Below the pieces are notes generated by a model. The model did no database searches and was not told the DNA's origin. It worked only from the letters and a program-made list of their open reading frames with translations. A DNA stretch of 64,000 bases from Micromonospora echinaurantiaca (GTDB lineage Bacteria > Actinomycetota > Actinomycetes > Mycobacteriales > Micromonosporaceae). Of the stretch, positions 1 through 64,000 are shown piece by piece; positions within the stretch are counted from its first letter, which is position 1; every line of letters starts with the position of its first letter. The stretch covers positions 3,050,501 to 3,114,500 of the forward strand of contig NZ_LT607750.1 of the NCBI RefSeq assembly GCF_900090235.1, read 5' to 3'. The translations under genes were made by a program, and so were the position numbers.

Positions 1-3000
1 TCGACCTCGTTGCCAGGCGCGGCGGCCTCCGTCGGCTCGGCCGCGGCGGCCTCGGCTCGGGCGATCGCCTCGTCGACCCGCTGTACCAGGGCGGACCGGT
101 CGTGGATCCACGCCGGCAGCCAGAACCGGACGACCTCCGGCCAGCCCATGATCGACCGGAGCAGCCCCGGCGCGGAATCCCGGTCGGCCACGGTCGGGCG
201 GGCGCCCCAGTCCGGGCCGTCGAGCATGACGGCCACCTGCCAGCGAACCGATCCCGGCCGGCGCACGGCGATGTCGACGGTGAAGTCGGACAGGCCGTGC
301 GAGGTCCGTACTTCGTAGCCCTGCTCGCGCAGTGCCGCCGCGACCTCGTCGCGGATCCGGCTGCGCCGCTCGGTCCGGTCGGTGACCAGGTCGCCCAGGC
401 GGTCCGCGCCGGCGGCGGCCATCTCGCAGTACGCCCGCAGGTGCTGGGTGCCCACCGCCGAGGTGCGGGACAAGTCGATGTCGGATGGGTCGAACGACGA
501 GAACAGCACGACCTGGCGGCGGGCCCGGGTGATGGCGACGTTCAGCCGCCGCTCGCCGCCGGCCTGGCTGAGCGGGCCGAAGTTCAGCGGAAGCTGGCCG
601 GTCTCTGGGTTGGTGGAGAACGCCAGCGAGAACAGCACCACGTCCCGCTCGTCGCCCTGCACGTTCTCCAGGTTCTTCACGAAGATCGGTTCCGGGACGG
701 CGCCGGAGAGGTGCTCGCGGATGAGCGGTTCGGTGCTGTCCTCCAGCAGGTTGAGGATGAGGTCGCGCTGCTGGATGTTGAAGGTGACCACGCCGATGGA
801 CTGGCCGGCGGTGGCCGGGTCGTGCAGGCGCCGGGTGATGTCCGCGAGGATGGCCCGCGCCTCGACCTCGTTGGTCCGCGCGCCGCCGCGGTCGTACTGG
901 CCGTCGACCCGGCGCCAGGTGATGCCGGCGGAGCCGCTGGCGCCGGGCGACGGCAGGCTGGAGAGCTTGTTGTCGTAGTAGTAGCGGTTGGAGAAGGCGA
1001 TCAGCGACTCGTCGTGGCTGCGGTAGTGCCAGGACAGCCAGCGCTGCGGCAGGCCCGACTCGACGGTTTCGCTGAGGATGCTCCCCAGGTCCTCCAGCAC
1101 CGGGCCGTCGCCGTCGTCGACCCCGTCGGTGGTGTGGCTGGCCTGCATGATGCTGGTCGGCGGCATCTGCCGGGAGTCACCGACGACCACCACGGCGCTG
1201 CCGCGACCCATCGCGCCGATCGCCTCGGCGACCCGGATCTGCGACGCCTCGTCGAAGATGACCAGGTCGAAGCGCTGACTTCCGGGGGCCAGGAAGTTCG
1301 CCGCCGAGGCGGGGCTGACCAGCACGCACGGCGTCAACGCCAGCACCGCGTCCGGGTACAGCTCGAACAGCTCGCGGAAGGACCGGCCGCCGCGCTTGCG
1401 GCGCAGTTCCGCGGCGAAGTCGGCGAAGCGGCCGCGCCGGTCGGTCGGGCTGAACGGGCGGCGGCGGACCAGCACCGCGGGCAGCCGCTCGGGCAGCGCC
1501 GAGCGCAGCTCACCGGCGGCCGCCTCGAACTGGGTGATCTCGTCGTCGTGCAGCTCCGGGTCGAAGTACTGCAGGCCGCCGGCCCGAACCCGCTCGGCGA
1601 GGGACGCGGCGGCGACGCCGCGCCGGTACGCCTCCTCGGCGAGCTGCGCGGTCACCTCGGCGCGCAGCAGCTGGTCCCGGTAGTCGGTGAGACCGGCGGC
1701 GGCGAGCACGTCGGCGTGGGTGAGCACGGTGGCCCAGCGGCGCAGCGGGAACAGCTCCTCGGTGCGCAGGTCGTGCAGCCAGGTCGCGCCGTCGCGCTGC
1801 CAGGCGTCGACCCAGTGCGCGCCGGCGGACCACAGCGCCAGCTCCGGCTCGCCGGAGCGCAGCACCCCGCGCCAGGCCCGCCACCGGGCGGCGACCCGGT
1901 CCAGCAGGGCCGCGTCGGCGTCGGTGACCCCGCGCTGGAACAGTTCCCAGGCCTGCGGGTGCCGGGCCAGCAGCGTCCGGCCGGCCCGGGTCGCCTCGAC
2001 CGCCTCGGCCAGCCGCTGCTGCGCGTCCGGGTTGGTGGGCTGCCAGCCGGGCAGGTGCAGGCCGCCCAGGGTCACCGCGTGCTGGTGCAGCGCGGCGGCC
2101 TGCGCCTGCGCGGCGACCAGACGGCCGGTGGTCACCTCCACCCGGTCGACGTCGAGCGTCGCGCCGGCAACCAGGTGCACGGCCAGCTTGTCGACGACGG
2201 CCTGGCGGCGCTTGCGCTTGCCGAACAGCTTCTTCGCCGCCTCCTCCGCCTCGGCGTGCCAGCCGGTCAGCTCCGGGCGGGCGTAGACGTCCGGCCGGAA
2301 GGTGGCCAGCTCACCGGCGAAACCCTGACCGAAGGCGGCCAGGTCGGCCTGGAGCCGGGCCGCCGCCTCGTCCCACCGCCGGTCGCCGGCGCGCAGGGTG
2401 GTCTCCCGGTCCGGCAGCAGTCCGCGTACGGCGAGCCAGGCGCCGGCCTGCAGCTCGGTGACGGTTTCCGGGGCGGGCAGCGTCCGCAGCAGCCCGACCA
2501 GGTGCGGGTGGCCGGCGAGGTCGGCGCGGAGGCGTTCGAGTTCGGCGGCGATCTCGGTGACGGCCGCGGCGTGCAGCCCGTCGAGGGCGCGGCAGCCGCT
2601 GAGCGCCCAGGGGTGCTCGGGCCGGACCCGCGCCGAGCGGGCGGCGGCCGGGAACTCGCGCAGGGTCCGCTCCACCTGGGCGCGTACCTCGGCGGGTGCG
2701 TGCAGGTAGCTCACCGGGATCGGGGCGGCCGGGCCGTCGCCGTAGGCGAGGACCTGCTCGTAGGCCGACCAGAGCGACATCCCGACGGGGTTGGCGGTGT
2801 GGACCTGCTCCGGGTACTCGACCAGCGGCGCGAGCCGGGTCCGGTAGGCCGTCTCGACGGCCGTCCAGTCGCCGTCGCCGCCGCCGTCGTACTGGTCGAG
2901 GGCGTCGCGCAGCTGCTGGCGGATCGCGTTGAGGGACTGCTTGCGCCCGTGCAGGTCCAGGGCGAACGGTCCGAGGCCGATCTGCTTGAGGCGGCGCTTC

Positions 3001-5240
3001 ACGACGTCGAGGGCGGCCTGCTTCTCGGCGACGAACAGCACCGACCGGCCGGCGGCGACCGCACGGGCGATCATGTTGGTGATGGTCTGCGACTTGCCGG
3101 TGCCGGGCGGGCCTTCCAGGACGAAGGAGTGGCCGCGCTCGGCCATCACGATCGCCTGCATCTGGGAGCCGTCGGCGGGGATCGGCAGGTGCAGCTCCGC
3201 CTCGTCGACGGCCACCTCCACCTGGTGCTCGGGGCGGGCCGGGTCGTCGAAGGTGGCTCCGGAGGACTCCACCAGGTGCCGCACGACCGGGTTCTCCATG
3301 AACCGGGGCCAGTGGTCGCCGAGGTCCCGCCACATCTGGAAGGTGGAGAACTGCAGCAGCCGCAGGCTGGCCGTCTCGTCGATCCGGTAGTTCAGCCGGT
3401 TGTCGACCAGCCCGGTGTTGATCGCGGCCAGGGTCTTGGCGATGTCGATGCCGTGCTCGTCGAGGACCGGCTGCTCCAGCTCCCGGATGCGCACACCGTG
3501 CTTGACCCGCAGCCACTCGATCAGGCAGTGGTTCGGGCTGGCCACCTCGGTGCCGTCGATGACCAGCGCGTACGGCCGGCGGCCGGCGCCGCCCTCGATG
3601 CGCACCGGCAGCAGGAACAGCGGCGCGTAGGCCTCTCCCCCGCTGGTCTTGGTGTGCACCAGCGTGCCGATGGTCAGGTAGAGGTAGTTGCTGCCGGTCT
3701 CCTGCTCCATCGTGCGCGCCTCGCGCTGCAACGCCCGCATGACGGTCTTGTAGCGGGCCTCGGTGACCGCGCCGTAGACCCGGCGGTCGGTGCGCAACTC
3801 CCGGGTGAGAATCTCGGCGTCGAGGTCCTGCGCCCGGCGGGCGCCGGCCAGTTCGTGGACGTGGCTGATGTCGTCCTGCGGGATGACCTGCACCTGCCGG
3901 CCGTCGTGGATGAGGTCGTCGAGCAGGGCCAGGGCGCCGGCGGGCACGTGCAGGTCCAGGCCCCGGCCACGCTTGGGCAGGTTGAGCAACGGGTTGCGCA
4001 GGCTCAGATCGAGCAGCGACTTGCGCCACTGCTGGATACGCGCCGGCGAGCCGTCGGCGGGTTGCGGCACCTCGTCGCCCTCGTCGGCGAGTTGGCGCAG
4101 CTTGGCCGCGGCGACCCCGGGCGGCAGGTCGAGGGAGGCGGCTTCGGTGTCGGTGCCCGTGCTCGTCTGGGCGTCGACCGGTGCGGGGGCGACCAGTTCG
4201 TCGGCCGACGGCAGCGGGCGGATGCCGGAGCGGTGGGCGAGGTGCACGTCGACGACGCCCTGCAGCCGGTGGACTTCGCCGCGGAAGTGGCCGAGCCCGA
4301 CCCGTACCGCCTCGGTGAACGTCGCGGACTGCGCGCCGGGCCCGATGCGGGTCAGCTCGACCGGCACCGCCCGGCCCGAGTCGACCATCGAGATCAGCAG
4401 GTTCGTCTCGGTGACGGCGGTCGCGCCGAGCCGCTCCTCCTCCAGCAGGAAGCCGCCGAAGGCGTGCCCCTCGCTGATGAAGATGAGCGGGTGCAGGCCC
4501 GCCGCCTCCAGGCAGGCGGCGTAGGTGACGGACAGGTCGAGGCAGTTGCCGAGCCGCCCGTCCAGCACCGCGGCCGTCGTGCGGACCTTCTGGCCGCTGT
4601 TCTCGAACGACGCCGGCAGGGTCTGGTAGGTGATCTCCAGCTGGCGCAGCGCCTCGTACACCGCGCCGGCGACCAGCGCCGCCCGCTCCGAGCCCTCCTG
4701 GTAGCCCTGCAGCGACCCGGACCCGGTGCGCGCCAGCAGGAGCTGCGCCGCCGACCGCAGCACCGCCTCGACCGCCCGGGTGTTCGGCTGCACGAAGGCG
4801 GCCAGGCTGTCATAGAGGGCCGGGCTGTTGAACCACTCGTTGTGCGCCAGCACTCGTGACGGTGCGACCAGCCGCAGTTCCTGCTCGTTGGCCTCGACGG
4901 TGAGCAGGTAGTCGACCGGGAACGCCTCGTCGGTGCGGTACAGCAGCGCGCGGTCCGGGGTGACGTCGCGGAAGTCGTCCCAGCCGGTGCTCGCGCCGCA
5001 CCGCAGCGGGGTGGTGAGGGTACGCGTCCACGGCTCGGTGAGCGCGCCGTCGGGCCCGCGCAGTTCGAGGGTGAGCGTCACGTCCGACAGCGGCTCCGCA
5101 CCGCGGTTGACCAGCGTGAGGTGGCGGACCAGCGGCACCCGGTTGTGCACCAGGGCGGCGTTGATCGCCGGCTGCACGAGCAACGCGACGGCGAGCTGGT
5201 CGTCGTCGGCGGTGAACTGTGCAAAGACGCTGTCGGACAT
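1..5240 (-). CDS. DUF4011-type SF1 helicase, C-terminus cut by window edge
   Basis: Large superfamily 1 helicase-like protein; 1746 codons lie in the window and the 3' end is outside it. The ATG at 5240 opens a frame with no stop to position 1. An N-terminal region (about 1-390) is followed by the DUF4011 signature QQWRKSLLDLSLRNPLLNLP near residue 401. Walker A is GPPGTGKSQT at 710-719 and Walker B is FDEASQ near 1328-1333. The late helicase motifs include NVQGDERDVV and LNVAITRARR. The last visible part resembles the REase-like domain that usually ends this family. A long helical insertion separates the Walker motifs, as usual for DUF4011 proteins. Family members are often found in defence islands, but the substrate is unknown. 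It is transcribed away from the phosphodiesterase gene, with no partner gene visible. Family assignment is firm; role is inferred. Confidence 0.88.
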   Translation of the reverse strand, partial: MSDSVFAQFTADDDQLAVALLVQPAINAALVHNRVPLVRHLTLVNRGAEPLSDVTLTLELRGPDGALTEPWTRTLTTPLRCGASTGWDDFRDVTPDRALLYRTDEAFPVDYLLTVEANEQELRLVAPSRVLAHNEWFNSPALYDSLAAFVQPNTRAVEAVLRSAAQLLLARTGSGSLQGYQEGSERAALVAGAVYEALRQLEITYQTLPASFENSGQKVRTTAAVLDGRLGNCLDLSVTYAACLEAAGLHPLIFISEGHAFGGFLLEEERLGATAVTETNLLISMVDSGRAVPVELTRIGPGAQSATFTEAVRVGLGHFRGEVHRLQGVVDVHLAHRSGIRPLPSADELVAPAPVDAQTSTGTDTEAASLDLPPGVAAAKLRQLADEGDEVPQPADGSPARIQQWRKSLLDLSLRNPLLNLPKRGRGLDLHVPAGALALLDDLIHDGRQVQVIPQDDISHVHELAGARRAQDLDAEILTRELRTDRRVYGAVTEARYKTVMRALQREARTMEQETGSNYLYLTIGTLVHTKTSGGEAYAPLFLLPVRIEGGAGRRPYALVIDGTEVASPNHCLIEWLRVKHGVRIRELEQPVLDEHGIDIAKTLAAINTGLVDNRLNYRIDETASLRLLQFSTFQMWRDLGDHWPRFMENPVVRHLVESSGATFDDPARPEHQVEVAVDEAELHLPIPADGSQMQAIVMAERGHSFVLEGPPGTGKSQTITNMIARAVAAGRSVLFVAEKQAALDVVKRRLKQIGLGPFALDLHGRKQSLNAIRQQLRDALDQYDGGGDGDWTAVETAYRTRLAPLVEYPEQVHTANPVGMSLWSAYEQVLAYGDGPAAPIPVSYLHAPAEVRAQVERTLREFPAAARSARVRPEHPWALSGCRALDGLHAAAVTEIAAELERLRADLAGHPHLVGLLRTLPAPETVTELQAGAWLAVRGLLPDRETTLRAGDRRWDEAAARLQADLAAFGQGFAGELATFRPDVYARPELTGWHAEAEEAAKKLFGKRKRRQAVVDKLAVHLVAGATLDVDRVEVTTGRLVAAQAQAAALHQHAVTLGGLHLPGWQPTNPDAQQRLAEAVEATRAGRTLLARHPQAWELFQRGVTDADAALLDRVAARWRAWRGVLRSGEPELALWSAGAHWVDAWQRDGATWLHDLRTEELFPLRRWATVLTHADVLAAAGLTDYRDQLLRAEVTAQLAEEAYRRGVAAASLAERVRAGGLQYFDPELHDDEITQFEAAAGELRSALPERLPAVLVRRRPFSPTDRRGRFADFAAELRRKRGGRSFRELFELYPDAVLALTPCVLVSPASAANFLAPGSQRFDLVIFDEASQIRVAEAIGAMGRGSAVVVVGDSRQMPPTSIMQASHTTDGVDDGDGPVLEDLGSILSETVESGLPQRWLSWHYRSHDESLIAFSNRYYYDNKLSSLPSPGASGSAGITWRRVDGQYDRGGARTNEVEARAILADITRRLHDPATAGQSIGVVTFNIQQRDLILNLLEDSTEPLIREHLSGAVPEPIFVKNLENVQGDERDVVLFSLAFSTNPETGQLPLNFGPLSQAGGERRLNVAITRARRQVVLFSSFDPSDIDLSRTSAVGTQHLRAYCEMAAAGADRLGDLVTDRTERRSRIRDEVAAALREQGYEVRTSHGLSDFTVDIAVRRPGSVRWQVAVMLDGPDWGARPTVADRDSAPGLLRSIMGWPEVVRFWLPAWIHDRSALVQRVDEAIARAEAAAAEPTEAAAPGNEV

Positions 5241-5534
5241 GGGCGTTTCTCCAGGTGGCGCGGCCGGGAAAAGGTCAGCCTAACGGCGACAACTCCCCAC
5301 CGTGCGAGTGCACCGAGCGCACCTGGCCCTCCCCCGCTCCCATCCCCGCCGGGCCATGCTCATCATCGCGACGGACGGGACGGGCTGCTGTTGCACGGCG
5401 CGGGCGGCGACGCCGCACGGCTCGTCGCCGGGTGGTCCCCCGCCCGCTTCTGAGTGATCATTACTCCTGCCGCCCGCACAGCCACTACCGGTACCGGCGG
5501 CGGCCACCGTCGCCCCTTTTTTCGGAGTTCCTGA

Positions 5535-6389
5535 ATGAGTACGAGTCCGTCATCGAGGCGGGGCGCCGCGACGTACGCGCACCGGGGATCGTCCGGCATG
5601 GCGCCGGAGAACACTGCGGCCGCCTTTGAGCTCGCGATCGCCGAGGGCGCCGACTACATCGAGACCGACGTGCAGCTCAGCGCCGACGGCGAGCTGGTGA
5701 TCATCCACGACGTGACCCTGGAGCGCACCACCGACGCACGGCTGGCGTTTCCGGACCGCGCACCCTGGAACGTGCACGACTTCACCCTGGCCGAGCTGAG
5801 GAAACTCGACGTCGGGGCGTGGTACGGCGGCGATTTCACCGGCCAGCAGATCCTCACCCTCGACGAGGTGCTCGACCTGCTCGGGTACCGGGTCGGCCTG
5901 AACCTGGAGCTGAAGTCGCCGGCGGTGAATCCCGGGCTGGCGCGGGCGGTCGTCGCCCGGCTGCGCGGGCGGCGCGACTGGGTCGCACCGGATGGCCGGA
6001 GACAGCCGCTGATCGTCGGGTCCTTCGACGAGCAGGCCCTGCGGGACTTCCACACGCAGCTGCCCGATGTCCCGGTCTCGCTGATCACCTACGACGTGCC
6101 GGCGGCCGGGAAGCTGGCCGACCTCGACGGGTGGATCTACTCGGTCAACCCGGACATCCACCGGCTCCGGCGCAATGACGCGGCCCGTGTCATCGAGGCG
6201 GGCATGGCCCTGGTGCCGTGGACGGTCAACTCGCCGGAGCTGTGGCAGTGGGCCCTGAACCTCGGCGTCGACGGCATCATCACCAACTACCCGTACGCCC
6301 TGAAGACGATGCTGCACGGTCACGTCGACGACGAGGGGCCGACCCATCCGGAGCCGGCCCCTCGTCCCGAGGTGTCCCCTCGGCAGTGA
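5535..6389 (+). CDS. ugpQ: Glycerophosphodiester phosphodiesterase (UgpQ-like)
   Basis: Hydrolyses glycerophosphodiesters to glycerol-3-phosphate and an alcohol. The 284-residue protein is a single GDPD TIM-barrel domain with no signal peptide, so it should be cytosolic. Visible active-site features are AHRG (His16, Arg17), PENT (Glu25, Asn26), the metal ligands in IETDVQ (Glu43, Asp45) and the His-Asp pair in IIHDVT (His58, Asp59). The C-terminal VDGIITNYP matches the family's last barrel strand. A ggag ribosome site lies about 9 bases before ATG. It converges with a UgpB/E/A-like transporter, so the substrate is probably taken up by that system. Its last 228 bases belong to a direct repeat whose second copy lies at 7513-7768. 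Confidence 0.93.
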   Translation: MSTSPSSRRGAATYAHRGSSGMAPENTAAAFELAIAEGADYIETDVQLSADGELVIIHDVTLERTTDARLAFPDRAPWNVHDFTLAELRKLDVGAWYGGDFTGQQILTLDEVLDLLGYRVGLNLELKSPAVNPGLARAVVARLRGRRDWVAPDGRRQPLIVGSFDEQALRDFHTQLPDVPVSLITYDVPAAGKLADLDGWIYSVNPDIHRLRRNDAARVIEAGMALVPWTVNSPELWQWALNLGVDGIITNYPYALKTMLHGHVDDEGPTHPEPAPRPEVSPRQ

Positions 6390-6418
6390 CGCTGTGGTCA
6401 GCTAACCGACTTGTTGTA
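6162..6418 (+). repeat. Direct repeat copy A (3' ends of ugpQ and ugpB-like genes)
   Basis: A 257-base segment nearly identical to 7513-7768. It holds the last part of the ugpQ reading frame, its stop codon and the last 7 codons (YNKSVS-stop on the minus strand) of the ugpB-like gene. This copy completes the intact ugpQ. The few differences from copy B include two Asn-to-Asp codon changes and one missing base in copy B. Homology stops abruptly at both ends. Confidence 0.9.
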
Positions 6419-6554
6419 ACCCTGAGTTGGCTCACGGTGCCGCGCTCGTGAGACCCGCGTCGCGTTCACCTGCGGTGATACCTGCAGGTGGGGCTGTTTT
6501 CCCGCACTAACCGAATGAGTCAACTGGGTCTGACCGGCCAGCCGTCTGGCGGCC

Positions 6555-7304
6555 TCAGAGCCGCAGCAGCCCCGCGGCGAGCGACTCACGCAATCCGGCG
6601 GGCGGCTCCTGGTAGCCCTCGTCCCACAGCGCACCGGGAAAGCCGCCGGCCGCGAACGCAGTGTTGAGATCGTCGACGAACCAGATCGCGGGCCCCACCT
6701 TCCCGTCGATTCCGGGCCCGGGCAGGTCGATGCCGTAGGGCGCGTCGCCGCTGATGTTCGCCTTGTGGAGCTCGTCGGGCGCGTAGTCGAGCTGAAACGG
6801 GATGCCGGCGTCCCGGCGCGCGGTGTCCCTGAGGTACGCGGCGTACTCGGTCTCGTAGTAGGAGCGCGAGCCGCCCCGCTCGGCCCACTCGAGCTGCACC
6901 ACCAACGGGTCCGCGAGCACGCTGGCGGGCCAACCCGGCAATTCCCCGACGAGCCACACATCGCCCACCTGCCGGATCCACGCGCTGACCGTCATCGGGA
7001 ACGGCGCGAACGTCACCTCCAACCAGTCGGCCAGCGCGGGCGCGCCCGGCGACGGGGGAACGTGGGCGCGACACGGCGTCCCCTCGTCGTCGTTCTCCTG
7101 CGCACGGAAGCCCCGCGCCTGCAGCCGCTCAACGAGCGTCTCGACGTTCCTGCGGGCACGGTCGGCGAACTCGCGCGCCACCGCCTCGGCGTCCTCGCGG
7201 TACGGGGCGTCGAAGACCCGTAGGCCAAGACCGCGCAGGTCGCGCCATACGTCGTCGGGATCACCGGACACGTACCGCGCGTGGAAGCTCGCCACGGCCA
7301 CCAT
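6555..7304 (-). CDS. Hypothetical protein, 249 aa, on an inserted segment
   Basis: Not recognised with confidence. The 249-residue protein is soluble, acidic and rich in aromatic residues, with no signal peptide or membrane segment. The N-terminal half looks helical; the C-terminal half carries DELHKANISGDAPYGIDLPG, a type of motif seen in uncharacterised actinobacterial proteins. The ATG at 7304 has only a weak purine stretch before it, so the start is uncertain. The gene lies entirely between the two copies of a 257-base direct repeat, so it arrived with the event that separated ugpQ from the transporter genes. Codon use is the same GC-rich style as its neighbours, which gives no sign of a distant donor. 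Confidence 0.65.
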   Translation of the reverse strand: MVAVASFHARYVSGDPDDVWRDLRGLGLRVFDAPYREDAEAVAREFADRARRNVETLVERLQARGFRAQENDDEGTPCRAHVPPSPGAPALADWLEVTFAPFPMTVSAWIRQVGDVWLVGELPGWPASVLADPLVVQLEWAERGGSRSYYETEYAAYLRDTARRDAGIPFQLDYAPDELHKANISGDAPYGIDLPGPGIDGKVGPAIWFVDDLNTAFAAGGFPGALWDEGYQEPPAGLRESLAAGLLRL

Positions 7305-7512
7305 CCTTGCAGAGAGCCACCAGCGCCGGCGGCGAGGTCTCGGTTGCCGACTCAGCTGGCGATCCGCAACGTCATCAAGCAGCCGCGGCCGCTGCGCTCG
7401 GCGACCATCGCGATCAATGGCACGACACAGACCTTCGCCCCGCCATCCCCGCCGAGAAGCAGGCCATCCTCAAGGATCCACGCCCGCAAAAGTCACGCAC
7501 TAATCGGGGTGT

Positions 7513-7768
7513 CGGCTCCGGCGCGATGACGCGCCCGCGTCATCGAGGCGGGCATGGCCCTGGTGCCGTGGACGGTCGACTCGCCGGAGTTGTGGCAGTG
7601 GGCCCTGGACCTCGGCGTCGACGGCATCATCACCAACTACCCGTACGCCCTGAAGACGATGCTGCACGGTCACGTCGACGACGAGGGGCCGACCCATCCG
7701 GAGCCGGCCCCTCGTCCCGAGGTGTCCCCTCGTCGGTGACGCTGTGGTCAGCTAACCGACTTGTTGTA
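7513..7768 (+). repeat. Direct repeat copy B (truncated ugpQ fragment, ugpB 3' end)
   Basis: Second copy of the repeat at 6162-6418, about 97% identical by eye. It carries a dead 3' fragment of ugpQ (an open stretch of about 61 codons from 7554) and supplies the true 3' end of the ugpB-like gene on the other strand. A one-base deletion near 7531 means the fragment is not in frame at its 5' edge. The 208 bases before it (7305-7512) hold no gene I can support. Confidence 0.9.
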
Positions 7769-9157
7769 GCTGTCGATCGCGGCCTGCACGCTCGCCGCGG
7801 CGTCCTTCATGGCCTGGTCGGCCGGCTTGCTGCCGACGATCGCCGCCTCCAGGCCGTCCTCCGACGCCTTGCGCGCCTGCGGCATCACGCCGAGCAGGCA
7901 GCCGGCCGACGCGACCGACGGCGGCAGCGCGTGCAGCTGGTCGACGGCGGTCTTGAACTGGGGGTACTGCGCCACCCAGTCCTTGTCGATCTGCTCGTCG
8001 AGCGCCTTGGCGTTGACCGGCACGTACCCGGTGCCGGTGTGCCACTTGGCCTGCTGGGCCGGGGTCAGGGCGAACTTCACGAACTCCCAGGCGGCCCGCT
8101 TCTCCTTGTCGCTGTGCCCGACGCCGTTGATCCACAGCGAGGCGCCGCCGATGATCGGCCCGCCCGTCGAGGAGCTGCTCGCCTTCGGGTACGGCGCGGT
8201 GAGCACGGTGAACTTTCCCTTGGCCGCCTCGATGTAGCCGCGCATGGCGCCCGTGGATTCCAGGTGCATCGCCACCGTGCCGGCCTTGAAGGCGGCCTGG
8301 GCGTCGTCGGTCTTGCGGCCGGTGTTCGTCGCGTAGCCGCCCTTGACCAGGTCCGCCCACCACTGTGCGACGCGCACGCCGGTCTCCTGGTCGAACTGCA
8401 CCTTCGTGGCGAGGCCCTTGCGGCCGTTGCCGTTGTCGCAGTACTCCTTGCCGTCCGTGGCGATCAGCTGCTCCACCAGCCAGCCGTAGATGGCGGCGCC
8501 GAAGCCGTACTGGACGGTCTTGCCGCCGGCGTCCTTGACGGTCAGCTTCTTCGCCATCTCCCCGATCTCGTCGAGGTTCTGCGGCGGCTTCGTCGGGTCG
8601 AGGCCGGCCCGGACGAAGGCCTCCTTGTTCAGGTACAGCAGCGGGGTGGACGTGTTGAACGGCATCGACTGGAGCTTGCCGTCGATCGAGTAGTAGTTGG
8701 CGATGTTCGGTTCGATGTCGCCCGCGTTGAAGTTGTCCTTGTCGATGAACTTGTGCATCGGCACGGTCTGCTTGGAGTCGACCATGAAGCGGGAGCCGAT
8801 GTCGTAGATCTGTACCAGCGCCGGAGTGCTCTTCTGCTGCACCGACGCCTTGTACTTGGCGATGGTCTCGTCGTAGTTGCCCTGGTAGATGGGCTTGACC
8901 TCGACCTTGCCACCGCTCTGGGCGTTGAAGTCGGCGACCAGCTTGTCGATCGCCTCGGCGTTGGCGCCCTTCATCCCGTGCCAGAACTCGATGGTGGTCT
9001 TGTCGGTGGCCTTCTCGAGCACCTCCGCGCCGGGCGCCTCGAGCGCGTCCTTGCCGGAATCGGTGCCGGACCCGGAACCACCGCACGCGGTCAGCGCGGC
9101 GGCGGCTACCAGGGCGACGAATGCCGTCATTGCCCGGCGGGGCTTGGGTTGTCTCAC
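7748..9157 (-). CDS. ugpB: ABC transporter substrate-binding lipoprotein, UgpB-like
   Basis: Extracellular solute-binding lipoprotein, family 1, 469 residues. The N-terminus has basic residues, a hydrophobic stretch and a lipobox LTAC with the lipidated Cys at 25, followed by a Gly/Ser-rich linker. IEFWHGM and the following region match the first domain of UgpB-type glycerol-3-phosphate binding proteins, and the spacing to PYPKASSSS and the late SGxG-type loops is normal. The GTG at 9157 is chosen because aagaggag lies just upstream and the signal peptide begins there; a longer frame to 9205 would overlap the permease gene. It is third in the operon after two permeases. Glycerol-3-phosphate or its diesters as ligand is inferred from the adjacent phosphodiesterase. 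Confidence 0.9.
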   Translation of the reverse strand: MRQPKPRRAMTAFVALVAAAALTACGGSGSGTDSGKDALEAPGAEVLEKATDKTTIEFWHGMKGANAEAIDKLVADFNAQSGGKVEVKPIYQGNYDETIAKYKASVQQKSTPALVQIYDIGSRFMVDSKQTVPMHKFIDKDNFNAGDIEPNIANYYSIDGKLQSMPFNTSTPLLYLNKEAFVRAGLDPTKPPQNLDEIGEMAKKLTVKDAGGKTVQYGFGAAIYGWLVEQLIATDGKEYCDNGNGRKGLATKVQFDQETGVRVAQWWADLVKGGYATNTGRKTDDAQAAFKAGTVAMHLESTGAMRGYIEAAKGKFTVLTAPYPKASSSSTGGPIIGGASLWINGVGHSDKEKRAAWEFVKFALTPAQQAKWHTGTGYVPVNAKALDEQIDKDWVAQYPQFKTAVDQLHALPPSVASAGCLLGVMPQARKASEDGLEAAIVGSKPADQAMKDAAASVQAAIDSYNKSVS

Positions 9158-9176
9158 AGGTTCTCCTCTTGACGAA

Positions 9177-10007
9177 TTAACGCAGCGCGCCGGCGGTGAG
9201 GCCACGGACGATGTAGCGCTGGCCGAAGAGCACGACGGCCAGTGTGGGCAGCAGGGACAGCGCGACGCCGGCGAGGACGAGGCCCGGTTGCGCCGCCTCG
9301 GCGTCGTTGAGCTGGGAGATGCCGATCTGCAGTGTCTGGTACTCGGAGTCGCGGATCAGGATCAGCGGCCAGAAGTACTGGTTCCACGCGGAGAGGAAGA
9401 CGTAGACCCCGACCGCCGCGATCGAGGGCTTGGACAGGGGCACGATGACCCGCCACAACAGGCGCCAGTGGCCGCACCCGTCGATCACCGCGGCGTCGCG
9501 CAGCTCGGTCGGGAACTGCAGGAAGGCCTGGCGCAGCAGGAACGTGCCGAACGCCGAGGCGAGGAAGGGCAGCACGAGACCGAGGTAGGCCAACCCGCCC
9601 CGCGCCAACCCCCACCCGGAGATGGCCAGGTAGTTGGGGATGATGATCGCTTCCCACGGCACCATGAGAGTGGCCAGGAACAGACCGAAGGTCGCCGCCT
9701 TCGCCGGCAGGCGAAGGAAGGCGAAGGCGTACGCGGCCAGGATGCTGGTGACGATCTGGGCCACCGTGATGGCCCCGGCCTGGACCGCCGAGTTGACGTA
9801 GAAGCGGCCGAGCGGCACCGAGCGGAAGACGTCGGTGATGTTCTGCCAGTAGAGCTCGTGCGGCACCAGCGCGGGCGGGTAGGTCGCCAGGTCACCGGGG
9901 CCCATCACGGCGCCGACGAAGCCGTAGTAGATGGGGAACAGGACCGGGATCAGGGCCAGGCCGAGCACGACGTAGACGGCGGCCTGCCCGAGACGGAACT
10001 TCTTCAT
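9177..10007 (-). CDS. ugpE: ABC transporter permease, UgpE/MalG-like
   Basis: Inner-membrane permease of a carbohydrate-type (CUT1) ABC importer, 276 residues with six predicted membrane segments starting near residue 9. The cytoplasmic EAA loop that contacts the ATPase is ELRDAAVIDGCGHWRLLWRV followed by IVPLSKP near residues 165-195. The ATG at 10007 overlaps the stop of the upstream permease (ATGA), so the two are translationally coupled. The stop at 9177 lies 19 bases before the start of the binding-protein gene. No ATPase gene is visible; such systems often borrow a shared MsiK-type ATPase encoded elsewhere, which would apply here by inference. Confidence 0.92.
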   Translation of the reverse strand: MKKFRLGQAAVYVVLGLALIPVLFPIYYGFVGAVMGPGDLATYPPALVPHELYWQNITDVFRSVPLGRFYVNSAVQAGAITVAQIVTSILAAYAFAFLRLPAKAATFGLFLATLMVPWEAIIIPNYLAISGWGLARGGLAYLGLVLPFLASAFGTFLLRQAFLQFPTELRDAAVIDGCGHWRLLWRVIVPLSKPSIAAVGVYVFLSAWNQYFWPLILIRDSEYQTLQIGISQLNDAEAAQPGLVLAGVALSLLPTLAVVLFGQRYIVRGLTAGALR

Positions 10008-11011
10008 CGATAGTGGACCCGCCGCTCGAGGATGCCGAACTGGACAGCCGTACAGCCGAGCATGACGATCAGCAGCACGACGGCCTGGGCGCTGGCTGAT
10101 CCGAAGTCGGAGGACCCGAAGGCGAACGCCTTCTCGTAGATGGAGTAGACCAGGGTCGTCGTGGCCTGGTCGGGGCCGCCCTTGGTCAGGATGTGGATCT
10201 GTCCGAAGCTCTGCAACGCGTGGATCGTGGACACCACGACCAGGAAGAACAGTTGCGGGGAGAGCAGCGGCACGGTGATCCGGGACGCCAGCCGCCAGCC
10301 GGTCGCACCGTCCAGCCGCGCAGCCTCGACCACCTCAGGTGAGATCGCCGCGACGCCGGCGGAGAGCACGAGGACGTTGTAACCGAAGTTCATCCACACC
10401 GTCGCGGCGCAGACGGCGGGCAGCGCGATCGACGGATCGGTGAGCCAGTTGACCCGGTCGATCCCGAAGGATCCGAGCACCCCGTTCGCCACGCCGATCG
10501 CGGGATTGTAGATGACGGCGAAGACGACCGACGCGGTCGCGACCGAGAACGCGAACGGTAGCGCGAACGCGGTGCGCAGCACCCGTACGCCGCGGATGCG
10601 TGCCTCCAGCAGCAGCACCACGAAGAGCGCGCCCAGGACGGCCGGCACCACGGAGAGCAGCGTGAACAGGCCCGTGGTGGCCAGCACCTTGCCGAACTCG
10701 GCGGACAGCATCTCCCGGTAGTGCTCCGCGCCGACGTACACCGACGGCGCGCCGAAGAGGTCGTTACCGTGCACGGACAGGTACAGCGTCCGCCCCAGCG
10801 GCCAGAACACGAACAGCGCGAAGACCACGACGGACGGCAGCAACAGCAGCCACCCGAGGCCGGTTTCGAGGCGCGCTGGCTTCCCTCGCCGGGCGGTGGG
10901 GCGGGGGGAATCCGTGGTCGGTGCGTGGTCATCCGGTGGGGCGGTGACGGTGGGAGGGGGATGCACGGGCAGCACAGTACCAACGGCATCGACCGAAAGA
11001 AATCCTTCCAT
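10004..11011 (-). CDS. ugpA: ABC transporter permease, UgpA/MalF-like
   Basis: First gene of the importer operon; a 335-residue permease with a Pro/Thr-rich cytoplasmic N-terminus of about 48 residues followed by six membrane segments. The EAA loop is VVEAARLDGATGWRLASRI followed by TVPLLSP in the C-terminal half. It pairs with the UgpE-like protein to form the channel. The start is uncertain: ATG at 11011 gives the longest frame but has no clear ribosome site, and GTG codons within the next 16 codons are possible. A short inverted repeat lies just upstream of the ATG. Confidence 0.9.
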   Translation of the reverse strand: MEGFLSVDAVGTVLPVHPPPTVTAPPDDHAPTTDSPRPTARRGKPARLETGLGWLLLLPSVVVFALFVFWPLGRTLYLSVHGNDLFGAPSVYVGAEHYREMLSAEFGKVLATTGLFTLLSVVPAVLGALFVVLLLEARIRGVRVLRTAFALPFAFSVATASVVFAVIYNPAIGVANGVLGSFGIDRVNWLTDPSIALPAVCAATVWMNFGYNVLVLSAGVAAISPEVVEAARLDGATGWRLASRITVPLLSPQLFFLVVVSTIHALQSFGQIHILTKGGPDQATTTLVYSIYEKAFAFGSSDFGSASAQAVVLLIVMLGCTAVQFGILERRVHYR

Positions 11012-11024
11012 GCTGCACTCGGAG

Positions 11025-11041
11025 CTGGAAGTTCTTTCCAG
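11025..11041. promoter_or_regulatory. Inverted repeat upstream of the ugpA-like gene
   Basis: CTGGAA-GTTCT-TTCCAG, six-base arms around a five-base spacer, 14 bases upstream of the first transporter gene. The position suits an operator for a LacI- or GntR-type regulator, but no regulator gene is adjacent, so the role is only inferred. Confidence 0.3.
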
Positions 11042-11386
11042 GACTGGTGTTCTTCCCCACCCGTGGCCAGTGCGTCGTCACCCTCGGGTGTGGTCACGAG
11101 TCTCGAGCGGCAGGGGCGCCTTGCGGGGCCCGGCGATCTGCCACAAGGGCCGCAACGGGTGGACGCCGACCGGGCCGCGCCGGTCCCGACCTCAACTGAC
11201 GGGAGCACCCGGCTATCCACCCGGGCGGCAGAGCTTCGCCCGCGGCTGCCCCTGGGGATGAGTTGTCGCCCCCGCGCCCGTCACACCTACGGCGTCGGTC
11301 AGTTCTCCAGCTCACCCGCGAACTGCGAGCACAGGCTGGCCTCTACGTATTCGCCACATCCGGAGCCTTGAGGGCCATCCACACGG
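11042..11386. other. Intergenic stretch without a gene
   Basis: 345 bases upstream of the transporter operon. Open frames here have atypical composition and no recognisable features. It presumably holds the operon's promoter; no convincing -35/-10 pair was found. Confidence 0.5.
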
Positions 11387-11836
11387 TCAGTCGGCCAAGG
11401 CTGCGGCCGCCTGCTCCAGGTGGCGGGCGGCCGCGGTCAGCGCGAGGACGGCCCGGGTCGGCAGCAGGCCCGGGCGTGACCCCTGGCGCAGGAATTCGCG
11501 GGCCAGGGCGACGTGCCATTGCCAGTGCCAGTCCACCCTGCGCGGCTCCAGGTCGTCGAGACACAGGTATGTGGCGCGCTCGGTGACCAGCTTGAGAATG
11601 TAGGCGTCGGTGGGACTGCCGGGGTCGGGCTCAAGGCTTCCGGTGCAGTCGCACAGGCCGGTCGCGAAGCCGGCCTCAGCTGCGAGGCCCGACCAAAGCA
11701 TCGACTCGATGCCCGGGCGGCGGACCTGCAGGACCAGGTCGACCAGCAGGCGGGTCGTGTCGGTCGCCCAGTGGTGGACGCCGTACTGGGAGGCGTCGAT
11801 CAGCAGCGGATGGGGCTCGCCGACGGACTGCTTACC
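11387..11836 (-). pseudogene. 5'-truncated hypothetical gene
   Basis: Normal-looking protein sequence is readable on the minus strand from about 11836, running through HPLLIDASQYGVHHWATD and on to the stop at 11387. The open frame continues upstream but has no ATG, GTG or TTG before a stop near 11906. The first ATG, at 11701, would give only a 104-residue C-terminal piece and would discard convincing coding sequence. I read this as a gene that lost its 5' end. The family is not recognised; the remaining protein is soluble and mostly helical. The plus-strand gene opposite also lacks a natural start, which places a rearrangement joint near 11836. Confidence 0.55.
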
Positions 11837-11916
11837 TGCTCTGCGGGCGCTACATCGGACAGCGCTCCGCCATCCGCTGGGCGTCGCGGTACATATCCGA
11901 GCAGCTCAGCCCGCGA

Positions 11917-12198
11917 GTGCCGGATGGCCTCGGCTGGTCGGCGTGGGTCGCGCGGAACCGCCGACCCGACCGCCTGATCGACTGGTACGTGCCAATGCTC
12001 ATCTGCTTCCCCGGGGCGAGCCTGCTCGCGCTCTGCTGGACCCTGCGCCTCGTCTTCGTCCCGGGCCACCGCTCCGGCTGGGCCACGACCGGTCTGGTCA
12101 TCGTCTGGCTGGCCGGGCTCTTCGCCGCGGCGGGATGCGGCTACCTCGTCAGCCGCGTCTTCCGCTACCGATCACCGGCGGCACCCTCGAACTCATAA
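11917..12198 (+). CDS. Small membrane protein, probably 5'-truncated
   Basis: GTG at 11917 gives 93 residues with two strongly hydrophobic segments (about 27-48 and 55-80) and a short Arg-containing C-terminus. Protein-like sequence continues upstream in the same frame (GRYIGQRSAIRWASRYISEQ) to about 11836 without a start codon, so the annotated start may lie inside an older, longer gene. No family was recognised. Expression is doubtful because no ribosome site precedes 11917. Confidence 0.45.
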   Translation: MPDGLGWSAWVARNRRPDRLIDWYVPMLICFPGASLLALCWTLRLVFVPGHRSGWATTGLVIVWLAGLFAAAGCGYLVSRVFRYRSPAAPSNS

Positions 12199-12432
12199 GG
12201 AGAAGGGCCAACCGCCGGCGCGGGCGACCGCATCGCGCGAACGCTTGTGGTGGTAAATCGCCGCGTCCGCCTTCCTTAAGATCCGGTCCGCCTTGCCCGA
12301 CAGCCCGCTGACCGCCCCAGTATTCGCTGCGGCCCTTTGAAAGATCCGGAGCAGGTCCCACGTGCCGCGGGAAGGGCCGACCGGCCACTGGCGTCGCGCG
12401 AGAGGCCTCCAGTAAGAAATAATGATGCGCAC
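12193..12432 (-). CDS. Possible small protein, 79 aa
   Basis: A short minus-strand frame ending in a plausible helical region (KADRILRKADAAIYHHKRSR). It overlaps the 3' end of the membrane protein by six bases and the start of the Mrr-like gene by 11 bases on the opposite strand. No family is recognised and there is no strong ribosome site. It could be chance; it is kept because the C-terminal half is protein-like. Confidence 0.25.
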   Translation of the reverse strand: MRIIISYWRPLARRQWPVGPSRGTWDLLRIFQRAAANTGAVSGLSGKADRILRKADAAIYHHKRSRDAVARAGGWPFSL

Positions 12433-13570
12433 CCCGCCCTTGCTGTCGACCGATCCTCGAACCGCTCAATTGTTCAGGGAGTCCGGCTGCAAGGACATCC
12501 GCGACAGTCAGGCGGTCCTCGAGGCTCTAGGTCCGGCACAGCGTGTCACGGCCCTTGCGCGCGGACGGAGCGGCGGAGTCGCCGTTGCCGTCGTCGTGGC
12601 CGACGGCAGAGTGCTCGTCGTTTCGGTTGGGCTCCTCGCCTCCGCCGGTCCGCCGCCGCGGATCGTTCCGGCGGCATCGGTGAGGCTCGAGCTTTTGCAG
12701 CCACGCTTCGCGAAGCCTGGACACGGCACGGCCGTACTGCACACGCCCACCGACCAGGTGAAGGTCGAGGACGTGCCTCAGATCGCGCTGACACGATTGG
12801 CGCAGGTGCTGGCCGCCGAGGGTGCGCCGGCCGCGGAAGGAAGCGTTGGCGCTGGGGCGCCACTGGGCCAGACACCACCTCATGCGGCAATGGGTGGCGC
12901 GGATCCGTCTGGCCTCGGCCCACCCGCAGTGGACTGGAGGCAGGCCGAACAGCTGGCGGTGTGGCACCTGAGGCTGCTCGGTTATGCGGATGCCCGATGC
13001 ACACAGGCGGGCGCCGACGCTGGGGTGGACGTCCTGGCGACGGGTGCCGTGGCGCAAGTGAAGCATTGGGCGCAACCTGTCGGTCAACCGCCACTTCGTG
13101 ACCTCTTCGGAGTGGCCCAAGCCGCAGCCGCCAAGCCGTTCTTCTACAGCCTCAACGGCTATACCCCGCAAGCCCTCGAATGGGCTAACGCGACCAGTAT
13201 GCCGCTTTTTACCTACAGCGCGGACGGGCGGGTTCTGGCGCAGAACAGCGCCGCACATACGCTGGCGCCCGGCAGCGCCCGGATCGGCGGCGGGAAACTG
13301 GGCTTCTTCGAGCAGGCACGAGCCGACAAGTACCGGCGCGAACTGGAGAAGCTGCGGCAGGACATCAACGACCTGACAGTGCTGATGCACAAGCGGACGC
13401 AGTCGCGACGTCCAGCGGTGCGTCGCAGTGCAGGGGAGGCAGGCGGTCTGCTCCTCAACGCGAGTCGCACCTTGGACGGTAGCGACGTGTTGCCGCCCGC
13501 CGACAGGCGCAGGGAAGACTTCCACCGGGCGGTGCGGGACGCCCTCAAGCTTGCGAGAAGGATGCTGTAG
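12422..13570 (+). CDS. Mrr-like restriction endonuclease family protein
   Basis: 382 residues. The N-terminal half (about 1-150) is a beta-rich, unrecognised domain with a low-complexity Gly/Ala/Pro linker after it. The central part is an Mrr_cat-type PD-(D/E)XK nuclease fold: AEQLAVWHLRLLGY (first helix), then GADAGVDVLATGAVAQVKHW with catalytic Asp at GVD and Gln-x-Lys at QVK. The C-terminal 80 residues are basic and partly helical. Mrr-type nucleases cut modified DNA, so this may be a type IV restriction enzyme; the fused N-terminal domain leaves the target unknown. ATG-ATG at 12422 is the first start in frame, with a weak ribosome site. No methylase is adjacent. Confidence 0.75.
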   Translation: MMRTPPLLSTDPRTAQLFRESGCKDIRDSQAVLEALGPAQRVTALARGRSGGVAVAVVVADGRVLVVSVGLLASAGPPPRIVPAASVRLELLQPRFAKPGHGTAVLHTPTDQVKVEDVPQIALTRLAQVLAAEGAPAAEGSVGAGAPLGQTPPHAAMGGADPSGLGPPAVDWRQAEQLAVWHLRLLGYADARCTQAGADAGVDVLATGAVAQVKHWAQPVGQPPLRDLFGVAQAAAAKPFFYSLNGYTPQALEWANATSMPLFTYSADGRVLAQNSAAHTLAPGSARIGGGKLGFFEQARADKYRRELEKLRQDINDLTVLMHKRTQSRRPAVRRSAGEAGGLLLNASRTLDGSDVLPPADRRREDFHRAVRDALKLARRML

Positions 13571-13895
13571 GCGGCAGCGCCAATGCGAGGGGTAAGGGTC
13601 CGGGAGCCGGCTCCAATGCCGGGATCAGCGGGCATCCTGCCCTGGCGGCCGCGCGAGAGGCGGCGGTTGGTTGCCCGGGCGGGTACTGCGGAGTGGTTCG
13701 GCCACGACGGCCTGCTCGCCGAGCAGGCCGGAAGACTCAGTGGTGGAGATGTGAGAGACCGATGGTGGCGTGGCCGCTGCCGGGACGGCGAGTATCAGTT
13801 TCGCAGTCGGGTGATCACCGGCGGGTGCCGTGAGCTGGGGATACTTGTCGGCGAGCAAGGGTCGCGGATCTTGCAGGGATAGGTAGCCTGCCAGC
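13571..13895. other. Intergenic stretch with a perfect inverted repeat
   Basis: 325 bases without a supportable gene. At 13709-13729 lies GGCCTGCTCG-C-CGAGCAGGCC, ten-base arms around one base, which could be an operator or an extruding hairpin. It has no run of T after it, so it is a poor intrinsic terminator. Confidence 0.5.
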
Positions 13896-14414
13896 ATGAG
13901 TGCGGACGTGTGGGGGCCCGAGCCGGCGGACCCGGCACGGCCACACCGTCGCGCGGTCACGACCCTGATGTCACAGCACTTCACCGGCGCGACTGTTACC
14001 GCGCTCCGACACGCGCTCGCCGCGAAGGTCTCCGCCGCGGGACTCGCCGGCGACCCCTGCTTCGACTTCGTTCTCGCCGCGCACGAACTGATCACCAACG
14101 CCGTCCGCCATGGCGGCGGCCACGGGCGCATCGAGTTACGCCGTGAAGAAGACACCCTCATCTGCGAGATCACCGACCAGGGCGAGACGACTGACAATCT
14201 GCCCGTGCGGCCACCGACGGCCGATGTGCCCGGCGGGCGGGGACTGTGGCTAGCCCACCAACTGACCGACGGGCTCATCCTCACCCACCGCCCCGACGGA
14301 GTGACCGCCACGGTCACCGTATGCTTGCAGCCATCGAGCGGCCCCAACATCAGCGCCGCATCGGCCGCACGACACAACGACGATCTCAGCAGCCCTGGGG
14401 AGGGCACCACATGA
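13896..14414 (+). CDS. RsbW-like anti-sigma factor / HATPase_c protein
   Basis: Serine kinase-like ATP-binding protein of the RsbW/SpoIIAB group, 172 residues. The N box is AAHELITNAVRHGG (about 65-78), the G1 motif begins at ITDQGE and the G2 motif is GGRGLWLAHQL. The N-terminal 30 residues are disordered. Such proteins bind a sigma factor or phosphorylate a STAS-domain antagonist. The stop overlaps the start of a STAS gene (ATGA at 14411-14414), so kinase and antagonist are probably made together. No sigma factor gene is adjacent. Many actinobacteria carry dozens of such kinases; the target is unknown. Confidence 0.88.
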   Translation: MSADVWGPEPADPARPHRRAVTTLMSQHFTGATVTALRHALAAKVSAAGLAGDPCFDFVLAAHELITNAVRHGGGHGRIELRREEDTLICEITDQGETTDNLPVRPPTADVPGGRGLWLAHQLTDGLILTHRPDGVTATVTVCLQPSSGPNISAASAARHNDDLSSPGEGTT

Positions 14415-14737
14415 TGAACCCCCAGCCAAGCTGGCAGCACCACGTTCACGTCGAGCCGGACCGCAGAATCGTCCAGCTCCGAGGAGAAATCGACGTCAAC
14501 GGAGCGGCCCACCTCCTGGACCTCCTCACCCACACGATCAACGCAGCGCAGCGGGTCGACGTCGACATGGCAGCGGTCCAGTTCATCGACTCGACTGTCA
14601 TCGGCGCACTGATCACCGCCCGCAACACCGCGACAGCGAGCGGGAGACAACTCGTCGTCACCAACCCCAGCAGAACCGCCCGTCGAGTCCTCGGCATCAC
14701 CGGCGTACTCGACGCCCTCTCGCCCACCAGCACCTGA
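14411..14737 (+). CDS. STAS-domain anti-anti-sigma factor
   Basis: 108 residues, a single STAS domain. The conserved motif VQFIDSTVIGAL contains the Asp-Ser pair whose Ser is phosphorylated by RsbW-type kinases in homologues. Gly-rich RGEIDVNGA begins the first strand-helix unit. The ATG at 14411 is preceded by ggggag and overlaps the kinase stop by four bases; a second ATG at 14414 is an equal choice. Expected to sequester the upstream kinase when unphosphorylated. Confidence 0.88.
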   Translation: MMNPQPSWQHHVHVEPDRRIVQLRGEIDVNGAAHLLDLLTHTINAAQRVDVDMAAVQFIDSTVIGALITARNTATASGRQLVVTNPSRTARRVLGITGVLDALSPTST

Positions 14738-15001
14738 CGGAACCTCACACCCGCACCGAGTAAACCCTCGATTCAGCGCCTGGTCGTCGCTACGAGTCGT
14801 CAACGACGAGTGAGCCGGCGCCGCGGCCGCCGTTGATAGTCACGGCGCTCGGGATAGCCAAATCCGAACTGCACCGCTTGAACGCGTCACCCCCCGGCCG
14901 TCACGGCCCGTCCGGGAACAACCTGCAGACGGAAGGGACGGACCGGGTTTGGTTGGCGCGGACGACTTCGGTCACCGTGAGCGTGTGGTCAGGCCGGCCC
15001 G

Positions 15002-16570
15002 TCAGGCCGGTGAGTCTGGCGGTGAAGACAACAGCCACTGTGCGGTCTGCCGGACGGCATCCGGCAGGTCGCCGCGTTGCCGCAGTTCCGCCAGCAGTTC
15101 GTAGTGTCGGTCTGTGCCGATTCCGTAGGCGATGCCATGCAGGATAGATTCGCCCGTGGCCGAGGGCCTCCGCAACCACGCCCCATGTTGCTCGGCGAGT
15201 ATCCGACGCCAGACGTGGAGCGGATATACGCCAGCGCAATGGGGTGTGGCCCAGGCTGCGGCGTGGCGAAGGTCCGCGCTGGAACCGTCATGGATCAGTA
15301 GAGTCCGCATGAGCGGCCGGTGGATGTCGACACCGAACGTGGTCAACGTGCTCAACGCCGACGGAGCAATCTCCTCGACCCGGCGCGACAGGTCGCTGTG
15401 AAGCTGGGCCAGCAGTGCGGCGGCCACGGCGTCGCGGTATGGGGTCGCGGCTATGAGCATGGTGGCAGTCAGCCGCACATCTGGATTGGCATCGAACAGC
15501 GCCTTGCCGACGAGTTCCGCCAGCACGGCGTCTCGGCCGTGGCGATCGTCGGCCAGGCGGCACTGTGCCAGGTCGGCGATGCGCTGACTTACCGAGTGCG
15601 CACCCGGCGGATACTCCACCGCCCCGATGGCGGTCAGTGCGTCCGAGTGCGGCACCCAGCGGCGTCGCGGAAACGCTGACTGCCCAGCCATGCGGCGGTC
15701 GAGTAACGCCGCCACCTGGCTGAGTAGCGGCGCTGTCGCCGCATCAAGCGCCGGGTCGGCCACTGCCTGTTGGACGACACGGGCGAGCCAAAACTGCTCG
15801 TCGCTCGTGAAGTGACCATGGCGTACCTTGCGCACCGCAGCCAGCAGGCCGGCGTAGCGCGCGCGATCGCTGCTCGGATTCTCGATCTGTTGGAGGACGT
15901 ACCTGTTTCCGTCCTTGTGCGCTACCACGTCGAGGAGCGAAACGGGCTCGATGACAGCCGGAGAAGAGCGGTCTTCGGCCAGGGCAACGCATGTCGCTAC
16001 AACGTGGGAACGAGCGATCGGGTGCTCCAACAGGCGGCTGAGTGCCTCCTGCCGTTGCAGCCATGCGTTGTTCTCCGAGACCACGAGTTCACTCAGTACC
16101 TGCTCGGCGATCGCACACCACAGCCGCGGCGGATAGAGCACCAGTGCCGGTTGCCCGGCAATCAGCTCCGTCAGCCTGGCCCAGTCAGCTCCCGCCATCT
16201 CGCCGGGAGCAAGGACTCGGTCCAGGTATTGGTAGAGCAAGCGCTGGTCGTCGGACCGGCCGTCCGTGACTTCGAGGGGCCCGGCTGCTTCGCTGCGACG
16301 TATCGTGTCAGCAAGAACGACGAGGGACTGAGGAGACGCTTCCAGGAGCTGCTCGTATCGGCGGACTACTTCCCGGCTGGCGGTCGTGGTGCCCTGCTCC
16401 CACCGGGTGATCTGTGACGGCGCAAGTCCGGGCTCCGCGTCTGTTCGGAAAGCACGAGCGAAGTTTCGTGCCACCTGAAACTCGGAGTTCACCGCGAGCC
16501 GCCGGTTGGTCCGCAACAACCAGCCCACGTAGCGTGATCCGTTGGCGAAGGACACGTCCACACGGTGCAC
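15002..16570 (-). CDS. XRE-family helix-turn-helix protein with helical-repeat C-terminus
   Basis: 522 residues. The N-terminal 75 residues form an XRE-type HTH: VNSEFQVARNFARAF, then APSQITRWEQG, the typical recognition helix end. The rest (about 110-520) is long, helical and Leu/Ala-rich with HEAT- or ARM-like character, and no enzymatic motif. Proteins of this design occur in actinobacteria as regulators of unknown signals. Starts at GTG 16570, 16561 or 16555 are all possible; none has a strong ribosome site. Overlapping AT-rich palindromes lie just upstream, suggesting autoregulation. Confidence 0.75.
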   Translation of the reverse strand: MHRVDVSFANGSRYVGWLLRTNRRLAVNSEFQVARNFARAFRTDAEPGLAPSQITRWEQGTTTASREVVRRYEQLLEASPQSLVVLADTIRRSEAAGPLEVTDGRSDDQRLLYQYLDRVLAPGEMAGADWARLTELIAGQPALVLYPPRLWCAIAEQVLSELVVSENNAWLQRQEALSRLLEHPIARSHVVATCVALAEDRSSPAVIEPVSLLDVVAHKDGNRYVLQQIENPSSDRARYAGLLAAVRKVRHGHFTSDEQFWLARVVQQAVADPALDAATAPLLSQVAALLDRRMAGQSAFPRRRWVPHSDALTAIGAVEYPPGAHSVSQRIADLAQCRLADDRHGRDAVLAELVGKALFDANPDVRLTATMLIAATPYRDAVAAALLAQLHSDLSRRVEEIAPSALSTLTTFGVDIHRPLMRTLLIHDGSSADLRHAAAWATPHCAGVYPLHVWRRILAEQHGAWLRRPSATGESILHGIAYGIGTDRHYELLAELRQRGDLPDAVRQTAQWLLSSPPDSPA

Positions 16571-16576
16571 GACGAC

Positions 16577-16600
16577 ATTGATCGAATCAATATTTTGATT
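16577..16600. promoter_or_regulatory. Overlapping AT-rich palindromes, likely XRE operator/promoter
   Basis: ATTGAT-CGA-ATCAAT (16577-16591) overlaps AATCAA-TATT-TTGATT (16585-16600). The segment is markedly AT-rich in a GC-rich region and sits 6-30 bases upstream of the XRE gene start, where a promoter would be. Binding by the encoded regulator is an inference. Confidence 0.5.
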
Positions 16601-16677
16601 ACTTCACTACAGGGAGCGTCGCTAATTTCGATCCTGAGCGCTTCGATCATCTTCAGGTCGGACCGTTCAAAGCTGCA

Positions 16678-16713
16678 CCGGTGGGCTGTCACATCCTCCT
16701 GACAGCCCACCGG
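16678..16713 (-). terminator. Strong hairpin after the small secreted protein gene
   Basis: CCGGTGGGCTGTCA, an eight-base loop, then TGACAGCCCACCGG: a perfect 14-base stem. It lies 144 bases past the stop of the minus-strand secreted protein gene and shields the XRE gene promoter from read-through. There is no clear T-run, as is common in actinobacterial terminators. Confidence 0.7.
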
Positions 16714-16856
16714 CCGGCTCGCGCGAAAGCGGCTATCCCTGCGTTTGCCGATCGCGAAGAGGTCCGAGGCCCTTCTGATCCCATGACACTGCGTCGATGG
16801 ATCGGAACTGCCGCCAGCTCAGCGGTAAGGGATCCGCCTGGCCTCCGCCGGACCTG

Positions 16857-17171
16857 TCAGTTGTAGTACACGATGTATGAGTAGCTCGCGGACTGCGGCC
16901 AGGGGCAGGTCGTGTCGACGTGACCCGGCCCGGTGATGATTCCACTGGAAGCGGTGCTTCCCCAGGAGCAGGCGGTCTTCAACTGCCACTTCCGGGGGCC
17001 GGGAACCGAGTTCTCCGTGCAGTCACCCCAGCCGTGGTTGCCACCCCACGTACCAGCAGAGCAGACCACCTTCGCTTCCGCGGCGGAGCCGAGCCCGAGT
17101 ACGGAGGTGGCCGTCGTTGCGGCGGCGATCGTCAGGACGCTCAGAGCACGCCGCATTGAGAAGTTCGACAT
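16857..17171 (-). CDS. Small secreted Cys-containing protein
   Basis: 104 residues. A Sec signal peptide spans about 33 residues (MRRALSVLTIAAATTATSVL then GLGSAAEA, cleavage after AEA). The mature 71 residues are rich in Trp, Gly, Thr and Tyr and hold four Cys, suggesting two disulphides. The ATG at 17171 has aaagga upstream; a longer frame to 17252 would add residues before the signal. The family is not recognised. It resembles in style, not in sequence, the secreted protein at 31245-31700. Probably exported and perhaps wall-associated. Confidence 0.7.
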   Translation of the reverse strand: MSNFSMRRALSVLTIAAATTATSVLGLGSAAEAKVVCSAGTWGGNHGWGDCTENSVPGPRKWQLKTACSWGSTASSGIITGPGHVDTTCPWPQSASYSYIVYYN

Positions 17172-17536
17172 GTGGGATCCTTTCAACTTGGGATTTGCTT
17201 GGCGGGCGATTGCGCCTAGATCGGCAGAGGTCAACTCACAGGGCCGAGTCATGTGTGGTTCTCATCTTTGGAACTCCTCGCATGCGGAGGAGCCCGCGGC
17301 GAGCAGAAGCCGCTTGTACGGTCTGCCGAGATATCAGTCACAGCCGCCCCTCCCTATCTCTCCGATAGCGCCCGCACCTTCATCACGTCACAACGTATGG
17401 ATTGGGGCGGGCAGGTAGGGCACTGGTTGCAGCGAAATCGGGGGATGCAATGGGCCAACGACGGGCACCAAACGGATCGTGTTCCGGCCGTAAGAGCGTG
17501 TCTCAGGTGGCGGTGGGCTGACCTTGGTGGTAGATC
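17172..17536. other. Intergenic stretch between secreted protein and IS remnant
   Basis: 365 bases upstream of the secreted protein gene. No supportable gene. It must contain that gene's promoter. The composition is less GC-rich than surrounding coding DNA. Confidence 0.5.
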
Positions 17537-17710
17537 ATGTCTACTGTGGACGAGCGTGTGGTTCACCAGTGGGTGTCTGATGAGTTGTGGGAGCTGGTCG
17601 CCCCGTTGATCCCGCCGCCGCCTCGACGTCCGCAGGGTGGTGGCGCACCGCGTCGAGGCTCGGGCGGTGTTCGCCGCGACCGTGTACACGTTGACGACCG
17701 GCTGCGCGAT
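17537..17710 (+). pseudogene. IS5-type transposase N-terminal fragment
   Basis: DELWELVAPLIPPPPRRPQG is the start of many actinobacterial IS5-group transposases. A frameshift near 17637 moves the continuation (RAVFAATVYTLTTGCA) to another frame, and homology ends about 17710. The catalytic DDE region is missing. The fragment abuts, tail to tail, an IS3-type remnant on the other strand. Confidence 0.75.
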
Positions 17711-17733
17711 CGCCGCCTCGACAGTGGCGTCGA

Positions 17734-18132
17734 TCATCTCGTCTCGCCCTGCTCGGTCGCGCTGTCGGTGGCCAACTGACCCAGCAGCGCGGAGAGTTTT
17801 CCCTGAACCTCGATCACCTTGCGGGCCTTGTTCAGCTCGGCCCGTAGCCGCTCGTTCTCGGCGCGCAGCCGGACGGCCTCCCGCACGGCGGGGTTGATCT
17901 TCGGCCGACCTGCGGGCTTGGCCAGAGCCTCCCGCGTCCCCGCGTCACGCTGATGCTTGCACGCCGCGATCAACGACGTCTACAGGCCTTCACGACGCAG
18001 CAACGCGCCCTTGCCGGGCTTGTCCAGGGTCTCGTACTCGGCCAGGATCCGCACCTTGTAGACGGCGGTGTACGTCCTGGTCCGGGGCTTGGCCGGCACC
18101 TCAGGGTCAGGTACCGGTTCGTGCGTTGTCAC
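17734..18132 (-). pseudogene. IS3-type transposase OrfA-like gene with in-frame stop
   Basis: From GTG 18132 the frame reads RTRTYTAVYKVRILAEYETL, an OrfA-type HTH region, then REGL-stop, then [14 protein letters not shown] and the coiled-coil [20 protein letters not shown]. The interruption is a single TAG at 17980-17982 where relatives have Tyr (TAC or TAT). The frame ends at 17734. No OrfB follows; the adjoining DNA is an IS5 fragment. Confidence 0.8.
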
Positions 18133-18636
18133 AGGGGTAGTGGTTCCTTGCTCGCCCTCACAGGGTCAACGTTTCAGCAGGTTAACCTGCCTCTTCCCAG
18201 GCTGACACAGAGGGGACGCTCGTTGAGATCACTTCATCGACTCTTGGGCGTACTTGACTGCCGTTCAGTGCACGCGTCTGGCCCCATCCCGCTCCCGATC
18301 CTCCTGCCCGGCCTGCAGTCTGGCCGAGACCTGAACGCTCTGTCGCCGGCGACTGAGTAAGGTGCCGCCGCCCTGTCGACTGATTGAGTGTTCCGAAATT
18401 CCGCCGTTCGGTCATTTCTGCCGGCCCTCCGTGCGCCTGAAACGACTGAACTGGATGTGATCGAGGCTCACTCGCGATTGAGGGTCACTTTCGTCATTGT
18501 GTCTCGTTAATGCGAACGGGACAGCGTTGCTCGTTCGCATCTTGCGGCCGCACCGACCCCACAACGGACGTGACATGTTCAGCGACAGAAACGGGACTTG
18601 CTCGGAGATGCCGACGACTTCACGGGCGGGCGCCGC
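18133..18636. other. Intergenic stretch upstream of glycosyltransferase
   Basis: 504 bases with no supportable gene. The first part is probably the outer end of the IS3 remnant. The rest is moderately AT-rich and should hold the promoter of the glycosyltransferase operon. Confidence 0.5.
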
Positions 18637-19713
18637 ATGAGCGTCTACTGGCGCACCCGGGTGGTCGTGGTGGTGCCCGCCTACAACGAGGCGGCCACCA
18701 TCGCGAACACCATCCGCGCCCTCCTCGCGCAGACCCGTCCCGTGGACCGGCTGATCGTCGTACCGAACAACTGCTCTGACGACACCGCCAAGGTCGCATG
18801 GGCGGCCGGGGCCGAGGTGTGGGAGATGCCCGGCCCGAATCCGCACAAGAAGGCGGGCGCCCTGAACTGGGCCATCAACCTGTTGCTGCCGCAGTTGGAC
18901 GACCGTGACATGCTGCTGGTGACGGACGCGGACAGCATCCTGGCCCCCGGTGCCGTCACCGCCGGGATCCGCGAGCTCGGGCGCCGCGGCGTCGGCGCGG
19001 TTTGCGCCGACTACCGACTGGGCCGGCAGCCGCGGCTGTTGGACATTCTCCAGGGCAACGAGTACGCCCGGTTCTCCCGCTGGATCTGGCGCAAGGGCGG
19101 CAAGGCAATCGTCCTGTCCGGGGTGGCCACCCTGTTCCCCGTCCCGGTGGTCCGGCGGATCATGGCCGCTCGCGCCAGCGGTGACCTGCCCGGCTACCCG
19201 GGCGAGTTCTACCACCGCGATCCGGCTACTGAGGACATCGAGATGACCTTCGCAGTCCAGTCCATGGGCTACCGGCCCCGGGTCGCGCCCGGATTCGACG
19301 CGATCACCGACTCCATGCCCACCGTCCAAGCCCTCATCACCCAGCGGGTGCGCTGGCAGCGCGGCATGCTCGACTCGCTACGCCTGTACGGCCTTCGCTG
19401 GTGGAACGTCGGCAACTGGCTGCGCCAGCTCGGTATCTACACCAGCTCGCTACTCGTCCCGCTCTACGTGATCACCCTGATCGTGAGCTGGTTTCTGATG
19501 GGTTTCGTCGCGTGGGACCCCCGCTGGCTCCCGATCACCGCCGTGTTCGTGCTGGAGCGGGTCGTCACCGTTCGCCGGCAGGGCTGGTGGGCACTCCTCA
19601 CCGCAGCCGCGCTGCTCCCCGAGTGGTGCTACGAGCAAGTCCGGTCGTTCGCCTACTGGCGAGCCCTTGCCCAGACCGTGTGCGGAACCGACCGCGTATG
19701 GATCAACTCCTGA
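18637..19713 (+). CDS. Family 2 glycosyltransferase, membrane-bound
   Basis: 358 residues. The GT-A domain shows VVVVVPAYNEAATI (11-22), the metal-binding DAD at 97-99, an acidic TEDIE motif and the QRVRW sugar-acceptor motif, placing it with processive-type GT2 enzymes such as cellulose/hyaluronan synthase relatives. Two or three membrane segments follow in the C-terminal 100 residues. It probably builds or modifies an extracellular polysaccharide at the inner membrane. ATG at 18637 is preferred to a TTG at 18598 because the sheet begins just after it. It is followed 17 bases later by the LPXTG mini-protein and a terminator, so the two form an operon. Confidence 0.87.
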   Translation: MSVYWRTRVVVVVPAYNEAATIANTIRALLAQTRPVDRLIVVPNNCSDDTAKVAWAAGAEVWEMPGPNPHKKAGALNWAINLLLPQLDDRDMLLVTDADSILAPGAVTAGIRELGRRGVGAVCADYRLGRQPRLLDILQGNEYARFSRWIWRKGGKAIVLSGVATLFPVPVVRRIMAARASGDLPGYPGEFYHRDPATEDIEMTFAVQSMGYRPRVAPGFDAITDSMPTVQALITQRVRWQRGMLDSLRLYGLRWWNVGNWLRQLGIYTSSLLVPLYVITLIVSWFLMGFVAWDPRWLPITAVFVLERVVTVRRQGWWALLTAAALLPEWCYEQVRSFAYWRALAQTVCGTDRVWINS

Positions 19714-19730
19714 GAAGAAAGGCACTCATC

Positions 19731-19901
19731 ATGTACAACCGCGGATGCGCCGCTGCCGCCGCCGGCTGCTCGGCCACCCTGCCCACCACCGGTGTGAGCA
19801 TTACCTGGTCGCTCGTGGCCGGCGTGACGCTCCTGATCGCCGGCATGGCCCTGCTCCGGCTCGCCCCGCGCATCGGGCGCCGCCGACTCAAGGCCCGCTG
19901 A
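19731..19901 (+). CDS. LPXTG mini-protein, 56 aa
   Basis: A 56-residue peptide consisting of almost nothing but a sortase sorting signal. It has 16 mostly Ala/Cys residues, LPTTG at 17-21, a hydrophobic segment about 24-43 (ITWSLVAGVTLLIAGMALL) and a basic tail (RIGRRRLKAR). A purine-rich ribosome site (gagaagaaagg) precedes ATG. There is no signal peptide and no ectodomain, so a sortase product would be only about 20 residues long. It follows the glycosyltransferase in the same transcript. A role as membrane anchor or partner of the glycosyltransferase is inference. Confidence 0.7.
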   Translation: MYNRGCAAAAAGCSATLPTTGVSITWSLVAGVTLLIAGMALLRLAPRIGRRRLKAR

Positions 19902-19922
19902 TTTCCTATCGGGGGATCGATT

Positions 19923-19945
19923 GTCAAGCCGCGTGCTGGCTTGAC
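19923..19945 (+). terminator. Hairpin after the glycosyltransferase/LPXTG operon
   Basis: GTCAAGCC-GCGTGCT-GGCTTGAC, a perfect eight-base stem with a seven-base loop, 22 bases after the mini-protein stop. It marks the operon end. Confidence 0.65.
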
Positions 19946-20003
19946 GCTCCGTGACGGTGTCGCGGAGGATCGGTGTGGGAAAAGCTCGCCTCGTTGCTGC
20001 GCT

Positions 20004-20297
20004 TCAAGCGCTTCGTTGATCATGCCCCGTGAGGACTTGGTGAGGGGTCTTCCCCGCCCTGCTCTTGTTGCTGCGCCGCCGGCGGCGCACGTCCTCGGTC
20101 ACGGTCCAGCGCTCGGCGATGATGTGCCTGGCCTGCTCCGGAGTGACCGGTGTGCCGTCGGTGTCGCAGATGACGTACGGCATGCCGCGGCGCATCACCG
20201 TCCGGAGCCGCTCGGCGAGGCGGGCCCCCACGACGCAGCAGGCCCTTGAGGTGGTCGGCGCCCCGTTCGACCATCTGCTGGTGGTATACCCGGGCAC
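20004..20297 (-). pseudogene. Unassigned gene fragment among IS remnants
   Basis: The minus strand encodes a plausible C-terminal protein piece: RLAERLRTVMRRGMPYVICD, then PVTPEQARHIIAERWTVTED and an Arg-rich tail. Upstream, the frame is broken near 20240 (the preceding GADHLKGLLRRG is in another frame). No family assigned; probably a passenger or host gene broken by insertions. Confidence 0.4.
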
Positions 20298-20359
20298 GCT
20301 GGGGTCCTGTCTGCGGGCCCAATCCGCGGCCCTTGTCAGGGTGGCCCGGGCCAGCCGGA

Positions 20360-20475
20360 CTACCTGGGCGGGTCATCTCCCGCGCGAAGAAAGACGCCGC
20401 CGCCTTCAAGATCCCGTTTGCGCGGGCGCAACTCGGCGTTCTCACGCTCCAACTCGGCGATGCGCTGCCGTCGGC
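20360..20475 (-). pseudogene. IS3-type OrfA C-terminal fragment
   Basis: Reads IAELERENAELR, then, after a one-base frameshift, RANGILKAAASFFAREM, the typical coiled-coil end of an IS3-group OrfA. Neither the HTH part nor OrfB is present. Confidence 0.7.
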
Positions 20476-20580
20476 GCACAGCACCGCGTCCGTCAGGTCG
20501 AACAACGCGTCAGCCCGGGCAGTCAAGCACTCGTAGAACCCTCGCCGGAACCTCGCCAACTTCCCAGACGGCATCAGCCG
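20476..20580 (-). pseudogene. Transposase N-terminal fragment
   Basis: LARFRRGFYECLTARADALF followed by DLTDAVLCADG matches the start of a common actinobacterial transposase group with a C-terminal DDE domain (the group is recalled, not searched). The sequence switches to the IS3 fragment immediately after, so only about 35 residues survive. Confidence 0.65.
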
Positions 20581-20589
20581 GACCACAGT

Positions 20590-20940
20590 CAAGCACACTG
20601 GTCACCAGTCTTGTTCTCCCCGGCGAACGCGGCGGCCATGTGGAACGCAACCGTGCCGGAGACGTAGCGAACCTGAACCTGCCGCCGCCACAGCAGGTCA
20701 GCAGCAGCGCGGACAGGCCGCTGGTGACGTCGACTGCCCAGCGGACCGGTCGCCCGACGGCGGAGACTTCGACCATGACGGTGAGCAGGGCGGTCTCGTC
20801 ATGGCGACCCGGCGGGAGTAGACCAATCGGCCGTCACCGTCGACCGCGGCCACGTGGTGGTAGGTCTTGCCGATGTCCACGCCGATCCACAGCCTCGCCG
20901 CCGTCGCGTTCCCCTTCGTCTGATCGGTTTTCTCGGATGG
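20590..20940 (-). pseudogene. IS110-type transposase N-terminal fragment
   Basis: GVDIGKTYHHVAAVDGDGRL carries the first Asp of the DEDD catalytic domain of IS110 transposases. Frameshifts near 20815 and 20690 move the continuation (SAVGRPVRWAVDVTSGLSAL and VSGTVAFHMAAAFAGEN) between frames. The Ser-containing C-terminal domain is absent. Confidence 0.75.
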
Positions 20941-21173
20941 CCCTCGTCTGCGGGTCCGGGATTGCCGGCGCCTTCAAGCGATGCGATCAAGGTCGCAGAT
21001 CTCCGTCAGCGGTCTACCGAATCTCACAGACGATGAAGCGGCGGGCGGCATCTCCTACCGTCAGCCAACCCATCTCGGCGAGACACACGCAGCCATACCC
21101 ACCGCTTCCCGGGCATCAGGGTCCACGGCTACCGGGCCGCGCCCGTTCAACCAGCCGGACGCTCGAGGCGGGT

Positions 21174-21795
21174 GTGGGTGGCACCTCCAAGGTCGGCCAT
21201 AGGCGCGGCGAAACACACGAGACGGACCCCGAGCCCGGTGCCGGGCTGTCCGACCGCCTCGTCGGATGGGTCCTCACCATCGGCGGGCTCGTCGGCGCCC
21301 TCGCGGCGTTCGTCCTGATCATCGAGAAGATGGCCCTGCTCAAGAACCTGGCCTACGTCCCGAGCTGCTCCATCAACCCCGTCTGTCCTGCGGCTCCATC
21401 ATGACCACCAGCCAGGCCGAGGTGTTCGGCTTCGCCAACCCGCTCATCGGCCTGGCCACCTTCCCCGTCGTGGCCGCCACCGGCGCCGCCGTCCTGGCAA
21501 GGGCCTGGCTGCCCCGCTGGTGGTGGCTCGCCCTGCAGACCGGCACCGTGTTCGGCATCGGGTTCGTGCACTGGCTGTTCTTCCAAAGCCTCTACCGCAT
21601 CGGCGCGCTCTGCCCGTACTGCATGGTCGTCTGGGTCGTGATGATCGTTCTGTTTCCCTACACCACTCTGCACAACCTCCACCGCAGCCGCATCCCTGCA
21701 CCCGCACACTCACCGACACCTTGGTACGCGTCCACACCGCCATCCCGACACTCTGGCTACTGATCCTCGCCTCAACCTTTCAGGCGGAGCCGACA
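21174..21795 (+). pseudogene. VKOR-family membrane protein, frameshifted
   Basis: Vitamin K epoxide reductase-type thiol oxidoreductase. The first frame reads IGGLVGALAAFVLIIEKMAL to YVPSCSINPV; loss of one base near 21384 moves SCGSIMTTSQAEVFGFANPL to the next frame. The CxxC active site IGALCPYCMVVW is present in the second frame. A further frameshift near 21700 moves RVHTAIPTLWLLILAS to the third. All four membrane segments and all four conserved Cys can be read across frames, so the gene was lost recently or has sequencing errors. In actinobacteria VKOR re-oxidises DsbA-like proteins during disulphide formation outside the membrane. Confidence 0.85.
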
Positions 21796-22309
21796 GGCGT
21801 GCGTTTACCGGCCCACACGAGTCATCCCGCTACCGCGGCAGCTATCTCGTGGTTGTTCCGTACCGAGACGATCAGATTCCACACCCCGCAAACCGAACAC
21901 GAGCTTGCCGCGAATCGACAGTCCCGCCCTTCACCGAACGTGATCCAGGGCTCACCGATGACCGAACGATCCGGTCTGCTGATCTTCAGCAAGCGAGCAC
22001 CGCAACGCCGCGACCTGCGCCCGACCGAAGAAGTAAAGAAGCTGCAGGTCACCAGCCTGCGGACACGGGCGGAGCGTCGGGTTAGGAAGCGGTTGCACCA
22101 ACGCGTCCAGCCCGGGCCGGTGGTTCGAGCCGGAGCGAGGTGGAAGCCGAGGAAATGTCGTACGGCTCGGGTTAGCTGCCGCGTACCGCTCGCCGTGCGG
22201 AGCCGGGGCATCGTCGATGCGTTGTGGGCGGGCGGAGGACAGCGCGGGTTGCGCGGTGCGTGGCACCATTCCCGGACGCCGCGCGGGGGGGCCCAGAGAG
22301 GATCGAGCA
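21796..22309. other. Intergenic stretch upstream of SWIM gene
   Basis: 514 bases without a supportable gene; open frames on both strands have irregular composition and no motifs. Given the adjoining pseudogene it is probably decayed sequence plus the promoter of the SWIM/DUF6493 operon. Confidence 0.5.
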
Positions 22310-23659
22310 TTGAGTGCGAGCCCGTCCGTGGTGGATACCAGGATCTACCGGCACGCGTCGGGCGTGGTCGGCGACACCGTTGCCCTTGCCACGTCGGCGC
22401 CGGACCGGGTCGACGAGCAGACCTTCTTCGCCGGTTTCGTGCGTACGCCCCGGGTGGTGGCCGGCGGGCTGCTGGCACTGGCCGACATCGCAGCCGCCGA
22501 CTTCCGGCCGGTACGTAGTCCGGGCGGGCGCGATCCGGTGGTCACCGGCGACGGCGAACGGCTGCGGTTCGAGGCGCTGTCGACCTGCGGCGGCGTGTAC
22601 GGGCGCCTGGACCTGGCCGGAGAGGAACTGGACGGCGCGCCGGTGGGTCAGGGCGTGACCAACGTGGACATCAACCCCGAGTTGTACACCGCGCTGACCC
22701 GCGTCGGGGCCGGGGACCCGGTGCGACTGGCGGTCGGCGAGGACGAGCTCGCCGTGTCGACGCTCGACGGGCGCGTCGTCGAGAAGCGGGTGCCCCTGCC
22801 GCAACGGTGGCTGCGCGGGCTGGCCGAGGTGTCGGCGCACGCGCTGCCGATGGACCCGCTGCTGGAGCTCCGCCCGGGCCGCGCGGTCGCGCTGCTGGCC
22901 GAGGTGTCGGCGCGTACCGGCCGGCGGACGCGGTGGTTGATGCCGGCCGCGACCGGGTGGCGCTCCACGAGCCGACCGGATCGCGGCGCGATCTGCGCGG
23001 CGGACGGCTACCGCCTGTCGGTGCTGCGTCCGCTGCTTCCCCTCGCGCGCACCGTCACCCTCTACGCGCCGCCGGTCAGCGGCGCGCCGACCCAGGTGAG
23101 CGGCTGGGTGCTCGACTTCGGCACGGCCCGGTTCACGCTGCTGCTGTCGACCGCCGTGCAGCACGGCTTCGCCGGGGACGGTCAACTGCTGGCCGACCTC
23201 GGAGCCGGGTCCGCCGCCGACACCGACGCCGACGCGTTGAGCGCCCTGCTGGTCAGCGACCCGGTCGTCGACCGGTCGTCGGTCGCCGAGCGGATGGGCT
23301 GGGACGGTCGACGGGCCACCGCCGCCCTCGCCGCGCTCGCCACGGCGGGCCAGGTGGGCTACGACATCGCGGCGGCGGCGTCGTTCCACCGGCCGCTGCC
23401 CTACCGGGCCGATGTCGTGGCCGCGCTGCATCCGCGGCTGGCGGCGGCGCGGGCGCTGGGGGCGGCGGGCGGGGTGATGTCGACGGCCGCCGGCGTGGAG
23501 GTGACCTCCGGCGGTTCGACCTATCTCGTGCACCGGCGCGGCGCCGGGTACGCCTGCACCTGCGCCTGGTGGGCCGAGCATCAGGGCCTACGCGGGCCGT
23601 GCAAGCACGTCGTGGCAGCGATGCTCAGCGAGAAGAAGGGAGTGACGCACGGTGCGTGA
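22310..23659 (+). CDS. SWIM zinc-finger protein
   Basis: 449 residues. A C-terminal SWIM finger with CxC-x12-CxH spacing is visible at 416-433 (YACTCAWW ... GLRGPCKH); SWIM domains bind DNA or protein partners. The remainder is an alpha/beta region without enzyme motifs. TTG at 22310 is chosen because agagagga lies eight bases upstream; earlier in-frame starts lack a ribosome site. It overlaps the next gene by eight bases and so is coupled to it. Similar SWIM genes sit in YehQ/MoxR/vWA-type clusters in other bacteria (recalled); MoxR and vWA genes are absent here. Confidence 0.82.
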   Translation: MSASPSVVDTRIYRHASGVVGDTVALATSAPDRVDEQTFFAGFVRTPRVVAGGLLALADIAAADFRPVRSPGGRDPVVTGDGERLRFEALSTCGGVYGRLDLAGEELDGAPVGQGVTNVDINPELYTALTRVGAGDPVRLAVGEDELAVSTLDGRVVEKRVPLPQRWLRGLAEVSAHALPMDPLLELRPGRAVALLAEVSARTGRRTRWLMPAATGWRSTSRPDRGAICAADGYRLSVLRPLLPLARTVTLYAPPVSGAPTQVSGWVLDFGTARFTLLLSTAVQHGFAGDGQLLADLGAGSAADTDADALSALLVSDPVVDRSSVAERMGWDGRRATAALAALATAGQVGYDIAAAASFHRPLPYRADVVAALHPRLAAARALGAAGGVMSTAAGVEVTSGGSTYLVHRRGAGYACTCAWWAEHQGLRGPCKHVVAAMLSEKKGVTHGA

Positions 23660-26333
23660 CGGATGGCCCGAGGTGTGCGCGCTGATCGACGAGGCCGACT
23701 TCGACGCGCTCGGGGAGACGCTCGCGGGTCTGGACGCCGCCGGGCGGGCCACCCTGCTGCCGACGCTGGAGGCGCACACGCCGACCCGTGCCGAGCCGAA
23801 GCCGGTCGTGCTGCCCCCACCCGAGCCCGAGCCGGAGCCGGAGCTGCCCACGTCCGGCACGTTCGGTTTCGCGTTCATGACCGCTCCCGGGGAGGAGATT
23901 CCCCGCGACCTCGCCGGCATCCGGGCGCTCATGGCCCGCCAGCGGTCGCAGCGGCAGGAACGCCAGCGCGGCTTCGAGCAGCAGCGACTGGAGTGGCGGG
24001 CCACGCACGAGGCCAGAGAGCTGAACGAGCGCCGCCACACGGTCCTCGCCATGGCCGTGCTCGCCTGCGCTCCCACCGTCGCTGACGCGGTGAAGCGGTT
24101 GTACCGGCCGTGGTCCGCGGGCCCGTCGCTGCGGGTGGCACCCGAGATGGTGCCCGGCCTGCTCCGGGCGCGCGGCGCCGACTGGGGTGCCAGCCTGGCC
24201 CGACAGCTGCTGCGCCGGTCCGGCTCGCGGATCCGAGGGGCCGCTCACTGGCCGTTCACCGAGGCGCTCATGCGGGCCGTGGGTACCGGGCCGCCGGACA
24301 CGTCCGCGGCCGTGGCGCAGTACGTGGGGATGCGGCGGGGCAACCCGTCGCTGGCCGCTGCCCTGGCCGCCGACCCGTGGCTCGACCACGTGGTGCCGTA
24401 CCTCTTCGACGACGACCGGGTGGCCGCCGCCTTCGCGACCGGCGTCGCCAGCCGGGACTGGCCTCCGGCCCTGCTCGAGCTGGCCGCCAGCGGCCGGATC
24501 GACCGGCGGGTGCTCATCGCGGGGTGCCTGCGCCGGTTGCGGGCCGGCGGGCGGAAGGGGCTGCTCCAGCCGTACCTCGATCTGCTCAAGCAGCTGGCAC
24601 CGACCCTCGACGAGTTGGCCGGGCACCGGCAGGAGCTGATCGGCCTGCTGACCGCACCGATGTCGACGGTCGCGAACCTCGCGTACACCGGGCTGCGCGA
24701 CCTGCACCGGGTGTCCGCGCTGGATCCGGCGGCCCTGCTGGAGATCACTCAGAGCATGCTGTCCCGCCAGGAGAAGACGCTGGTGCGGGCACATCTGAAG
24801 TGGCTACGGACGTTTCCGGTCGAGCCGCTGCTGGACGGGCTGGTGGTCGGGCTGTTCCATCCGGTGCCCGAACTCGCCGACGCCACCCTCGATCTGATCG
24901 AGCGAGGGCTGCCGACGCTGTCGGCGGAGGGCCGGAACCGGCTGCGCGACGAACTGCCGGCGCTCGACGGCGCGGTCGCGCGCCGGCTGGCCGGGCTGCT
25001 CGGCGCCGCGCCGCCCGCTCCCGCCGCCGTTGCGCCGCGCGTCGCGGAGCCGCCGGCGGAGATGCCACCGCCGCTGGATCTCGGCGCGCTCGCCGGCGAG
25101 TTGGCGATCGTGTTCCGCAAGGGCAACGACGATCCCGTCCGGTACGAGCTGCTGCTCGACGGGCTGGTGCGGGCGGCGCGAGGCGACCGCGCCGCTGCCG
25201 AGCGGGTGCTGAGGCCGATGGTCCCGCAGTGGACCGGACCGTGGCCGGCCGTGGTCGCCGCCGCCACCGGCAACTACGTGTCGGCTGAGACGCCGCACCG
25301 GTGGGCGGAGCCGCATCCGGTGACGCGCTTCCTGGAACGCCGGGTCACCGAACTCGCCGAACGGCTCCTCAAGGAGCCGCCGCCGGCGCTGTTGGCCACG
25401 CCGGCCACCGTCGCCGGGCACGTCGATCCCGCTCGGGTGCTCGACCTGCTCCGCACGGCCGAGGACGACGGCTGGCAGCCGGGCCACGCCGACCTGACAC
25501 AGGCCATCCTGCGGCTGCCGCGCGAGGTCAACGAGGTCGTCCACGCCGGCGCGCGGCGTCTGGCCTCCCCCGCCGGGCGCCGGTTCGCCGCGGCGCTGAC
25601 CACCCGGGTCGAGCCGCGCACCTGGGTGGAGGAGGTCGGCCACCAGCCGTACCGGACCGGTCGGCGAATCGCGATTCTGGACCCGACCGGCCTGCCGGCC
25701 GAACTCGCCGAGCCGCTCGACGCGGTCCAGCGGATCAACCACATCGGGTGGACCGGCGGCCTGCCGCTGTGGCCGATGATCGCGCCGTCGCACCGGGAGG
25801 TCATGGCCGCGCACCTCCAGCCGTTCGTCGCCGCGGCGGTGGAGCGGGGCACCATCCCCACCGGGATCCTCAGCGGTCTCGCCACCGCCGACGGCCCACC
25901 CGGCCCGGCGATGTGGTCGACGATGGCGTACGCGCTCGCCAACCATCGGCAACCCGTACGGTTGGCGGCCGGCGACGCGCTCATCACCCTCGCTGCCCGG
26001 CCGGACTGGGACAGCGCCGGGATCGGGTCAGAGATCGGCGCCCTCGCCGCTGCCGGTCGGATCGTGCTGCAGCGGGTCGTCCCGCCGCTGACCGAGGTGC
26101 TCAGGGCCGGTGCCCGCGAGGCGGTCTGGCAGGTGACGTCGGCGGCGCTGCCGATGCTGCTGCCCGCCGGAGCCCGGCCAGCCCTGGCCGACCTGGTCAC
26201 CCTCGCTGCCGACGCCGCACCCGGCAACCGCCCGGTCGACGTGCCGGGCCTGGCCGCGCTCGCCGCCGATCCCCGGCGAAACCGGCTCACCGAGGCCGCC
26301 CGACGCTTCACCGCCCGCACCGCCGGCACCTGA
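23652..26333 (+). CDS. DUF6493-like large helical protein
   Basis: 893 residues, entirely alpha-helical in appearance with HEAT-like repeats, a Pro/Glu-rich linker (EPEPEPELP) near residue 60 and a basic coiled region at 95-125. No catalytic motif was found. The layout matches the DUF6493 family that accompanies SWIM proteins in actinobacteria; this is recalled from family architecture, not searched. GTG at 23652 has aagggag upstream and overlaps the SWIM stop by eight bases. The pair probably forms one complex; the biochemical role of the family is not established. Confidence 0.7.
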   Translation: MRDGWPEVCALIDEADFDALGETLAGLDAAGRATLLPTLEAHTPTRAEPKPVVLPPPEPEPEPELPTSGTFGFAFMTAPGEEIPRDLAGIRALMARQRSQRQERQRGFEQQRLEWRATHEARELNERRHTVLAMAVLACAPTVADAVKRLYRPWSAGPSLRVAPEMVPGLLRARGADWGASLARQLLRRSGSRIRGAAHWPFTEALMRAVGTGPPDTSAAVAQYVGMRRGNPSLAAALAADPWLDHVVPYLFDDDRVAAAFATGVASRDWPPALLELAASGRIDRRVLIAGCLRRLRAGGRKGLLQPYLDLLKQLAPTLDELAGHRQELIGLLTAPMSTVANLAYTGLRDLHRVSALDPAALLEITQSMLSRQEKTLVRAHLKWLRTFPVEPLLDGLVVGLFHPVPELADATLDLIERGLPTLSAEGRNRLRDELPALDGAVARRLAGLLGAAPPAPAAVAPRVAEPPAEMPPPLDLGALAGELAIVFRKGNDDPVRYELLLDGLVRAARGDRAAAERVLRPMVPQWTGPWPAVVAAATGNYVSAETPHRWAEPHPVTRFLERRVTELAERLLKEPPPALLATPATVAGHVDPARVLDLLRTAEDDGWQPGHADLTQAILRLPREVNEVVHAGARRLASPAGRRFAAALTTRVEPRTWVEEVGHQPYRTGRRIAILDPTGLPAELAEPLDAVQRINHIGWTGGLPLWPMIAPSHREVMAAHLQPFVAAAVERGTIPTGILSGLATADGPPGPAMWSTMAYALANHRQPVRLAAGDALITLAARPDWDSAGIGSEIGALAAAGRIVLQRVVPPLTEVLRAGAREAVWQVTSAALPMLLPAGARPALADLVTLAADAAPGNRPVDVPGLAALAADPRRNRLTEAARRFTARTAGT

Positions 26334-26479
26334 TTCGTGCCCTGGCACCGGCTTCGACACACCGCCCTGACGCCGGCACGGACGAGCTGCTACCTCACCG
26401 GGCGCGGGTGTCTGGTGGAGGGCATGGAGGTGTCAGAACATGGTGGCCGTGCCCGGCGCCCGCCGCCCACGTGAAGGGC

Positions 26480-27088
26480 TCAGGGTCCGCCCGTCAGGCG
26501 GCGGACCACGTCGTCGGTGCTGACCACCGGTCCGAGCTGGCCCAACGTGGCCAGACTCGCCCGGTGCGCGTCGTCGGTGGCCGCCGTGCACGCGTCCGAG
26601 ACGGTCACGATGCGATACCCGTGGTTGACCGCCTCGTACGCGGTGCCGGTGATGGACAGGTTGGTGGCGACGCCCGTGAACAGGACGGTCTGCACGCCCC
26701 GGGCGCGCAGGATCGTGTCCAGGTCGGTGCCGAAGAAGCCGCTGAGCCGGACGTGGGTGATGACGACGTCGCCGGACTGCGGCGCGACCTCGTCGATGAT
26801 CCGGGTCTTCGGGGCGCCCTCGAGGAAGGCGTTCCGCTGCCGGATCAGGGCGAAGGCGGGGGTGTTGGGGATGAGGTCCGGATAGCCGGGACGGTGAGCG
26901 ACGCGCGTGTAGACGACGGAACCGCCGCCGGTCCGCACGGCGGCGGCGACCCGTGCCGCGTGCGACGCGACATGGTGCCGGGCGACCTGGTCGGCGAAGA
27001 GCGGGCCGAACAGCCCGTCGGGGCTGACGACCTCGTGCTGCCAGTGGACGCAGAGGACGGCGGTACGCGCCGGGTCGATTTCCTCCAT
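26480..27088 (-). CDS. Isochorismatase-like protein lacking the usual catalytic triad
   Basis: 202 residues with the full Rossmann-like isochorismatase fold: VLCVHWQHEVV, later FFGTDLDTILRARGV and FTGVATNLSITGTAYEAVNHGY. In cysteine hydrolases of this family the triad is Asp, Lys, Cys; the aligned positions here are His15, His112 and Ser145. It is therefore not a typical amidohydrolase. Some family members without Cys (for example EntB-type) act on isochorismate by another mechanism, and the His-containing actinobacterial subgroup has no assigned reaction that I know. It is nine bases downstream of the debranching-type gene and probably in its operon. Confidence 0.85.
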   Translation of the reverse strand: MEEIDPARTAVLCVHWQHEVVSPDGLFGPLFADQVARHHVASHAARVAAAVRTGGGSVVYTRVAHRPGYPDLIPNTPAFALIRQRNAFLEGAPKTRIIDEVAPQSGDVVITHVRLSGFFGTDLDTILRARGVQTVLFTGVATNLSITGTAYEAVNHGYRIVTVSDACTAATDDAHRASLATLGQLGPVVSTDDVVRRLTGGP

Positions 27089-27098
27089 CGTCCCTCCG

Positions 27099-29189
27099 TC
27101 ACGGTGGCGACAGCTGTAGCGGCGCCGGCTGGAGTTCGCGGCGGTCGGCTGTGGCCGGCCGTCTGCCGTAGGCGTCGAGGCGCCCCCATCGGCCGGGGAT
27201 GTCCAGCAGCGCCACGAAGTCGAGGTTAGCGGGCAGAGCCGGCCTGATCACCAGATCTTCGCCGACCGGCCGGATGCCGAGCATCGTTCGCAGCAGGAGC
27301 AGTGGGGCGCCGGCGGACCATGCCTGAGGGCTGCACGCGGTCGGGTAGTTGACGGGGTACCGGGTCTCGGCGCGGGTGCTGCCGGCGAACGCCTCCGGCA
27401 GCCGGCCGTCGTAGAAGGCCGCCGCGTCCAGGATGCCGGCCGCGACCCGCGCCGCCTCGTCGGCGTACCCGTACCGCCGCATCCCGAGGGCGATGAACGA
27501 GTTGTCGAACGGCCAGATCGTCCCCACGTGGTACCCGATCGGGTTGTAGCGGGCCTCGCCCTGGGCCAGCGTGCGGATGCCCCAGCCACTGAAGAGTGCG
27601 GGCGACATCAGGTGCCGCACCACGGCGGCGGCCTTCTGTTCGTCGAGGATGCCGCTCCAGAGCAGGTGGCCCATGTTCGACGCCAGGGCATCCACCTGGC
27701 GGCCCTCACCGTCGAGGGCGAGGGCGATGTACTCGCCGTCGGCGACCCAGAAGTCGCGGTTGAAGCGGTCCTTGAGCTCGGCCGCCTCCCGCTCCAGCCG
27801 GTCCGCGTACGCCGGGTCGTTCCAGATGCCGCGGGCGAGCCGTGCGGTGCGCATCTTCGCGTCGTACGCGTACCCCTGCAGCTCGCAGGTGGCGCGGGGG
27901 AAGGACGGCAGCCGGCCGTCGCGGAACGAGATGCCGTCCCAGGAGTCCTTCCAACATTGGTTCTCCAAGCCGTTGATCGTGTTGCGCCGCTGGTAGGAGA
28001 TGTACCCGGCACCGGTCAGGTCCGCGTAGTCGTTGATCCAGTCGATCGCCGCGCGCGCTTCCTGCTCGACCGAGCGGACCAGGTCCGCGTCACCGGTCCA
28101 CCGCTCGTACTCGTCGAGCAGCACGAGGAACAGTGGCGTGGCGTCCGCGCTGCCGAAGTACGGACTGTGCGGCGTCTCGTCGAAGACGGTCCGCTCGCCG
28201 TATCGCATCTCGTGCAGGATCCGGCCGGGTTCCTCCTCCCGGAAGTCGTCGACCCGGCTGCCCTGCCGAAACGCCAGCACCTGCAGGGTGGTGGCGGCGA
28301 GTTCCGACGCGACCGGCAACGCCTGAAAGCTGGTGAGGATGCTGTCCCGGCCGAAGAGACTCATGAACCAGGGCAGCCCGGCCGCCGGAACACTCTTGTC
28401 CTCGGCGAGGAAGGGACTGAACCGCAGCGCAGCCAGGTCGATCAAGCTCTGTCGGTAGGTGCCACGCAGCGGCTCCCAGCCGCACTCCAGGCGCGGCGCC
28501 TGGTCCAGCCAGTCCAGCAGGTCGCGCTGTTTGTCGCGCCCCGCCCGCACCGCTCGACCGGGAATGGTGAGCCGATCCAGACCTCGTGGCATGGGAAGAT
28601 CGGGCAGCGCACTGAGCCGGCCGGACCATCGACTGTGCGGCTCGATGTGCACCTCGAGCGTCACGCCGTTCTCGTCGAACGCCGCCGGCACCGACGCCGA
28701 GACGAGCGTCTCCCGCCGGAACCGTTCGCGCTCGTAGCCGAGGACGAGGCACCGCCCGTCGTCGACTCGCCGGTAGTGCCGTCCCTTCTTCGTCAACGCC
28801 GCGTCCTTGACCTCGAAGAGGTCCGCGAAGTCGGCGTCCACCTCGACCCGCAGGGTCAGGTCGACCGGTCGCCGATCGTTGTTGGTGATGATCAGTTCCT
28901 CGTGCAGGCCAGAGTCCAGGTTGTGGATCCGGCGCACGGTGAGGGTGCTGTTGACGTAGACGTCGTGCTCGCCGGGGACCAGGTAGAAGCGGTTCTCGAA
29001 GTAGTGGACCTCGTCGATGGAGAGGGTGGTCAGCCGCTCGCCGTTGATGGTCAGCTGCCACTTCGACAACAAGCGAGTGTCGTGGGCGAAAAGGCCGTGC
29101 TCAGCGTCGGGTGACGCGACGATGTCGCCCGTCCGATCGGATACGACGAAGGTAGTTCCGTCCAGAATGCTGACCTGGCTCTCACTCAC
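27099..29189 (-). CDS. Glycogen debranching-type amylo-alpha-1,6-glucosidase family protein
   Basis: 696 residues. The N-terminal beta domain (about 1-210) is the GDE_N_bis type with DGTTFVVSDRTGDI and LFAHDTRLLSKW; the C-terminal (alpha/alpha)6 domain includes WFMSLFGRDS, CWKDSWDGI and NPIGYHVGTIWPFDN, containing the acidic residues expected for this glycosidase clan. Cytosolic, no signal peptide. The second GTG (29189) has gggagg at good spacing; GTG at 29195 overlaps that site. It overlaps the stop of the upstream SCP2-like gene. It probably trims alpha-linked oligosaccharides or trehalose/glycogen-like polymers; the exact substrate is not shown. Confidence 0.9.
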   Translation of the reverse strand: MSESQVSILDGTTFVVSDRTGDIVASPDAEHGLFAHDTRLLSKWQLTINGERLTTLSIDEVHYFENRFYLVPGEHDVYVNSTLTVRRIHNLDSGLHEELIITNNDRRPVDLTLRVEVDADFADLFEVKDAALTKKGRHYRRVDDGRCLVLGYERERFRRETLVSASVPAAFDENGVTLEVHIEPHSRWSGRLSALPDLPMPRGLDRLTIPGRAVRAGRDKQRDLLDWLDQAPRLECGWEPLRGTYRQSLIDLAALRFSPFLAEDKSVPAAGLPWFMSLFGRDSILTSFQALPVASELAATTLQVLAFRQGSRVDDFREEEPGRILHEMRYGERTVFDETPHSPYFGSADATPLFLVLLDEYERWTGDADLVRSVEQEARAAIDWINDYADLTGAGYISYQRRNTINGLENQCWKDSWDGISFRDGRLPSFPRATCELQGYAYDAKMRTARLARGIWNDPAYADRLEREAAELKDRFNRDFWVADGEYIALALDGEGRQVDALASNMGHLLWSGILDEQKAAAVVRHLMSPALFSGWGIRTLAQGEARYNPIGYHVGTIWPFDNSFIALGMRRYGYADEAARVAAGILDAAAFYDGRLPEAFAGSTRAETRYPVNYPTACSPQAWSAGAPLLLLRTMLGIRPVGEDLVIRPALPANLDFVALLDIPGRWGRLDAYGRRPATADRRELQPAPLQLSPP

Positions 29190-29553
29190 GGCCACCTCCC
29201 GGCGTCCGGTCCCTCTCGGAAGTCGGCGGCGGCGGAAACAACCTCCGTACGGTCGCGAAGAGCCGAGGGCTGCCCTCCACGGTCGCCTCGCCGCGCAGCA
29301 CCGTGGTCAGGAAATACGTCTCACCGGTGGCGATCCGGTCGAAGACCGCCCCATCCGCCCGGACGACCGCATCCCCGCCCGTCGCCTGCTCCGACACCGT
29401 GATGTCGCCCTTGCTGATGGAGATCAGCCAATGGGAGACCTGACCGTCCCGGCTGATGTCGAAACGGACACTGCCCTCATGCAACGCCGTCAACCGGCAG
29501 TCGCGTCTCCCCTGAGCAAGGCCGCGGAAGAAATCCTGGGTGGCATCAGCCAT
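29182..29553 (-). CDS. SCP2-like sterol carrier domain protein
   Basis: 123 residues, a single SCP2-type domain: VRFDISRDGQVSHWLISISKG then a strand-rich region with ADGAVFDRIATGETYF and a final helix RLFATVRRLF. Such domains hold hydrophobic ligands; in actinobacteria they often pair with enzymes of unrelated function. ATG at 29553 is preceded by a G-rich ribosome site. The stop lies inside the first codons of the debranching-type gene, so the two are coupled and lead a three-gene operon with the isochorismatase-like gene. Confidence 0.75.
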   Translation of the reverse strand: MADATQDFFRGLAQGRRDCRLTALHEGSVRFDISRDGQVSHWLISISKGDITVSEQATGGDAVVRADGAVFDRIATGETYFLTTVLRGEATVEGSPRLFATVRRLFPPPPTSERDRTPGGGRE

Positions 29554-29619
29554 CGTGACCCCCTCACGGCCCAGCATGCCCCGCCAACATGCGGTCGCAC
29601 CTCACCCGAAGCAGGTGAG

Positions 29620-29824
29620 GTTCACACGGGCATGGCCATCGATGCTGCGCGCCGACCTCGATGATGGTGCCGCCGTAGGTGAGCCGGTCGACGATGGGCC
29701 CGCGCAAGCGCGGATCGTGACGGTCTTGGTGCATCCGGAGAAGGATTCGGTGGAGGCGATCGCGACGCTGTCGCGTTCTTCGCGCTCGGTCAGGACATGG
29801 AGGATGCCACATCAAGCCGGCTGA
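29620..29824 (-). pseudogene. IS21-type IstB helper ATPase, C-terminal fragment
   Basis: Minus strand reads LTERERDSVAIASTESFSG then, after a frameshift, VDRLTYGGTIIEVG, the last part of an IstB AAA+ helper. The ATPase core is missing. The distal edge (29805-29824) resembles the repeated motif at 30864-30953, which fits a decayed IS21 element spanning the DinB-like gene. Confidence 0.6.
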
Positions 29825-29855
29825 CTTGTCGGTGCTCGGACCTAGTATGCGGAGC

Positions 29856-30575
29856 ATGAGGCGGTATGTGGACGAGGAGCTGCACGGTGCGGAGTTCCGC
29901 GAGTGCGATCTGACCGGGGCACGCCTGATCGGCGTCGTCATGCAGGATGCCGTGATCGACGGGCTCATCACCAACCTCGTAGTGAACGGTGTCGAGGTCA
30001 CCGAGTACGTCGAGGCAGAGCTCGACCGGCGTCATCCGGTGCGGGTGCTGATCCGCTCCGAGGACCCTGCCGATCTGCGCGAGGCAGCGCGTCAGCTCCA
30101 TGCCGGCTGGGCCGCCACGATCGAGCGAATCCGCCGTACGCCCGGCATCGAGCGCCGCAGCGTGAACGACGAGTGGTCGGCGGTGCAGACGATGCGCCAC
30201 CTGGTCTTCGTCCACGACTCGTGGTTCCGCCGCTGCTGCCTGGGCTCGACGGAGCTGTTCACGCCGATGGGCATCGGGCCGACCGTCGAGCCCTACCGTG
30301 GAGCGCACGGGCTTGACCTCTCGCTCGATCCGACCCTCGACGAGATCGTGAGCATGCGTGACGCACAGGCCGCCGAGCTCGAGGCCTGGCTCGACGAGGT
30401 CACCGCTGTGCAGCTCGCAGCGCGAGCGCCGGTGCCCGACGACGATGTCTGGCCGCCGTACGCCCGGGGCCGCTCGGTACGGCAGTGCCTCGGCACGGTG
30501 CTCAACGAGACCTTCGAGCACCACGGCTTCTGCGTCCGCGACCTCGACCTGATCGAGGCACAGGACGCTGCGTAG
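29856..30575 (+). CDS. DinB-like protein with pentapeptide-like N-terminus
   Basis: 239 residues. The first 40 residues have pentapeptide-type spacing (GAEFRECDLTGARLIGVVMQ). From about 75 the DinB_2 four-helix fold follows, with His residues in QTMRHLVFVHDSW and ETFEHHGF in positions where DinB proteins bind a metal and a thiol cofactor. ATG at 29856 gives the shortest convincing protein; 29847 is possible. DinB_2 proteins include mycothiol- or bacillithiol-dependent transferases, so a thiol-transfer or detoxifying role is plausible but unproven. It stands alone between IS21 remnants. Confidence 0.75.
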   Translation: MRRYVDEELHGAEFRECDLTGARLIGVVMQDAVIDGLITNLVVNGVEVTEYVEAELDRRHPVRVLIRSEDPADLREAARQLHAGWAATIERIRRTPGIERRSVNDEWSAVQTMRHLVFVHDSWFRRCCLGSTELFTPMGIGPTVEPYRGAHGLDLSLDPTLDEIVSMRDAQAAELEAWLDEVTAVQLAARAPVPDDDVWPPYARGRSVRQCLGTVLNETFEHHGFCVRDLDLIEAQDAA

Positions 30576-30595
30576 GGCCGGCCACGGACTCAGCA

Positions 30596-30695
30596 ACTTG
30601 CGGATGCGGGCATCGCTGACCGTCTGCGCGGTGCCGAGCTGCTGGGCCCCGAGCTGGACGCGGTACTTCTCGAGTATCCGGCGGGCCTGACCTAG
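30596..30695 (+). pseudogene. 3' remnant of an unknown gene
   Basis: Protein-like frame QQLADAGIADRLRGAELLG and on to GLT-stop, with no start codon after the DinB-like gene. It ends at a stop that shares the sequence CTAG with the converging remnant on the other strand. Only about 33 codons remain. Confidence 0.3.
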
Positions 30696-30855
30696 GTGCC
30701 GGCCGGGCGGGCGGCCGCCGGGAGCGCGGCGAGCTTGTGCAGGTGCGCCGCTTGAAGGTCAGCGATGCGGTCCATCAGTGCACGATCGGCGGGGATGGTC
30801 GAGTCCAGCTCGGCGCCGCTCGACGACGCCCTGAGGCAGACCGGGTAGCGCTCCA
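30692..30855 (-). pseudogene. 3' remnant of an unknown gene, cut at an IS end
   Basis: Minus strand reads ERYPVCLRASSSGAELDSTI and DRIADLQAAHLHKLAALPAA to a stop at 30692. The frame is lost upstream where the repeats at 30864-30953 begin, as if an insertion removed the 5' part. Family not recognised. Confidence 0.35.
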
Positions 30856-30863
30856 GTCAAGCC

Positions 30864-30953
30864 TCCAGGTGGGACCACATCACACCGACACAACATTCGG
30901 CACCCCGACCGATGGGGCCGAATCACACCGCCAGGTGGGGCCAAGTCAAGCCG
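30864..30953. repeat. Three tandem copies of a 22-base motif, IS21-like end
   Basis: Copies at 30864-30887, 30909-30930 and 30931-30953 share the core GGGRCC followed by TCA and CCG. IS21-family ends carry several short transposase-binding repeats of this kind. A fourth, partial match borders the IstB fragment at 29805-29824. The remaining bases to 31244 hold no gene I can support and contain the promoter for the secreted protein. Confidence 0.5.
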
Positions 30954-31244
30954 CTGAAGCCACCCATCCCCCACAGACACAGGCAGAACAGCTCATCAAG
31001 CCGATCTTGCTGAGATCACCTCACCGTCAGACCATACGAGTGAGCCCGCCCGAGCATTTCAAGCTCAAGATTTCCGCAAGTTGCGTTCGACATCGTCGTA
31101 CCTCGAAGTGTTTCTGCCAGACTCGGTCGCACGAGGATGCCGATCCAGCCGGCCGGCAGTGGCAAGTGGACGGTTCCGAGGGTGCGCAATAATCTGCTAT
31201 TCCGGCCCGCGCTGCCGGAACGAAATCCCAGGAAGGGAGAGACT

Positions 31245-31700
31245 GTGACACGTCTCCGCTCGATGGCCTGCTCGGCCCTGTTGGGAACCACGCTGGCGAT
31301 GGCTTCCACGACGGTATTCGCACCTCCGGCGTCAGCCGGGTCGCTGTACTGGAAGAACGGAACCAACGTCTCGAAGTCAACGGTGTGGTCAGGAGCGACC
31401 GCCAGCAACATGCAGTGCTACTTCCCATCGGGATACAACGCGACCATGTGTATCCGGTTCGACCGGCGGGCCATCTACGTACGGAACGACAAGGCCAACG
31501 GCTACTTCAAGCTGGGGCAGTGGACCGGGGGCGGCAACACGTACATCTGCCAGAACAACCGCACGAAGACCTCCGGCGACGGCAGCTGGGTGGCCTGCCA
31601 ATGGAACTGGCCGAAAAAGAACTGCTACACCAAGCGGACCGGATACGGGCAGCACGAATGGTACGTGATCAGCCCCGCCAGCGGCGTCAAGTGCTACTAG
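31245..31700 (+). CDS. Secreted Cys-rich protein, 151 aa
   Basis: A Sec signal peptide spans residues 1-31 (VTRLRSMACSALLGTTLAMA, cleavage after ASA). The 120-residue mature part is basic, rich in Trp, Tyr, Asn and Lys, and has six Cys, suggesting three disulphides. GTG at 31245 follows ggaagggagag. No family is recognised with certainty; such small secreted proteins are frequent in filamentous actinobacteria and sometimes bind carbohydrates. It has its own promoter region and no coupled neighbour. Confidence 0.72.
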   Translation: MTRLRSMACSALLGTTLAMASTTVFAPPASAGSLYWKNGTNVSKSTVWSGATASNMQCYFPSGYNATMCIRFDRRAIYVRNDKANGYFKLGQWTGGGNTYICQNNRTKTSGDGSWVACQWNWPKKNCYTKRTGYGQHEWYVISPASGVKCY

Positions 31701-31880
31701 TCCCATAGGAGAGCACGCCCTGGCGGGAGCCGGAGCGCATCGCCGACGACACTCTCCTCATGCGAGCAGAGCGTGTCGTCGGCGGTGCGCGCGTCCGCGC
31801 TTTGCGTCAACCAACGCGGCACCGGCAAATCGAAGATGATGTGATCCGGGCGAACTCGGGGCACCTCTGGCGTGCCTGGT

Positions 31881-32435
31881 TCACGCCCCGGGAATCCGTA
31901 CTCCGGATGCCAACTCGGAGAGGAGACCAAATACGGCGCGCAGGTCGTCGGCCGGCAGGGGTGGTTGAGCCATGCTCGCACCGATCGCGATGAGGTGGGG
32001 AACGAGGGCTGCGGTGTGCACCCGCCGCTCATCACGGAGAATTCGGGCCCACGTGCGGCGCAGGAACTCGAGCCGTGCGCCGTCCAGTCGTTCCTGTGTG
32101 GCGCGGGCCGCCGGGTCGGTCACCGCCCAACTGCGTACCGCCCGTTCAAGGTCGGCATCAAACAGGCCGGTCAGGCGGTCGGTCAGGGCGCCGAGAGCGG
32201 CATCGGCCGGGACCTGTTCCAGGTCCGCGGCAAGGCGTTCCAGCAGCGCCAACTGGTCCTGCTCGTGCCGCTCCAGCAGCGCCCGGCGATAGTCCTCCAT
32301 CCCGGCGAAGTGATGGTGGAAAGAGCCTTTCGTCAGCTTGAGTCGGGCCGCGATGCGGTCGGCCCGGACACCCGACGCACCCTCGGCCGCCAGCGCATCA
32401 AGCCCTGCCGTGAGCCAGCGTTCCCGGGTCGACAT
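31881..32435 (-). CDS. TetR-family repressor
   Basis: 184 residues. The N-terminal HTH is GLDALAAEGASGVRADRIAA then RLKLTKGSFHHHFAG, typical of TetR with the conserved FHHHF turn; the C-terminal ligand domain is helical. ATG at 32435 lies five bases from a perfect 27-base palindrome shared with the divergent DoxX-like gene. The repressor most likely controls both genes through this operator. The ligand is unknown. Longer frames upstream run through the operator and into the divergent gene and are rejected. Confidence 0.9.
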   Translation of the reverse strand: MSTRERWLTAGLDALAAEGASGVRADRIAARLKLTKGSFHHHFAGMEDYRRALLERHEQDQLALLERLAADLEQVPADAALGALTDRLTGLFDADLERAVRSWAVTDPAARATQERLDGARLEFLRRTWARILRDERRVHTAALVPHLIAIGASMAQPPLPADDLRAVFGLLSELASGVRIPGA

Positions 32436-32440
32436 AAGAT

Positions 32441-32467
32441 CAACATACCATACCGTATGGTATGTTG
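32441..32467. promoter_or_regulatory. Perfect 27-base palindrome, TetR operator
   Basis: Arms CAACATACCATAC and GTATGGTATGTTG flank a single C. It fills 27 of the 37 bases between the start codons of tetR and the DoxX-like gene. AT-rich steps inside it can serve as -10 elements, which would give very short or leaderless transcripts. Confidence 0.88.
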
Positions 32468-32472
32468 ATTTG

Positions 32473-32826
32473 ATGTCAGCCCTTCCCGACCCGGTCTGGC
32501 CCGTCATCCTTCTTGCGGTGATCTCGTTCGGCGACGGTCTGCTGTGTCTGCGTCCGGTGTCGTTCATCGCGAGATGCCTGGAGGACGTGCACTGGCCCCG
32601 CCGCTACTGGTGGGTCCTCGCCCCCGTCAAGTTCGCGGCAGCCGCCGGCCTCATCGCCGGCATCTGGGTGCCGTACCTCGGGCTCATCACGTCGGCCGCG
32701 CTGGTGCTGTACTTCATCGTGGCGATCGCGTTGCACATTCGTGCCCGCGACCTCGGCCGCAACCTCTTCGTCAACGCGACCGGCATGCTGATCGTCTGCG
32801 TCTTCACCCTCGTCGCGAGCTTCTAG
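32473..32826 (+). CDS. DoxX-like small membrane protein
   Basis: 117 residues with four predicted membrane segments: DPVWPVILLAVISFGDGLLC, then VLAPVKFAAAAGLIAGIWVP, YLGLITSAALVLYFIVAIAL, and GMLIVCVFTLVASF. This matches DoxX-like (DoxX_2) proteins of the inner membrane, whose function is mostly unknown and sometimes linked to oxidative stress. ATG at 32473 starts five bases after the palindromic operator with no ribosome site. It is probably repressed by the divergent TetR. Confidence 0.82.
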   Translation: MSALPDPVWPVILLAVISFGDGLLCLRPVSFIARCLEDVHWPRRYWWVLAPVKFAAAAGLIAGIWVPYLGLITSAALVLYFIVAIALHIRARDLGRNLFVNATGMLIVCVFTLVASF

Positions 32827-33039
32827 CTCGGACGGGAGCACATCTCACAGGAGCAGTCCGCTTTGGACCAATGTTGGGATTGGGCCGCAATGAAACGTCG
32901 TAATCTTGTATTCGCCGGACGGCCGCACTCGCCGCATGCGGCAGCCCGGGTACGGGTCCGAAGGGGAGCTCCGGCATGCTGGCCTTCGCCATGCGCGGGT
33001 GAGGGCCGGCAGCAGTCAGACAGCTGGATCTGATCGCAT

Positions 33040-34398
33040 TCAGGGTGTACCGGCGGGTATCAGGGGGTGCTGTCCACGCGGTGGCCTGTGGCGCAGGTCG
33101 GATGAGTCTGGGTGCCGGATGAACGCCCAGGTGGCGAGGGCGAGAGCGATCAGACACAGCGCTCCCGGGACGAGGAAGCCGATCTGGTGTCCCAGCGTGG
33201 CAACGGACGCCATGGCCACGAGACTTCCGTTGACGGTCGCCACGTTTTCATGGCTGAGGTATATCGACGTGGCCGTACCGGCACGACCTGCCATCAACCG
33301 TTGGGCGAGGTCGAGACCGGCAATGACTGTGGCGGCGCCGAACACCGCGTAGACGACCTGCAGCAGCATCAGCTGTCCAGGTGTGGTGACGACGACGAGG
33401 CCGCCGTAGTAGGCGACGCTCGCGGCACCCCCGACCAGGAACACTTTGCCGCGTCCCCAGCGCAGGGCCGCGTACGCCATCATCGGCATGAGGGCCAGTT
33501 CGCACAGTGGCGGCAGCGCGAGCACGATTCCAGTCATCTGCAGCGGGGCGTGCAGGGACACGGTCACCAGGATCGGTAACTGGGACAGCAGCATGATGCG
33601 TCCGCTGGAGAACAGCACCATGACGACCACGAGGATCAGCAGTAGCCGCGTACCGCCGTCCGTCCTCTTCTGGGCACCGCGCCTGTCATCGGTGCTCTGC
33701 TGCTTGACCGGCTGAGGTGCCGTGGCGTCGGTGTTGTGCCCTCGCAGCAGGTACCACGACAGCGCCAGACAGCCAAGGCAGACGACGGCGACGACCCGGA
33801 ACAGCGGGCGTGCTCCGAGGTAGGCCAGGCCGAGACCGCTGATGCCGAATCCGGTGAACGAACCGACGGACAACACGATGCGCATCAGGGCGATCACGAC
33901 GGTGGGGGCGGCGGTGTCTTCCCGGCGATCGACGAGGTCACGCGCGTAGGCCATCAGCTGGGCGTTGGGGACGCCCACCGCGCAGAAGAAGACGACGCCG
34001 ACGGCGAGCATCGCCGGGTACGTCCGCACGCTCGCTAGGGCCGCGTAGCCGATGCCCAGCCACGCGAGGCTCGCCGGGACGATCACTCGTCGGGCACCAA
34101 CGAGGTCGGAGACGTGGCCCGTTGCGAGCATCACCGCCATACTGGCCAGTGCGACGACAACGAAATTGACCGTCACCATGGTGTCCGAGGCGCCCAGCTC
34201 ATCCCGGGCAAACAACGACAGCACGCCGAGTGCCGCGAACGACGCCGTCGAGCTGACCAGCATCAACAACATCAACGGTCGGTATGGCGCTACGGCGCGC
34301 CACCCCACCACAACCCGGCAATTACCGCGAGCGTGCCGCCGAGCGTCGGTCTGCGCCACCACCAACACCTCCACGTGGGATGGGTGGCCATCGGCCAC
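33040..34398 (-). CDS. Major facilitator superfamily transporter, sugar-efflux-like
   Basis: 452 residues, about 12 membrane segments in two halves separated by a hydrophilic loop (near 240-275, rich in Gln, Asp and Arg). Motif A between segments 2 and 3 is GHVSDLVGARR. The C-terminal half includes SIYLSHENVATVNGSLVAM, reminiscent of sugar efflux (SET) transporters. The start is uncertain; the first 30 residues are hydrophilic and a later start is possible. Exports a small molecule, probably a sugar or drug. No regulator is directly adjacent. Confidence 0.85.
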   Translation of the reverse strand: MADGHPSHVEVLVVAQTDARRHARGNCRVVVGWRAVAPYRPLMLLMLVSSTASFAALGVLSLFARDELGASDTMVTVNFVVVALASMAVMLATGHVSDLVGARRVIVPASLAWLGIGYAALASVRTYPAMLAVGVVFFCAVGVPNAQLMAYARDLVDRREDTAAPTVVIALMRIVLSVGSFTGFGISGLGLAYLGARPLFRVVAVVCLGCLALSWYLLRGHNTDATAPQPVKQQSTDDRRGAQKRTDGGTRLLLILVVVMVLFSSGRIMLLSQLPILVTVSLHAPLQMTGIVLALPPLCELALMPMMAYAALRWGRGKVFLVGGAASVAYYGGLVVVTTPGQLMLLQVVYAVFGAATVIAGLDLAQRLMAGRAGTATSIYLSHENVATVNGSLVAMASVATLGHQIGFLVPGALCLIALALATWAFIRHPDSSDLRHRPPRGQHPLIPAGTP

Positions 34399-34568
34399 CT
34401 GGCGAACCTACGCGCGGCGCTTCCATCGATTCGAGCGCTGTCTTTCCAGATCCGCCCCAGCATCTGGCGACAAGTGTTCGCCGATAAGGTCCTGTCCGGA
34501 CGGCCGCGCCAGCACGGCGGCAGCCCGGTGGTGGACCCCGCCCTGCAGCGGGAAGATTCAAGTAAGGG

Positions 34569-35840
34569 TCATCCGACCGGTGGATCGGCCCCCGGCCGAA
34601 CGCCGGTCTCTTCCTCGGTCCCATCGCCGTCGACGTATGCTCCCATGTCGGCAAGCAGGGAATCCGCCACCACTTCCTCAAGCAGAGCTATGCCGTGTGC
34701 GCGGACGACTTCAGCCAGTTGCGGGTCCCAGGGGGTGTCGTCGACTCGACCCGCCGGTGGGCCCGCACTCGGCACGGCACGCCGGTAGTCTTCCGCCTGG
34801 AGCAGCCACGGTTCCGCGCCCGTCTTGCTCATCACGTGCGCGGCGATCCGCAGGCCTTCGCCGTCGAAGTCTCCGTGGTAGCGGAGCCTCGCCCCGCTGG
34901 CAGCGATCGCTCGTAACAACATGATCGCCGCCGTGCTCGGCCATCCAGCAACGCAGACCAGGGGTGGGCAGGCGACACCGAACCTCTGGAGCGCGAGTGC
35001 GATCACCGCCGGGTTCTCCACGACGAACACCGGTCCCTGCAGTGGACCGACAGGGTGACGCTTGAGGTGAGCCAGGGTGACCACGGATGCCTGACCGGCG
35101 TCGGCCCAGATGCGTAATCCTCGGGCGAGTGGGCCGTCGCCGGCGGGCCGCATCCCCGCGACCAGGACGGAGGTTGACAGCTCGTCACAGGCGACGCCCG
35201 AGTACTCCCACAGCCGCCGGCGACCCTCCGCGTCGGTCGGTGTCTCCTCGTCGCGCAGCGCGGCCAAGGCCCGAAGCACCACCTTGCCGAGCCGGCTGTC
35301 CTCGTCGAGCGCATGGGAGTCACCGGTGAGGCGGGCGGCCAGCACCGGGAGCGGTTCGCCGGCCGCGGGTAGTGCGGTAAGGACCTCGAATGCCTGCTCC
35401 AGCAGCGTCCGGGTGGCGGAGGTGTCGCCGGCGACGAGGCCGCCGGCGCGAACGCGATCGAGCCAGGTGAGCAGGGCCGGCTCGGCGAGGACGGTGGGAT
35501 GCTCGCGGGCCCACTGCCACAGCTTGGCACGCTCGGCGGCGCGTTCCCGGCGGTCCTCCGCTCGACTGGTGAGGGGGCCACCAATCGCCTCGACCACGCC
35601 TCGGGTGTCCAGTCCGCCGGTGGCAGTCTGCAGGATCGTGTCGAGCAGCCGGACGGAAACGGTCACATCCGGGTCCGGGGTGTACGCGAGGCCGAGGAGG
35701 TCGGCCAGCGCGGCCCGTTCAGCCGGCTGGAGGTGGTGCAGGCGTACCCGGCTCACCCGCCCGTCGGTGCCCTCGAATCGGCGTCGAAGCTCCGTCCAGA
35801 GCGGTGCGAGTTCGGGACGGTCGAACCGGGCTGCCGTCAC
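34569..35840 (-). CDS. jetD: Wadjet JetD-like nuclease (TIGR02679/DUF2399)
   Basis: 423 residues; the nuclease subunit of a Wadjet system. The C-terminal Toprim domain has VFVVENPAVI with Glu275 and YHGDFDGEG with Asp324 and Asp326, the metal-binding residues expected for a topoisomerase VI-like nuclease. The N-terminal part is helical with LHHLQPAERAALADLLG. GTG at 35840 overlaps the stop of the SMC-like gene by four bases (GTGA). In characterised Wadjet systems the SMC complex extrudes plasmid DNA and this subunit cleaves it. Last of four co-transcribed genes. Confidence 0.92.
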   Translation of the reverse strand: MTAARFDRPELAPLWTELRRRFEGTDGRVSRVRLHHLQPAERAALADLLGLAYTPDPDVTVSVRLLDTILQTATGGLDTRGVVEAIGGPLTSRAEDRRERAAERAKLWQWAREHPTVLAEPALLTWLDRVRAGGLVAGDTSATRTLLEQAFEVLTALPAAGEPLPVLAARLTGDSHALDEDSRLGKVVLRALAALRDEETPTDAEGRRRLWEYSGVACDELSTSVLVAGMRPAGDGPLARGLRIWADAGQASVVTLAHLKRHPVGPLQGPVFVVENPAVIALALQRFGVACPPLVCVAGWPSTAAIMLLRAIAASGARLRYHGDFDGEGLRIAAHVMSKTGAEPWLLQAEDYRRAVPSAGPPAGRVDDTPWDPQLAEVVRAHGIALLEEVVADSLLADMGAYVDGDGTEEETGVRPGADPPVG

Positions 35841-38800
35841 GGCTCGTCGTCGGCCACGACGTCGTGGCCGGTCCAGACGAAGCGGGCGGTGGTGACCGCG
35901 TCGTCGCCGTCCTCGCCGCCGGCGATCAACTGGTGGATGGCGATGCCGTCGACCTCCGCGTAGGTGCACCACTCCTGGTCGGAGGTGAGCAGCAGGTCGA
36001 GGTCGAGGGCTTTCAGCACGGCCATCAGCTGTCCACGGTTGGTCTGGTCGACGCCGACGAAGACCTCGTCGAGGAGGATCAGTCGCGGCGCCGAGGGGGC
36101 TGCGCGGTAGTGCGCGCCGGCCGCTGCGAACAGCGGCAGGTGCAGCACGATGGCCTTTTCCCCGCCCGACTTGGCGCCGTGCTGGCGTCGGGTGACCGGC
36201 GACCAGTCGCCGGTGGCGGACCGGATCTGCACGACGAACCGGTGCCACCGCCGGTAGTCGAGGGCTTCGCCCAGCTGCTGCTCCCAGCCCTGGGTTGAAC
36301 CGGCGTTGCGGATGTCGTCGATGCGGGCGCGGAAGAAATCGTGCAGGGCTGCCCGCTGGGTCTCGGTCAGTCGCGCCGGGTCCTGCAGCAGGAGGTCCCG
36401 GGCCTGCCGTAGCCGGGCGTCAAGGTCGCTGTTGACCTCCCAGATCAGTCGTACGCCGAGGCCGGACACGGTCCGCACGCGTTCGAGTTGCGCGCTGACC
36501 TCGCGGACCAGGTCGGCGGCCTGCCGGATGCGTTGCGCGACGTGCCGGCGGGTGTCGCCGGTGAGGGTGCGGTCGAACAGTTGACGCTCCTCCTCGGTCA
36601 GGTGAGCTCGCATCTCGTCGCGTTCGGTGGTGAGCCGGTGCACCAGGGCCGTGGGTGTGGTCCGTAGGCCGTCGACGGTGGCGGTGACGATCTGCACGTC
36701 GCACTGTTCGTCGGGGATCATTGCCAGGTCGGCGTAGCCGGCAAGCGATGCACTGATGAGGTGCAGCACGTTGCCCAGTTCGCCTTCGTCCTGGCGGAGG
36801 TGGCGGGGACCGTGTGGCAGGGCGCCGATTTCCTCGGCGAGCTGCCGCGCGGCCTGCAGGGTCGCGGTCACGGCACCGACGCCGGACAGGTCGGTGGCGA
36901 GCGCCGCGTCGGCGCCGAGCAGGTCGACGAGTCGGGCCAGGCGGGCGACCGCGTCGTCGCGGACACCGGTGGCGTCGTCGCGGTCCTGTTCGGCGCGTTC
37001 GGCGCGGGCGTTGAGCTCGTGCAGTTGCCCGATGAGGGCCTCGTGGCGGGGGCGTAACCGTCGCAGGTGCTGTTTGAGTTCCTCCGCGTGGGTGCGTAGC
37101 CGGTGCACCTCGTCGAGGACGGCCCGGTACTCGACGCCGACGGTCCGCTCCACCGCGTCGAGGCGGGCCGCCAGGCCGGCGGCGGTTTCCTCGGCGGCCT
37201 GGGCGCGGGCCGCTTCCTCCTCGGCCAGCTCAATGGCGTGGTCGGCGGTCTCGCGGGCGTCGTCGAGCCGGGTGGCGGTGTGCTCCTCCCGGCCGCGGTC
37301 GGTCAACCAGCCCTCGGCCGCCTGCCGCAGTGTCCGCAGCGCGTCGGTCAGCCGGCCGAGGTCCGCCGCGGCGGTGGGCAGGCCGTGCCGGGAGCCGACG
37401 AGGGTCAGCTCGCGCAGCGCGGCGCGGACCACCTCGTCGGCGCCTGCGGCCTCACGGGTGGCCTCGTCGAGCAGGTCCTGCGCGCCGGCGAGCTTCAGCT
37501 CGGCCTGGACGATCTGGTCCGCCGCACGCACGAGCGGGCGGTGATCCGGTCGGGCTGCCAGCTCCGCCTGGAGCGTGCTGCGCTGCTCGGCCAGTTGCCT
37601 GCTCGCCTCGGCCACCGTGGCGCGTTCGGCGTCGATGTCGCCAAGTTCAGCGGTCAGCTCGGTCATCTCCCGCTGCCGGGCCCGCTCCTGGGCGGCCGCG
37701 CCCAGGAACTCCACGTCCGGCTTACCGGAGCTGCCGTGCAGCGGGCCGAGCCGCCAACTGCCGTCGGCGCCGACGGCGGCGACGTGGTGAGGGGCGTTTG
37801 GCCCGAATGCCACGCCGGCGAGCGCGGCGGCGACCAGCGGCGCCGGCACGGGCGCCCGCTCGTCGGGAGCGAGCACCGCGAGCAAGGACTCGTGCGGCGC
37901 GGGTAGCGCGGTGGCGGCGGCCAGGTAGGTGTCGTGGCCACGGCGGTCCGAGGTCACCGAACCGTCGGGCCAGATCCAGGCGTCGAGCAGACCGGACGCC
38001 TCGAGGGCGGCCTCCACGGCGGCCTGCACCTCGGTCGGCACGTCAGCCCGCCAGTCGACCAGGCGCCACAGCGGAGCGCCGGGTCGGTCACCGCGGGGCG
38101 CCGTCCGCTGCCGCGGCGCCACCGGCTCGTGCGTGGCCGCGCGCGACAACGCCGCCAGCCTGCCGGCGAGCGGTTCCCGCCGCCGAACCAGCTCGGCGTC
38201 GCGTGCCCGCCGCTCGGCGTGCGCGGCGGCGAGCTGTTCGCGTACGGCGGCCGACAGGTCGCCGACCAGGGCGTTGAGCGCTACCTCGTCGCCGGCCAGG
38301 TCGGCCAGTTCCGCCGCCCGGTCGGTGACCGGCAGGACCGCACAGCCCGACGCCCAGCGGGCGATGACGTCGCGCAGTTCGGCGACCTCGTCGTCGTAGG
38401 TTCGCTTGACCTGCCGCAGGGCGGCGCCTGCCGCGTCGCGCTCGGTGCTCCGTCGCTCCCGCCGGGCCTGCGCCCGGTCGCGCTCGACCACGGCCCGTTC
38501 GTGGGTGGCCAACGCGGCGGCGACGGCGGCGATCTCGTCCTCTCGGGCGCGGATGATCCCGCGCAGCAGGTGACGGGCCCGGTCCGCGGTCTCGGCGGCG
38601 AGCGGTTCGACGTGGGCGGCCATCCCGGCGGCCAGCGCCGCGGCGGTCGTGTCGCGCCAGGACCTGTTGGTCTGCGCGGCGGTGGTGGCGAGTTCGGCGA
38701 CGAGCCCCTCTGCCCGTTGACTGGCCCTCGCCGCCTCCGCACGGCGGCTGGCTGCCGCGACGACGGCCTGATCGGCGGTGCGTCTCGCGGTTGCTGCCTC

Positions 38801-39877
38801 CCGCCGCAGCTGGTCGAGCTGCTGGCCCTCGCGGTAGGCGTCGCTGTCGCGTAGGCCCCCGATGGTCTCCTCGGTGACGGCCTGCTCGCGCTCATTGTCG
38901 CTGATGGCCGTGCTCACCTGCGCCAGCTCGGCGGCGGCCGCCGCGTGTTCCTGCCGGCGTTGGCGGGCGTCCCGGGTGACGTTGTCCAGCTTGGTGGTGG
39001 CCGCGACGACCTCGGCAGCGCCGCGCCGCAACGCCCGGCGCGCGTACCGTTGCTGGCGCTCGGCGAGCCGGCGTGCCGCGGTCACTTCCTCGTCGAGCCG
39101 AGCCAGGCGCTCGCGCCGTCGGTCCAGCTGCTCGAAGCCCTCGGCGATCTCAGCCAGGTCGGCGGCGTCCAGCGGCGGCAGGGCCTTCGACAGCACCTCG
39201 GACAACGCGTCGGGGTTCAGGTGCTCAGACAGTTTCGGGGTACGCAGCTGCAGCAGGGTCGCGATCAGCGCCTCGTACTGCGTCTCGCTGAGCCCGCGGA
39301 ACAAGGTCTCCCGTACCGCGCGCCGGTAGGACTCGGCGCCGGTGTGTACGGCGCCGCGGTCACCGAGTGCCTGGGTCAGGTCCTGGCGGGTCAACGGGAC
39401 GTTGCCGTCCTTGACCAGGGACAGACCGGCGGGCTCACCCACCCGCAGTTCGGTGGTGAAGTAGGCGGTGTCGACGGTGCGGGTGTTGGTGGAGGCGGCC
39501 AGCCGGGCGCCGCAGGTGAACCAGCGCGGTCCGTCGTCACCGTCGTGTCCGAACTCCAGCCACACGTAGCCCACCCGGGTGGTGTGCGGGTAGCCGTCGC
39601 CCATCAGGTTCCAGTGCATGGTGCGTTCGGAACCGCCGAAGGTGGACAGTCGCGAGGGGCGCAGGTTGGCGTCGAGCAGGTAGGGCAGCAGCAGTTCCAA
39701 GGCCTTGGACTTGCCGGTGCCGTTGGGTCCCCGCAGCAGCAGTCGACCGCGGTGGAAGGTGAACACCTCGTCGTAGTAGCGCCAGACGTTGAGCACGCCG
39801 GCCCGGGTGGGCTGCCAGCGGTCGGTACGCAGCGTGCCGGCGGGAGCGTCGCCGCTGGGCAGGGTCAGGACGGTCAC
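35837..39877 (-). CDS. jetC: Wadjet JetC-like SMC-type ATPase (TIGR02680)
   Basis: 1346 residues; the DNA-translocating motor. Walker A is GPNGTGKS at 50-57; the ABC signature SGGEK is at 1237-1241 and Walker B LILLDEVFVGVD at 1266-1277. In between lie long coiled coils rich in Ala, Arg and Glu around a central hinge-like domain (about 600-790). The length fits TIGR02680 proteins. GTG at 39877, following aggag, overlaps the upstream stop by four bases. It should form a complex with the two upstream products. Confidence 0.95.
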   Translation of the reverse strand: MTVLTLPSGDAPAGTLRTDRWQPTRAGVLNVWRYYDEVFTFHRGRLLLRGPNGTGKSKALELLLPYLLDANLRPSRLSTFGGSERTMHWNLMGDGYPHTTRVGYVWLEFGHDGDDGPRWFTCGARLAASTNTRTVDTAYFTTELRVGEPAGLSLVKDGNVPLTRQDLTQALGDRGAVHTGAESYRRAVRETLFRGLSETQYEALIATLLQLRTPKLSEHLNPDALSEVLSKALPPLDAADLAEIAEGFEQLDRRRERLARLDEEVTAARRLAERQQRYARRALRRGAAEVVAATTKLDNVTRDARQRRQEHAAAAAELAQVSTAISDNEREQAVTEETIGGLRDSDAYREGQQLDQLRREAATARRTADQAVVAAASRRAEAARASQRAEGLVAELATTAAQTNRSWRDTTAAALAAGMAAHVEPLAAETADRARHLLRGIIRAREDEIAAVAAALATHERAVVERDRAQARRERRSTERDAAGAALRQVKRTYDDEVAELRDVIARWASGCAVLPVTDRAAELADLAGDEVALNALVGDLSAAVREQLAAAHAERRARDAELVRRREPLAGRLAALSRAATHEPVAPRQRTAPRGDRPGAPLWRLVDWRADVPTEVQAAVEAALEASGLLDAWIWPDGSVTSDRRGHDTYLAAATALPAPHESLLAVLAPDERAPVPAPLVAAALAGVAFGPNAPHHVAAVGADGSWRLGPLHGSSGKPDVEFLGAAAQERARQREMTELTAELGDIDAERATVAEASRQLAEQRSTLQAELAARPDHRPLVRAADQIVQAELKLAGAQDLLDEATREAAGADEVVRAALRELTLVGSRHGLPTAAADLGRLTDALRTLRQAAEGWLTDRGREEHTATRLDDARETADHAIELAEEEAARAQAAEETAAGLAARLDAVERTVGVEYRAVLDEVHRLRTHAEELKQHLRRLRPRHEALIGQLHELNARAERAEQDRDDATGVRDDAVARLARLVDLLGADAALATDLSGVGAVTATLQAARQLAEEIGALPHGPRHLRQDEGELGNVLHLISASLAGYADLAMIPDEQCDVQIVTATVDGLRTTPTALVHRLTTERDEMRAHLTEEERQLFDRTLTGDTRRHVAQRIRQAADLVREVSAQLERVRTVSGLGVRLIWEVNSDLDARLRQARDLLLQDPARLTETQRAALHDFFRARIDDIRNAGSTQGWEQQLGEALDYRRWHRFVVQIRSATGDWSPVTRRQHGAKSGGEKAIVLHLPLFAAAGAHYRAAPSAPRLILLDEVFVGVDQTNRGQLMAVLKALDLDLLLTSDQEWCTYAEVDGIAIHQLIAGGEDGDDAVTTARFVWTGHDVVADDEP

Positions 39878-41097
39878 CGGCGGCTCCTGGCTCGGGTGGG
39901 GCTGACGACGGTGGGCGCGCCGATGGCGTAGCGGGCGGCGGCGGGCAGAGCGCGAACACTTCCGCCGGCCCGGTCGACGAGCCCGAACCGGCCGAGCAGG
40001 GCCAGCGCTTCCTCGGTGAGCCGCTGCGGGCCGCCGTCGGAGCGGTAGGTGCGCGCCCACTGCGGCACCGCCGCGAACCGGGTGGCGAGCTGCCCGACGA
40101 GCTGTTCCTCGTCGACCGGGGCGGGGCGGGCGGCGAGGACGGTGTCGAGCAGCAGCAGCGCCGCCTGCCCGGCGACGCTGCCGGAAGCCGGGAACCTCTC
40201 GTCCGTGGCCAGGGCATCCGGGTCGACGGCAAGGAGCCCTTCGGCGCGTTCCTCCAGCAGCATCCCGGCGTCGGCCATCGCGGTGCGCAGCATCCGACGG
40301 CCGGTGATGCTGGCCGCGTAGGCGCGTTGCGCGTCGGACAGGTCGCTGAAGTAGACCACCGGGTCGTCGAGGAGCCGCCGCACGATCGAATGCCGCAGCC
40401 AGCGGTTGCGCTGCTCGTCGGAGACGTCAGCGGCGGGATCGTCGGCGCCGCCGTAGCGAGGCTCGTGCACCAGCGCCGCCACATCCCGGTCGGGTAGCCG
40501 CGACGGCGCCTGCCGCGCGGCGAGCAGCCGGACCAGCCTGCCGCTGTCGACCCGGTAGAGCACCTTGGCGTCGGCGTGCTGCAGGTAGGCGTCGGTGCTG
40601 CCGTCGACGGCGGTGAGCACACCCAACTCCTCCAGCACGAGCAGGGCGTCGACGTACGCCCGGCGGTCGTCGTGCCGGGAGCTGTCGAACGCGGCGATGT
40701 CCGGCTCGACGGCGGACGCCTGGGCCAGCCGCTCGGCCACGATGCCGATCGTGGTCACCGGCCCGGCCAGCAGCTCGGCGGCCACCAGGCAGAGCAGGGT
40801 GTAGCGGCGACGGTCAAGCGGGCTCCGCGCGCCACGCGGACGGCGGGCCGGACGATCGAGCGGCGGCCGTGGTGACGTCTTCATCAGCCGGGCGTAGCCG
40901 GCGCGGGGTTCGACGATCAACCGCCAGCCGGCGTGCGTGTCGAACCAGGCGACCAGGTCGGCTCGGTGCCGCACGACCAGGGCGAAGTCGGCGGCCGCGG
41001 TGTCGCGGGTGAGCAGGGGACGGGCCAGCAGGGCTCGGATCGCCTGGGCCCGCTCGGCCGCCCGCTCACGGTCGAGCTCGCTGCGCAGATCGCTCAC
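39874..41097 (-). CDS. jetB: Wadjet JetB-like subunit (TIGR02678/DUF2398)
   Basis: 407 residues, kleisin-partner-like winged-helix protein. Features are AERAQAIRALLARPLLTRDT at the N-terminus, RLMKTSPRPPLDRPARRPRG, RYTLLCLVAAELL and a C-terminal winged helix with LTEEALALLGRFGLVDR. These match the TIGR02678 family. GTG at 41097 overlaps the stop of the preceding gene by four bases. Acts in the SMC-like complex, probably as the KITE-type subunit. Confidence 0.92.
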   Translation of the reverse strand: MSDLRSELDRERAAERAQAIRALLARPLLTRDTAAADFALVVRHRADLVAWFDTHAGWRLIVEPRAGYARLMKTSPRPPLDRPARRPRGARSPLDRRRYTLLCLVAAELLAGPVTTIGIVAERLAQASAVEPDIAAFDSSRHDDRRAYVDALLVLEELGVLTAVDGSTDAYLQHADAKVLYRVDSGRLVRLLAARQAPSRLPDRDVAALVHEPRYGGADDPAADVSDEQRNRWLRHSIVRRLLDDPVVYFSDLSDAQRAYAASITGRRMLRTAMADAGMLLEERAEGLLAVDPDALATDERFPASGSVAGQAALLLLDTVLAARPAPVDEEQLVGQLATRFAAVPQWARTYRSDGGPQRLTEEALALLGRFGLVDRAGGSVRALPAAARYAIGAPTVVSPTRARSRR

Positions 41098-42776
41098 GCC
41101 GACCGCCCGTCGATCATCATCGGGGCCTCGCTGCCGAGTCCCGGCGGGCTGGCGTCGCCGGGCGCGACGAGCCGCTCGGCCTCGTCGAGGATCGCCGGCA
41201 GGTCGGGGGGCTCGGTGTCGGTAGCCTGGCGGGGAAAAGCGGGCGTCGGGCGGGCCTCGCTGATCGAGACCAGCAGATCGGGGGCGGACAGTACGCCGTG
41301 TGGTGTCCGGAGCAGCGCGCGGCCGGCACTGTCGGCGTCGGTGAGCGTCACCACCAGCCGACCGTCGGCCGTCGCCGCGCGACGCACGCCGTGCCGTTCG
41401 GGGGCGGACAGCGCCCGCGACAGCAGCTCCAGCAGCCGCGCGAAACTGCCCGGGTCGAGCCGTCCGAACGCCGACAGTCGCACCGGCCCGGGGGTGGCCA
41501 GCTGCCGCCACGCCCGCTCGAGCTCCGCCCGCTCCGCCACCACCCGCTCGCGGCGCAGCCGGCGTACCTCGGCGGTGTCGCGGACCCTGGCCGTGCGGGC
41601 GACCTTGTCCGCCTGTCCGGTGGTGCGCAGCAACGGTGACACGGGCACCGCCGGCGCGTGCCACCACGACGTGGTGGCCGGTACCGCCGTCGGGTCGTCC
41701 AGTGCGAGGTGGGTGTGCCGGGCGGGCCACAGCCCGAAGGCGGCGGACCACAACGTGTGCGCCGCCTCGTCGGACTCACAGGTGGCGAACCAGCGGGCCA
41801 GCGCACGGAAGTCGGCGGCGGTGCTGGTGCCGCGCCGCCGACTGTCGGTCAGCCGTTCCAGGGCCCGCATCAGGGCGACGATGGCGCGTCGGGCGACGTC
41901 GGCGAGCTGGTCGATGCGGGGGCGGGCGCCGTCGCCGGGCCGGAACCACGAGCACAGGCCGTCCCACCGCGCGGCACGCTGCTCCAGCCAGCGCGGGGCG
42001 GGGTCGCTGCTGCCGGGCAGGGTAGGCAGGTCGGCGCCGCGCAGGGCCCGGTGATGCAGGACGGTGACGCCGCGCTGCTGGATGCGGGCCACCGCCTCGG
42101 CGATCGCCTGCCGGCGCCCGTCGAGGTTCGTGACGAACTCCGACAGGTAGGCGATGGTGGCCTGCTTGACCTCGGCGAACGTGGTGGGGTCGGCGCCCTC
42201 CTCGCGTAGCAGCCGCTGAAGCTGGCCGTTGAACTGTTTGGTGCTGGCCCGCAGGCCGGCGAGGTGCCCCTCGAGTTCCATGAGGGCGGCGTAGACACGG
42301 CGGTCCGCAGCGGTGTCGTCGGTGAGCAGGTCATGCAGCTCACCGAGGCGATCGAGGATGGCGTCGAGCACCGCCGTCTGCAGCGCCCCGGTCGAGGACA
42401 GGTGCTGCACCGCGTGCAGCACGCCCTCGTAGGCGGCCTCCCCCTTGCGGCTCAACGAGTAGTGCAGGTTACGCCGCTCGTACTCGGCGGCGGAGGCGTA
42501 GTGGGCGCTGTGGTTCTGCGTACGCTCGATGAGCCCGTACTTGTGCAGCGCCCCGAGGGTGTAGTCGAGCGAGCTGTCGGCGACCGGCTCGTACCAGCCG
42601 ACGCCGGGCAACGCCGCGAGGATCTCGTCGAAGGTCAACGCCGCGACCAGCCGCTCGTGGGCGTCGCCGAAGACCTGCATGACGGCGGTGTGCAACTCGG
42701 CCCGGTCGGTGGTGGTGAAGGCGAACATGTCCGCCGGGACCTGGCGGAACATCGGTCGGGAGCGCGGACCGTCCAC
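41094..42776 (-). CDS. jetA: Wadjet JetA-like subunit (TIGR02677/DUF2397)
   Basis: 560 residues, first gene of the operon. The N-terminal region with FAFTTTDRAELHTAVMQVFG and DYTLGALHKYGLIERT (a winged helix) and the later WFATCESDEAAHTLWSAAFG match TIGR02677; it is expected to be the kleisin-like subunit. GTG at 42776 is chosen because ggggaggg lies six bases upstream; GTG 42779 is adjacent. A longer frame to 42962 has poor composition. No promoter was recognised in the 299 bases up to 43075. Confidence 0.92.
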   Translation of the reverse strand: MDGPRSRPMFRQVPADMFAFTTTDRAELHTAVMQVFGDAHERLVAALTFDEILAALPGVGWYEPVADSSLDYTLGALHKYGLIERTQNHSAHYASAAEYERRNLHYSLSRKGEAAYEGVLHAVQHLSSTGALQTAVLDAILDRLGELHDLLTDDTAADRRVYAALMELEGHLAGLRASTKQFNGQLQRLLREEGADPTTFAEVKQATIAYLSEFVTNLDGRRQAIAEAVARIQQRGVTVLHHRALRGADLPTLPGSSDPAPRWLEQRAARWDGLCSWFRPGDGARPRIDQLADVARRAIVALMRALERLTDSRRRGTSTAADFRALARWFATCESDEAAHTLWSAAFGLWPARHTHLALDDPTAVPATTSWWHAPAVPVSPLLRTTGQADKVARTARVRDTAEVRRLRRERVVAERAELERAWRQLATPGPVRLSAFGRLDPGSFARLLELLSRALSAPERHGVRRAATADGRLVVTLTDADSAGRALLRTPHGVLSAPDLLVSISEARPTPAFPRQATDTEPPDLPAILDEAERLVAPGDASPPGLGSEAPMMIDGRSA

Positions 42777-43075
42777 CACGTGCCCTCCCCTGCTCGTCGT
42801 CCTGCGGACGTTCCCGCAGGCTACCGGGCGACACCGACAGGCCGCCGCATCGCCGGCCACCGGCGCCGCGGGATCGATCGCGCCCAGCCCATGGTGGCAC
42901 CACGCCGAAGGGGCTGGCCCGACCGGACAACACCGCTTGGCCCGTCCGCAGGTCAGCGTCAACCCTTCGTGATCAACTTTGGCCCGTCCGGCCTGCGGAA
43001 ATGGCCAATCCCGCTCCCGGTCTCCAGATCAACACCTGATCTTGGATGTCGTACCCGCACGGCACGATGTGCGCC

Positions 43076-43570
43076 ATGACGACGCACCACCCGACCACCC
43101 GCCGCCTGGTCTACGGCCATGCGCAACTGCACGACTGCCTCGCCTTCGCCGACGCGAACACCGCTGCCGAGGAGGCCGAGGAGATCAAGGCGCTCGCCGC
43201 CGCCCGTACCTGGGGAGAGGCCCGCCAGGTCCGGATGACCCACCTGTCGAATCCTGCCGCCGCGGATGAAGACTTCCCGGACGAGGATCCCGCCGACGAC
43301 GAGGCCTTCGATATCAACGAGCTGAACTCGGTCGCGGAAGGAGACTGGCCCCCGATGGTCACGGAGCGGGCCTTCAAGCTGCTCCCCGAGGACCTGCAGG
43401 ACCAGTTCGGTGAGCGCCAGTTCACCGCGCTCAACGGAGACTACCTGGAGATCCCGGTCGACCGTGAGGGCGAGCTGGTGGCGGAGTTGCGCAATCGCGG
43501 CTACGAGGTCAGCCGCGACGACGAGGTCATCAACGTGCTCGACGGCCGCAGCTTCAGCCCGCTCGGCTGA
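43076..43570 (+). CDS. Hypothetical acidic protein, 164 aa
   Basis: Soluble, acidic protein without signal or membrane segments. The N-terminal half is helical (ANTAAEEAEEIKALAAARTW), the middle acidic (DEDFPDEDPADDEAF) and the C-terminal part strand-rich (ERQFTALNGDYLEIPVDREG). Starts at 43046, 43067 and 43076 are in frame; 43076 has the best composition but a weak ribosome site. No family recognised. A decayed copy of its C-terminus lies 70 bases downstream. Confidence 0.65.
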   Translation: MTTHHPTTRRLVYGHAQLHDCLAFADANTAAEEAEEIKALAAARTWGEARQVRMTHLSNPAAADEDFPDEDPADDEAFDINELNSVAEGDWPPMVTERAFKLLPEDLQDQFGERQFTALNGDYLEIPVDREGELVAELRNRGYEVSRDDEVINVLDGRSFSPLG

Positions 43571-43639
43571 GCGTCTCCCCCTTCCGCCGGCGCGTCGCTG
43601 GTCCGGCGGCGCAGCCGGAGGAGCCCGGAAGGAACCGGG

Positions 43640-43735
43640 GATATCGGCGCTCACGGACGCGGCTACCAGGTGACCCGCGACGACGCCCTCAGCAACCGGA
43701 TCAACGGCTTCAGCCTGGGCTCGCTCGCCGGCTGC
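43640..43735 (+). pseudogene. Degenerate C-terminal copy of the preceding gene
   Basis: RGYQVTRDDALSNRINGFSL aligns with the C-terminus RGYEVSRDDEVINVLDGRSF of the preceding protein, in a frame without its own start. It is the tail of a diverged tandem duplicate. Confidence 0.6.
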
Positions 43736-43814
43736 GGGACGACGGAGACGCCGGCATCGCGTCCGAGGATCCGCTCCGCCATCCGTGCGCGGCCGGCGTC
43801 TCCGTGGCTCAAAC

Positions 43815-44696
43815 TCACCGGCGGCGCTTGTTCAGGCTCGGGAGGCCACCGGACACGGTCCGCACGGTGCCGTCCGGGTTGCTCCAGCCCGGCTTCTGCA
43901 GCGCCTCGGTGACCCGCCGCCCGGCGAGGTCGGAGGCGTTCAGGTTGACGACGACCCGGTCCGGCCGCTGCCAGCTCCGCAGCCGGGCCCGAGCTTGCTC
44001 GCTGTCGGCGAGGCCGGTCAACGTGCGAATGGCTGGCATCGCCCTGGACGGGTCGGCGAGCAGCAACTGGGCGACGTCAGCAGGGCTCAGCCTGCGCGGT
44101 GGGACGCCGCCCACCGCAACGAGGGAGGCGTGGATCTGCCCGTTCTGAAGCCACAGCCACACCAGCCGCTTGCCATCGCCAGCCCGCATCACCGGCGTCG
44201 TCGAGGCGGTAGCCGATCTGGGCGACGGCGTCGACGAGGCTCCTCCGGTCCGGCCGGTGGAGGCGGGCCTCGCCGCCGGCTTGGCGGAGAGGTGGGCGCG
44301 CAGGGCGGCCGGCGGCTGCGCCCGTCGCCGCGACTGTGGCGGGACGTCCGCAGGTGGGCGAGGCGAGGCCGCCCCTCCCGGCGATGCCTCCTCGCCGGGA
44401 TGCGGGCGCTCGGTCGGTGCCGCTTGCCGCTGCCGCACGAACCAGCCGGCGTGCTCCCACTGCTCCGGCGTGAACCTGACCGGGATGACCTCGGTCAGGT
44501 GCGGCGCCGCCGGGTCATGGACGGTGAGGTTAGCGCGTCGCCTCGCATGGTCGGCTGCGGTGAGCGACCCGATGTCGAGGACCGTGGCCAGCGGTATCCA
44601 CCTGACATCCGCCTTCCGCCACGGCAGCAACCGACGACGCCGGACGACAAGATGCTCCCTCTCGAACCAGGCGTCCCACCGCGCCACTCCGACCAC
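43815..44696 (-). CDS. Hypothetical protein with PH-like N-terminal domain
   Basis: 293 residues. The first 85 residues (WDAWFEREHLVVRRRRLLPW and following) look like the small beta domain found in DUF4429/bacterial PH-like proteins. A Pro/Ala/Arg/Ser-rich disordered linker spans about 95-165, and the C-terminal 130 residues contain VWLWLQNGQIHASLVAVGG and a helical end. No membrane segment. ATG at 44696 is the first start. Function unknown; transcribed away from neighbouring genes. Confidence 0.6.
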   Translation of the reverse strand: MVGVARWDAWFEREHLVVRRRRLLPWRKADVRWIPLATVLDIGSLTAADHARRRANLTVHDPAAPHLTEVIPVRFTPEQWEHAGWFVRQRQAAPTERPHPGEEASPGGAASPRPPADVPPQSRRRAQPPAALRAHLSAKPAARPASTGRTGGASSTPSPRSATASTTPVMRAGDGKRLVWLWLQNGQIHASLVAVGGVPPRRLSPADVAQLLLADPSRAMPAIRTLTGLADSEQARARLRSWQRPDRVVVNLNASDLAGRRVTEALQKPGWSNPDGTVRTVSGGLPSLNKRRR

Positions 44697-44782
44697 CTCC
44701 CGTGCTGCGCACGTTAGTGGCCTGATGATCGCCCCTGCACTCGGCGCAACGGCCAGGTGTCATGACAGTTCGTCGGGTTGTG

Positions 44783-45035
44783 TCAGCGGCGCAGGCGGCG
44801 GGAGCACTCGCCGTCGTGACCGTCGCGGAGCACGCAGCGCCGCCCACCGGGCAGCCGCACGTCGCAGAAGACCCGGTGGCGCAGGAACTGCCGATCCTCC
44901 TCGGAGACGGTGGTCTCCCCCGGGGTCGGTCATCGGCAGCACGGACATCCAGCGGCCGATGACCCGGGCCAGGCGCTGCGCGGCCGGTAGGTCGGCGGCG
45001 ACCACGGGCAGGTGGATGACATACCGCTGAGTCAT
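44783..45035 (-). pseudogene. Frameshifted small gene downstream of DivIVA-like gene
   Basis: Starts ATG (45035) with QRYVIHLPVVAADLPAAQRL and RVIGRWMSVLPMTDPG, then, in a G-run near 44927, moves to another frame with TVSEEDRQFLRHRVFCDVRL and a C-terminal CVLRDGHDGECSRRLRR. Length (253 bases) confirms a one-base insertion. The second half has paired Cys, perhaps a small zinc site. It overlaps the DivIVA-like stop by four bases (ATGA). A sequencing error in the G-run is an alternative. Confidence 0.65.
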
Positions 45036-45328
45036 CGTGCGCGGTCCTGGTCGGCGCGGGCCTGGTCGGACTGCCAGGTGCGCAGCGCGAGCTTGATCCG
45101 TGCGGTCTCCCGGCGGCTCTCGGCGAGGGCGTCGTGGAGTGCGGTCATGTCGAGGGCGATCCGGTCGAGGAAGGCGTACACGTCGTCGGGGTTCAGGCCG
45201 CGGCGTCCGAGCCGGGTGGGCGGGAAGCGGCGCTCCCGCACCTGCCACGGCAGCAGGCTGGGGTACGCGGCGGAGCGGTAGGTCGTCCCACCGCCCTCCG
45301 GGAACGACCTCTGGTTGCAGACGCTCAT
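45032..45328 (-). CDS. DivIVA-domain-like small protein
   Basis: 98 residues. PPTRLGRRGLNPDDVYAFLD followed by a coiled coil (ALHDALAESRRETARIKLAL) is the DivIVA N-terminal membrane-binding pattern, here very short. ATG at 45328 follows aggcaggtag. Coupled by a four-base overlap to the frameshifted gene. Short DivIVA-like proteins next to HTH genes are common on actinobacterial mobile regions; a role at the pole or septum is not shown. Confidence 0.75.
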   Translation of the reverse strand: MSVCNQRSFPEGGGTTYRSAAYPSLLPWQVRERRFPPTRLGRRGLNPDDVYAFLDRIALDMTALHDALAESRRETARIKLALRTWQSDQARADQDRAR

Positions 45329-45460
45329 CTCTACCTGCCTTCCTCTCCCCACGCCCGGAAGGGCATGAACAGGTGCGCAGCCTACACGATAAGGGAGCAT
45401 GTGATGAGTGCATCTACACAGCGCACACATGTTCAGTTCGCATGCTCTTAACGTGACGGC

Positions 45461-45658
45461 GTGGGAGAGCTTCGGCTGGTGGCAAGCCAGGAGATCCAGG
45501 AGATGCTGGGCGTCTCGCGAACGCGCGCGTACCAGATCACCAACTCGAAGTCCTTCCCCGACCCGGTAGCCGTCCTGTCCGTCGGGCGCATTTGGCGCGC
45601 GGACGATGTGGAGCGGTGGATCAAGGCCCATCGGCGGGACCTACAGGATGAGGAGTAG
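45461..45658 (+). CDS. Small AlpA/MerR-type helix-turn-helix protein
   Basis: 65 residues, one winged HTH: VASQEIQEMLGVSRTRAYQI then FPDPVAVLSVGRIWRADDVE, the excisionase/AlpA pattern. GTG at 45461. Divergent from the DivIVA-like gene across 132 bases containing ATGTGATG and CACACAT elements, probably the shared promoter. Such proteins regulate integrases or small operons; no integrase is in sight. Confidence 0.85.
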   Translation: MGELRLVASQEIQEMLGVSRTRAYQITNSKSFPDPVAVLSVGRIWRADDVERWIKAHRRDLQDEE

Positions 45659-45914
45659 CAACGCCGTTGCGAGTGCGCCGGTCCCGCAGAGACAGTCACA
45701 TGAGCCGGGGTAGCGGCGTCCTGATCAGCGCCACTCCGACGCCCCCAAGGCGATGTGCGGTCTGCGCGGGGTCTCCCCGGAGATGACCGACGCGGCCGGT
45801 GGCCAAGCGCGGGATGTAGTGCCGAGTTTGCACGAGCTGCACCTCGGCCAGAATCCGCCACTGCGGTCTTGGTCAGGACCAGGAAACGGCGATCGGCACA
45901 GCCCTACTCATCAC

Positions 45915-46976
45915 TCAACCACTCGCGCGTGTTGATCTTGCTGTTTCTTGTCGGCAGTCGGGGACGCCGTCCGGTATGGGCGGTCCAAGTCGAATGAGCG
46001 GAGGTCTTTCCGCCCTCAGCTTGGTGCTGGCCCTGCAAACTGTTCGACTCTTCACTTCGTTAGCCCTGAAGTACAGGATGGTCCGACCTTGGTCCTCCAA
46101 CAACACGTGCCATCCATCTTTATATGAGAGCGTGTACCCAATCCACGACTTACCGTTCGTCAGGGTCACTTTCTCGGGCGGCAGCCACGGTTGCTGTACG
46201 ATCTCAGGGACTGCGCTTGGTTCGCCCGGCAGCTGGTACATGCGATCCGTAAGAGCGAGGATGAACAGGGCTAACACGGGCATCCATAGCGGCAATATAC
46301 GGAACTTCACACTCGTCCACGAGATTGATCGATCCTCGCGGGAGTGACGCCAGCGACGACCTGCATTTACCGCGAGCGCAAACGCGGACAGGCAGTACAA
46401 CGTCGACTGGATTCGCCAGTCCGCTGCGACGTCAACGACGTCACCAGGCGACCCGATATCCGCGGTCAGCGCCCGCCACATCGCCGGAAAGGTGTCAATA
46501 TTCGATTCGTTCTCCTCCACCCATTCGGGGAGGCGCGCTGGCCCGGTGAACACAGTGACAAAACGCTGCCACGCCGACTCCAATGCCTCTGGAGCGGAGG
46601 CGTAAGCCGGCGAGACAAGAATTGTTGCCACGCCGGCCAGAAGGGCCAGTACCATCTTACGATAGAGAACGAGTGCCAGAAAGAGCACGGGAAAGAAGGC
46701 CGGGAGCAGCGGAATGACGGTGCCTAGAAGGGTCCCCACTGCACCAGTGGTTGAGGCAATCGTCGTCGCCGTAGCGGTATCATAATTGGATATCACGATC
46801 AGGCGAGTCGCAGTGGCCAAGAGGATGACAATTGGCGACGCGATTAGCGCCTTAGCCGTTGCCGATACCGCCAGCGATAGATTCCCGGGACCCCTCTGCC
46901 GCTGGGTTTGGACAGGTATTGCGGCGGGCGAAGCCGGCGGCTCTTGGTCTTTTGATCTATCGCTGCCTCTCGTCAT
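45915..46976 (-). CDS. Membrane protein of unknown function, 353 aa
   Basis: Three hydrophobic segments in the N-terminal half (around ALIASPIVILLATATRL, GTLLGTVIPLLPAFFPVLFL and MVLALLAGVATILVS), an extracellular-looking loop of about 60 residues, two more segments (STLYCLSAFALAVNAG and LPLWMPVLALFILALT) and a soluble C-terminal domain with SYKDGWHVLLEDQGRTIL. ATG at 46976 follows gaggag; the frame upstream lacks a good site. Base composition is less GC-rich than flanking genes, which suggests transfer. Family unknown. Confidence 0.65.
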   Translation of the reverse strand: MTRGSDRSKDQEPPASPAAIPVQTQRQRGPGNLSLAVSATAKALIASPIVILLATATRLIVISNYDTATATTIASTTGAVGTLLGTVIPLLPAFFPVLFLALVLYRKMVLALLAGVATILVSPAYASAPEALESAWQRFVTVFTGPARLPEWVEENESNIDTFPAMWRALTADIGSPGDVVDVAADWRIQSTLYCLSAFALAVNAGRRWRHSREDRSISWTSVKFRILPLWMPVLALFILALTDRMYQLPGEPSAVPEIVQQPWLPPEKVTLTNGKSWIGYTLSYKDGWHVLLEDQGRTILYFRANEVKSRTVCRASTKLRAERPPLIRLGPPIPDGVPDCRQETARSTRASG

Positions 46977-47300
46977 CGCGCTCCTCGATGTGATAGCGCC
47001 GCCGCAAGTCGTAGACCAGCCATTTTCGTACATGAACTCGCGTCTGCGACAGCTTGAGTCGGGTGGACGACAGCGCGTCCCGGTATCACTTCAAGTGTCG
47101 TCCTAGCCGCTATCGAGGTCACTCAAGGAACGGAGTCATGCGGAGGGCGAGAGGTAGCGGAGCGGCCATACCTCGCCAGCGATTCTGCCGACTCGCCAGC
47201 GTTACTTAAACGTAGCTAGTAACGCGACGGCAGCGCCGAGGAACATCCGGAATAGACCGGCAGATTTCCTGTCAAAGCCGCCGCCCATTCGCCACCCATG
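46977..47300. other. Intergenic stretch between membrane protein and kinase
   Basis: 324 bases between two minus-strand genes, lower in GC. No supportable gene or clear terminator. Confidence 0.5.
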
Positions 47301-48896
47301 TCATCCGCCGATTCGACCCTGCCGATCACCCCGGTCAATCCGATCGAGATGAGTGAGTAGCACTCTGATCTCATCGACCTCGGGCGCCTGCGACCCGTGC
47401 AGCGCCTGCACGTCCGCCAGCAGCTCTTCGAGTTGCTGGCCAGCACTCGTCACATCTCCGAGGCCAGCGGTAAGCATGGCGATCTGATGTCGCAACGGGA
47501 ACAGCTCTGGCGACTGAATGGGAAGTGCCTGCTGCTCCTCGGCGAGTAGCTCGCACAGCTCCACCAGCGCCGCGCTGGCCTCGCCCAGCTCCGCCTGACA
47601 GACGGCAGCCTGCTGTCGGCACTGCCAAATCAGTTCGCGGTCCGGGACGGGGCGTTCGGCCAGGTCAGCGATGAGGCGCTCAAACAGCGGAAGGGCCTTT
47701 CGGTAAGCACCGGCGAGAAGATACAGGTTGGCCAAGGTCACCCGGAGGTCGAGGATCCTCGGCTGTTTGGCACGATGACCCTGCATCATGGGAACTAGAG
47801 CCGTGGCCAGTACCTCAGCCGCCTGGGTGAAGCGTTCCGCCTCCGCCAGTTCCCAGGCCCGCTCCTCGGCCTCGGCCAACTCGTCGAGAGACGGCGGTGC
47901 AACGACCACTTGTGCGTTCCGCGAGCGAACAATATCGACCCGGGTCGGCTGAAGGGGTGCCTGTGACGGCAACGGACCGAAGGGGTACCGGTAGGGCATG
48001 GTGGGATCAACTGACTGGCCCCCTGCCATCGACATCGCAAGGTCGCCAGCTAGGTCCCTGTCCAGAGCACCGAACGGCGCCAGGATCTCGTACACATCGG
48101 CGGCCGAGCCGGGTCGGTGTTGCGGGTCCTTCGCGAGTAGCCGGGTTACGAGCTGTTCCAAGTCGGCGGGTACGCCGGCACGGTGTTCGGCGATCGACGG
48201 AATTGGGTCGTTCATGTGCCGATGCAGCATGCCGAGCGGGTTCTCCGCCCGATAAGGCGGGTTGCCGGTCAGCACCTCGAACATGACACAACCCAGCGCG
48301 TAGAGGTCGGCCCGCGGCCCGACCGCACTGTTCAATGCCTGCTCGGGGGCCATGTACGTCGGGGTCCCTAGGGTATGGCTGGTGGCAGTGAGCCGGGGTA
48401 CGTCCGCCCCAAGCAGCGCGGCCACTCCGAAGTCGAGGACCTTGACCGACCCGGCAGGGGTGACCATCAGGTTCTGCGGCTTGAGATCGCGGTGCACGAG
48501 CGAGGCGGCATGTGCAGTAGCGAGGACCGAGCAGATCTGGGCGCCGATTGCGGCGGCCCACGGCACGGAGAGCCACCCACGCTCTGCGATCAGGTCGGCG
48601 AGGACCATGCCCGGCACGAGCTGCATGACGATGTAGATGTCGTCGCCGTGGTATCCGACGTCGTGAACGCTGGGCACGCCGGGGTGGTCGAGCCGCGCGG
48701 TGACTCGGGCCTCCCGCATGAAGCGCTCGACCGCGGCTTCCCGTTCGCTCTCCGGGATGGCGAGCTTGCGGAGGAACTTGATGGCGACCGGCCGGTCCAG
48801 CTTCTCGTCGTAGCCCGCCCACACCTCCCCCATGCCGCCGTGACCGACCGGGTACGTCAGTTCGTACCGGTCGGCCACACGGTCTTTCGCCTGCAC
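47301..48896 (-). CDS. Soluble Ser/Thr protein kinase with helical-repeat C-terminus
   Basis: 531 residues. An intact Hanks-type kinase domain spans about 9-280: GHGGMGEVW loop, Lys40 (VAIKF), HRDLKPQN at 135-142, DFG at 155-157 and GTPTYMAPEQ. A linker follows, then from about 335 a TPR-like helical region (AWELAEAERFTQAAEVLATA and similar). Unlike most actinobacterial Pkn proteins there is no membrane segment, so it acts in the cytosol. GTG at 48896, 55 bases after HsdR, makes it the last gene of the restriction operon by position. Kinases are found in several phage-defence systems; a role in controlling this one is inferred. Confidence 0.9.
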   Translation of the reverse strand: MQAKDRVADRYELTYPVGHGGMGEVWAGYDEKLDRPVAIKFLRKLAIPESEREAAVERFMREARVTARLDHPGVPSVHDVGYHGDDIYIVMQLVPGMVLADLIAERGWLSVPWAAAIGAQICSVLATAHAASLVHRDLKPQNLMVTPAGSVKVLDFGVAALLGADVPRLTATSHTLGTPTYMAPEQALNSAVGPRADLYALGCVMFEVLTGNPPYRAENPLGMLHRHMNDPIPSIAEHRAGVPADLEQLVTRLLAKDPQHRPGSAADVYEILAPFGALDRDLAGDLAMSMAGGQSVDPTMPYRYPFGPLPSQAPLQPTRVDIVRSRNAQVVVAPPSLDELAEAEERAWELAEAERFTQAAEVLATALVPMMQGHRAKQPRILDLRVTLANLYLLAGAYRKALPLFERLIADLAERPVPDRELIWQCRQQAAVCQAELGEASAALVELCELLAEEQQALPIQSPELFPLRHQIAMLTAGLGDVTSAGQQLEELLADVQALHGSQAPEVDEIRVLLTHLDRIDRGDRQGRIGG

Positions 48897-48951
48897 TGCC
48901 CTCGCCTCCCACGCGGTCGAGCAGGTGCCAGCCCAGGGCTGACGAATCGGT

Positions 48952-51900
48952 CTAAGCGATGCCCTTGCGGCGACGGATCATCTGGTACGCCTGCCGCCGC
49001 GCGAACTGGTTGAGCTGCGAGCGCAGGTTATCGTCGTCGAGGTAGCGCTGCATCAGCTTGCCGTTGTCGTCGTGCCGGGACAGGATCACGTCCTCGATCC
49101 GCTTGTCGCAGACGACGCCGAAGTTGCTCTCGTCGTTGACCATCGCGGCGGCTTCGAGAGTGCCGTCCTCGGCCAGGGCCACGATCTGCTGCTCGACCCA
49201 GACCTTGTCCGACTCACCCAAGCCGATCCCGAACTTGTCATTGAACGCATCGATCAGCTCCGACAAGACGACCTTCTCCAAGTCGTGTTGCCGGCCCGCT
49301 CCCCCGCCGACGAAGCCAGGCAGCATCTGCTCACCCTCCGGTGACAGCGACGCATCGTGCTCGCCGGTCTTGCTGACCCGCAGGTGGGTCAGCTGTACCT
49401 CACCGATGTCGACGCTCGGATCCTGTCGGCGCGGCAGCCGGTTGAGCAGCGCGCGCCCGTACAGGTAGAGCCGCTCCAGGTCCGGGTCCTGGTAGGGCAC
49501 GATCTGGCTGAGGAACGCGTACATGCGGGTGTAGTCGCGCAGCGCGGACCGGAAGCCGTCCGCGGCCTCCTGGTGCTCCTCCGCCAAGGCTTTGAAGCGC
49601 TGCACGGCCGGCTCGGTAAAGCGGTAGAGAGAGGCGTGCGCCCGCTGGAGCGCGGTGTCACTCGTCGCCTTCTGCTCCGCCGCGAGCAACGCCTCGGCGT
49701 AGGCCTGCATCTCGGAGTCGACCAGGACCGGGTACCCGGTCACCGCGTTCTGGGCGGTGTAGAGCAGGTTGGGGTCGGTGGGGGTGGTGGCGGCGGTCTC
49801 GAAGTACGGCTTGAACTGCTCGGCGATGTCGCCGGCCTCGTTGACGAAGTCGAGGACGAAGACGTCGCCCTGCGCCTTGAGCGGGTGGGTGCGGTTGAGC
49901 CGGGACAGGGTCTGCACGGCGGCGACGCTCTTGAGCAGCTTGTCCACGTACATGGTCGTGAGCAGCGGCTGGTCGAAGCCGGTCTGGTACTTCTCGGCCA
50001 CAACCAGGATCTTGTACTCGGTGTCCTGCTTGGCCTTCGGGGTGCCGGCGTACTTGTCGTCCGCAGCGGTGTAGGCGAACCGCTCGGGCAGCTCACCCTC
50101 GCTGAACCCGTTGATCCGCGCCTCGGTGTGCTCGACGCCGTCGACCTCCAGATCGCCGGAGAAGGCGACCAGCGAGTCGCAGCCGACGTAGCCCTGCATC
50201 TCGACGTACTTCTTGATGGCGGTGTGCAGGCGGACGGCGGCCTCGCGTGAGCCGGTGACCACCATGGCCTTGGCGCGGCCGCCGAGGCGCGGCGCGGTGT
50301 GTTTGCGGAAGTGCTCGACGGTGATCTCGGCCTTCTGCGCCTGCATGGTGGGGTGCAGGCTGGCGAAGCGAGCGAGCTGGGCGCCGGCCTTCTTCGGGTC
50401 GACCTCCGGGTCGTCGGGGTTGGCGTTGGCCAGCTTCCAGTACGCCTTGTAGGTGAGGTAGTTGCGCAGCACGTCGAGGATGAAGCCCTCGTCGATGGCC
50501 TGCCGCATCGAGTACGTGTGGAACGGCTGCGGGTTGCCGGTGACCGGGTGCAGCGTGCCGAAGAGTTCGAGGGTCTTCGGCTTCGGCGTGGCGGTGAACG
50601 CGAAGTACGACAGCGTCTCGTGCCGGCCGCGGGCCAGCGCCGACGCGGTGAGCAGGTCGCCCGACTCGTCCACGTCGTCGCTGCCGAACTTCAGCAGCAC
50701 CTTCTTCAGCGCCGCAGCCGAGTCGCCGGACTGCGACGAGTGCGCCTCGTCGACTATGACGGCGAACCGCTTGCCCTTGAGCCCTTGCACCTTGTCGAGG
50801 ATGTAGGGGAACTTCTGCATCGTCGTGATGACCACCTTGGCCGTCTCGCCCTGGAGGGCGGCGGCGAGCTGGGCGGAGTCCTTGTCGATCCGCTGCACCA
50901 CGCCGGGCACGTGCTCGAACTGGAAGACCGTGTCCTGCAACTGCCGGTCCAGCACCACTCGATCGGTGATGATGATGACCTTGTCGAAGACCGGTTCGTT
51001 GGGGCGCAGTCCCTTGGTGAGGGCGTCTTGGCCGAGTGTCGGCGCGGTGTGCAGGCTGGAGAGCCGGTGTGCCAGCCAGGCGATGGTGTTCGACTTGCCT
51101 GACCCGGCTGAGTGCATGACCAGGTAGTTCTGGCCCGAGCCGTTGCGGGCGGCGTGATCGGTGAGCTGGGTGACCGCGTGCCACTGGTGGTAGCGCGGGA
51201 AGATCAGGCTCCGCGACTCCTTGTCGGTGTGGAGGAACCGCCGGACCAGGTCCAACCAGGTGTCCGGGTGCCAGATCTGCTCCCACAGGTAGGAGCTGCG
51301 GTAACCGGATGCGCCCGCCGGCGGGTTGCCGGCGCCGCCGGAGACGCCCGGCCCCTCCGAGCCCGTGTTGAAGGGCAGGAACCGGGTCTTGTCGCCCGCC
51401 AGCTTCGTCGTGACGAAGACCAGGTCGGGATCCACGGCGAAGTGCACGAGGGTACGCCGCGCGAAGAGCAGTTCCTTCGGGTCACGCGTCTTGCGGTACT
51501 GCTCCTTGGCGTCCTCGACGGTCTGCGCGGTCAGGGGGTTCTTCAGCTCGGCCGTGGCGAGGGGGATGCCGTTGACAAAGAGGACCAGGTCGAGGGTTTT
51601 GTTATTGCTCGTCGAGTACGCGAGTTGGCGGGTGACGGTGAGGCGATTGGCGCGGTAGAGCCTCAGCGCATCGTCGGTGATGGCGTGGGCCGGCTTGAAG
51701 TAGGCCAGCCGGATCAGGACGCCCTTGTCCTTGACCCCCCGGCGAAGCACGTCCAGTGGCCCACGCTCGTCGATCTGCTTGGCGAGGTGCTGGGCGAAGT
51801 GGCGCTGCGCCTCGTCCAAGTTGTTCCCGTGGTACGCAAGCAGCCTTGACCAATTGTCTCGCTGGGTTGCACCGATGAAGGCAAACAGTTCAGCGGTGTC

Positions 51901-52014
51901 GAGGCCGAAATCCTTCGAGTAGTCGTCGGAAGAGCCCCGCTCCCAGCCGGAAGCGAGCAACACTTCCTCGATAACCTCCTCGAACCGCTCCTCGCCGTAC
52001 ACAAACGCGCTCAT
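48952..52014 (-). CDS. hsdR: Type I restriction endonuclease subunit R
   Basis: 1020 residues. The N-terminal nuclease domain has Asp142 and Glu156-x-Lys158 (TLDLVLFVNGIPLATAELKN). Helicase motor: Walker A HSAGSGKSN (301-309), motif II VDEAH (421-425), then FAFTATPK and QTLSRLNRT. A helical C-terminal domain binds the methylase. ATG at 52014 overlaps the stop of the AIPR gene by four bases (ATGA). Translocates and cuts DNA lacking the host modification. Confidence 0.95.
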   Translation of the reverse strand: MSAFVYGEERFEEVIEEVLLASGWERGSSDDYSKDFGLDTAELFAFIGATQRDNWSRLLAYHGNNLDEAQRHFAQHLAKQIDERGPLDVLRRGVKDKGVLIRLAYFKPAHAITDDALRLYRANRLTVTRQLAYSTSNNKTLDLVLFVNGIPLATAELKNPLTAQTVEDAKEQYRKTRDPKELLFARRTLVHFAVDPDLVFVTTKLAGDKTRFLPFNTGSEGPGVSGGAGNPPAGASGYRSSYLWEQIWHPDTWLDLVRRFLHTDKESRSLIFPRYHQWHAVTQLTDHAARNGSGQNYLVMHSAGSGKSNTIAWLAHRLSSLHTAPTLGQDALTKGLRPNEPVFDKVIIITDRVVLDRQLQDTVFQFEHVPGVVQRIDKDSAQLAAALQGETAKVVITTMQKFPYILDKVQGLKGKRFAVIVDEAHSSQSGDSAAALKKVLLKFGSDDVDESGDLLTASALARGRHETLSYFAFTATPKPKTLELFGTLHPVTGNPQPFHTYSMRQAIDEGFILDVLRNYLTYKAYWKLANANPDDPEVDPKKAGAQLARFASLHPTMQAQKAEITVEHFRKHTAPRLGGRAKAMVVTGSREAAVRLHTAIKKYVEMQGYVGCDSLVAFSGDLEVDGVEHTEARINGFSEGELPERFAYTAADDKYAGTPKAKQDTEYKILVVAEKYQTGFDQPLLTTMYVDKLLKSVAAVQTLSRLNRTHPLKAQGDVFVLDFVNEAGDIAEQFKPYFETAATTPTDPNLLYTAQNAVTGYPVLVDSEMQAYAEALLAAEQKATSDTALQRAHASLYRFTEPAVQRFKALAEEHQEAADGFRSALRDYTRMYAFLSQIVPYQDPDLERLYLYGRALLNRLPRRQDPSVDIGEVQLTHLRVSKTGEHDASLSPEGEQMLPGFVGGGAGRQHDLEKVVLSELIDAFNDKFGIGLGESDKVWVEQQIVALAEDGTLEAAAMVNDESNFGVVCDKRIEDVILSRHDDNGKLMQRYLDDDNLRSQLNQFARRQAYQMIRRRKGIA

Positions 52015-54140
52015 TCGACGCTCTCCTCGTCGGAGTCCTCGGTTTCGCGCAGGATCGCCCGAGCGAGCGAGACCAGCGACCCCTCGTTGCCGAGGAACCA
52101 CCGGTGCGGGCCCTGCACGGCGACGGGCGCACCGTTCCACTCCGCCAGCGCATACATCCGCATGACCAGACCGCTCGGGGTGTACCGCTTGCCGTCAGCA
52201 GCCCACACCAACGGTCGCGACCTGCTGTTCACCCAGGTCGCCGTGCCCCTCCGGCCGTCCTCGGCCAGCCACGCGGACAGGGCCTGCCGCTCGGGCTCCG
52301 TAGCCGCCCGAAAGCTGAGGCGGCTGCCCTCCTTGATCCGAGCGGCATCTACCAGGACGTGCACGGAGTTGCGGCGCCGGGTGGTTCGCTGCCGTGGCAC
52401 GGGGAGGTAGTCCGGCCGCAACTCGGGCACGGCTGCGCCCGTCGCGAACGCGGACAGCACGGACCGCACCAGCGGCCGGATACGCTCAGCCGAAGCTAGC
52501 GTCGGCCCGATAAACGAGTTCTGGCCGAACTGCTCGTCGATCTCGGTCACCAGCCATCGAACCGCCTTGCCGACCAGATCGGGAACGCCGTCGAGCACAC
52601 TCTTCCAGTCGTAGGCGACATCATCGATGCCGTCCAGGCCTACCTCCTGAAACACGATATGCGCAACGGTCAGGCTACCCTGCTCCGCGACGGCGGCGGC
52701 GCGGCCCTCAAGCTCCGACTGCATGGCGTGCAGCGAGTCGCGAACCCGGCGCAGCAGTTGAACGGATCGCCAGATCTGTATGGCCGGCGGGCGTTCGCCG
52801 AAGACTCGGGCATAGGCACCCTGGGGACCTTCCTCCCACAGGAGGTCCTCGTTGTTGCGAACACGTTGCGCCAGCCTCGGATCGGCGTGTGCACAAGCCA
52901 GCGCTATCGCGGCCTCGCGGACGGTACAGCCGCTCTCCGGCGAAGGCTCGAACTCGCTCCTCCTGATTGTGTAGGTCAGCCCGAGGGTCAGCGAGAACTC
53001 CTCCCGGATCGCGAGCTGCACCTCGTCGAGCGCTACAAAGTCTCGCCGTTCGATGTGGTTCTGGGTGTTCGTTGCTTTTGTTATCTGGGCGCTGGTCGTT
53101 TCGTCTGCGCTCTCGATGAGCCGGACGCCCACGAGTGCGTCCAGAACGGCATCGCCGCCGTCCTTGACGGCCGCGGCGATCGCCGCGACCGTCTGGGCGC
53201 CGTTGACGACGCTGACGTCGGTCGCCTCGATCGTGGCCGTGCCATAGGGCGAACTCCGACTCTTCGGCGTCAGCCGCAGGCCGTCACACAAGATGGTCAC
53301 GCCGTTGTTTCGATACCAGAACTCGTAGGGCTCCTCGTGCAGGCTCCGTGCGATGTCGGCGTTGACCTGGGTCACCCCAAGCGATTCCCGGATGTTCTTG
53401 CGGAACAAATGGTCGCCGTTTTCCTCGTACCACGAGGCCACTGTGGCTGCTGTGGTGACACCGTTGACCGCCCGCATCGGGGTGCTCAGCTCAAACCAGC
53501 GGTCCATCTCGAAGTTCAGTTTGATCGGCTCCGACTGTGCGGTCTTGCGGACGATATTCCAGACGTCGTTGACGTACAGTACCTCGAAATCGAGGTACTG
53601 TCCGTGGGCGTTGAATTCGTCTCGCAATTCCCCCAACCGCAGCAACACATTGTCGTGCAGCGGCGCTTGACGCATGAGTCCGATAGTCAGCATGATCCGC
53701 GCCTGCGGATCGTCGACGATCGTCGTGATCTGATTGGTGAAGGGAAGGAACTTCGCATTAAACCGGCCGAACTCCCGGCGGTCAATCCGACGCAGCCCGT
53801 CCGCCATTGTCATTACATCGGACTCACCGAAGTTTGCCTCCGCCCGATCGCTCCACTTTGTCTGAATCAGCCAGAGCCGGGGCGCGCCAGCGGCGAACGC
53901 CACGGCGTCAATGCCAAAGTCTTGACCGCCGTCCGTCACCATCGCCGCGGCGCGGTCGTCACCGCTGTCGGTGCGGGTGTTCACGATGGCTGCGGCGAGC
54001 GCCCGAGTGAGGAGGCAACGACGCCGCTGCTGCTCGTCCGGATGCGTGAAGTCGCTGATATCTATGCGATCCTCGAATCTCCGGCGCAGTGAATCGGCGA
54101 TGACTCTCACCTGTCGCGACGCGTCCGTCGGTTGGGACAC
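52011..54140 (-). CDS. AIPR-family abortive infection protein inside the RM operon
   Basis: 709 residues. The N-terminal part (about 60-100) is REase-like: Asp78 in FGIDAVAF and Gln93-x-Lys95 in LIQTKW. The AIPR core follows with FRKNIRESLGVTQVNADIAR and EPYEFWYRNNGVTILCDG, then VNGAQTVAAI. The final 110 residues, with AADGKRYTPSGLVMRMYALA and GPHRWFLGN, resemble a RAMA-type domain known from restriction and methylase proteins. GTG at 54140 follows gggagga; the stop overlaps hsdR by four bases, so the two are coupled. Probable role: nuclease or abortive-infection back-up of the type I system. Confidence 0.85.
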   Translation of the reverse strand: MSQPTDASRQVRVIADSLRRRFEDRIDISDFTHPDEQQRRRCLLTRALAAAIVNTRTDSGDDRAAAMVTDGGQDFGIDAVAFAAGAPRLWLIQTKWSDRAEANFGESDVMTMADGLRRIDRREFGRFNAKFLPFTNQITTIVDDPQARIMLTIGLMRQAPLHDNVLLRLGELRDEFNAHGQYLDFEVLYVNDVWNIVRKTAQSEPIKLNFEMDRWFELSTPMRAVNGVTTAATVASWYEENGDHLFRKNIRESLGVTQVNADIARSLHEEPYEFWYRNNGVTILCDGLRLTPKSRSSPYGTATIEATDVSVVNGAQTVAAIAAAVKDGGDAVLDALVGVRLIESADETTSAQITKATNTQNHIERRDFVALDEVQLAIREEFSLTLGLTYTIRRSEFEPSPESGCTVREAAIALACAHADPRLAQRVRNNEDLLWEEGPQGAYARVFGERPPAIQIWRSVQLLRRVRDSLHAMQSELEGRAAAVAEQGSLTVAHIVFQEVGLDGIDDVAYDWKSVLDGVPDLVGKAVRWLVTEIDEQFGQNSFIGPTLASAERIRPLVRSVLSAFATGAAVPELRPDYLPVPRQRTTRRRNSVHVLVDAARIKEGSRLSFRAATEPERQALSAWLAEDGRRGTATWVNSRSRPLVWAADGKRYTPSGLVMRMYALAEWNGAPVAVQGPHRWFLGNEGSLVSLARAILRETEDSDEESVE

Positions 54141-54226
54141 CCGGTCCTCCCAGCAGTTCAATGGCCTGCGAGTTCGCTATTTCACTTTCGATGATGCCGG
54201 GGCTCAGTTCTTCTCGATGGTTGCAC

Positions 54227-55501
54227 TCATGCCAGGTCGACACCGGACGCCGTCGGCACGTCGATTTGTCCCGTCACGGCCGCTGCAATCAACGCCTTCC
54301 GCCGCTCGGCCAACAACTTGTCCTGCTGCTGCATGAGACTCACCGCTTCGTCAATAGGTTGGACCGCTCGATCGATCTCGGCAACTATCCGTTGCTGCTG
54401 AGAAGGACTTTTCCGAGGAACCGGCATCGCCTTCATCGCGGCAACGTTGAAGTGCGATTGAATGCTGCCGACTGCAAACTCCGCGACCCGCCGCTTGGCG
54501 TAACTTGAATTAAGTAGATACTCCGCGAACTTTGGCACGAGGGACACGCCTGGCCGGACAATCACGAGGTCAATACAGTTCGCGCCATCGAATTCCGAAG
54601 TTACGACCGCTGCAGCGCCTGCTTGGCCGGTACGCACAACCACAAGATCACCGGACCGCAGTCGGGACTTGCGATGAACCAGGTGGCCCTCATGGCTGAT
54701 TCTCACTAGATCTCGGGGGTCGATCTTCCCTGGCCGAACGTTGATGCCACGCAGGGCAGGCACACCGCTCCCATCTACATACCAAGCAGCCGGGGTGACG
54801 ACAATTCCGACCGTCACGGCCTCCACAAGGTGCTTAAGTGGGATAAGGTCCTCACCGTTCTGCTCGGCGCCGATCAGTTGCTCGATCACGCGTTCGCGCT
54901 TCATCATAAGGAGAGAGTGCACACGCGCCCTGGATGCACGCACTTGATCGAGCCGCCCCGTCTGCGCGTCAAGGAAGTCGGCGATGCGCCGCTGCTCCTC
55001 GATCGACGGCACTGGGATTGACGCAGATGCCAGCCGTTCGCCTACAAGCTCAATCTGGTTAGTTGCACCAACAATGAGGGCGGAGTAGATGTAGTGCTGG
55101 AACGGCTCGGAGGAAAGGTAGTAGTAAGCGTATCGGGAATCGAGCACATCCGGCGAGACTCTCACTCGGGTCACATGACCATCAGCCATGGCCGGTCGGC
55201 CGTCGGGAGTTTCCGAAAAGTAGCCCACCCGGCCAAGCGTGCCGCGCCCGGTCGAGTTGAGTAGGACATCACCCTTTCTCAGAAACCCCTTTAGGTTCAA
55301 AGGGTTACCTGCGAAGGCGTGGAAGCGGGCCCGACTCCAGTCAATTCCCTCCGGCTGGTTTGCGGCCTGACTGACCGCCCACACCGGTCCGTCGTCAACA
55401 TACTCCGGAGCAGATCCTCGATTGATAGAAAGGACAGCCCGCTTTAAGGGCAACCATCGCCAGGAAGCCGGTATGCCTAGCCCGGCAAGTCCAACGCTCA
55501 C
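54227..55501 (-). CDS. hsdS: Type I restriction specificity subunit S
   Basis: 424 residues with two target-recognition halves, each ending in a conserved helix: EEQRRIADFLDAQTGRLDQV (about 165-185) and QQQRIVAEIDRAVQPIDEAV near the C-terminus. Sets the DNA sequence recognised by the complex. ATG at 55501 overlaps the hsdM stop by four bases. GC is lower than in hsdM and hsdR, as usual for exchangeable specificity genes. An 86-base gap separates it from the AIPR gene. Confidence 0.94.
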   Translation of the reverse strand: MSVGLAGLGIPASWRWLPLKRAVLSINRGSAPEYVDDGPVWAVSQAANQPEGIDWSRARFHAFAGNPLNLKGFLRKGDVLLNSTGRGTLGRVGYFSETPDGRPAMADGHVTRVRVSPDVLDSRYAYYYLSSEPFQHYIYSALIVGATNQIELVGERLASASIPVPSIEEQRRIADFLDAQTGRLDQVRASRARVHSLLMMKRERVIEQLIGAEQNGEDLIPLKHLVEAVTVGIVVTPAAWYVDGSGVPALRGINVRPGKIDPRDLVRISHEGHLVHRKSRLRSGDLVVVRTGQAGAAAVVTSEFDGANCIDLVIVRPGVSLVPKFAEYLLNSSYAKRRVAEFAVGSIQSHFNVAAMKAMPVPRKSPSQQQRIVAEIDRAVQPIDEAVSLMQQQDKLLAERRKALIAAAVTGQIDVPTASGVDLA

Positions 55502-57459
55502 CTCGTCACCTCGCCGAGCAGTGACTGAATCTCCGCCTCGAGTGCCTTGATCTCTGCGTCGATCTCGGCGAGTGGCCGGGGCGACTGGTAGACGTAGAAG
55601 TGGCGGGTGAACGGAATCTCGTAGCCGATCTTAGTCTTGGTTTCGTCGATCCAACCGTCTGGGACGTGCGGCAGTACCTCGTGCTTCAGGTACACGTGGA
55701 TGTCCTCGTCCAGCGGCACGTTCTCGTTGTCCCGCAGGTCTGCGTCCGCGACCGGCTTGCCCTTGCGGTCGGTCTGCACCTCTCCTTCGGGGTTGCTGAC
55801 CGAGAATGCCTCCCACACCGCCTTCTCCACCGCCGCCGGCAGCTTGCCCAACCCGTTCAGCTTCATGGCGAACTCAGCACGGGTCGCGGACTTCAGTCCG
55901 ATCAGGGACTTCGCCGCCGCCAGCAGCGACTCGCGCTCGGCGTACTTGAGCACCGCCCGGGCCTCTGCGAGCAGCGCAACCGTCTCCTCACTGACCTCGA
56001 ACCGCAGCCGCAATGGGCGCTCGACAGTGATCCGCTGGTAGCCGAAGTCGGTGGTCTTGAAGACCTTTACCCTCGCGTGCTGCGGGTGCTCCGCGTCGTC
56101 CGCGATGGACAATGCTTCAACGTATGTCCGAGTCAGCTCGGCGATGTGCTCGTCGGTGAGCATCTTGCGCTTGTCGCCGAGGCTCTTGCGCATCTTGGTC
56201 CAGTAGTCGCGGCCGTCGAGCAGCACGACCTTGCGCCGCCGGGCCGGCTCCTTGCGGTTGGTGAGGATCCAGAAGTAGGTGAAGATGCCAGTGTTGTAGA
56301 AGAGTTGGTCGGGCAGCGCGACGATGCCCTCCAAGAGGTCGTTCTCCAGGATCCAGCGGCGGATCTCCGACTCCCCCGACCCGGCCGCGCCGGTGAAGAG
56401 CGGCGAGCCATTGAAGACGATGGCCAGCCGGCTCCCGCCGTCCTCGGGACGCTTCATCTTCGAGATCATGTGCTGGAGGAACAGCAGCGAGCCATCGTTG
56501 ATCCGGGGCAGACCGGCGCCGAACCGGCCGGCGTGGCCGCGGGCCGCCTCGTCCTTGATGAACTTCTCAACCTTCTTCCACTCCACGCCGAACGGCGGGT
56601 TGGCAAGCATGTAGTCGAAGCGCTCGCCCTCATGGCCGTCCTGGCTGAACGAGTTGCCGAAGGCGATCTTCGTCGGGTCGCCGCCCTTGAGCATCATGTC
56701 CGACCGACAGATCGCGTACGTCTCGCCGTTGAGCTCCTGCCCGTACACCTCGACGGTGGCGTGCGGGTTGTGGGCCTGGATGTGCTCCTGTGCCTCGGTG
56801 AGCATGCCGCCAGTGCCGCACGCCGGGTCGTAGACCTTGCGGACGATGCCCGGGGTGACCAGGTCGTCCTCGTCAGGAGCGAGCAGCAGGTTGACCATCA
56901 GCTTGACGACCTCGCGCGGGGTGAAGTGCTCACCGGCGGTCTCGTTGCTGATTTCCGAGAAGCGGCGGATCAACTCCTCGAAGACGTAGCCCATCTGGTG
57001 GTTGGAGACGACATCCGGGTGCAGGTCGATGTCGGCGAACTTGGCGACCACCTGGTAAAGCAGCCCGGCTTCGGCGAGGCGGCTGATCTGGGTGTCGAAG
57101 CCGTACTTCTCTAGCACGTCGACGGCGCCGGGCGAGAAGCCGCCGATATACGCCCGCAGGTTGAGCGCGACATGGTCCTGGTCTCCGAGAAGCTTGCGGA
57201 AGGACATCTCGCTGGTGTTGTAGAACGACAGCCCGGCGGTCTTGCGCAGCACCGGGTCCATGTTCTGCACGCCCATGTCGCTGAGCTGCTTGTGCCGGGC
57301 GAGCACCGCGTCCTTCGTCGGCTCCAACACGCAGTCCAGACGACGCAGCACGGTCAGCGGGAGGATCACCCGGCCGTACTCGGAGCGCTTGTAGTCGCCG
57401 CGCAGCAGGTCGGCCACGTCCCAGATGAAGGTCGCGAGTTCTTGGTGCTTGGTGCTCAC
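55498..57459 (-). CDS. hsdM: Type I restriction methylase subunit M
   Basis: 653 residues. N-terminal helical HsdM domain (TKHQELATFIWDVADLLRGD), SAM-binding motif I DPACGTGG at 211-218 and catalytic motif IV NPPF at 287-290 are intact, indicating active N6-adenine methylation. The C-terminal region ends in a helix that docks on HsdS. GTG at 57459 follows aaagga; a longer frame to 57510 has no site. Long insertions (about 420-600) are typical for this HsdM group. Confidence 0.95.
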   Translation of the reverse strand: MSTKHQELATFIWDVADLLRGDYKRSEYGRVILPLTVLRRLDCVLEPTKDAVLARHKQLSDMGVQNMDPVLRKTAGLSFYNTSEMSFRKLLGDQDHVALNLRAYIGGFSPGAVDVLEKYGFDTQISRLAEAGLLYQVVAKFADIDLHPDVVSNHQMGYVFEELIRRFSEISNETAGEHFTPREVVKLMVNLLLAPDEDDLVTPGIVRKVYDPACGTGGMLTEAQEHIQAHNPHATVEVYGQELNGETYAICRSDMMLKGGDPTKIAFGNSFSQDGHEGERFDYMLANPPFGVEWKKVEKFIKDEAARGHAGRFGAGLPRINDGSLLFLQHMISKMKRPEDGGSRLAIVFNGSPLFTGAAGSGESEIRRWILENDLLEGIVALPDQLFYNTGIFTYFWILTNRKEPARRRKVVLLDGRDYWTKMRKSLGDKRKMLTDEHIAELTRTYVEALSIADDAEHPQHARVKVFKTTDFGYQRITVERPLRLRFEVSEETVALLAEARAVLKYAERESLLAAAKSLIGLKSATRAEFAMKLNGLGKLPAAVEKAVWEAFSVSNPEGEVQTDRKGKPVADADLRDNENVPLDEDIHVYLKHEVLPHVPDGWIDETKTKIGYEIPFTRHFYVYQSPRPLAEIDAEIKALEAEIQSLLGEVTR

Positions 57460-57578
57460 CAGGTTCCTTTCGATTGCCTTAAGCCAAGGAGTATGGCCGC
57501 TGGTCTCCAACGTTGCAGTCCCCCACCCGGTGCAGATCAGGGGCCTGTTCCGTCAGTAGGCGCGGGGGTCAGGGCCCC

Positions 57579-59507
57579 TTACTTCGCCGGTCGCTTCCGA
57601 CTCGAGCGCTGATCAGGGTAGAGCGAGCCACGGGCCAGGCCATCGGCGGTGAGCCGGACTAGGTCAGCGCCCAGCGACGCGGCCTGTCGGATAGCCGACT
57701 CGAAGGCGTCGAGGCGCCGGAACGCCTCCCCGTGCGCCCGTTGTTCGTCCAACGGCAGCCGCCGCACCTGCGCCCGCCGGATGTCGAAGCGCAGCGTCCC
57801 GGACAGGCTCGACGCTTGCTTCTCGTTGGCCGAAGTGCGGAGCTGGCCGGCGAGAAACCACGGATCGAGCGCGGCCGGGTTGGGGCGCAGCAGGTAGAGG
57901 TTGCGGCCCAGCAGTGCCCCGTCGGCGGTGACCACCCGAGCCGTGAGCGTCCGGGCGATCATCGGCACCACCACGTCGCCGATGGCAAGCGGGATCTCCT
58001 GACCGAGTCGCTCGTCTGCCTGCCCGGAGGCGTCGACACCGGCCAAGACATCCGGCACGGTGAGCACCGGCGGCCCGCCGGTTGATCCGCCGCCGTCTGG
58101 TGATGAGCCGGCTCGGATCGGGCCGATCAGTTGCAACGCGCCGCCGCGCGCCAGCTCGGCGACCGTGACGACGAGCGGCGTCACCCCGTCTGATGCGGGC
58201 GCGACCTGCGGCATCAGCGCCGGTAGGTCACCGACGATGGCGGCCAGCCGCTCTCGGGTGCGTACCAGATGCTCGCCGGTCTGCTCGACCCCGGCGGCAG
58301 GCTGCCGGCGCGCGGGGGTGAGGTCGACCTCCTCGTCAAGCAGTTCGATGATCGGCACAGCGCGGACGAAGCCGGCCTCTTCCAGGTCGGCGTCCGGCGC
58401 GGCGGTGAAGGCCCGCCAGGCAGCGAGGATCCGCGCGGACAGGTCGGCGATCTCACCCTCGGCGGCGTCGACCAGCAGCGCCCGCGCCGGTGCGGGCGCG
58501 TCCGCGAGCGGCCGCCGCAGCACCCACAGATGCAGCGGTACGCCGTGCGGCGCGGCCACCCCGCTGGGCAGCGCGATGACGGCGCGCAGCGCGCCACTTC
58601 TCAGCAGCTGGGCGCGGATCCGTCGGCCCGCGCGTCGGCCGGCGGCCGCGGGTGGCATCAGCAGGACGGCGTGTCCACCGGGCCGTAGGTGGGCCAGGGT
58701 GTGCTGCACCCAGGCCAGCTCCGGTTCGGTACGCGGCGGGATGCCGTACTCCCAGCGGGGGTCGTAGCCGAGTTCCTCGTGCCCCCAGGTGGTGATGCCG
58801 AACGGCGGGTGACACACCACCGCGTCGACGGTGCGGCCCGCGAAGGCGTCGGCGCGCAGCGAGTCGCCGGGGCACACCTCGCCGGGTACCTCGCGCAGGG
58901 CGAGCCAGAGTCCGGCCAGCTTGGCAAGGTCCTCGTCGAGCTCCTGCCCATAGGCCGAGGTGCAGCCGGCGCGGACGGCGGCCCGCAGCGTGGCGCCGGA
59001 GCCGGTGGCCGGGTCGAGCACGGAGCCGCCACCGACGCCGGCGAGCCCGGCCATCAGGTCGGCCAGCTCGTCGGGGGTGGCAAATGGGCGGCCGGGGCCG
59101 GGTGTGGAGAAGCGTTGCCAGAGCTCGTCGAAGGCGGCCTGCGGTCCGAGTTCCTCGGCGAGCGCCTCGATCTCGGGTCGCAGGTCGGCGACGGGTGTGT
59201 CGAGGCGGCGTGGTCGTTCGCCGCGCTGCCGGGCGAGTAACAGGGCGCCGACGGCGGCGAGTGCGGTCGCCGGACTCGCCGAGACTGCGGCGAGGTGGCG
59301 CCAGAGCCGGTCGGCCCGGGACAGCTCGGGGAGCTTGCCCTGCTTGCGCAGCCACTGCTCAACCTCGGCGAGATCGAACTCCGGGCTGGCACTGGTGCCG
59401 CCCACCGGCGTCGGGAAGTCGGGATGGCGTTTCCGCCAGTTGCTGACGGCGGCGCGACCTACCCCGGCGAGCCGGGCGATCTCCGCTGCCGTGATGGTCG
59501 GGTTCAC
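57579..59507 (-). CDS. HTH-N6-adenine methylase-like protein with altered motif IV
   Basis: 642 residues. An N-terminal HTH (TITAAEIARLAGVGRAAVSN) is followed by a methylase fold with motif I DPATGSGA (165-172). Motif IV reads CHPPFG (His233) where active N6 methylases have Asn or Asp before PPF. The C-terminal 200 residues look like an S-type target-recognition half (LRFDIRRAQVRRLPLDEQRA). GTG at 59507 has cggag at good spacing; GTG 59513 overlaps that site. It is 119 bases upstream of hsdM on the same strand and probably in the same transcription unit. The altered residue may remove catalysis and leave a DNA-binding regulator. Confidence 0.85.
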   Translation of the reverse strand: MNPTITAAEIARLAGVGRAAVSNWRKRHPDFPTPVGGTSASPEFDLAEVEQWLRKQGKLPELSRADRLWRHLAAVSASPATALAAVGALLLARQRGERPRRLDTPVADLRPEIEALAEELGPQAAFDELWQRFSTPGPGRPFATPDELADLMAGLAGVGGGSVLDPATGSGATLRAAVRAGCTSAYGQELDEDLAKLAGLWLALREVPGEVCPGDSLRADAFAGRTVDAVVCHPPFGITTWGHEELGYDPRWEYGIPPRTEPELAWVQHTLAHLRPGGHAVLLMPPAAAGRRAGRRIRAQLLRSGALRAVIALPSGVAAPHGVPLHLWVLRRPLADAPAPARALLVDAAEGEIADLSARILAAWRAFTAAPDADLEEAGFVRAVPIIELLDEEVDLTPARRQPAAGVEQTGEHLVRTRERLAAIVGDLPALMPQVAPASDGVTPLVVTVAELARGGALQLIGPIRAGSSPDGGGSTGGPPVLTVPDVLAGVDASGQADERLGQEIPLAIGDVVVPMIARTLTARVVTADGALLGRNLYLLRPNPAALDPWFLAGQLRTSANEKQASSLSGTLRFDIRRAQVRRLPLDEQRAHGEAFRRLDAFESAIRQAASLGADLVRLTADGLARGSLYPDQRSSRKRPAK

Positions 59508-59612
59508 CTGCACCTCCGAAGTGTGTCACACCCGTCAAGCATCATGTGTGTTGACAGAGTTCACAGACGGTGCTCTCATTGACGCCGCAACGTTCACACC
59601 AGGAGGACAACG

Positions 59613-60146
59613 ATGCGCAAGACCACCACTCTCGCTCTGATCGCCACCGCCGTCGTCGCGCTGGGCTGCGGCTCCGGGGCCACCGACACCGCGAGCAGCT
59701 CGGGCAGCGGCGAGGGTGCCGCCAAGGGTGAGGAGAAGGCCGCGAAGACCGCCAAGATCGGCCAGCCGGCTCGGGACGGGAAGTTCGAGTTCACGGTGAA
59801 GTCGTCGAAGTGCGGCGTCGCCAAGGTCGGCACCGACCTGCTCGGCGAGAAGGCGCAGGGCCAGTTCTGCCTGATCACGATCAACGTGAAGAACATCGGC
59901 AAGGAGGCGCAGATGTTCGACGGAAGCAGCCAGAAGGCGTACGCGGCTGACGGCACCGAGTACTCCTCTGACACCGGCGCCGCGATCTACGCCAACAAGA
60001 ACGCTGAGACGTTCCTCAACGACATCAACCCCGGCAACCAGGTCACCGGCGTGGTGGTCTTCGACATTCCGAAGAAGGCCAAGCTCGCCAAGCTCGAGCT
60101 GCACGACTCGCCGTTCTCCGGCGGCGTCGAGGTCGCGCTCAGCTGA
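59613..60146 (+). CDS. DUF4352-type lipoprotein
   Basis: 177 residues. A lipoprotein signal ends at Cys19 (VALGCGSG), followed by a Ser/Gly/Ala/Lys-rich linker and an immunoglobulin-like beta domain with FCLITINVKNIGKEAQMFDG and VTGVVVFDIP, the DUF4352 pattern. Anchored on the outer face of the membrane. ATG at 59613 follows aggagg. Diverges from the methylase-like gene across 105 bases that include TTGACA and the small palindrome GTGTG-T-CACAC. Ligand unknown. Confidence 0.88.
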   Translation: MRKTTTLALIATAVVALGCGSGATDTASSSGSGEGAAKGEEKAAKTAKIGQPARDGKFEFTVKSSKCGVAKVGTDLLGEKAQGQFCLITINVKNIGKEAQMFDGSSQKAYAADGTEYSSDTGAAIYANKNAETFLNDINPGNQVTGVVVFDIPKKAKLAKLELHDSPFSGGVEVALS

Positions 60147-60151
60147 CCAGC

Positions 60152-60190
60152 TGCGCCGAGGGCGGGCCCCGCGAAGCCCGCCCCGGCGCA
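60152..60190 (+). terminator. GC-rich hairpin after the DUF4352 gene
   Basis: TGCGCCGAGGGCGGGC, an eight-base loop, then GCCCGCCCCGGCGCA: a 15-base stem with one bulged A, six bases after the stop. It suggests that the lipoprotein is mostly transcribed alone. Confidence 0.75.
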
Positions 60191-60238
60191 CCCTCCCCGC
60201 ACAACCGCCATCCCGGCTCTCGACGCGAGGAGACCGAC

Positions 60239-61999
60239 ATGCGCCGTGCGAACCCGCCGACCACGACCAGACCGGCCAACCACCGGGTCGTTCGCAAGGA
60301 CGTAACCCGACCTCGCCACGATCCGCCGACGCTCTTCGACCTCGACCTGCCCGAGCGGCCGGAGGGCACGTATCTGACCTCGGTCTACCAGCTCGAGCGA
60401 GTACCGGCGACGACCGAGGGTCTGCACGACGCCGTCGACCAGCGGTACCTGCGCAAGCACGACTTCACGGTCGAGGAGCGCCTGGTGGCCGGCGCACCGG
60501 CTCTCCTGGTGCACGGAACCGTGCCGCGTCAGCGGGCGGACTGGTGCGATGTGCTGGCTTCGTTGACCGGGGAGATGATCGACCTCGGCTTCAGCAGTGG
60601 CGGCGCGGCGCTGCTCGTGGCCGTCGACGACCACGTCTATGCGCTGGCCTACGGCACCGTCGGTCGCCACATGGTCGACCTGGACCTGGCCAACACCGGG
60701 TTCGGGATCGGCTTTGCGGTCCGTTCGCTTGCTCCCGACGAGATCAAGCAGGTGCGCCGCCGGGTATTCGGCACCACCGGCCGTGTGGACCGCAACATGG
60801 TGCCGGGCGGTCAGCACATTCGGATGTACGGGATCGACAAGTGGGGCGAGATCGTCGGCCAGGTATGCGGGCGGACGTTCAACCCGAACCTGACTGTCTG
60901 CCGGTCCACCCGCAAGGCCACCCCGGTTGAGGGTAGCGATGCCCTGCGTATCCACCTCGGCGTGGAGCCCGAGAACCTGCTCGCCGATCTACGAGAGATC
61001 AATCGGGTCTGCAAGCAGGAGGCCCCCTTCGAGGACCTGGAGTTCATCACCCAGATCCGTCCTATCCCGTCCCGCGACCCGCGGTTGTCCGAGGTGGAGG
61101 GGCGGCTTGACGCGCTGCTCGCGTCACCGGACCCGGACGAGGTCGGTCTGGCCGTACCGGGCCGGGTGCTCGGCGAGATCGAGCGGATCCGGTCGTACAA
61201 GCTTCGGGTGCCGAAGTCGGGGCTCAGCACGGCGCGTCTGTCGGAGCTCACCCTCGCCGACATCCTCACCCAGACTGGCGGTGTGCCGGAGGGCGAGCGT
61301 TGGGCCTCCCTCTGCAACGGACGGATCACCCTCTGCGCCGACACCAGGGGCGAGGAAGAGATCGGCTCGACCGCCGCGTCGCGATGGATCACCGCCCAGC
61401 TCCCACACGGCACGAGTCAACTGCTGCTGCATGAGGGCGGCTGGTATGAGATCGGCGACCGGCACCGGGAGTTCCTCCGCGCCGAGATCGAGCAGATCCT
61501 CGCGGTGCCGGCCAGCATCGCGCTCCCGGCATGGACCGCCGACCTGACTGACGAGGCGGAGTACAACATCCACGCCGCCGCTGTCTGTGGTCTGACGCTG
61601 CTGGACCGGCGCCTGCTGCGGACGAGCCAGCACCACCGCGGTATCGAGGCGTGCGACCTGCTCGGGCCCAACGACGAGCTGATCCACGTCAAGAGGGCCA
61701 AGGGAAGTTCAGCACTGAGCCACCTCTTCGCCCAAGGCGAGGTATCGGTCGACGCGCTGCGCTACGAGGCGGACGCCCGGAAAGCCCTGGTCGAAATGGT
61801 CCGCCAGCAGCCGACGGCGCGGCTCATCGACGCGGACTTCCGTCCCCGCAAGGTCATCTACGCGATCGCCCTCGGCTCCGGCAAGCCGCTCACCGTCCAC
61901 TCGCTCTTCACCTTCGCCCAAGTGGCGCTCTACCGGGCGATGAAGTCCCTGCGCAACGAGGGCGTCGAGGTCGAGGTCGTCGGCATTCCCTCCGCCTGA
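60239..61999 (+). CDS. DUF6119 / TIGR04141-type sporadically distributed protein
   Basis: 586 residues, soluble, no known catalytic motif. The C-terminal half carries IEACDLLGPNDELIHVKRAK and GSSALSHLFAQGEVSVDALR, the hallmark of the TIGR04141/DUF6119 family, in which this Lys/Ser-rich stretch resembles a nuclease-like core (ELIHVKR fits a D/E-x-K arrangement). Family members occur sporadically, often near restriction systems; function not established. ATG at 60239 follows gaggag. It lies beside a type I RM operon, which supports a defence role by association only. Confidence 0.82.
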   Translation: MRRANPPTTTRPANHRVVRKDVTRPRHDPPTLFDLDLPERPEGTYLTSVYQLERVPATTEGLHDAVDQRYLRKHDFTVEERLVAGAPALLVHGTVPRQRADWCDVLASLTGEMIDLGFSSGGAALLVAVDDHVYALAYGTVGRHMVDLDLANTGFGIGFAVRSLAPDEIKQVRRRVFGTTGRVDRNMVPGGQHIRMYGIDKWGEIVGQVCGRTFNPNLTVCRSTRKATPVEGSDALRIHLGVEPENLLADLREINRVCKQEAPFEDLEFITQIRPIPSRDPRLSEVEGRLDALLASPDPDEVGLAVPGRVLGEIERIRSYKLRVPKSGLSTARLSELTLADILTQTGGVPEGERWASLCNGRITLCADTRGEEEIGSTAASRWITAQLPHGTSQLLLHEGGWYEIGDRHREFLRAEIEQILAVPASIALPAWTADLTDEAEYNIHAAAVCGLTLLDRRLLRTSQHHRGIEACDLLGPNDELIHVKRAKGSSALSHLFAQGEVSVDALRYEADARKALVEMVRQQPTARLIDADFRPRKVIYAIALGSGKPLTVHSLFTFAQVALYRAMKSLRNEGVEVEVVGIPSA

Positions 62000-62075
62000 T
62001 CCGTCCACGACATCAGCTCCACACCGCTCCGCCGGCACAGCTACAACCCACCACCGCCTTGACGAGGAGATGACT

Positions 62076-62693
62076 ATGACCGAACCCCAGGCCCAGCCGG
62101 ACCCGCAGCCCGATCCCCAGGCCCAGCCCGAGACGACGCACACCGCCACTCCGCAGGACACCGTTCAGAGGAAGCCCCGTGTCCGGTGGACCATCCCCGG
62201 CGCCATCGTGCTGGTCCTGCTGCTCTGCTTCGGCGGTTGCGGCGCGCTGCCGGCCACGACCAGCGGTGAGGAGCCGTCCGACGGTAAGGCCGCTGCTTCC
62301 GCCGCGCCGCAGGCGCACTCCACCACGTCCGCCCCGACCACCGCCGCGGCGCCGACCACCGCGCCCGCTACGACCTCGCCGCCCGTTCTCGCCTACGAGA
62401 CCCCGACGAAGAGCGACTTCAAGCTCAAGGTCAAGGTCCTCAAGAAGCAGTGCTTCGGCAGCGCCGGTTGCAACATCACCTACCGGATCGGTGTGACCTA
62501 CACCGGTGACGGCGACCTGGACCCGTCCAAGACGTACGAGGTGACGTACCAGGTCAAGGGCGCCGAGGACCCGATCATCAACACCTTCGAGGTGACCGGA
62601 GACTCCGCCTCCGTGCAGGAGGAGGAGATGGCCAGCACCAAGCGCTCCAGCGACAAGCTCACCGCCGTCGTCACCGACGTCTGCGAATTCTGA
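62076..62693 (+). CDS. Pro/Thr-rich single-pass membrane protein
   Basis: 205 residues. N-terminal Gln/Pro-rich cytoplasmic part (PQAQPDPQPDPQAQPE), one membrane segment (IPGAIVLVLLLCFGGCGALP), a Thr/Ala/Pro linker probably spanning the wall, then a beta domain with FKLKVKVLKKQCFGSAGCNI and further strands. The ribosome site gaggag favours ATG 62076 over 62070. The outer domain resembles those of the neighbouring lipoproteins in style. 11 bases before the RNase H-like gene, so co-transcribed. Confidence 0.75.
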   Translation: MTEPQAQPDPQPDPQAQPETTHTATPQDTVQRKPRVRWTIPGAIVLVLLLCFGGCGALPATTSGEEPSDGKAAASAAPQAHSTTSAPTTAAAPTTAPATTSPPVLAYETPTKSDFKLKVKVLKKQCFGSAGCNITYRIGVTYTGDGDLDPSKTYEVTYQVKGAEDPIINTFEVTGDSASVQEEEMASTKRSSDKLTAVVTDVCEF

Positions 62694-62704
62694 GCGGAGC
62701 AGCC

Positions 62705-63526
62705 ATGCGTCCCGATGAGTTCCTCCGCGCCCTGGACCTGCTCCCCACTCCGCTGCACGAGCGCGCCCTCGCGCTGCGCGCCTACGCCCGGGCGACCCAC
62801 TGCGCGGACTGCCAGCGGATCGGCGACGCCGTGCGCCTCGCCCTCACCGCCGCGCACTACGACGAGTTCGGCTCGGCGGCCCAGCTGCTCGACGCGGCGG
62901 AGCAGCAGGCCGCCGGGCACGGCTCGGCCTGCCGGGCGCAGCCGACCAACCAGCAGCTCGGTCGCGGCCGGGTCGGCCGCTGGGCGGGGACGACCGCGCC
63001 GCTGGTCGCCGCCACCGACGCAAGCTGGAAGGGCCGCGCCGGCGGCATCGGGTACGTGGTCAGCGACGGCCACTACGGCCTGCGCAGCCGGGGCACCGGC
63101 CGGCTGGACCCGACCGGATACTCGCGGGTCCTGATCAACGAGCTGCGCGCGGTCGACTTCCTGCTCTCCGCGTACGAGGAGGTGCCGTCGGGGCTGACCG
63201 TGCTGCTGGACAGCCTGGCTGCCCTGCGGTACCTGCACCGCTGGCAGGCGGGCGAGACCGAGGCTATGCCTGCCGGCTACAGCCTGCGGCCACGCAGGTG
63301 GTCCGCCCAGCCCACGCTGGTGCGCCTCGCCGAGCTGGTGAGTCGCCAGCCGGACCTGTCCTTTGCCCACGTCAAGGGACACTCCGGCCACGCCCTCAAC
63401 GAGGCCGCCGACAGCCTGTCGCACATGGCGCGGCGGCGGATTGGCGAGTCCTTCGACGTACGCCCCCGGGCCCATGCCCTGGTCGACGCGTTCCTGCGCG
63501 ACTGGCACTCCACCGTGCCCCACTGA
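62705..63526 (+). CDS. RNase H-fold protein with unusual N-terminal domain
   Basis: 273 residues. From about 100 it has an RNase HI-type fold with all catalytic residues: Asp105 (ATDASWKG), Glu146 (INELRAV), Asp169 (LLDSLAAL), His in HVKGHSGHAL (222-231) and Asp236 (AADSL). The first 95 residues are a helical domain with Cys33-x-x-Cys36 and further Cys76, absent from housekeeping RNase HI. No signal peptide, so cytosolic. Likely hydrolyses RNA in RNA-DNA hybrids, or uses the fold for another nuclease task. It is co-transcribed with an upstream membrane protein. Confidence 0.88.
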   Translation: MRPDEFLRALDLLPTPLHERALALRAYARATHCADCQRIGDAVRLALTAAHYDEFGSAAQLLDAAEQQAAGHGSACRAQPTNQQLGRGRVGRWAGTTAPLVAATDASWKGRAGGIGYVVSDGHYGLRSRGTGRLDPTGYSRVLINELRAVDFLLSAYEEVPSGLTVLLDSLAALRYLHRWQAGETEAMPAGYSLRPRRWSAQPTLVRLAELVSRQPDLSFAHVKGHSGHALNEAADSLSHMARRRIGESFDVRPRAHALVDAFLRDWHSTVPH

Positions 63527-63560
63527 CCGCCCCTGCAGACTTCGCACCTTGGAGATCATC

Positions 63561-64000
63561 ATGGTTCCCACTGAGCAGATCAGGGCCGTCTGGTCCACGG
63601 CCGCGTCGTTCCGGTCCTGGACGGGTCCCCGACTGGACACTCGACGGCGTGCCAGCCTCCTGCTGGTCACCGCCGCGCTCACGACCGGAATGCTGACCGG
63701 ATGCGGCAAGGACCAGCAAACCACCGAGAGCTTGCCGACACTGTCGGCCAGCCCGTCGGCGAGCCCGTCCCTCACGATGGGCCCGACGCCTCCGGCCGAC
63801 CGGGACGGCGACGGCCTGCCTGACCTCACCGACCCCTACCCCGACGACCCGAAGAACGTCCCTCAGCAGGCACCGATCACCGTCGAATGTGAGGACGAGC
63901 AGGGCTTTTCCTCGCTGCTCACCATCACACCCGGCACGGACGGGCTGCCCGACTTCACGACGGTGTGGCTCACGAAGGCGACCTCGTGCGAGGTCGAAGG
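63561..64000 (+). CDS. Lipoprotein with Asp-rich calcium-binding-like repeat, 3' end outside window
   Basis: 146 codons lie inside the window and the frame is still open at the edge. A 30-residue basic N-terminus precedes a hydrophobic stretch and lipobox LTGC (Cys48). Then come a Ser/Thr/Pro linker and DRDGDGLPDLTDPYPDDP, a thrombospondin type 3-like calcium-binding repeat. The rest begins a beta domain. ATG at 63561 follows ggag. 34 bases after the RNase H-like gene, so probably the same operon. The cell-surface location is clear from sequence; function is unknown. Confidence 0.75.
   Translation, partial: MVPTEQIRAVWSTAASFRSWTGPRLDTRRRASLLLVTAALTTGMLTGCGKDQQTTESLPTLSASPSASPSLTMGPTPPADRDGDGLPDLTDPYPDDPKNVPQQAPITVECEDEQGFSSLLTITPGTDGLPDFTTVWLTKATSCEVE

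Follow-up and report, generated by a model that had tools for sequence, protein, structure and literature searches.

In the class of Micromonospora echinaurantiaca, a soil bacterium, a family of hsd loci usually takes the form of five genes, which encode an HTH-methylase-like protein, HsdM, HsdS, HsdR, and a TPR-bearing Ser/Thr kinase. Divergence of the kinase and of the HTH-methylase tracks that of HsdR nearly as closely as HsdM divergence does. In this strain a sixth gene, encoding an AIPR protein, is present, and AIPR is a removable or movable part of the operon. Tentatively (probability about 0.45), we infer a mechanism in which type I restriction, usually viewed as a three-gene system, would be under the control of the HTH-methylase and the kinase, AIPR serving as a backup nuclease at the PrrC position. 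The components are known; their constant combination, the cassette site, and the domain reading of AIPR appear to be new, and a literature search, covering its sources in part, found no description of the five-gene unit.

The window is the whole stretch of 64,000 nucleotides analyzed, part of a genome that is a single 7.2-Mb contig. All six open frames (Table 1) are on the minus strand, in the order HTH-methylase, HsdM, HsdS, AIPR, HsdR, and kinase that the first-pass annotation had proposed. There are 4-base overlaps at two junctions, HsdM/HsdS and AIPR/HsdR, and the second is the overlap of the AIPR stop with the hsdR start (ATGA) also described there, with AIPR between S and R. The likely start of the HTH-methylase (59507) agrees with a 642-residue database record (P0121). 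That of AIPR (GTG 54140) is preceded by GGGAGG and gives 709 residues, the same as record P0001. The gaps of 119, 86, and 55 bases given earlier are recovered with GTG starts for HsdM (57459; 119 bases to the HTH-methylase, 68 with the long frame) and AIPR (86 bases from hsdS, 65 with the long frame), and the HsdR–kinase gap is 55. A scan found three terminator-like sites, each on the plus strand, and shuffled sequence gives more of them; the promoter scan has little power at this locus. The lowest GC3 among the six genes is that of HsdS (0.65). A divergent gene for a DUF6119/TIGR04141 protein adjoins the five-gene unit in other loci as well and is a possible further component of the system.

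Table 1. Genes and AIPR domains of the locus (window coordinates).
Feature	Coordinates	Strand	Remarks
HTH + N6-methylase-like + single recognition-domain-like protein (M2; HTH-methylase)	57579..59507	-	motif IV HPPF; frame open to 59513
HsdM, type I modification subunit	55498..57459	-	PF02384 and HsdM_N; frame open to 57510
HsdS, specificity subunit	54227..55501	-	Methylase_S; PADLOC Specificity_I
AIPR protein, between hsdS and hsdR	52011..54140	-	PF10592; frame open to 54161
AIPR N-terminal PD-(D/E)xK nuclease-like domain	53535..54077	-	residues 22-202 of 709
AIPR central ParB/SspE-like domain	53058..53492	-	residues 217-361
AIPR C-terminal RAMA-like domain	52044..52376	-	residues 589-699
HsdR, type I restriction subunit	48952..52014	-	HSDR_N, SWI2_SNF2; ATGA overlap with AIPR
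Soluble Ser/Thr kinase, TPR-like C-terminus	47301..48896	-	Pkinase; TPR matches below cut-off
DUF6119/TIGR04141 protein, divergent recurrent neighbor	60239..61999	+	PF19614 3e-115

Families were assigned by Pfam, PADLOC, and NCBIfam. The type I core is present, with HsdM (HsdM_N and N6_Mtase, the latter with a Pfam E-value of 1e-60, vs. 3e-30 in the HTH-methylase), HsdS, and HsdR (HSDR_N, 1e-15, and an SNF2 motor); HsdR scores 188.6 against the NCBIfam TIGR00348 cut-off of 284.55. The NPPF motif occurs in 71/72 members of the HsdM family. Among the relatives of HsdR, Walker A is found in 79/79 and the ExK pattern in 65/79. In type I systems, HsdM–S methylates adenine at the host sites and HsdR cuts unmodified DNA. 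By its sequence the locus is a type I restriction-modification operon, for which restriction and methylation activity can be predicted from such family knowledge. It shares with HsdMSR systems the M-S-R order and the intact motifs of HsdM, HsdS, and HsdR, and differs from them by the AIPR insert and by the class-typical kinase and HTH-methylase-like partners.

The kinase (Pkinase, 7.5e-48) had been taken as cytosolic. It does look soluble, since its strongest 19-residue hydrophobic stretch is weak (1.64) and within the kinase domain. HRDxKxxN and DFG are intact in all 72 kinases collected. The matches of 17 other kinases of the same genome end at residue 333 at most, and the C-terminus is not common to them. 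A search with residues 300–531, which reaches only relatives with short words in common, returned 58 proteins, of which six are TPR proteins and the other 52 contain a kinase domain. In the kinase-domain tree (FastTree, with long-branch warnings), two changes are needed to set the 66 kinases of this hsd family apart from 14 own paralogues (those of the 17 that passed the length filter) and 18 others. Of these 18, 12 adjoin HTH-methylases that come with other effectors, and six adjoin AIPR in loci lacking this hsd family (one, at L222, has another hsd family).

The HsdR search covered 298 order-level, 296 class-level, and 396 phylum-level genomes, and gene orders were compared on fetched stretches of at most 20 kb, so that AIPR and the partners can be missed. 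The 46 class hsd loci are made up of 25 order loci, the window being one of them, and 21 further loci. The order set represents 25 of 35 places with an HsdR identity of about 45% or more (G147, on a 3-kb contig, was excluded and nine others are absent), the further class set 21 of 23 places, and the deeper set 19 of 40 genomes; L038 and L142, repeats of other loci, are excluded from the counts. The kinase is present in 37/46 class loci (18 of the order and 19 further) and the HTH-methylase in 35/46 (17 and 18), both on the same strand as hsdR, and the five-gene order and strand are seen in most of the class loci. In the deeper relatives, the kinase occurs in 1/19 (L248) and the HTH-methylase in 0/19; in 16/19, the kinase side extends beyond 3 kb. 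Nine class loci are without the kinase: six have more than 5 kb on both sides (L114, L115, L123, L128, L148, and L268), two (L049 and L262) have enough sequence at the kinase end, and one (L147) is truncated at that end. With kinases missing from loci with ample flanks, the kinase is the rule and not a necessity.

Pairwise protein distances were also compared. The correlation is 0.885 for HsdR–HsdM (70 loci), 0.863 for HsdR–kinase (66 loci), 0.822 for HsdR–HTH-methylase (59 loci), 0.791 for kinase–HTH-methylase (51 loci), and 0.473 for HsdR–AIPR (37 loci), and in each of the five cases 0/999 permutations were as high. The loci come from the hsd-centered and AIPR-centered sets, which apparently share genomes (L032/L160, L229/L224, L249/L163), so that near-duplicates occur among them; host relatedness inflates every correlation, and the contrast with AIPR thus matters more than the values themselves. 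The view that the kinase and the methylase-like gene belong to the restriction operon is borne out by the conserved order, the co-divergence, and the separation of the kinase group from the other kinases of the genome.

In Micromonospora, the HTH-methylase adjoins DUF4352 in 18/18 loci (window, L110–L112, L153, and L129–L141), with various cassettes on the opposite side: hsd genes with the kinase (5), a kinase with an SNF2 helicase and a type IIG enzyme (7), a kinase fused to a DruE-like helicase (4), or a DISARM-like DrmD/DrmMI pair (2, no kinase seen there). The non-hsd cassettes mostly have another kinase. With four cassettes beside one protein, the effector varies around an unchanging HTH-methylase, and this conservation with different effectors is the basis for reading the HTH-methylase and the kinase as a control module. 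The 18/18 association, with its four different cassettes, and the 68- or 119-base gap to HsdM would also suit an HTH-methylase that belongs to the chromosomal site, the restriction operon having landed beside it like the other cassettes. We hold this to be quite improbable, since other families keep the HTH-methylase/HsdM order (18/21 further class loci) and the HTH-methylase co-diverges with HsdR (0.82).

The HTH-methylase keeps the SAM-binding motif, and His replaces the catalytic Asn of motif IV (HPPF); such a His might still permit catalysis. The structure model contains an HTH, an HsdM-like core, and a recognition-domain-like C-terminus, with PacII M1 as the best structural match. Non-canonical type I enzymes of the PacII type (M1M2S) likewise have two distinct M-like proteins; according to the available part of the source, the PacII M subunits have NPPF and NPPY, whereas here we find HPPF together with an HTH and an own recognition-like part (PMC9613975). 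The domain composition would accommodate a second, active methylase that has a recognition domain of its own, giving two specificities; AIPR would then be a type IV enzyme cleaving foreign DNA with the wrong methyladenine pattern, and the kinase would only tune expression. Asn is retained (NPPF or NPPY) in 18 of the 50 motifs read (from 58 rows) among other HTH-methylases, one of them from the same genus (L140), and a type IV role was proposed for RAMA–nuclease fusions (PMC11037411, in the part seen). Against it, His occurs in 119 of the 120 best-listed homologs (of 6531 matches), and a position beside four effector types at one site is odd for a cognate methylase. We regard this two-methylase arrangement as unlikely, and return to the HTH-methylase as a control protein.

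AIPR scores 124.1 with PF10592 (gathering threshold 25; E-value 1e-35). In the structure model, the N-terminus is a FokI-like nuclease domain and the C-terminus has a RAMA fold, which makes the latter a candidate methyladenine reader. Pfam RAMA (PF18755) gives no match in AIPR at an E-value of 10, nor at the AIPR locus of the same genome. The RAMA comparison has 18 rows, of which two (L297 and L306), apparent wrong-strand translations, add noise. The same C-terminal domain is found in a NucS-like nuclease encoded after hsdR in L049. The reading of methyladenine by RAMA is disputed, as MPND binds DNA equally with and without 6mA according to the portion consulted of PMC9963953. AIPR as a guard on self-methylated DNA is only slightly preferred over AIPR as a type IV enzyme. 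With the AIPR/AbiU1 family, the protein shares PF10592 above cut-off and the restriction-gene neighborhood; an N-terminal HEPN domain is assigned to that family in the accessible text of PMC3506569, whereas here the N-terminus models as a FokI-like nuclease, and the C-terminal RAMA modeled here is unmentioned in the parts seen of PMC3506569 and PMC2292703. The literature search, on partial texts, returned no description of a RAMA domain in AIPR.

AIPR is known near restriction genes (PMC3506569 and PMC2292703, both in part), a link on which the first-pass annotation also drew. The best 80 of 368 AIPR loci, some on short contigs, agree with it: 63 adjoin type I hsd genes, which fall into three kinds (36 of this hsd family, 18 with an EcoEI-type hsdR, a label based on the Pfam of one cluster member, and 9 with another hsdR), two have an N6-methylase only, and 15 have neither an hsd nor an N6-methylase match within the stretch compared. 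The fixed coupling of AIPR to HsdR that had been suggested is not supported. Within stretches of at most 20 kb, AIPR is not seen in 40/46 class hsd loci. These include L110, L111, and L112, at the same chromosomal site (DUF4352 flank) and with HsdR 91%–92% identical; in L112, hsdS and hsdR overlap at ATGA, and the same four bases occur in L110. L249 apparently repeats L163 (Planomonospora), whose AIPR lies outside the L249 stretch. In the 36 same-family AIPR loci, AIPR is between S and R in 11 and elsewhere in 25; the latter positions, on both strands, are upstream of the HTH-methylase, between R and the kinase, or following either of these two. The complete six-gene order, whose conservation had been proposed as a check, is found in 9/36, the five-gene order being the rule. 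Independent variation of the partners, which had been named as speaking against a layered system, is seen for AIPR and mostly not for the kinase and the methylase-like gene.

The S-R and R-kinase junctions accept cargo. Gaps of more than 500 bases between matches occur at S-R in 11/40 loci, at R-kinase in 12/37, and at HTH-methylase/HsdM in 2/35, part of them inflated by unmatched gene ends. Besides AIPR, the cargo includes an SNF2 helicase with an Mrr nuclease (L116), an AAA ATPase with DUF4276 (L127), RhuM (L126), and another SNF2 helicase (L117). AIPR occupies the S-R slot in the close relatives M. yasonensis (L149) and M. chalcea (L153). In the AIPR tree (FastTree, 82 rows, again with long-branch warnings), the S-A-R position (13 rows) needs six changes, with starred branches imposing at least five, whereas shuffled labels need 12.3 on average. 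The position was therefore acquired or lost repeatedly, but it shows clustering and is stable in the subclade of the window. AIPR could be a hitch-hiking defense gene that gathers at restriction loci, functionally uncoupled, the slot being merely permissive. Such a reading agrees with the clustering of defense genes (PMC3506569, as far as seen), the weak tracking of HsdR by AIPR distance (0.47), the many positions on both strands, and the 15 of the best 80 loci without a type I gene or N6-methylase match. We think it doubtful: the 63 hsd-adjacent loci span three kinds of hsd genes, the ATGA junction with hsdR is common to the window and L149, the S-A-R position, although repeatedly changed, is more clustered than in shuffles, and a RAMA-like domain fits a methylase neighbor.

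The prrC gene occupies the slot between hsdS and hsdR. EcoprrI, with PrrC as a latent suicide nuclease, likewise has an additional effector gene inside its type I operon (PMC3874165, in the section available). PrrC is an ABC-type anticodon nuclease, whereas AIPR models as nuclease, ParB-like, and RAMA domains. Latency of AIPR in the type I complex, with release by anti-restriction, would be an analogy only; Pfam finds no ABC family in AIPR, and the ABC ATPase plus anticodon nuclease of the PrrC type is not what we see. Methylation-associated defense (MADS), whose gene roles are taken in part from model names, resembles the locus in its HTH, methylase, specificity subunit, and kinase (matches to mad1, mad2, mad5, and mad6). 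It differs in that HsdR is present here and every NCBIfam MADS score is far below cut-off (MAD6 131 vs. 460, MAD5 63.8 vs. 400, MAD2 54.2 and 14.4 vs. 720). The combination of a methylase and a Ser/Thr kinase also recalls the logic of Pgl/type 2 BREX (PMC12839542, partial text). PglZ is absent among the PADLOC matches listed for ten window proteins, at most 25 families for each, and the PglW equivalog scores 77.8 bits vs. 990.

In the preferred reading, the HTH-methylase would bind DNA and SAM and sense or set the methylation state or the expression of the operon. The kinase would phosphorylate restriction components upon sensed infection or DNA damage. AIPR would be a nuclease of the FokI/Mrr type, with the central domain as its gate and the RAMA domain keeping it on DNA that the operon itself has methylated or on the operon's complex. 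With restriction blocked or the mark pattern wrong, it would cut DNA, either as a second layer of defense or as a suicide step. By analogy, its role would be that of PrrC within another type I operon, via a different activity. A broader extension, which we consider speculative and rather unlikely, would make the HTH-methylase and Ser/Thr kinase a general control chassis serving the antiphage systems of actinomycetes at one site. The altered methylase would read SAM/DNA and the effectors would be interchangeable (type I restriction, type IIG/SNF2, a Druantia-like helicase, and perhaps a DISARM-like pair), the AIPR of the type I version being a methyladenine-reading suicide nuclease and a DNA-cutting counterpart of PrrC.

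If the preferred reading is true, the kinase and the non-canonical methylase would make restriction a regulated, phosphorylation-controlled process and tie it to Pgl and MADS. The widespread and unexplained AIPR family would gain a concrete, testable mechanism from an AIPR nuclease with a RAMA domain, and such a nuclease would also account for the recurrence of AIPR beside adenine methylases.

At one Micromonospora chromosomal site with a DUF4352 flank, the HTH-methylase is constant and the adjoining cassette varies (the window and L129–L141, loci in related genomes), with hsd genes plus kinase, kinase plus SNF2 and type IIG, a kinase–DruE fusion, or DrmD/DrmMI beside it. The divergent DUF6119/TIGR04141 protein of the window again adjoins the restriction unit in L121, L124, L150, L153, L194, L251, L254, and L267, and it is also found next to the type IIG cassette of L139.

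In L191, L196, L197, and L227, a kinase directly follows AIPR, and no match to type I genes occurs within the fetched stretches of these loci. The NucS-like nuclease of L049 carries an AIPR-type C-terminal domain (its DUF5655 match is weak).

Features and their coordinates
Feature	Location	Strand	Position
HTH-methylase	window 57579–59513	-	
DUF6119/TIGR04141 protein	window 60239–61999	+	divergent from restriction unit
Protein with weak GT87 match	window 45915–47033	-	downstream of kinase
NucS-like nuclease	L049:9072–10439		immediately after hsdR

On the downstream side of the operon, the protein with the weak GT87 match sits in the lowest-GC stretch nearby (GC 0.59). Elsewhere in the window, GC is lower at 14000–22000 and 28000–35000 (about 0.63–0.70 vs. 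about 0.70–0.77 in the surroundings), and these two regions are possibly acquired.
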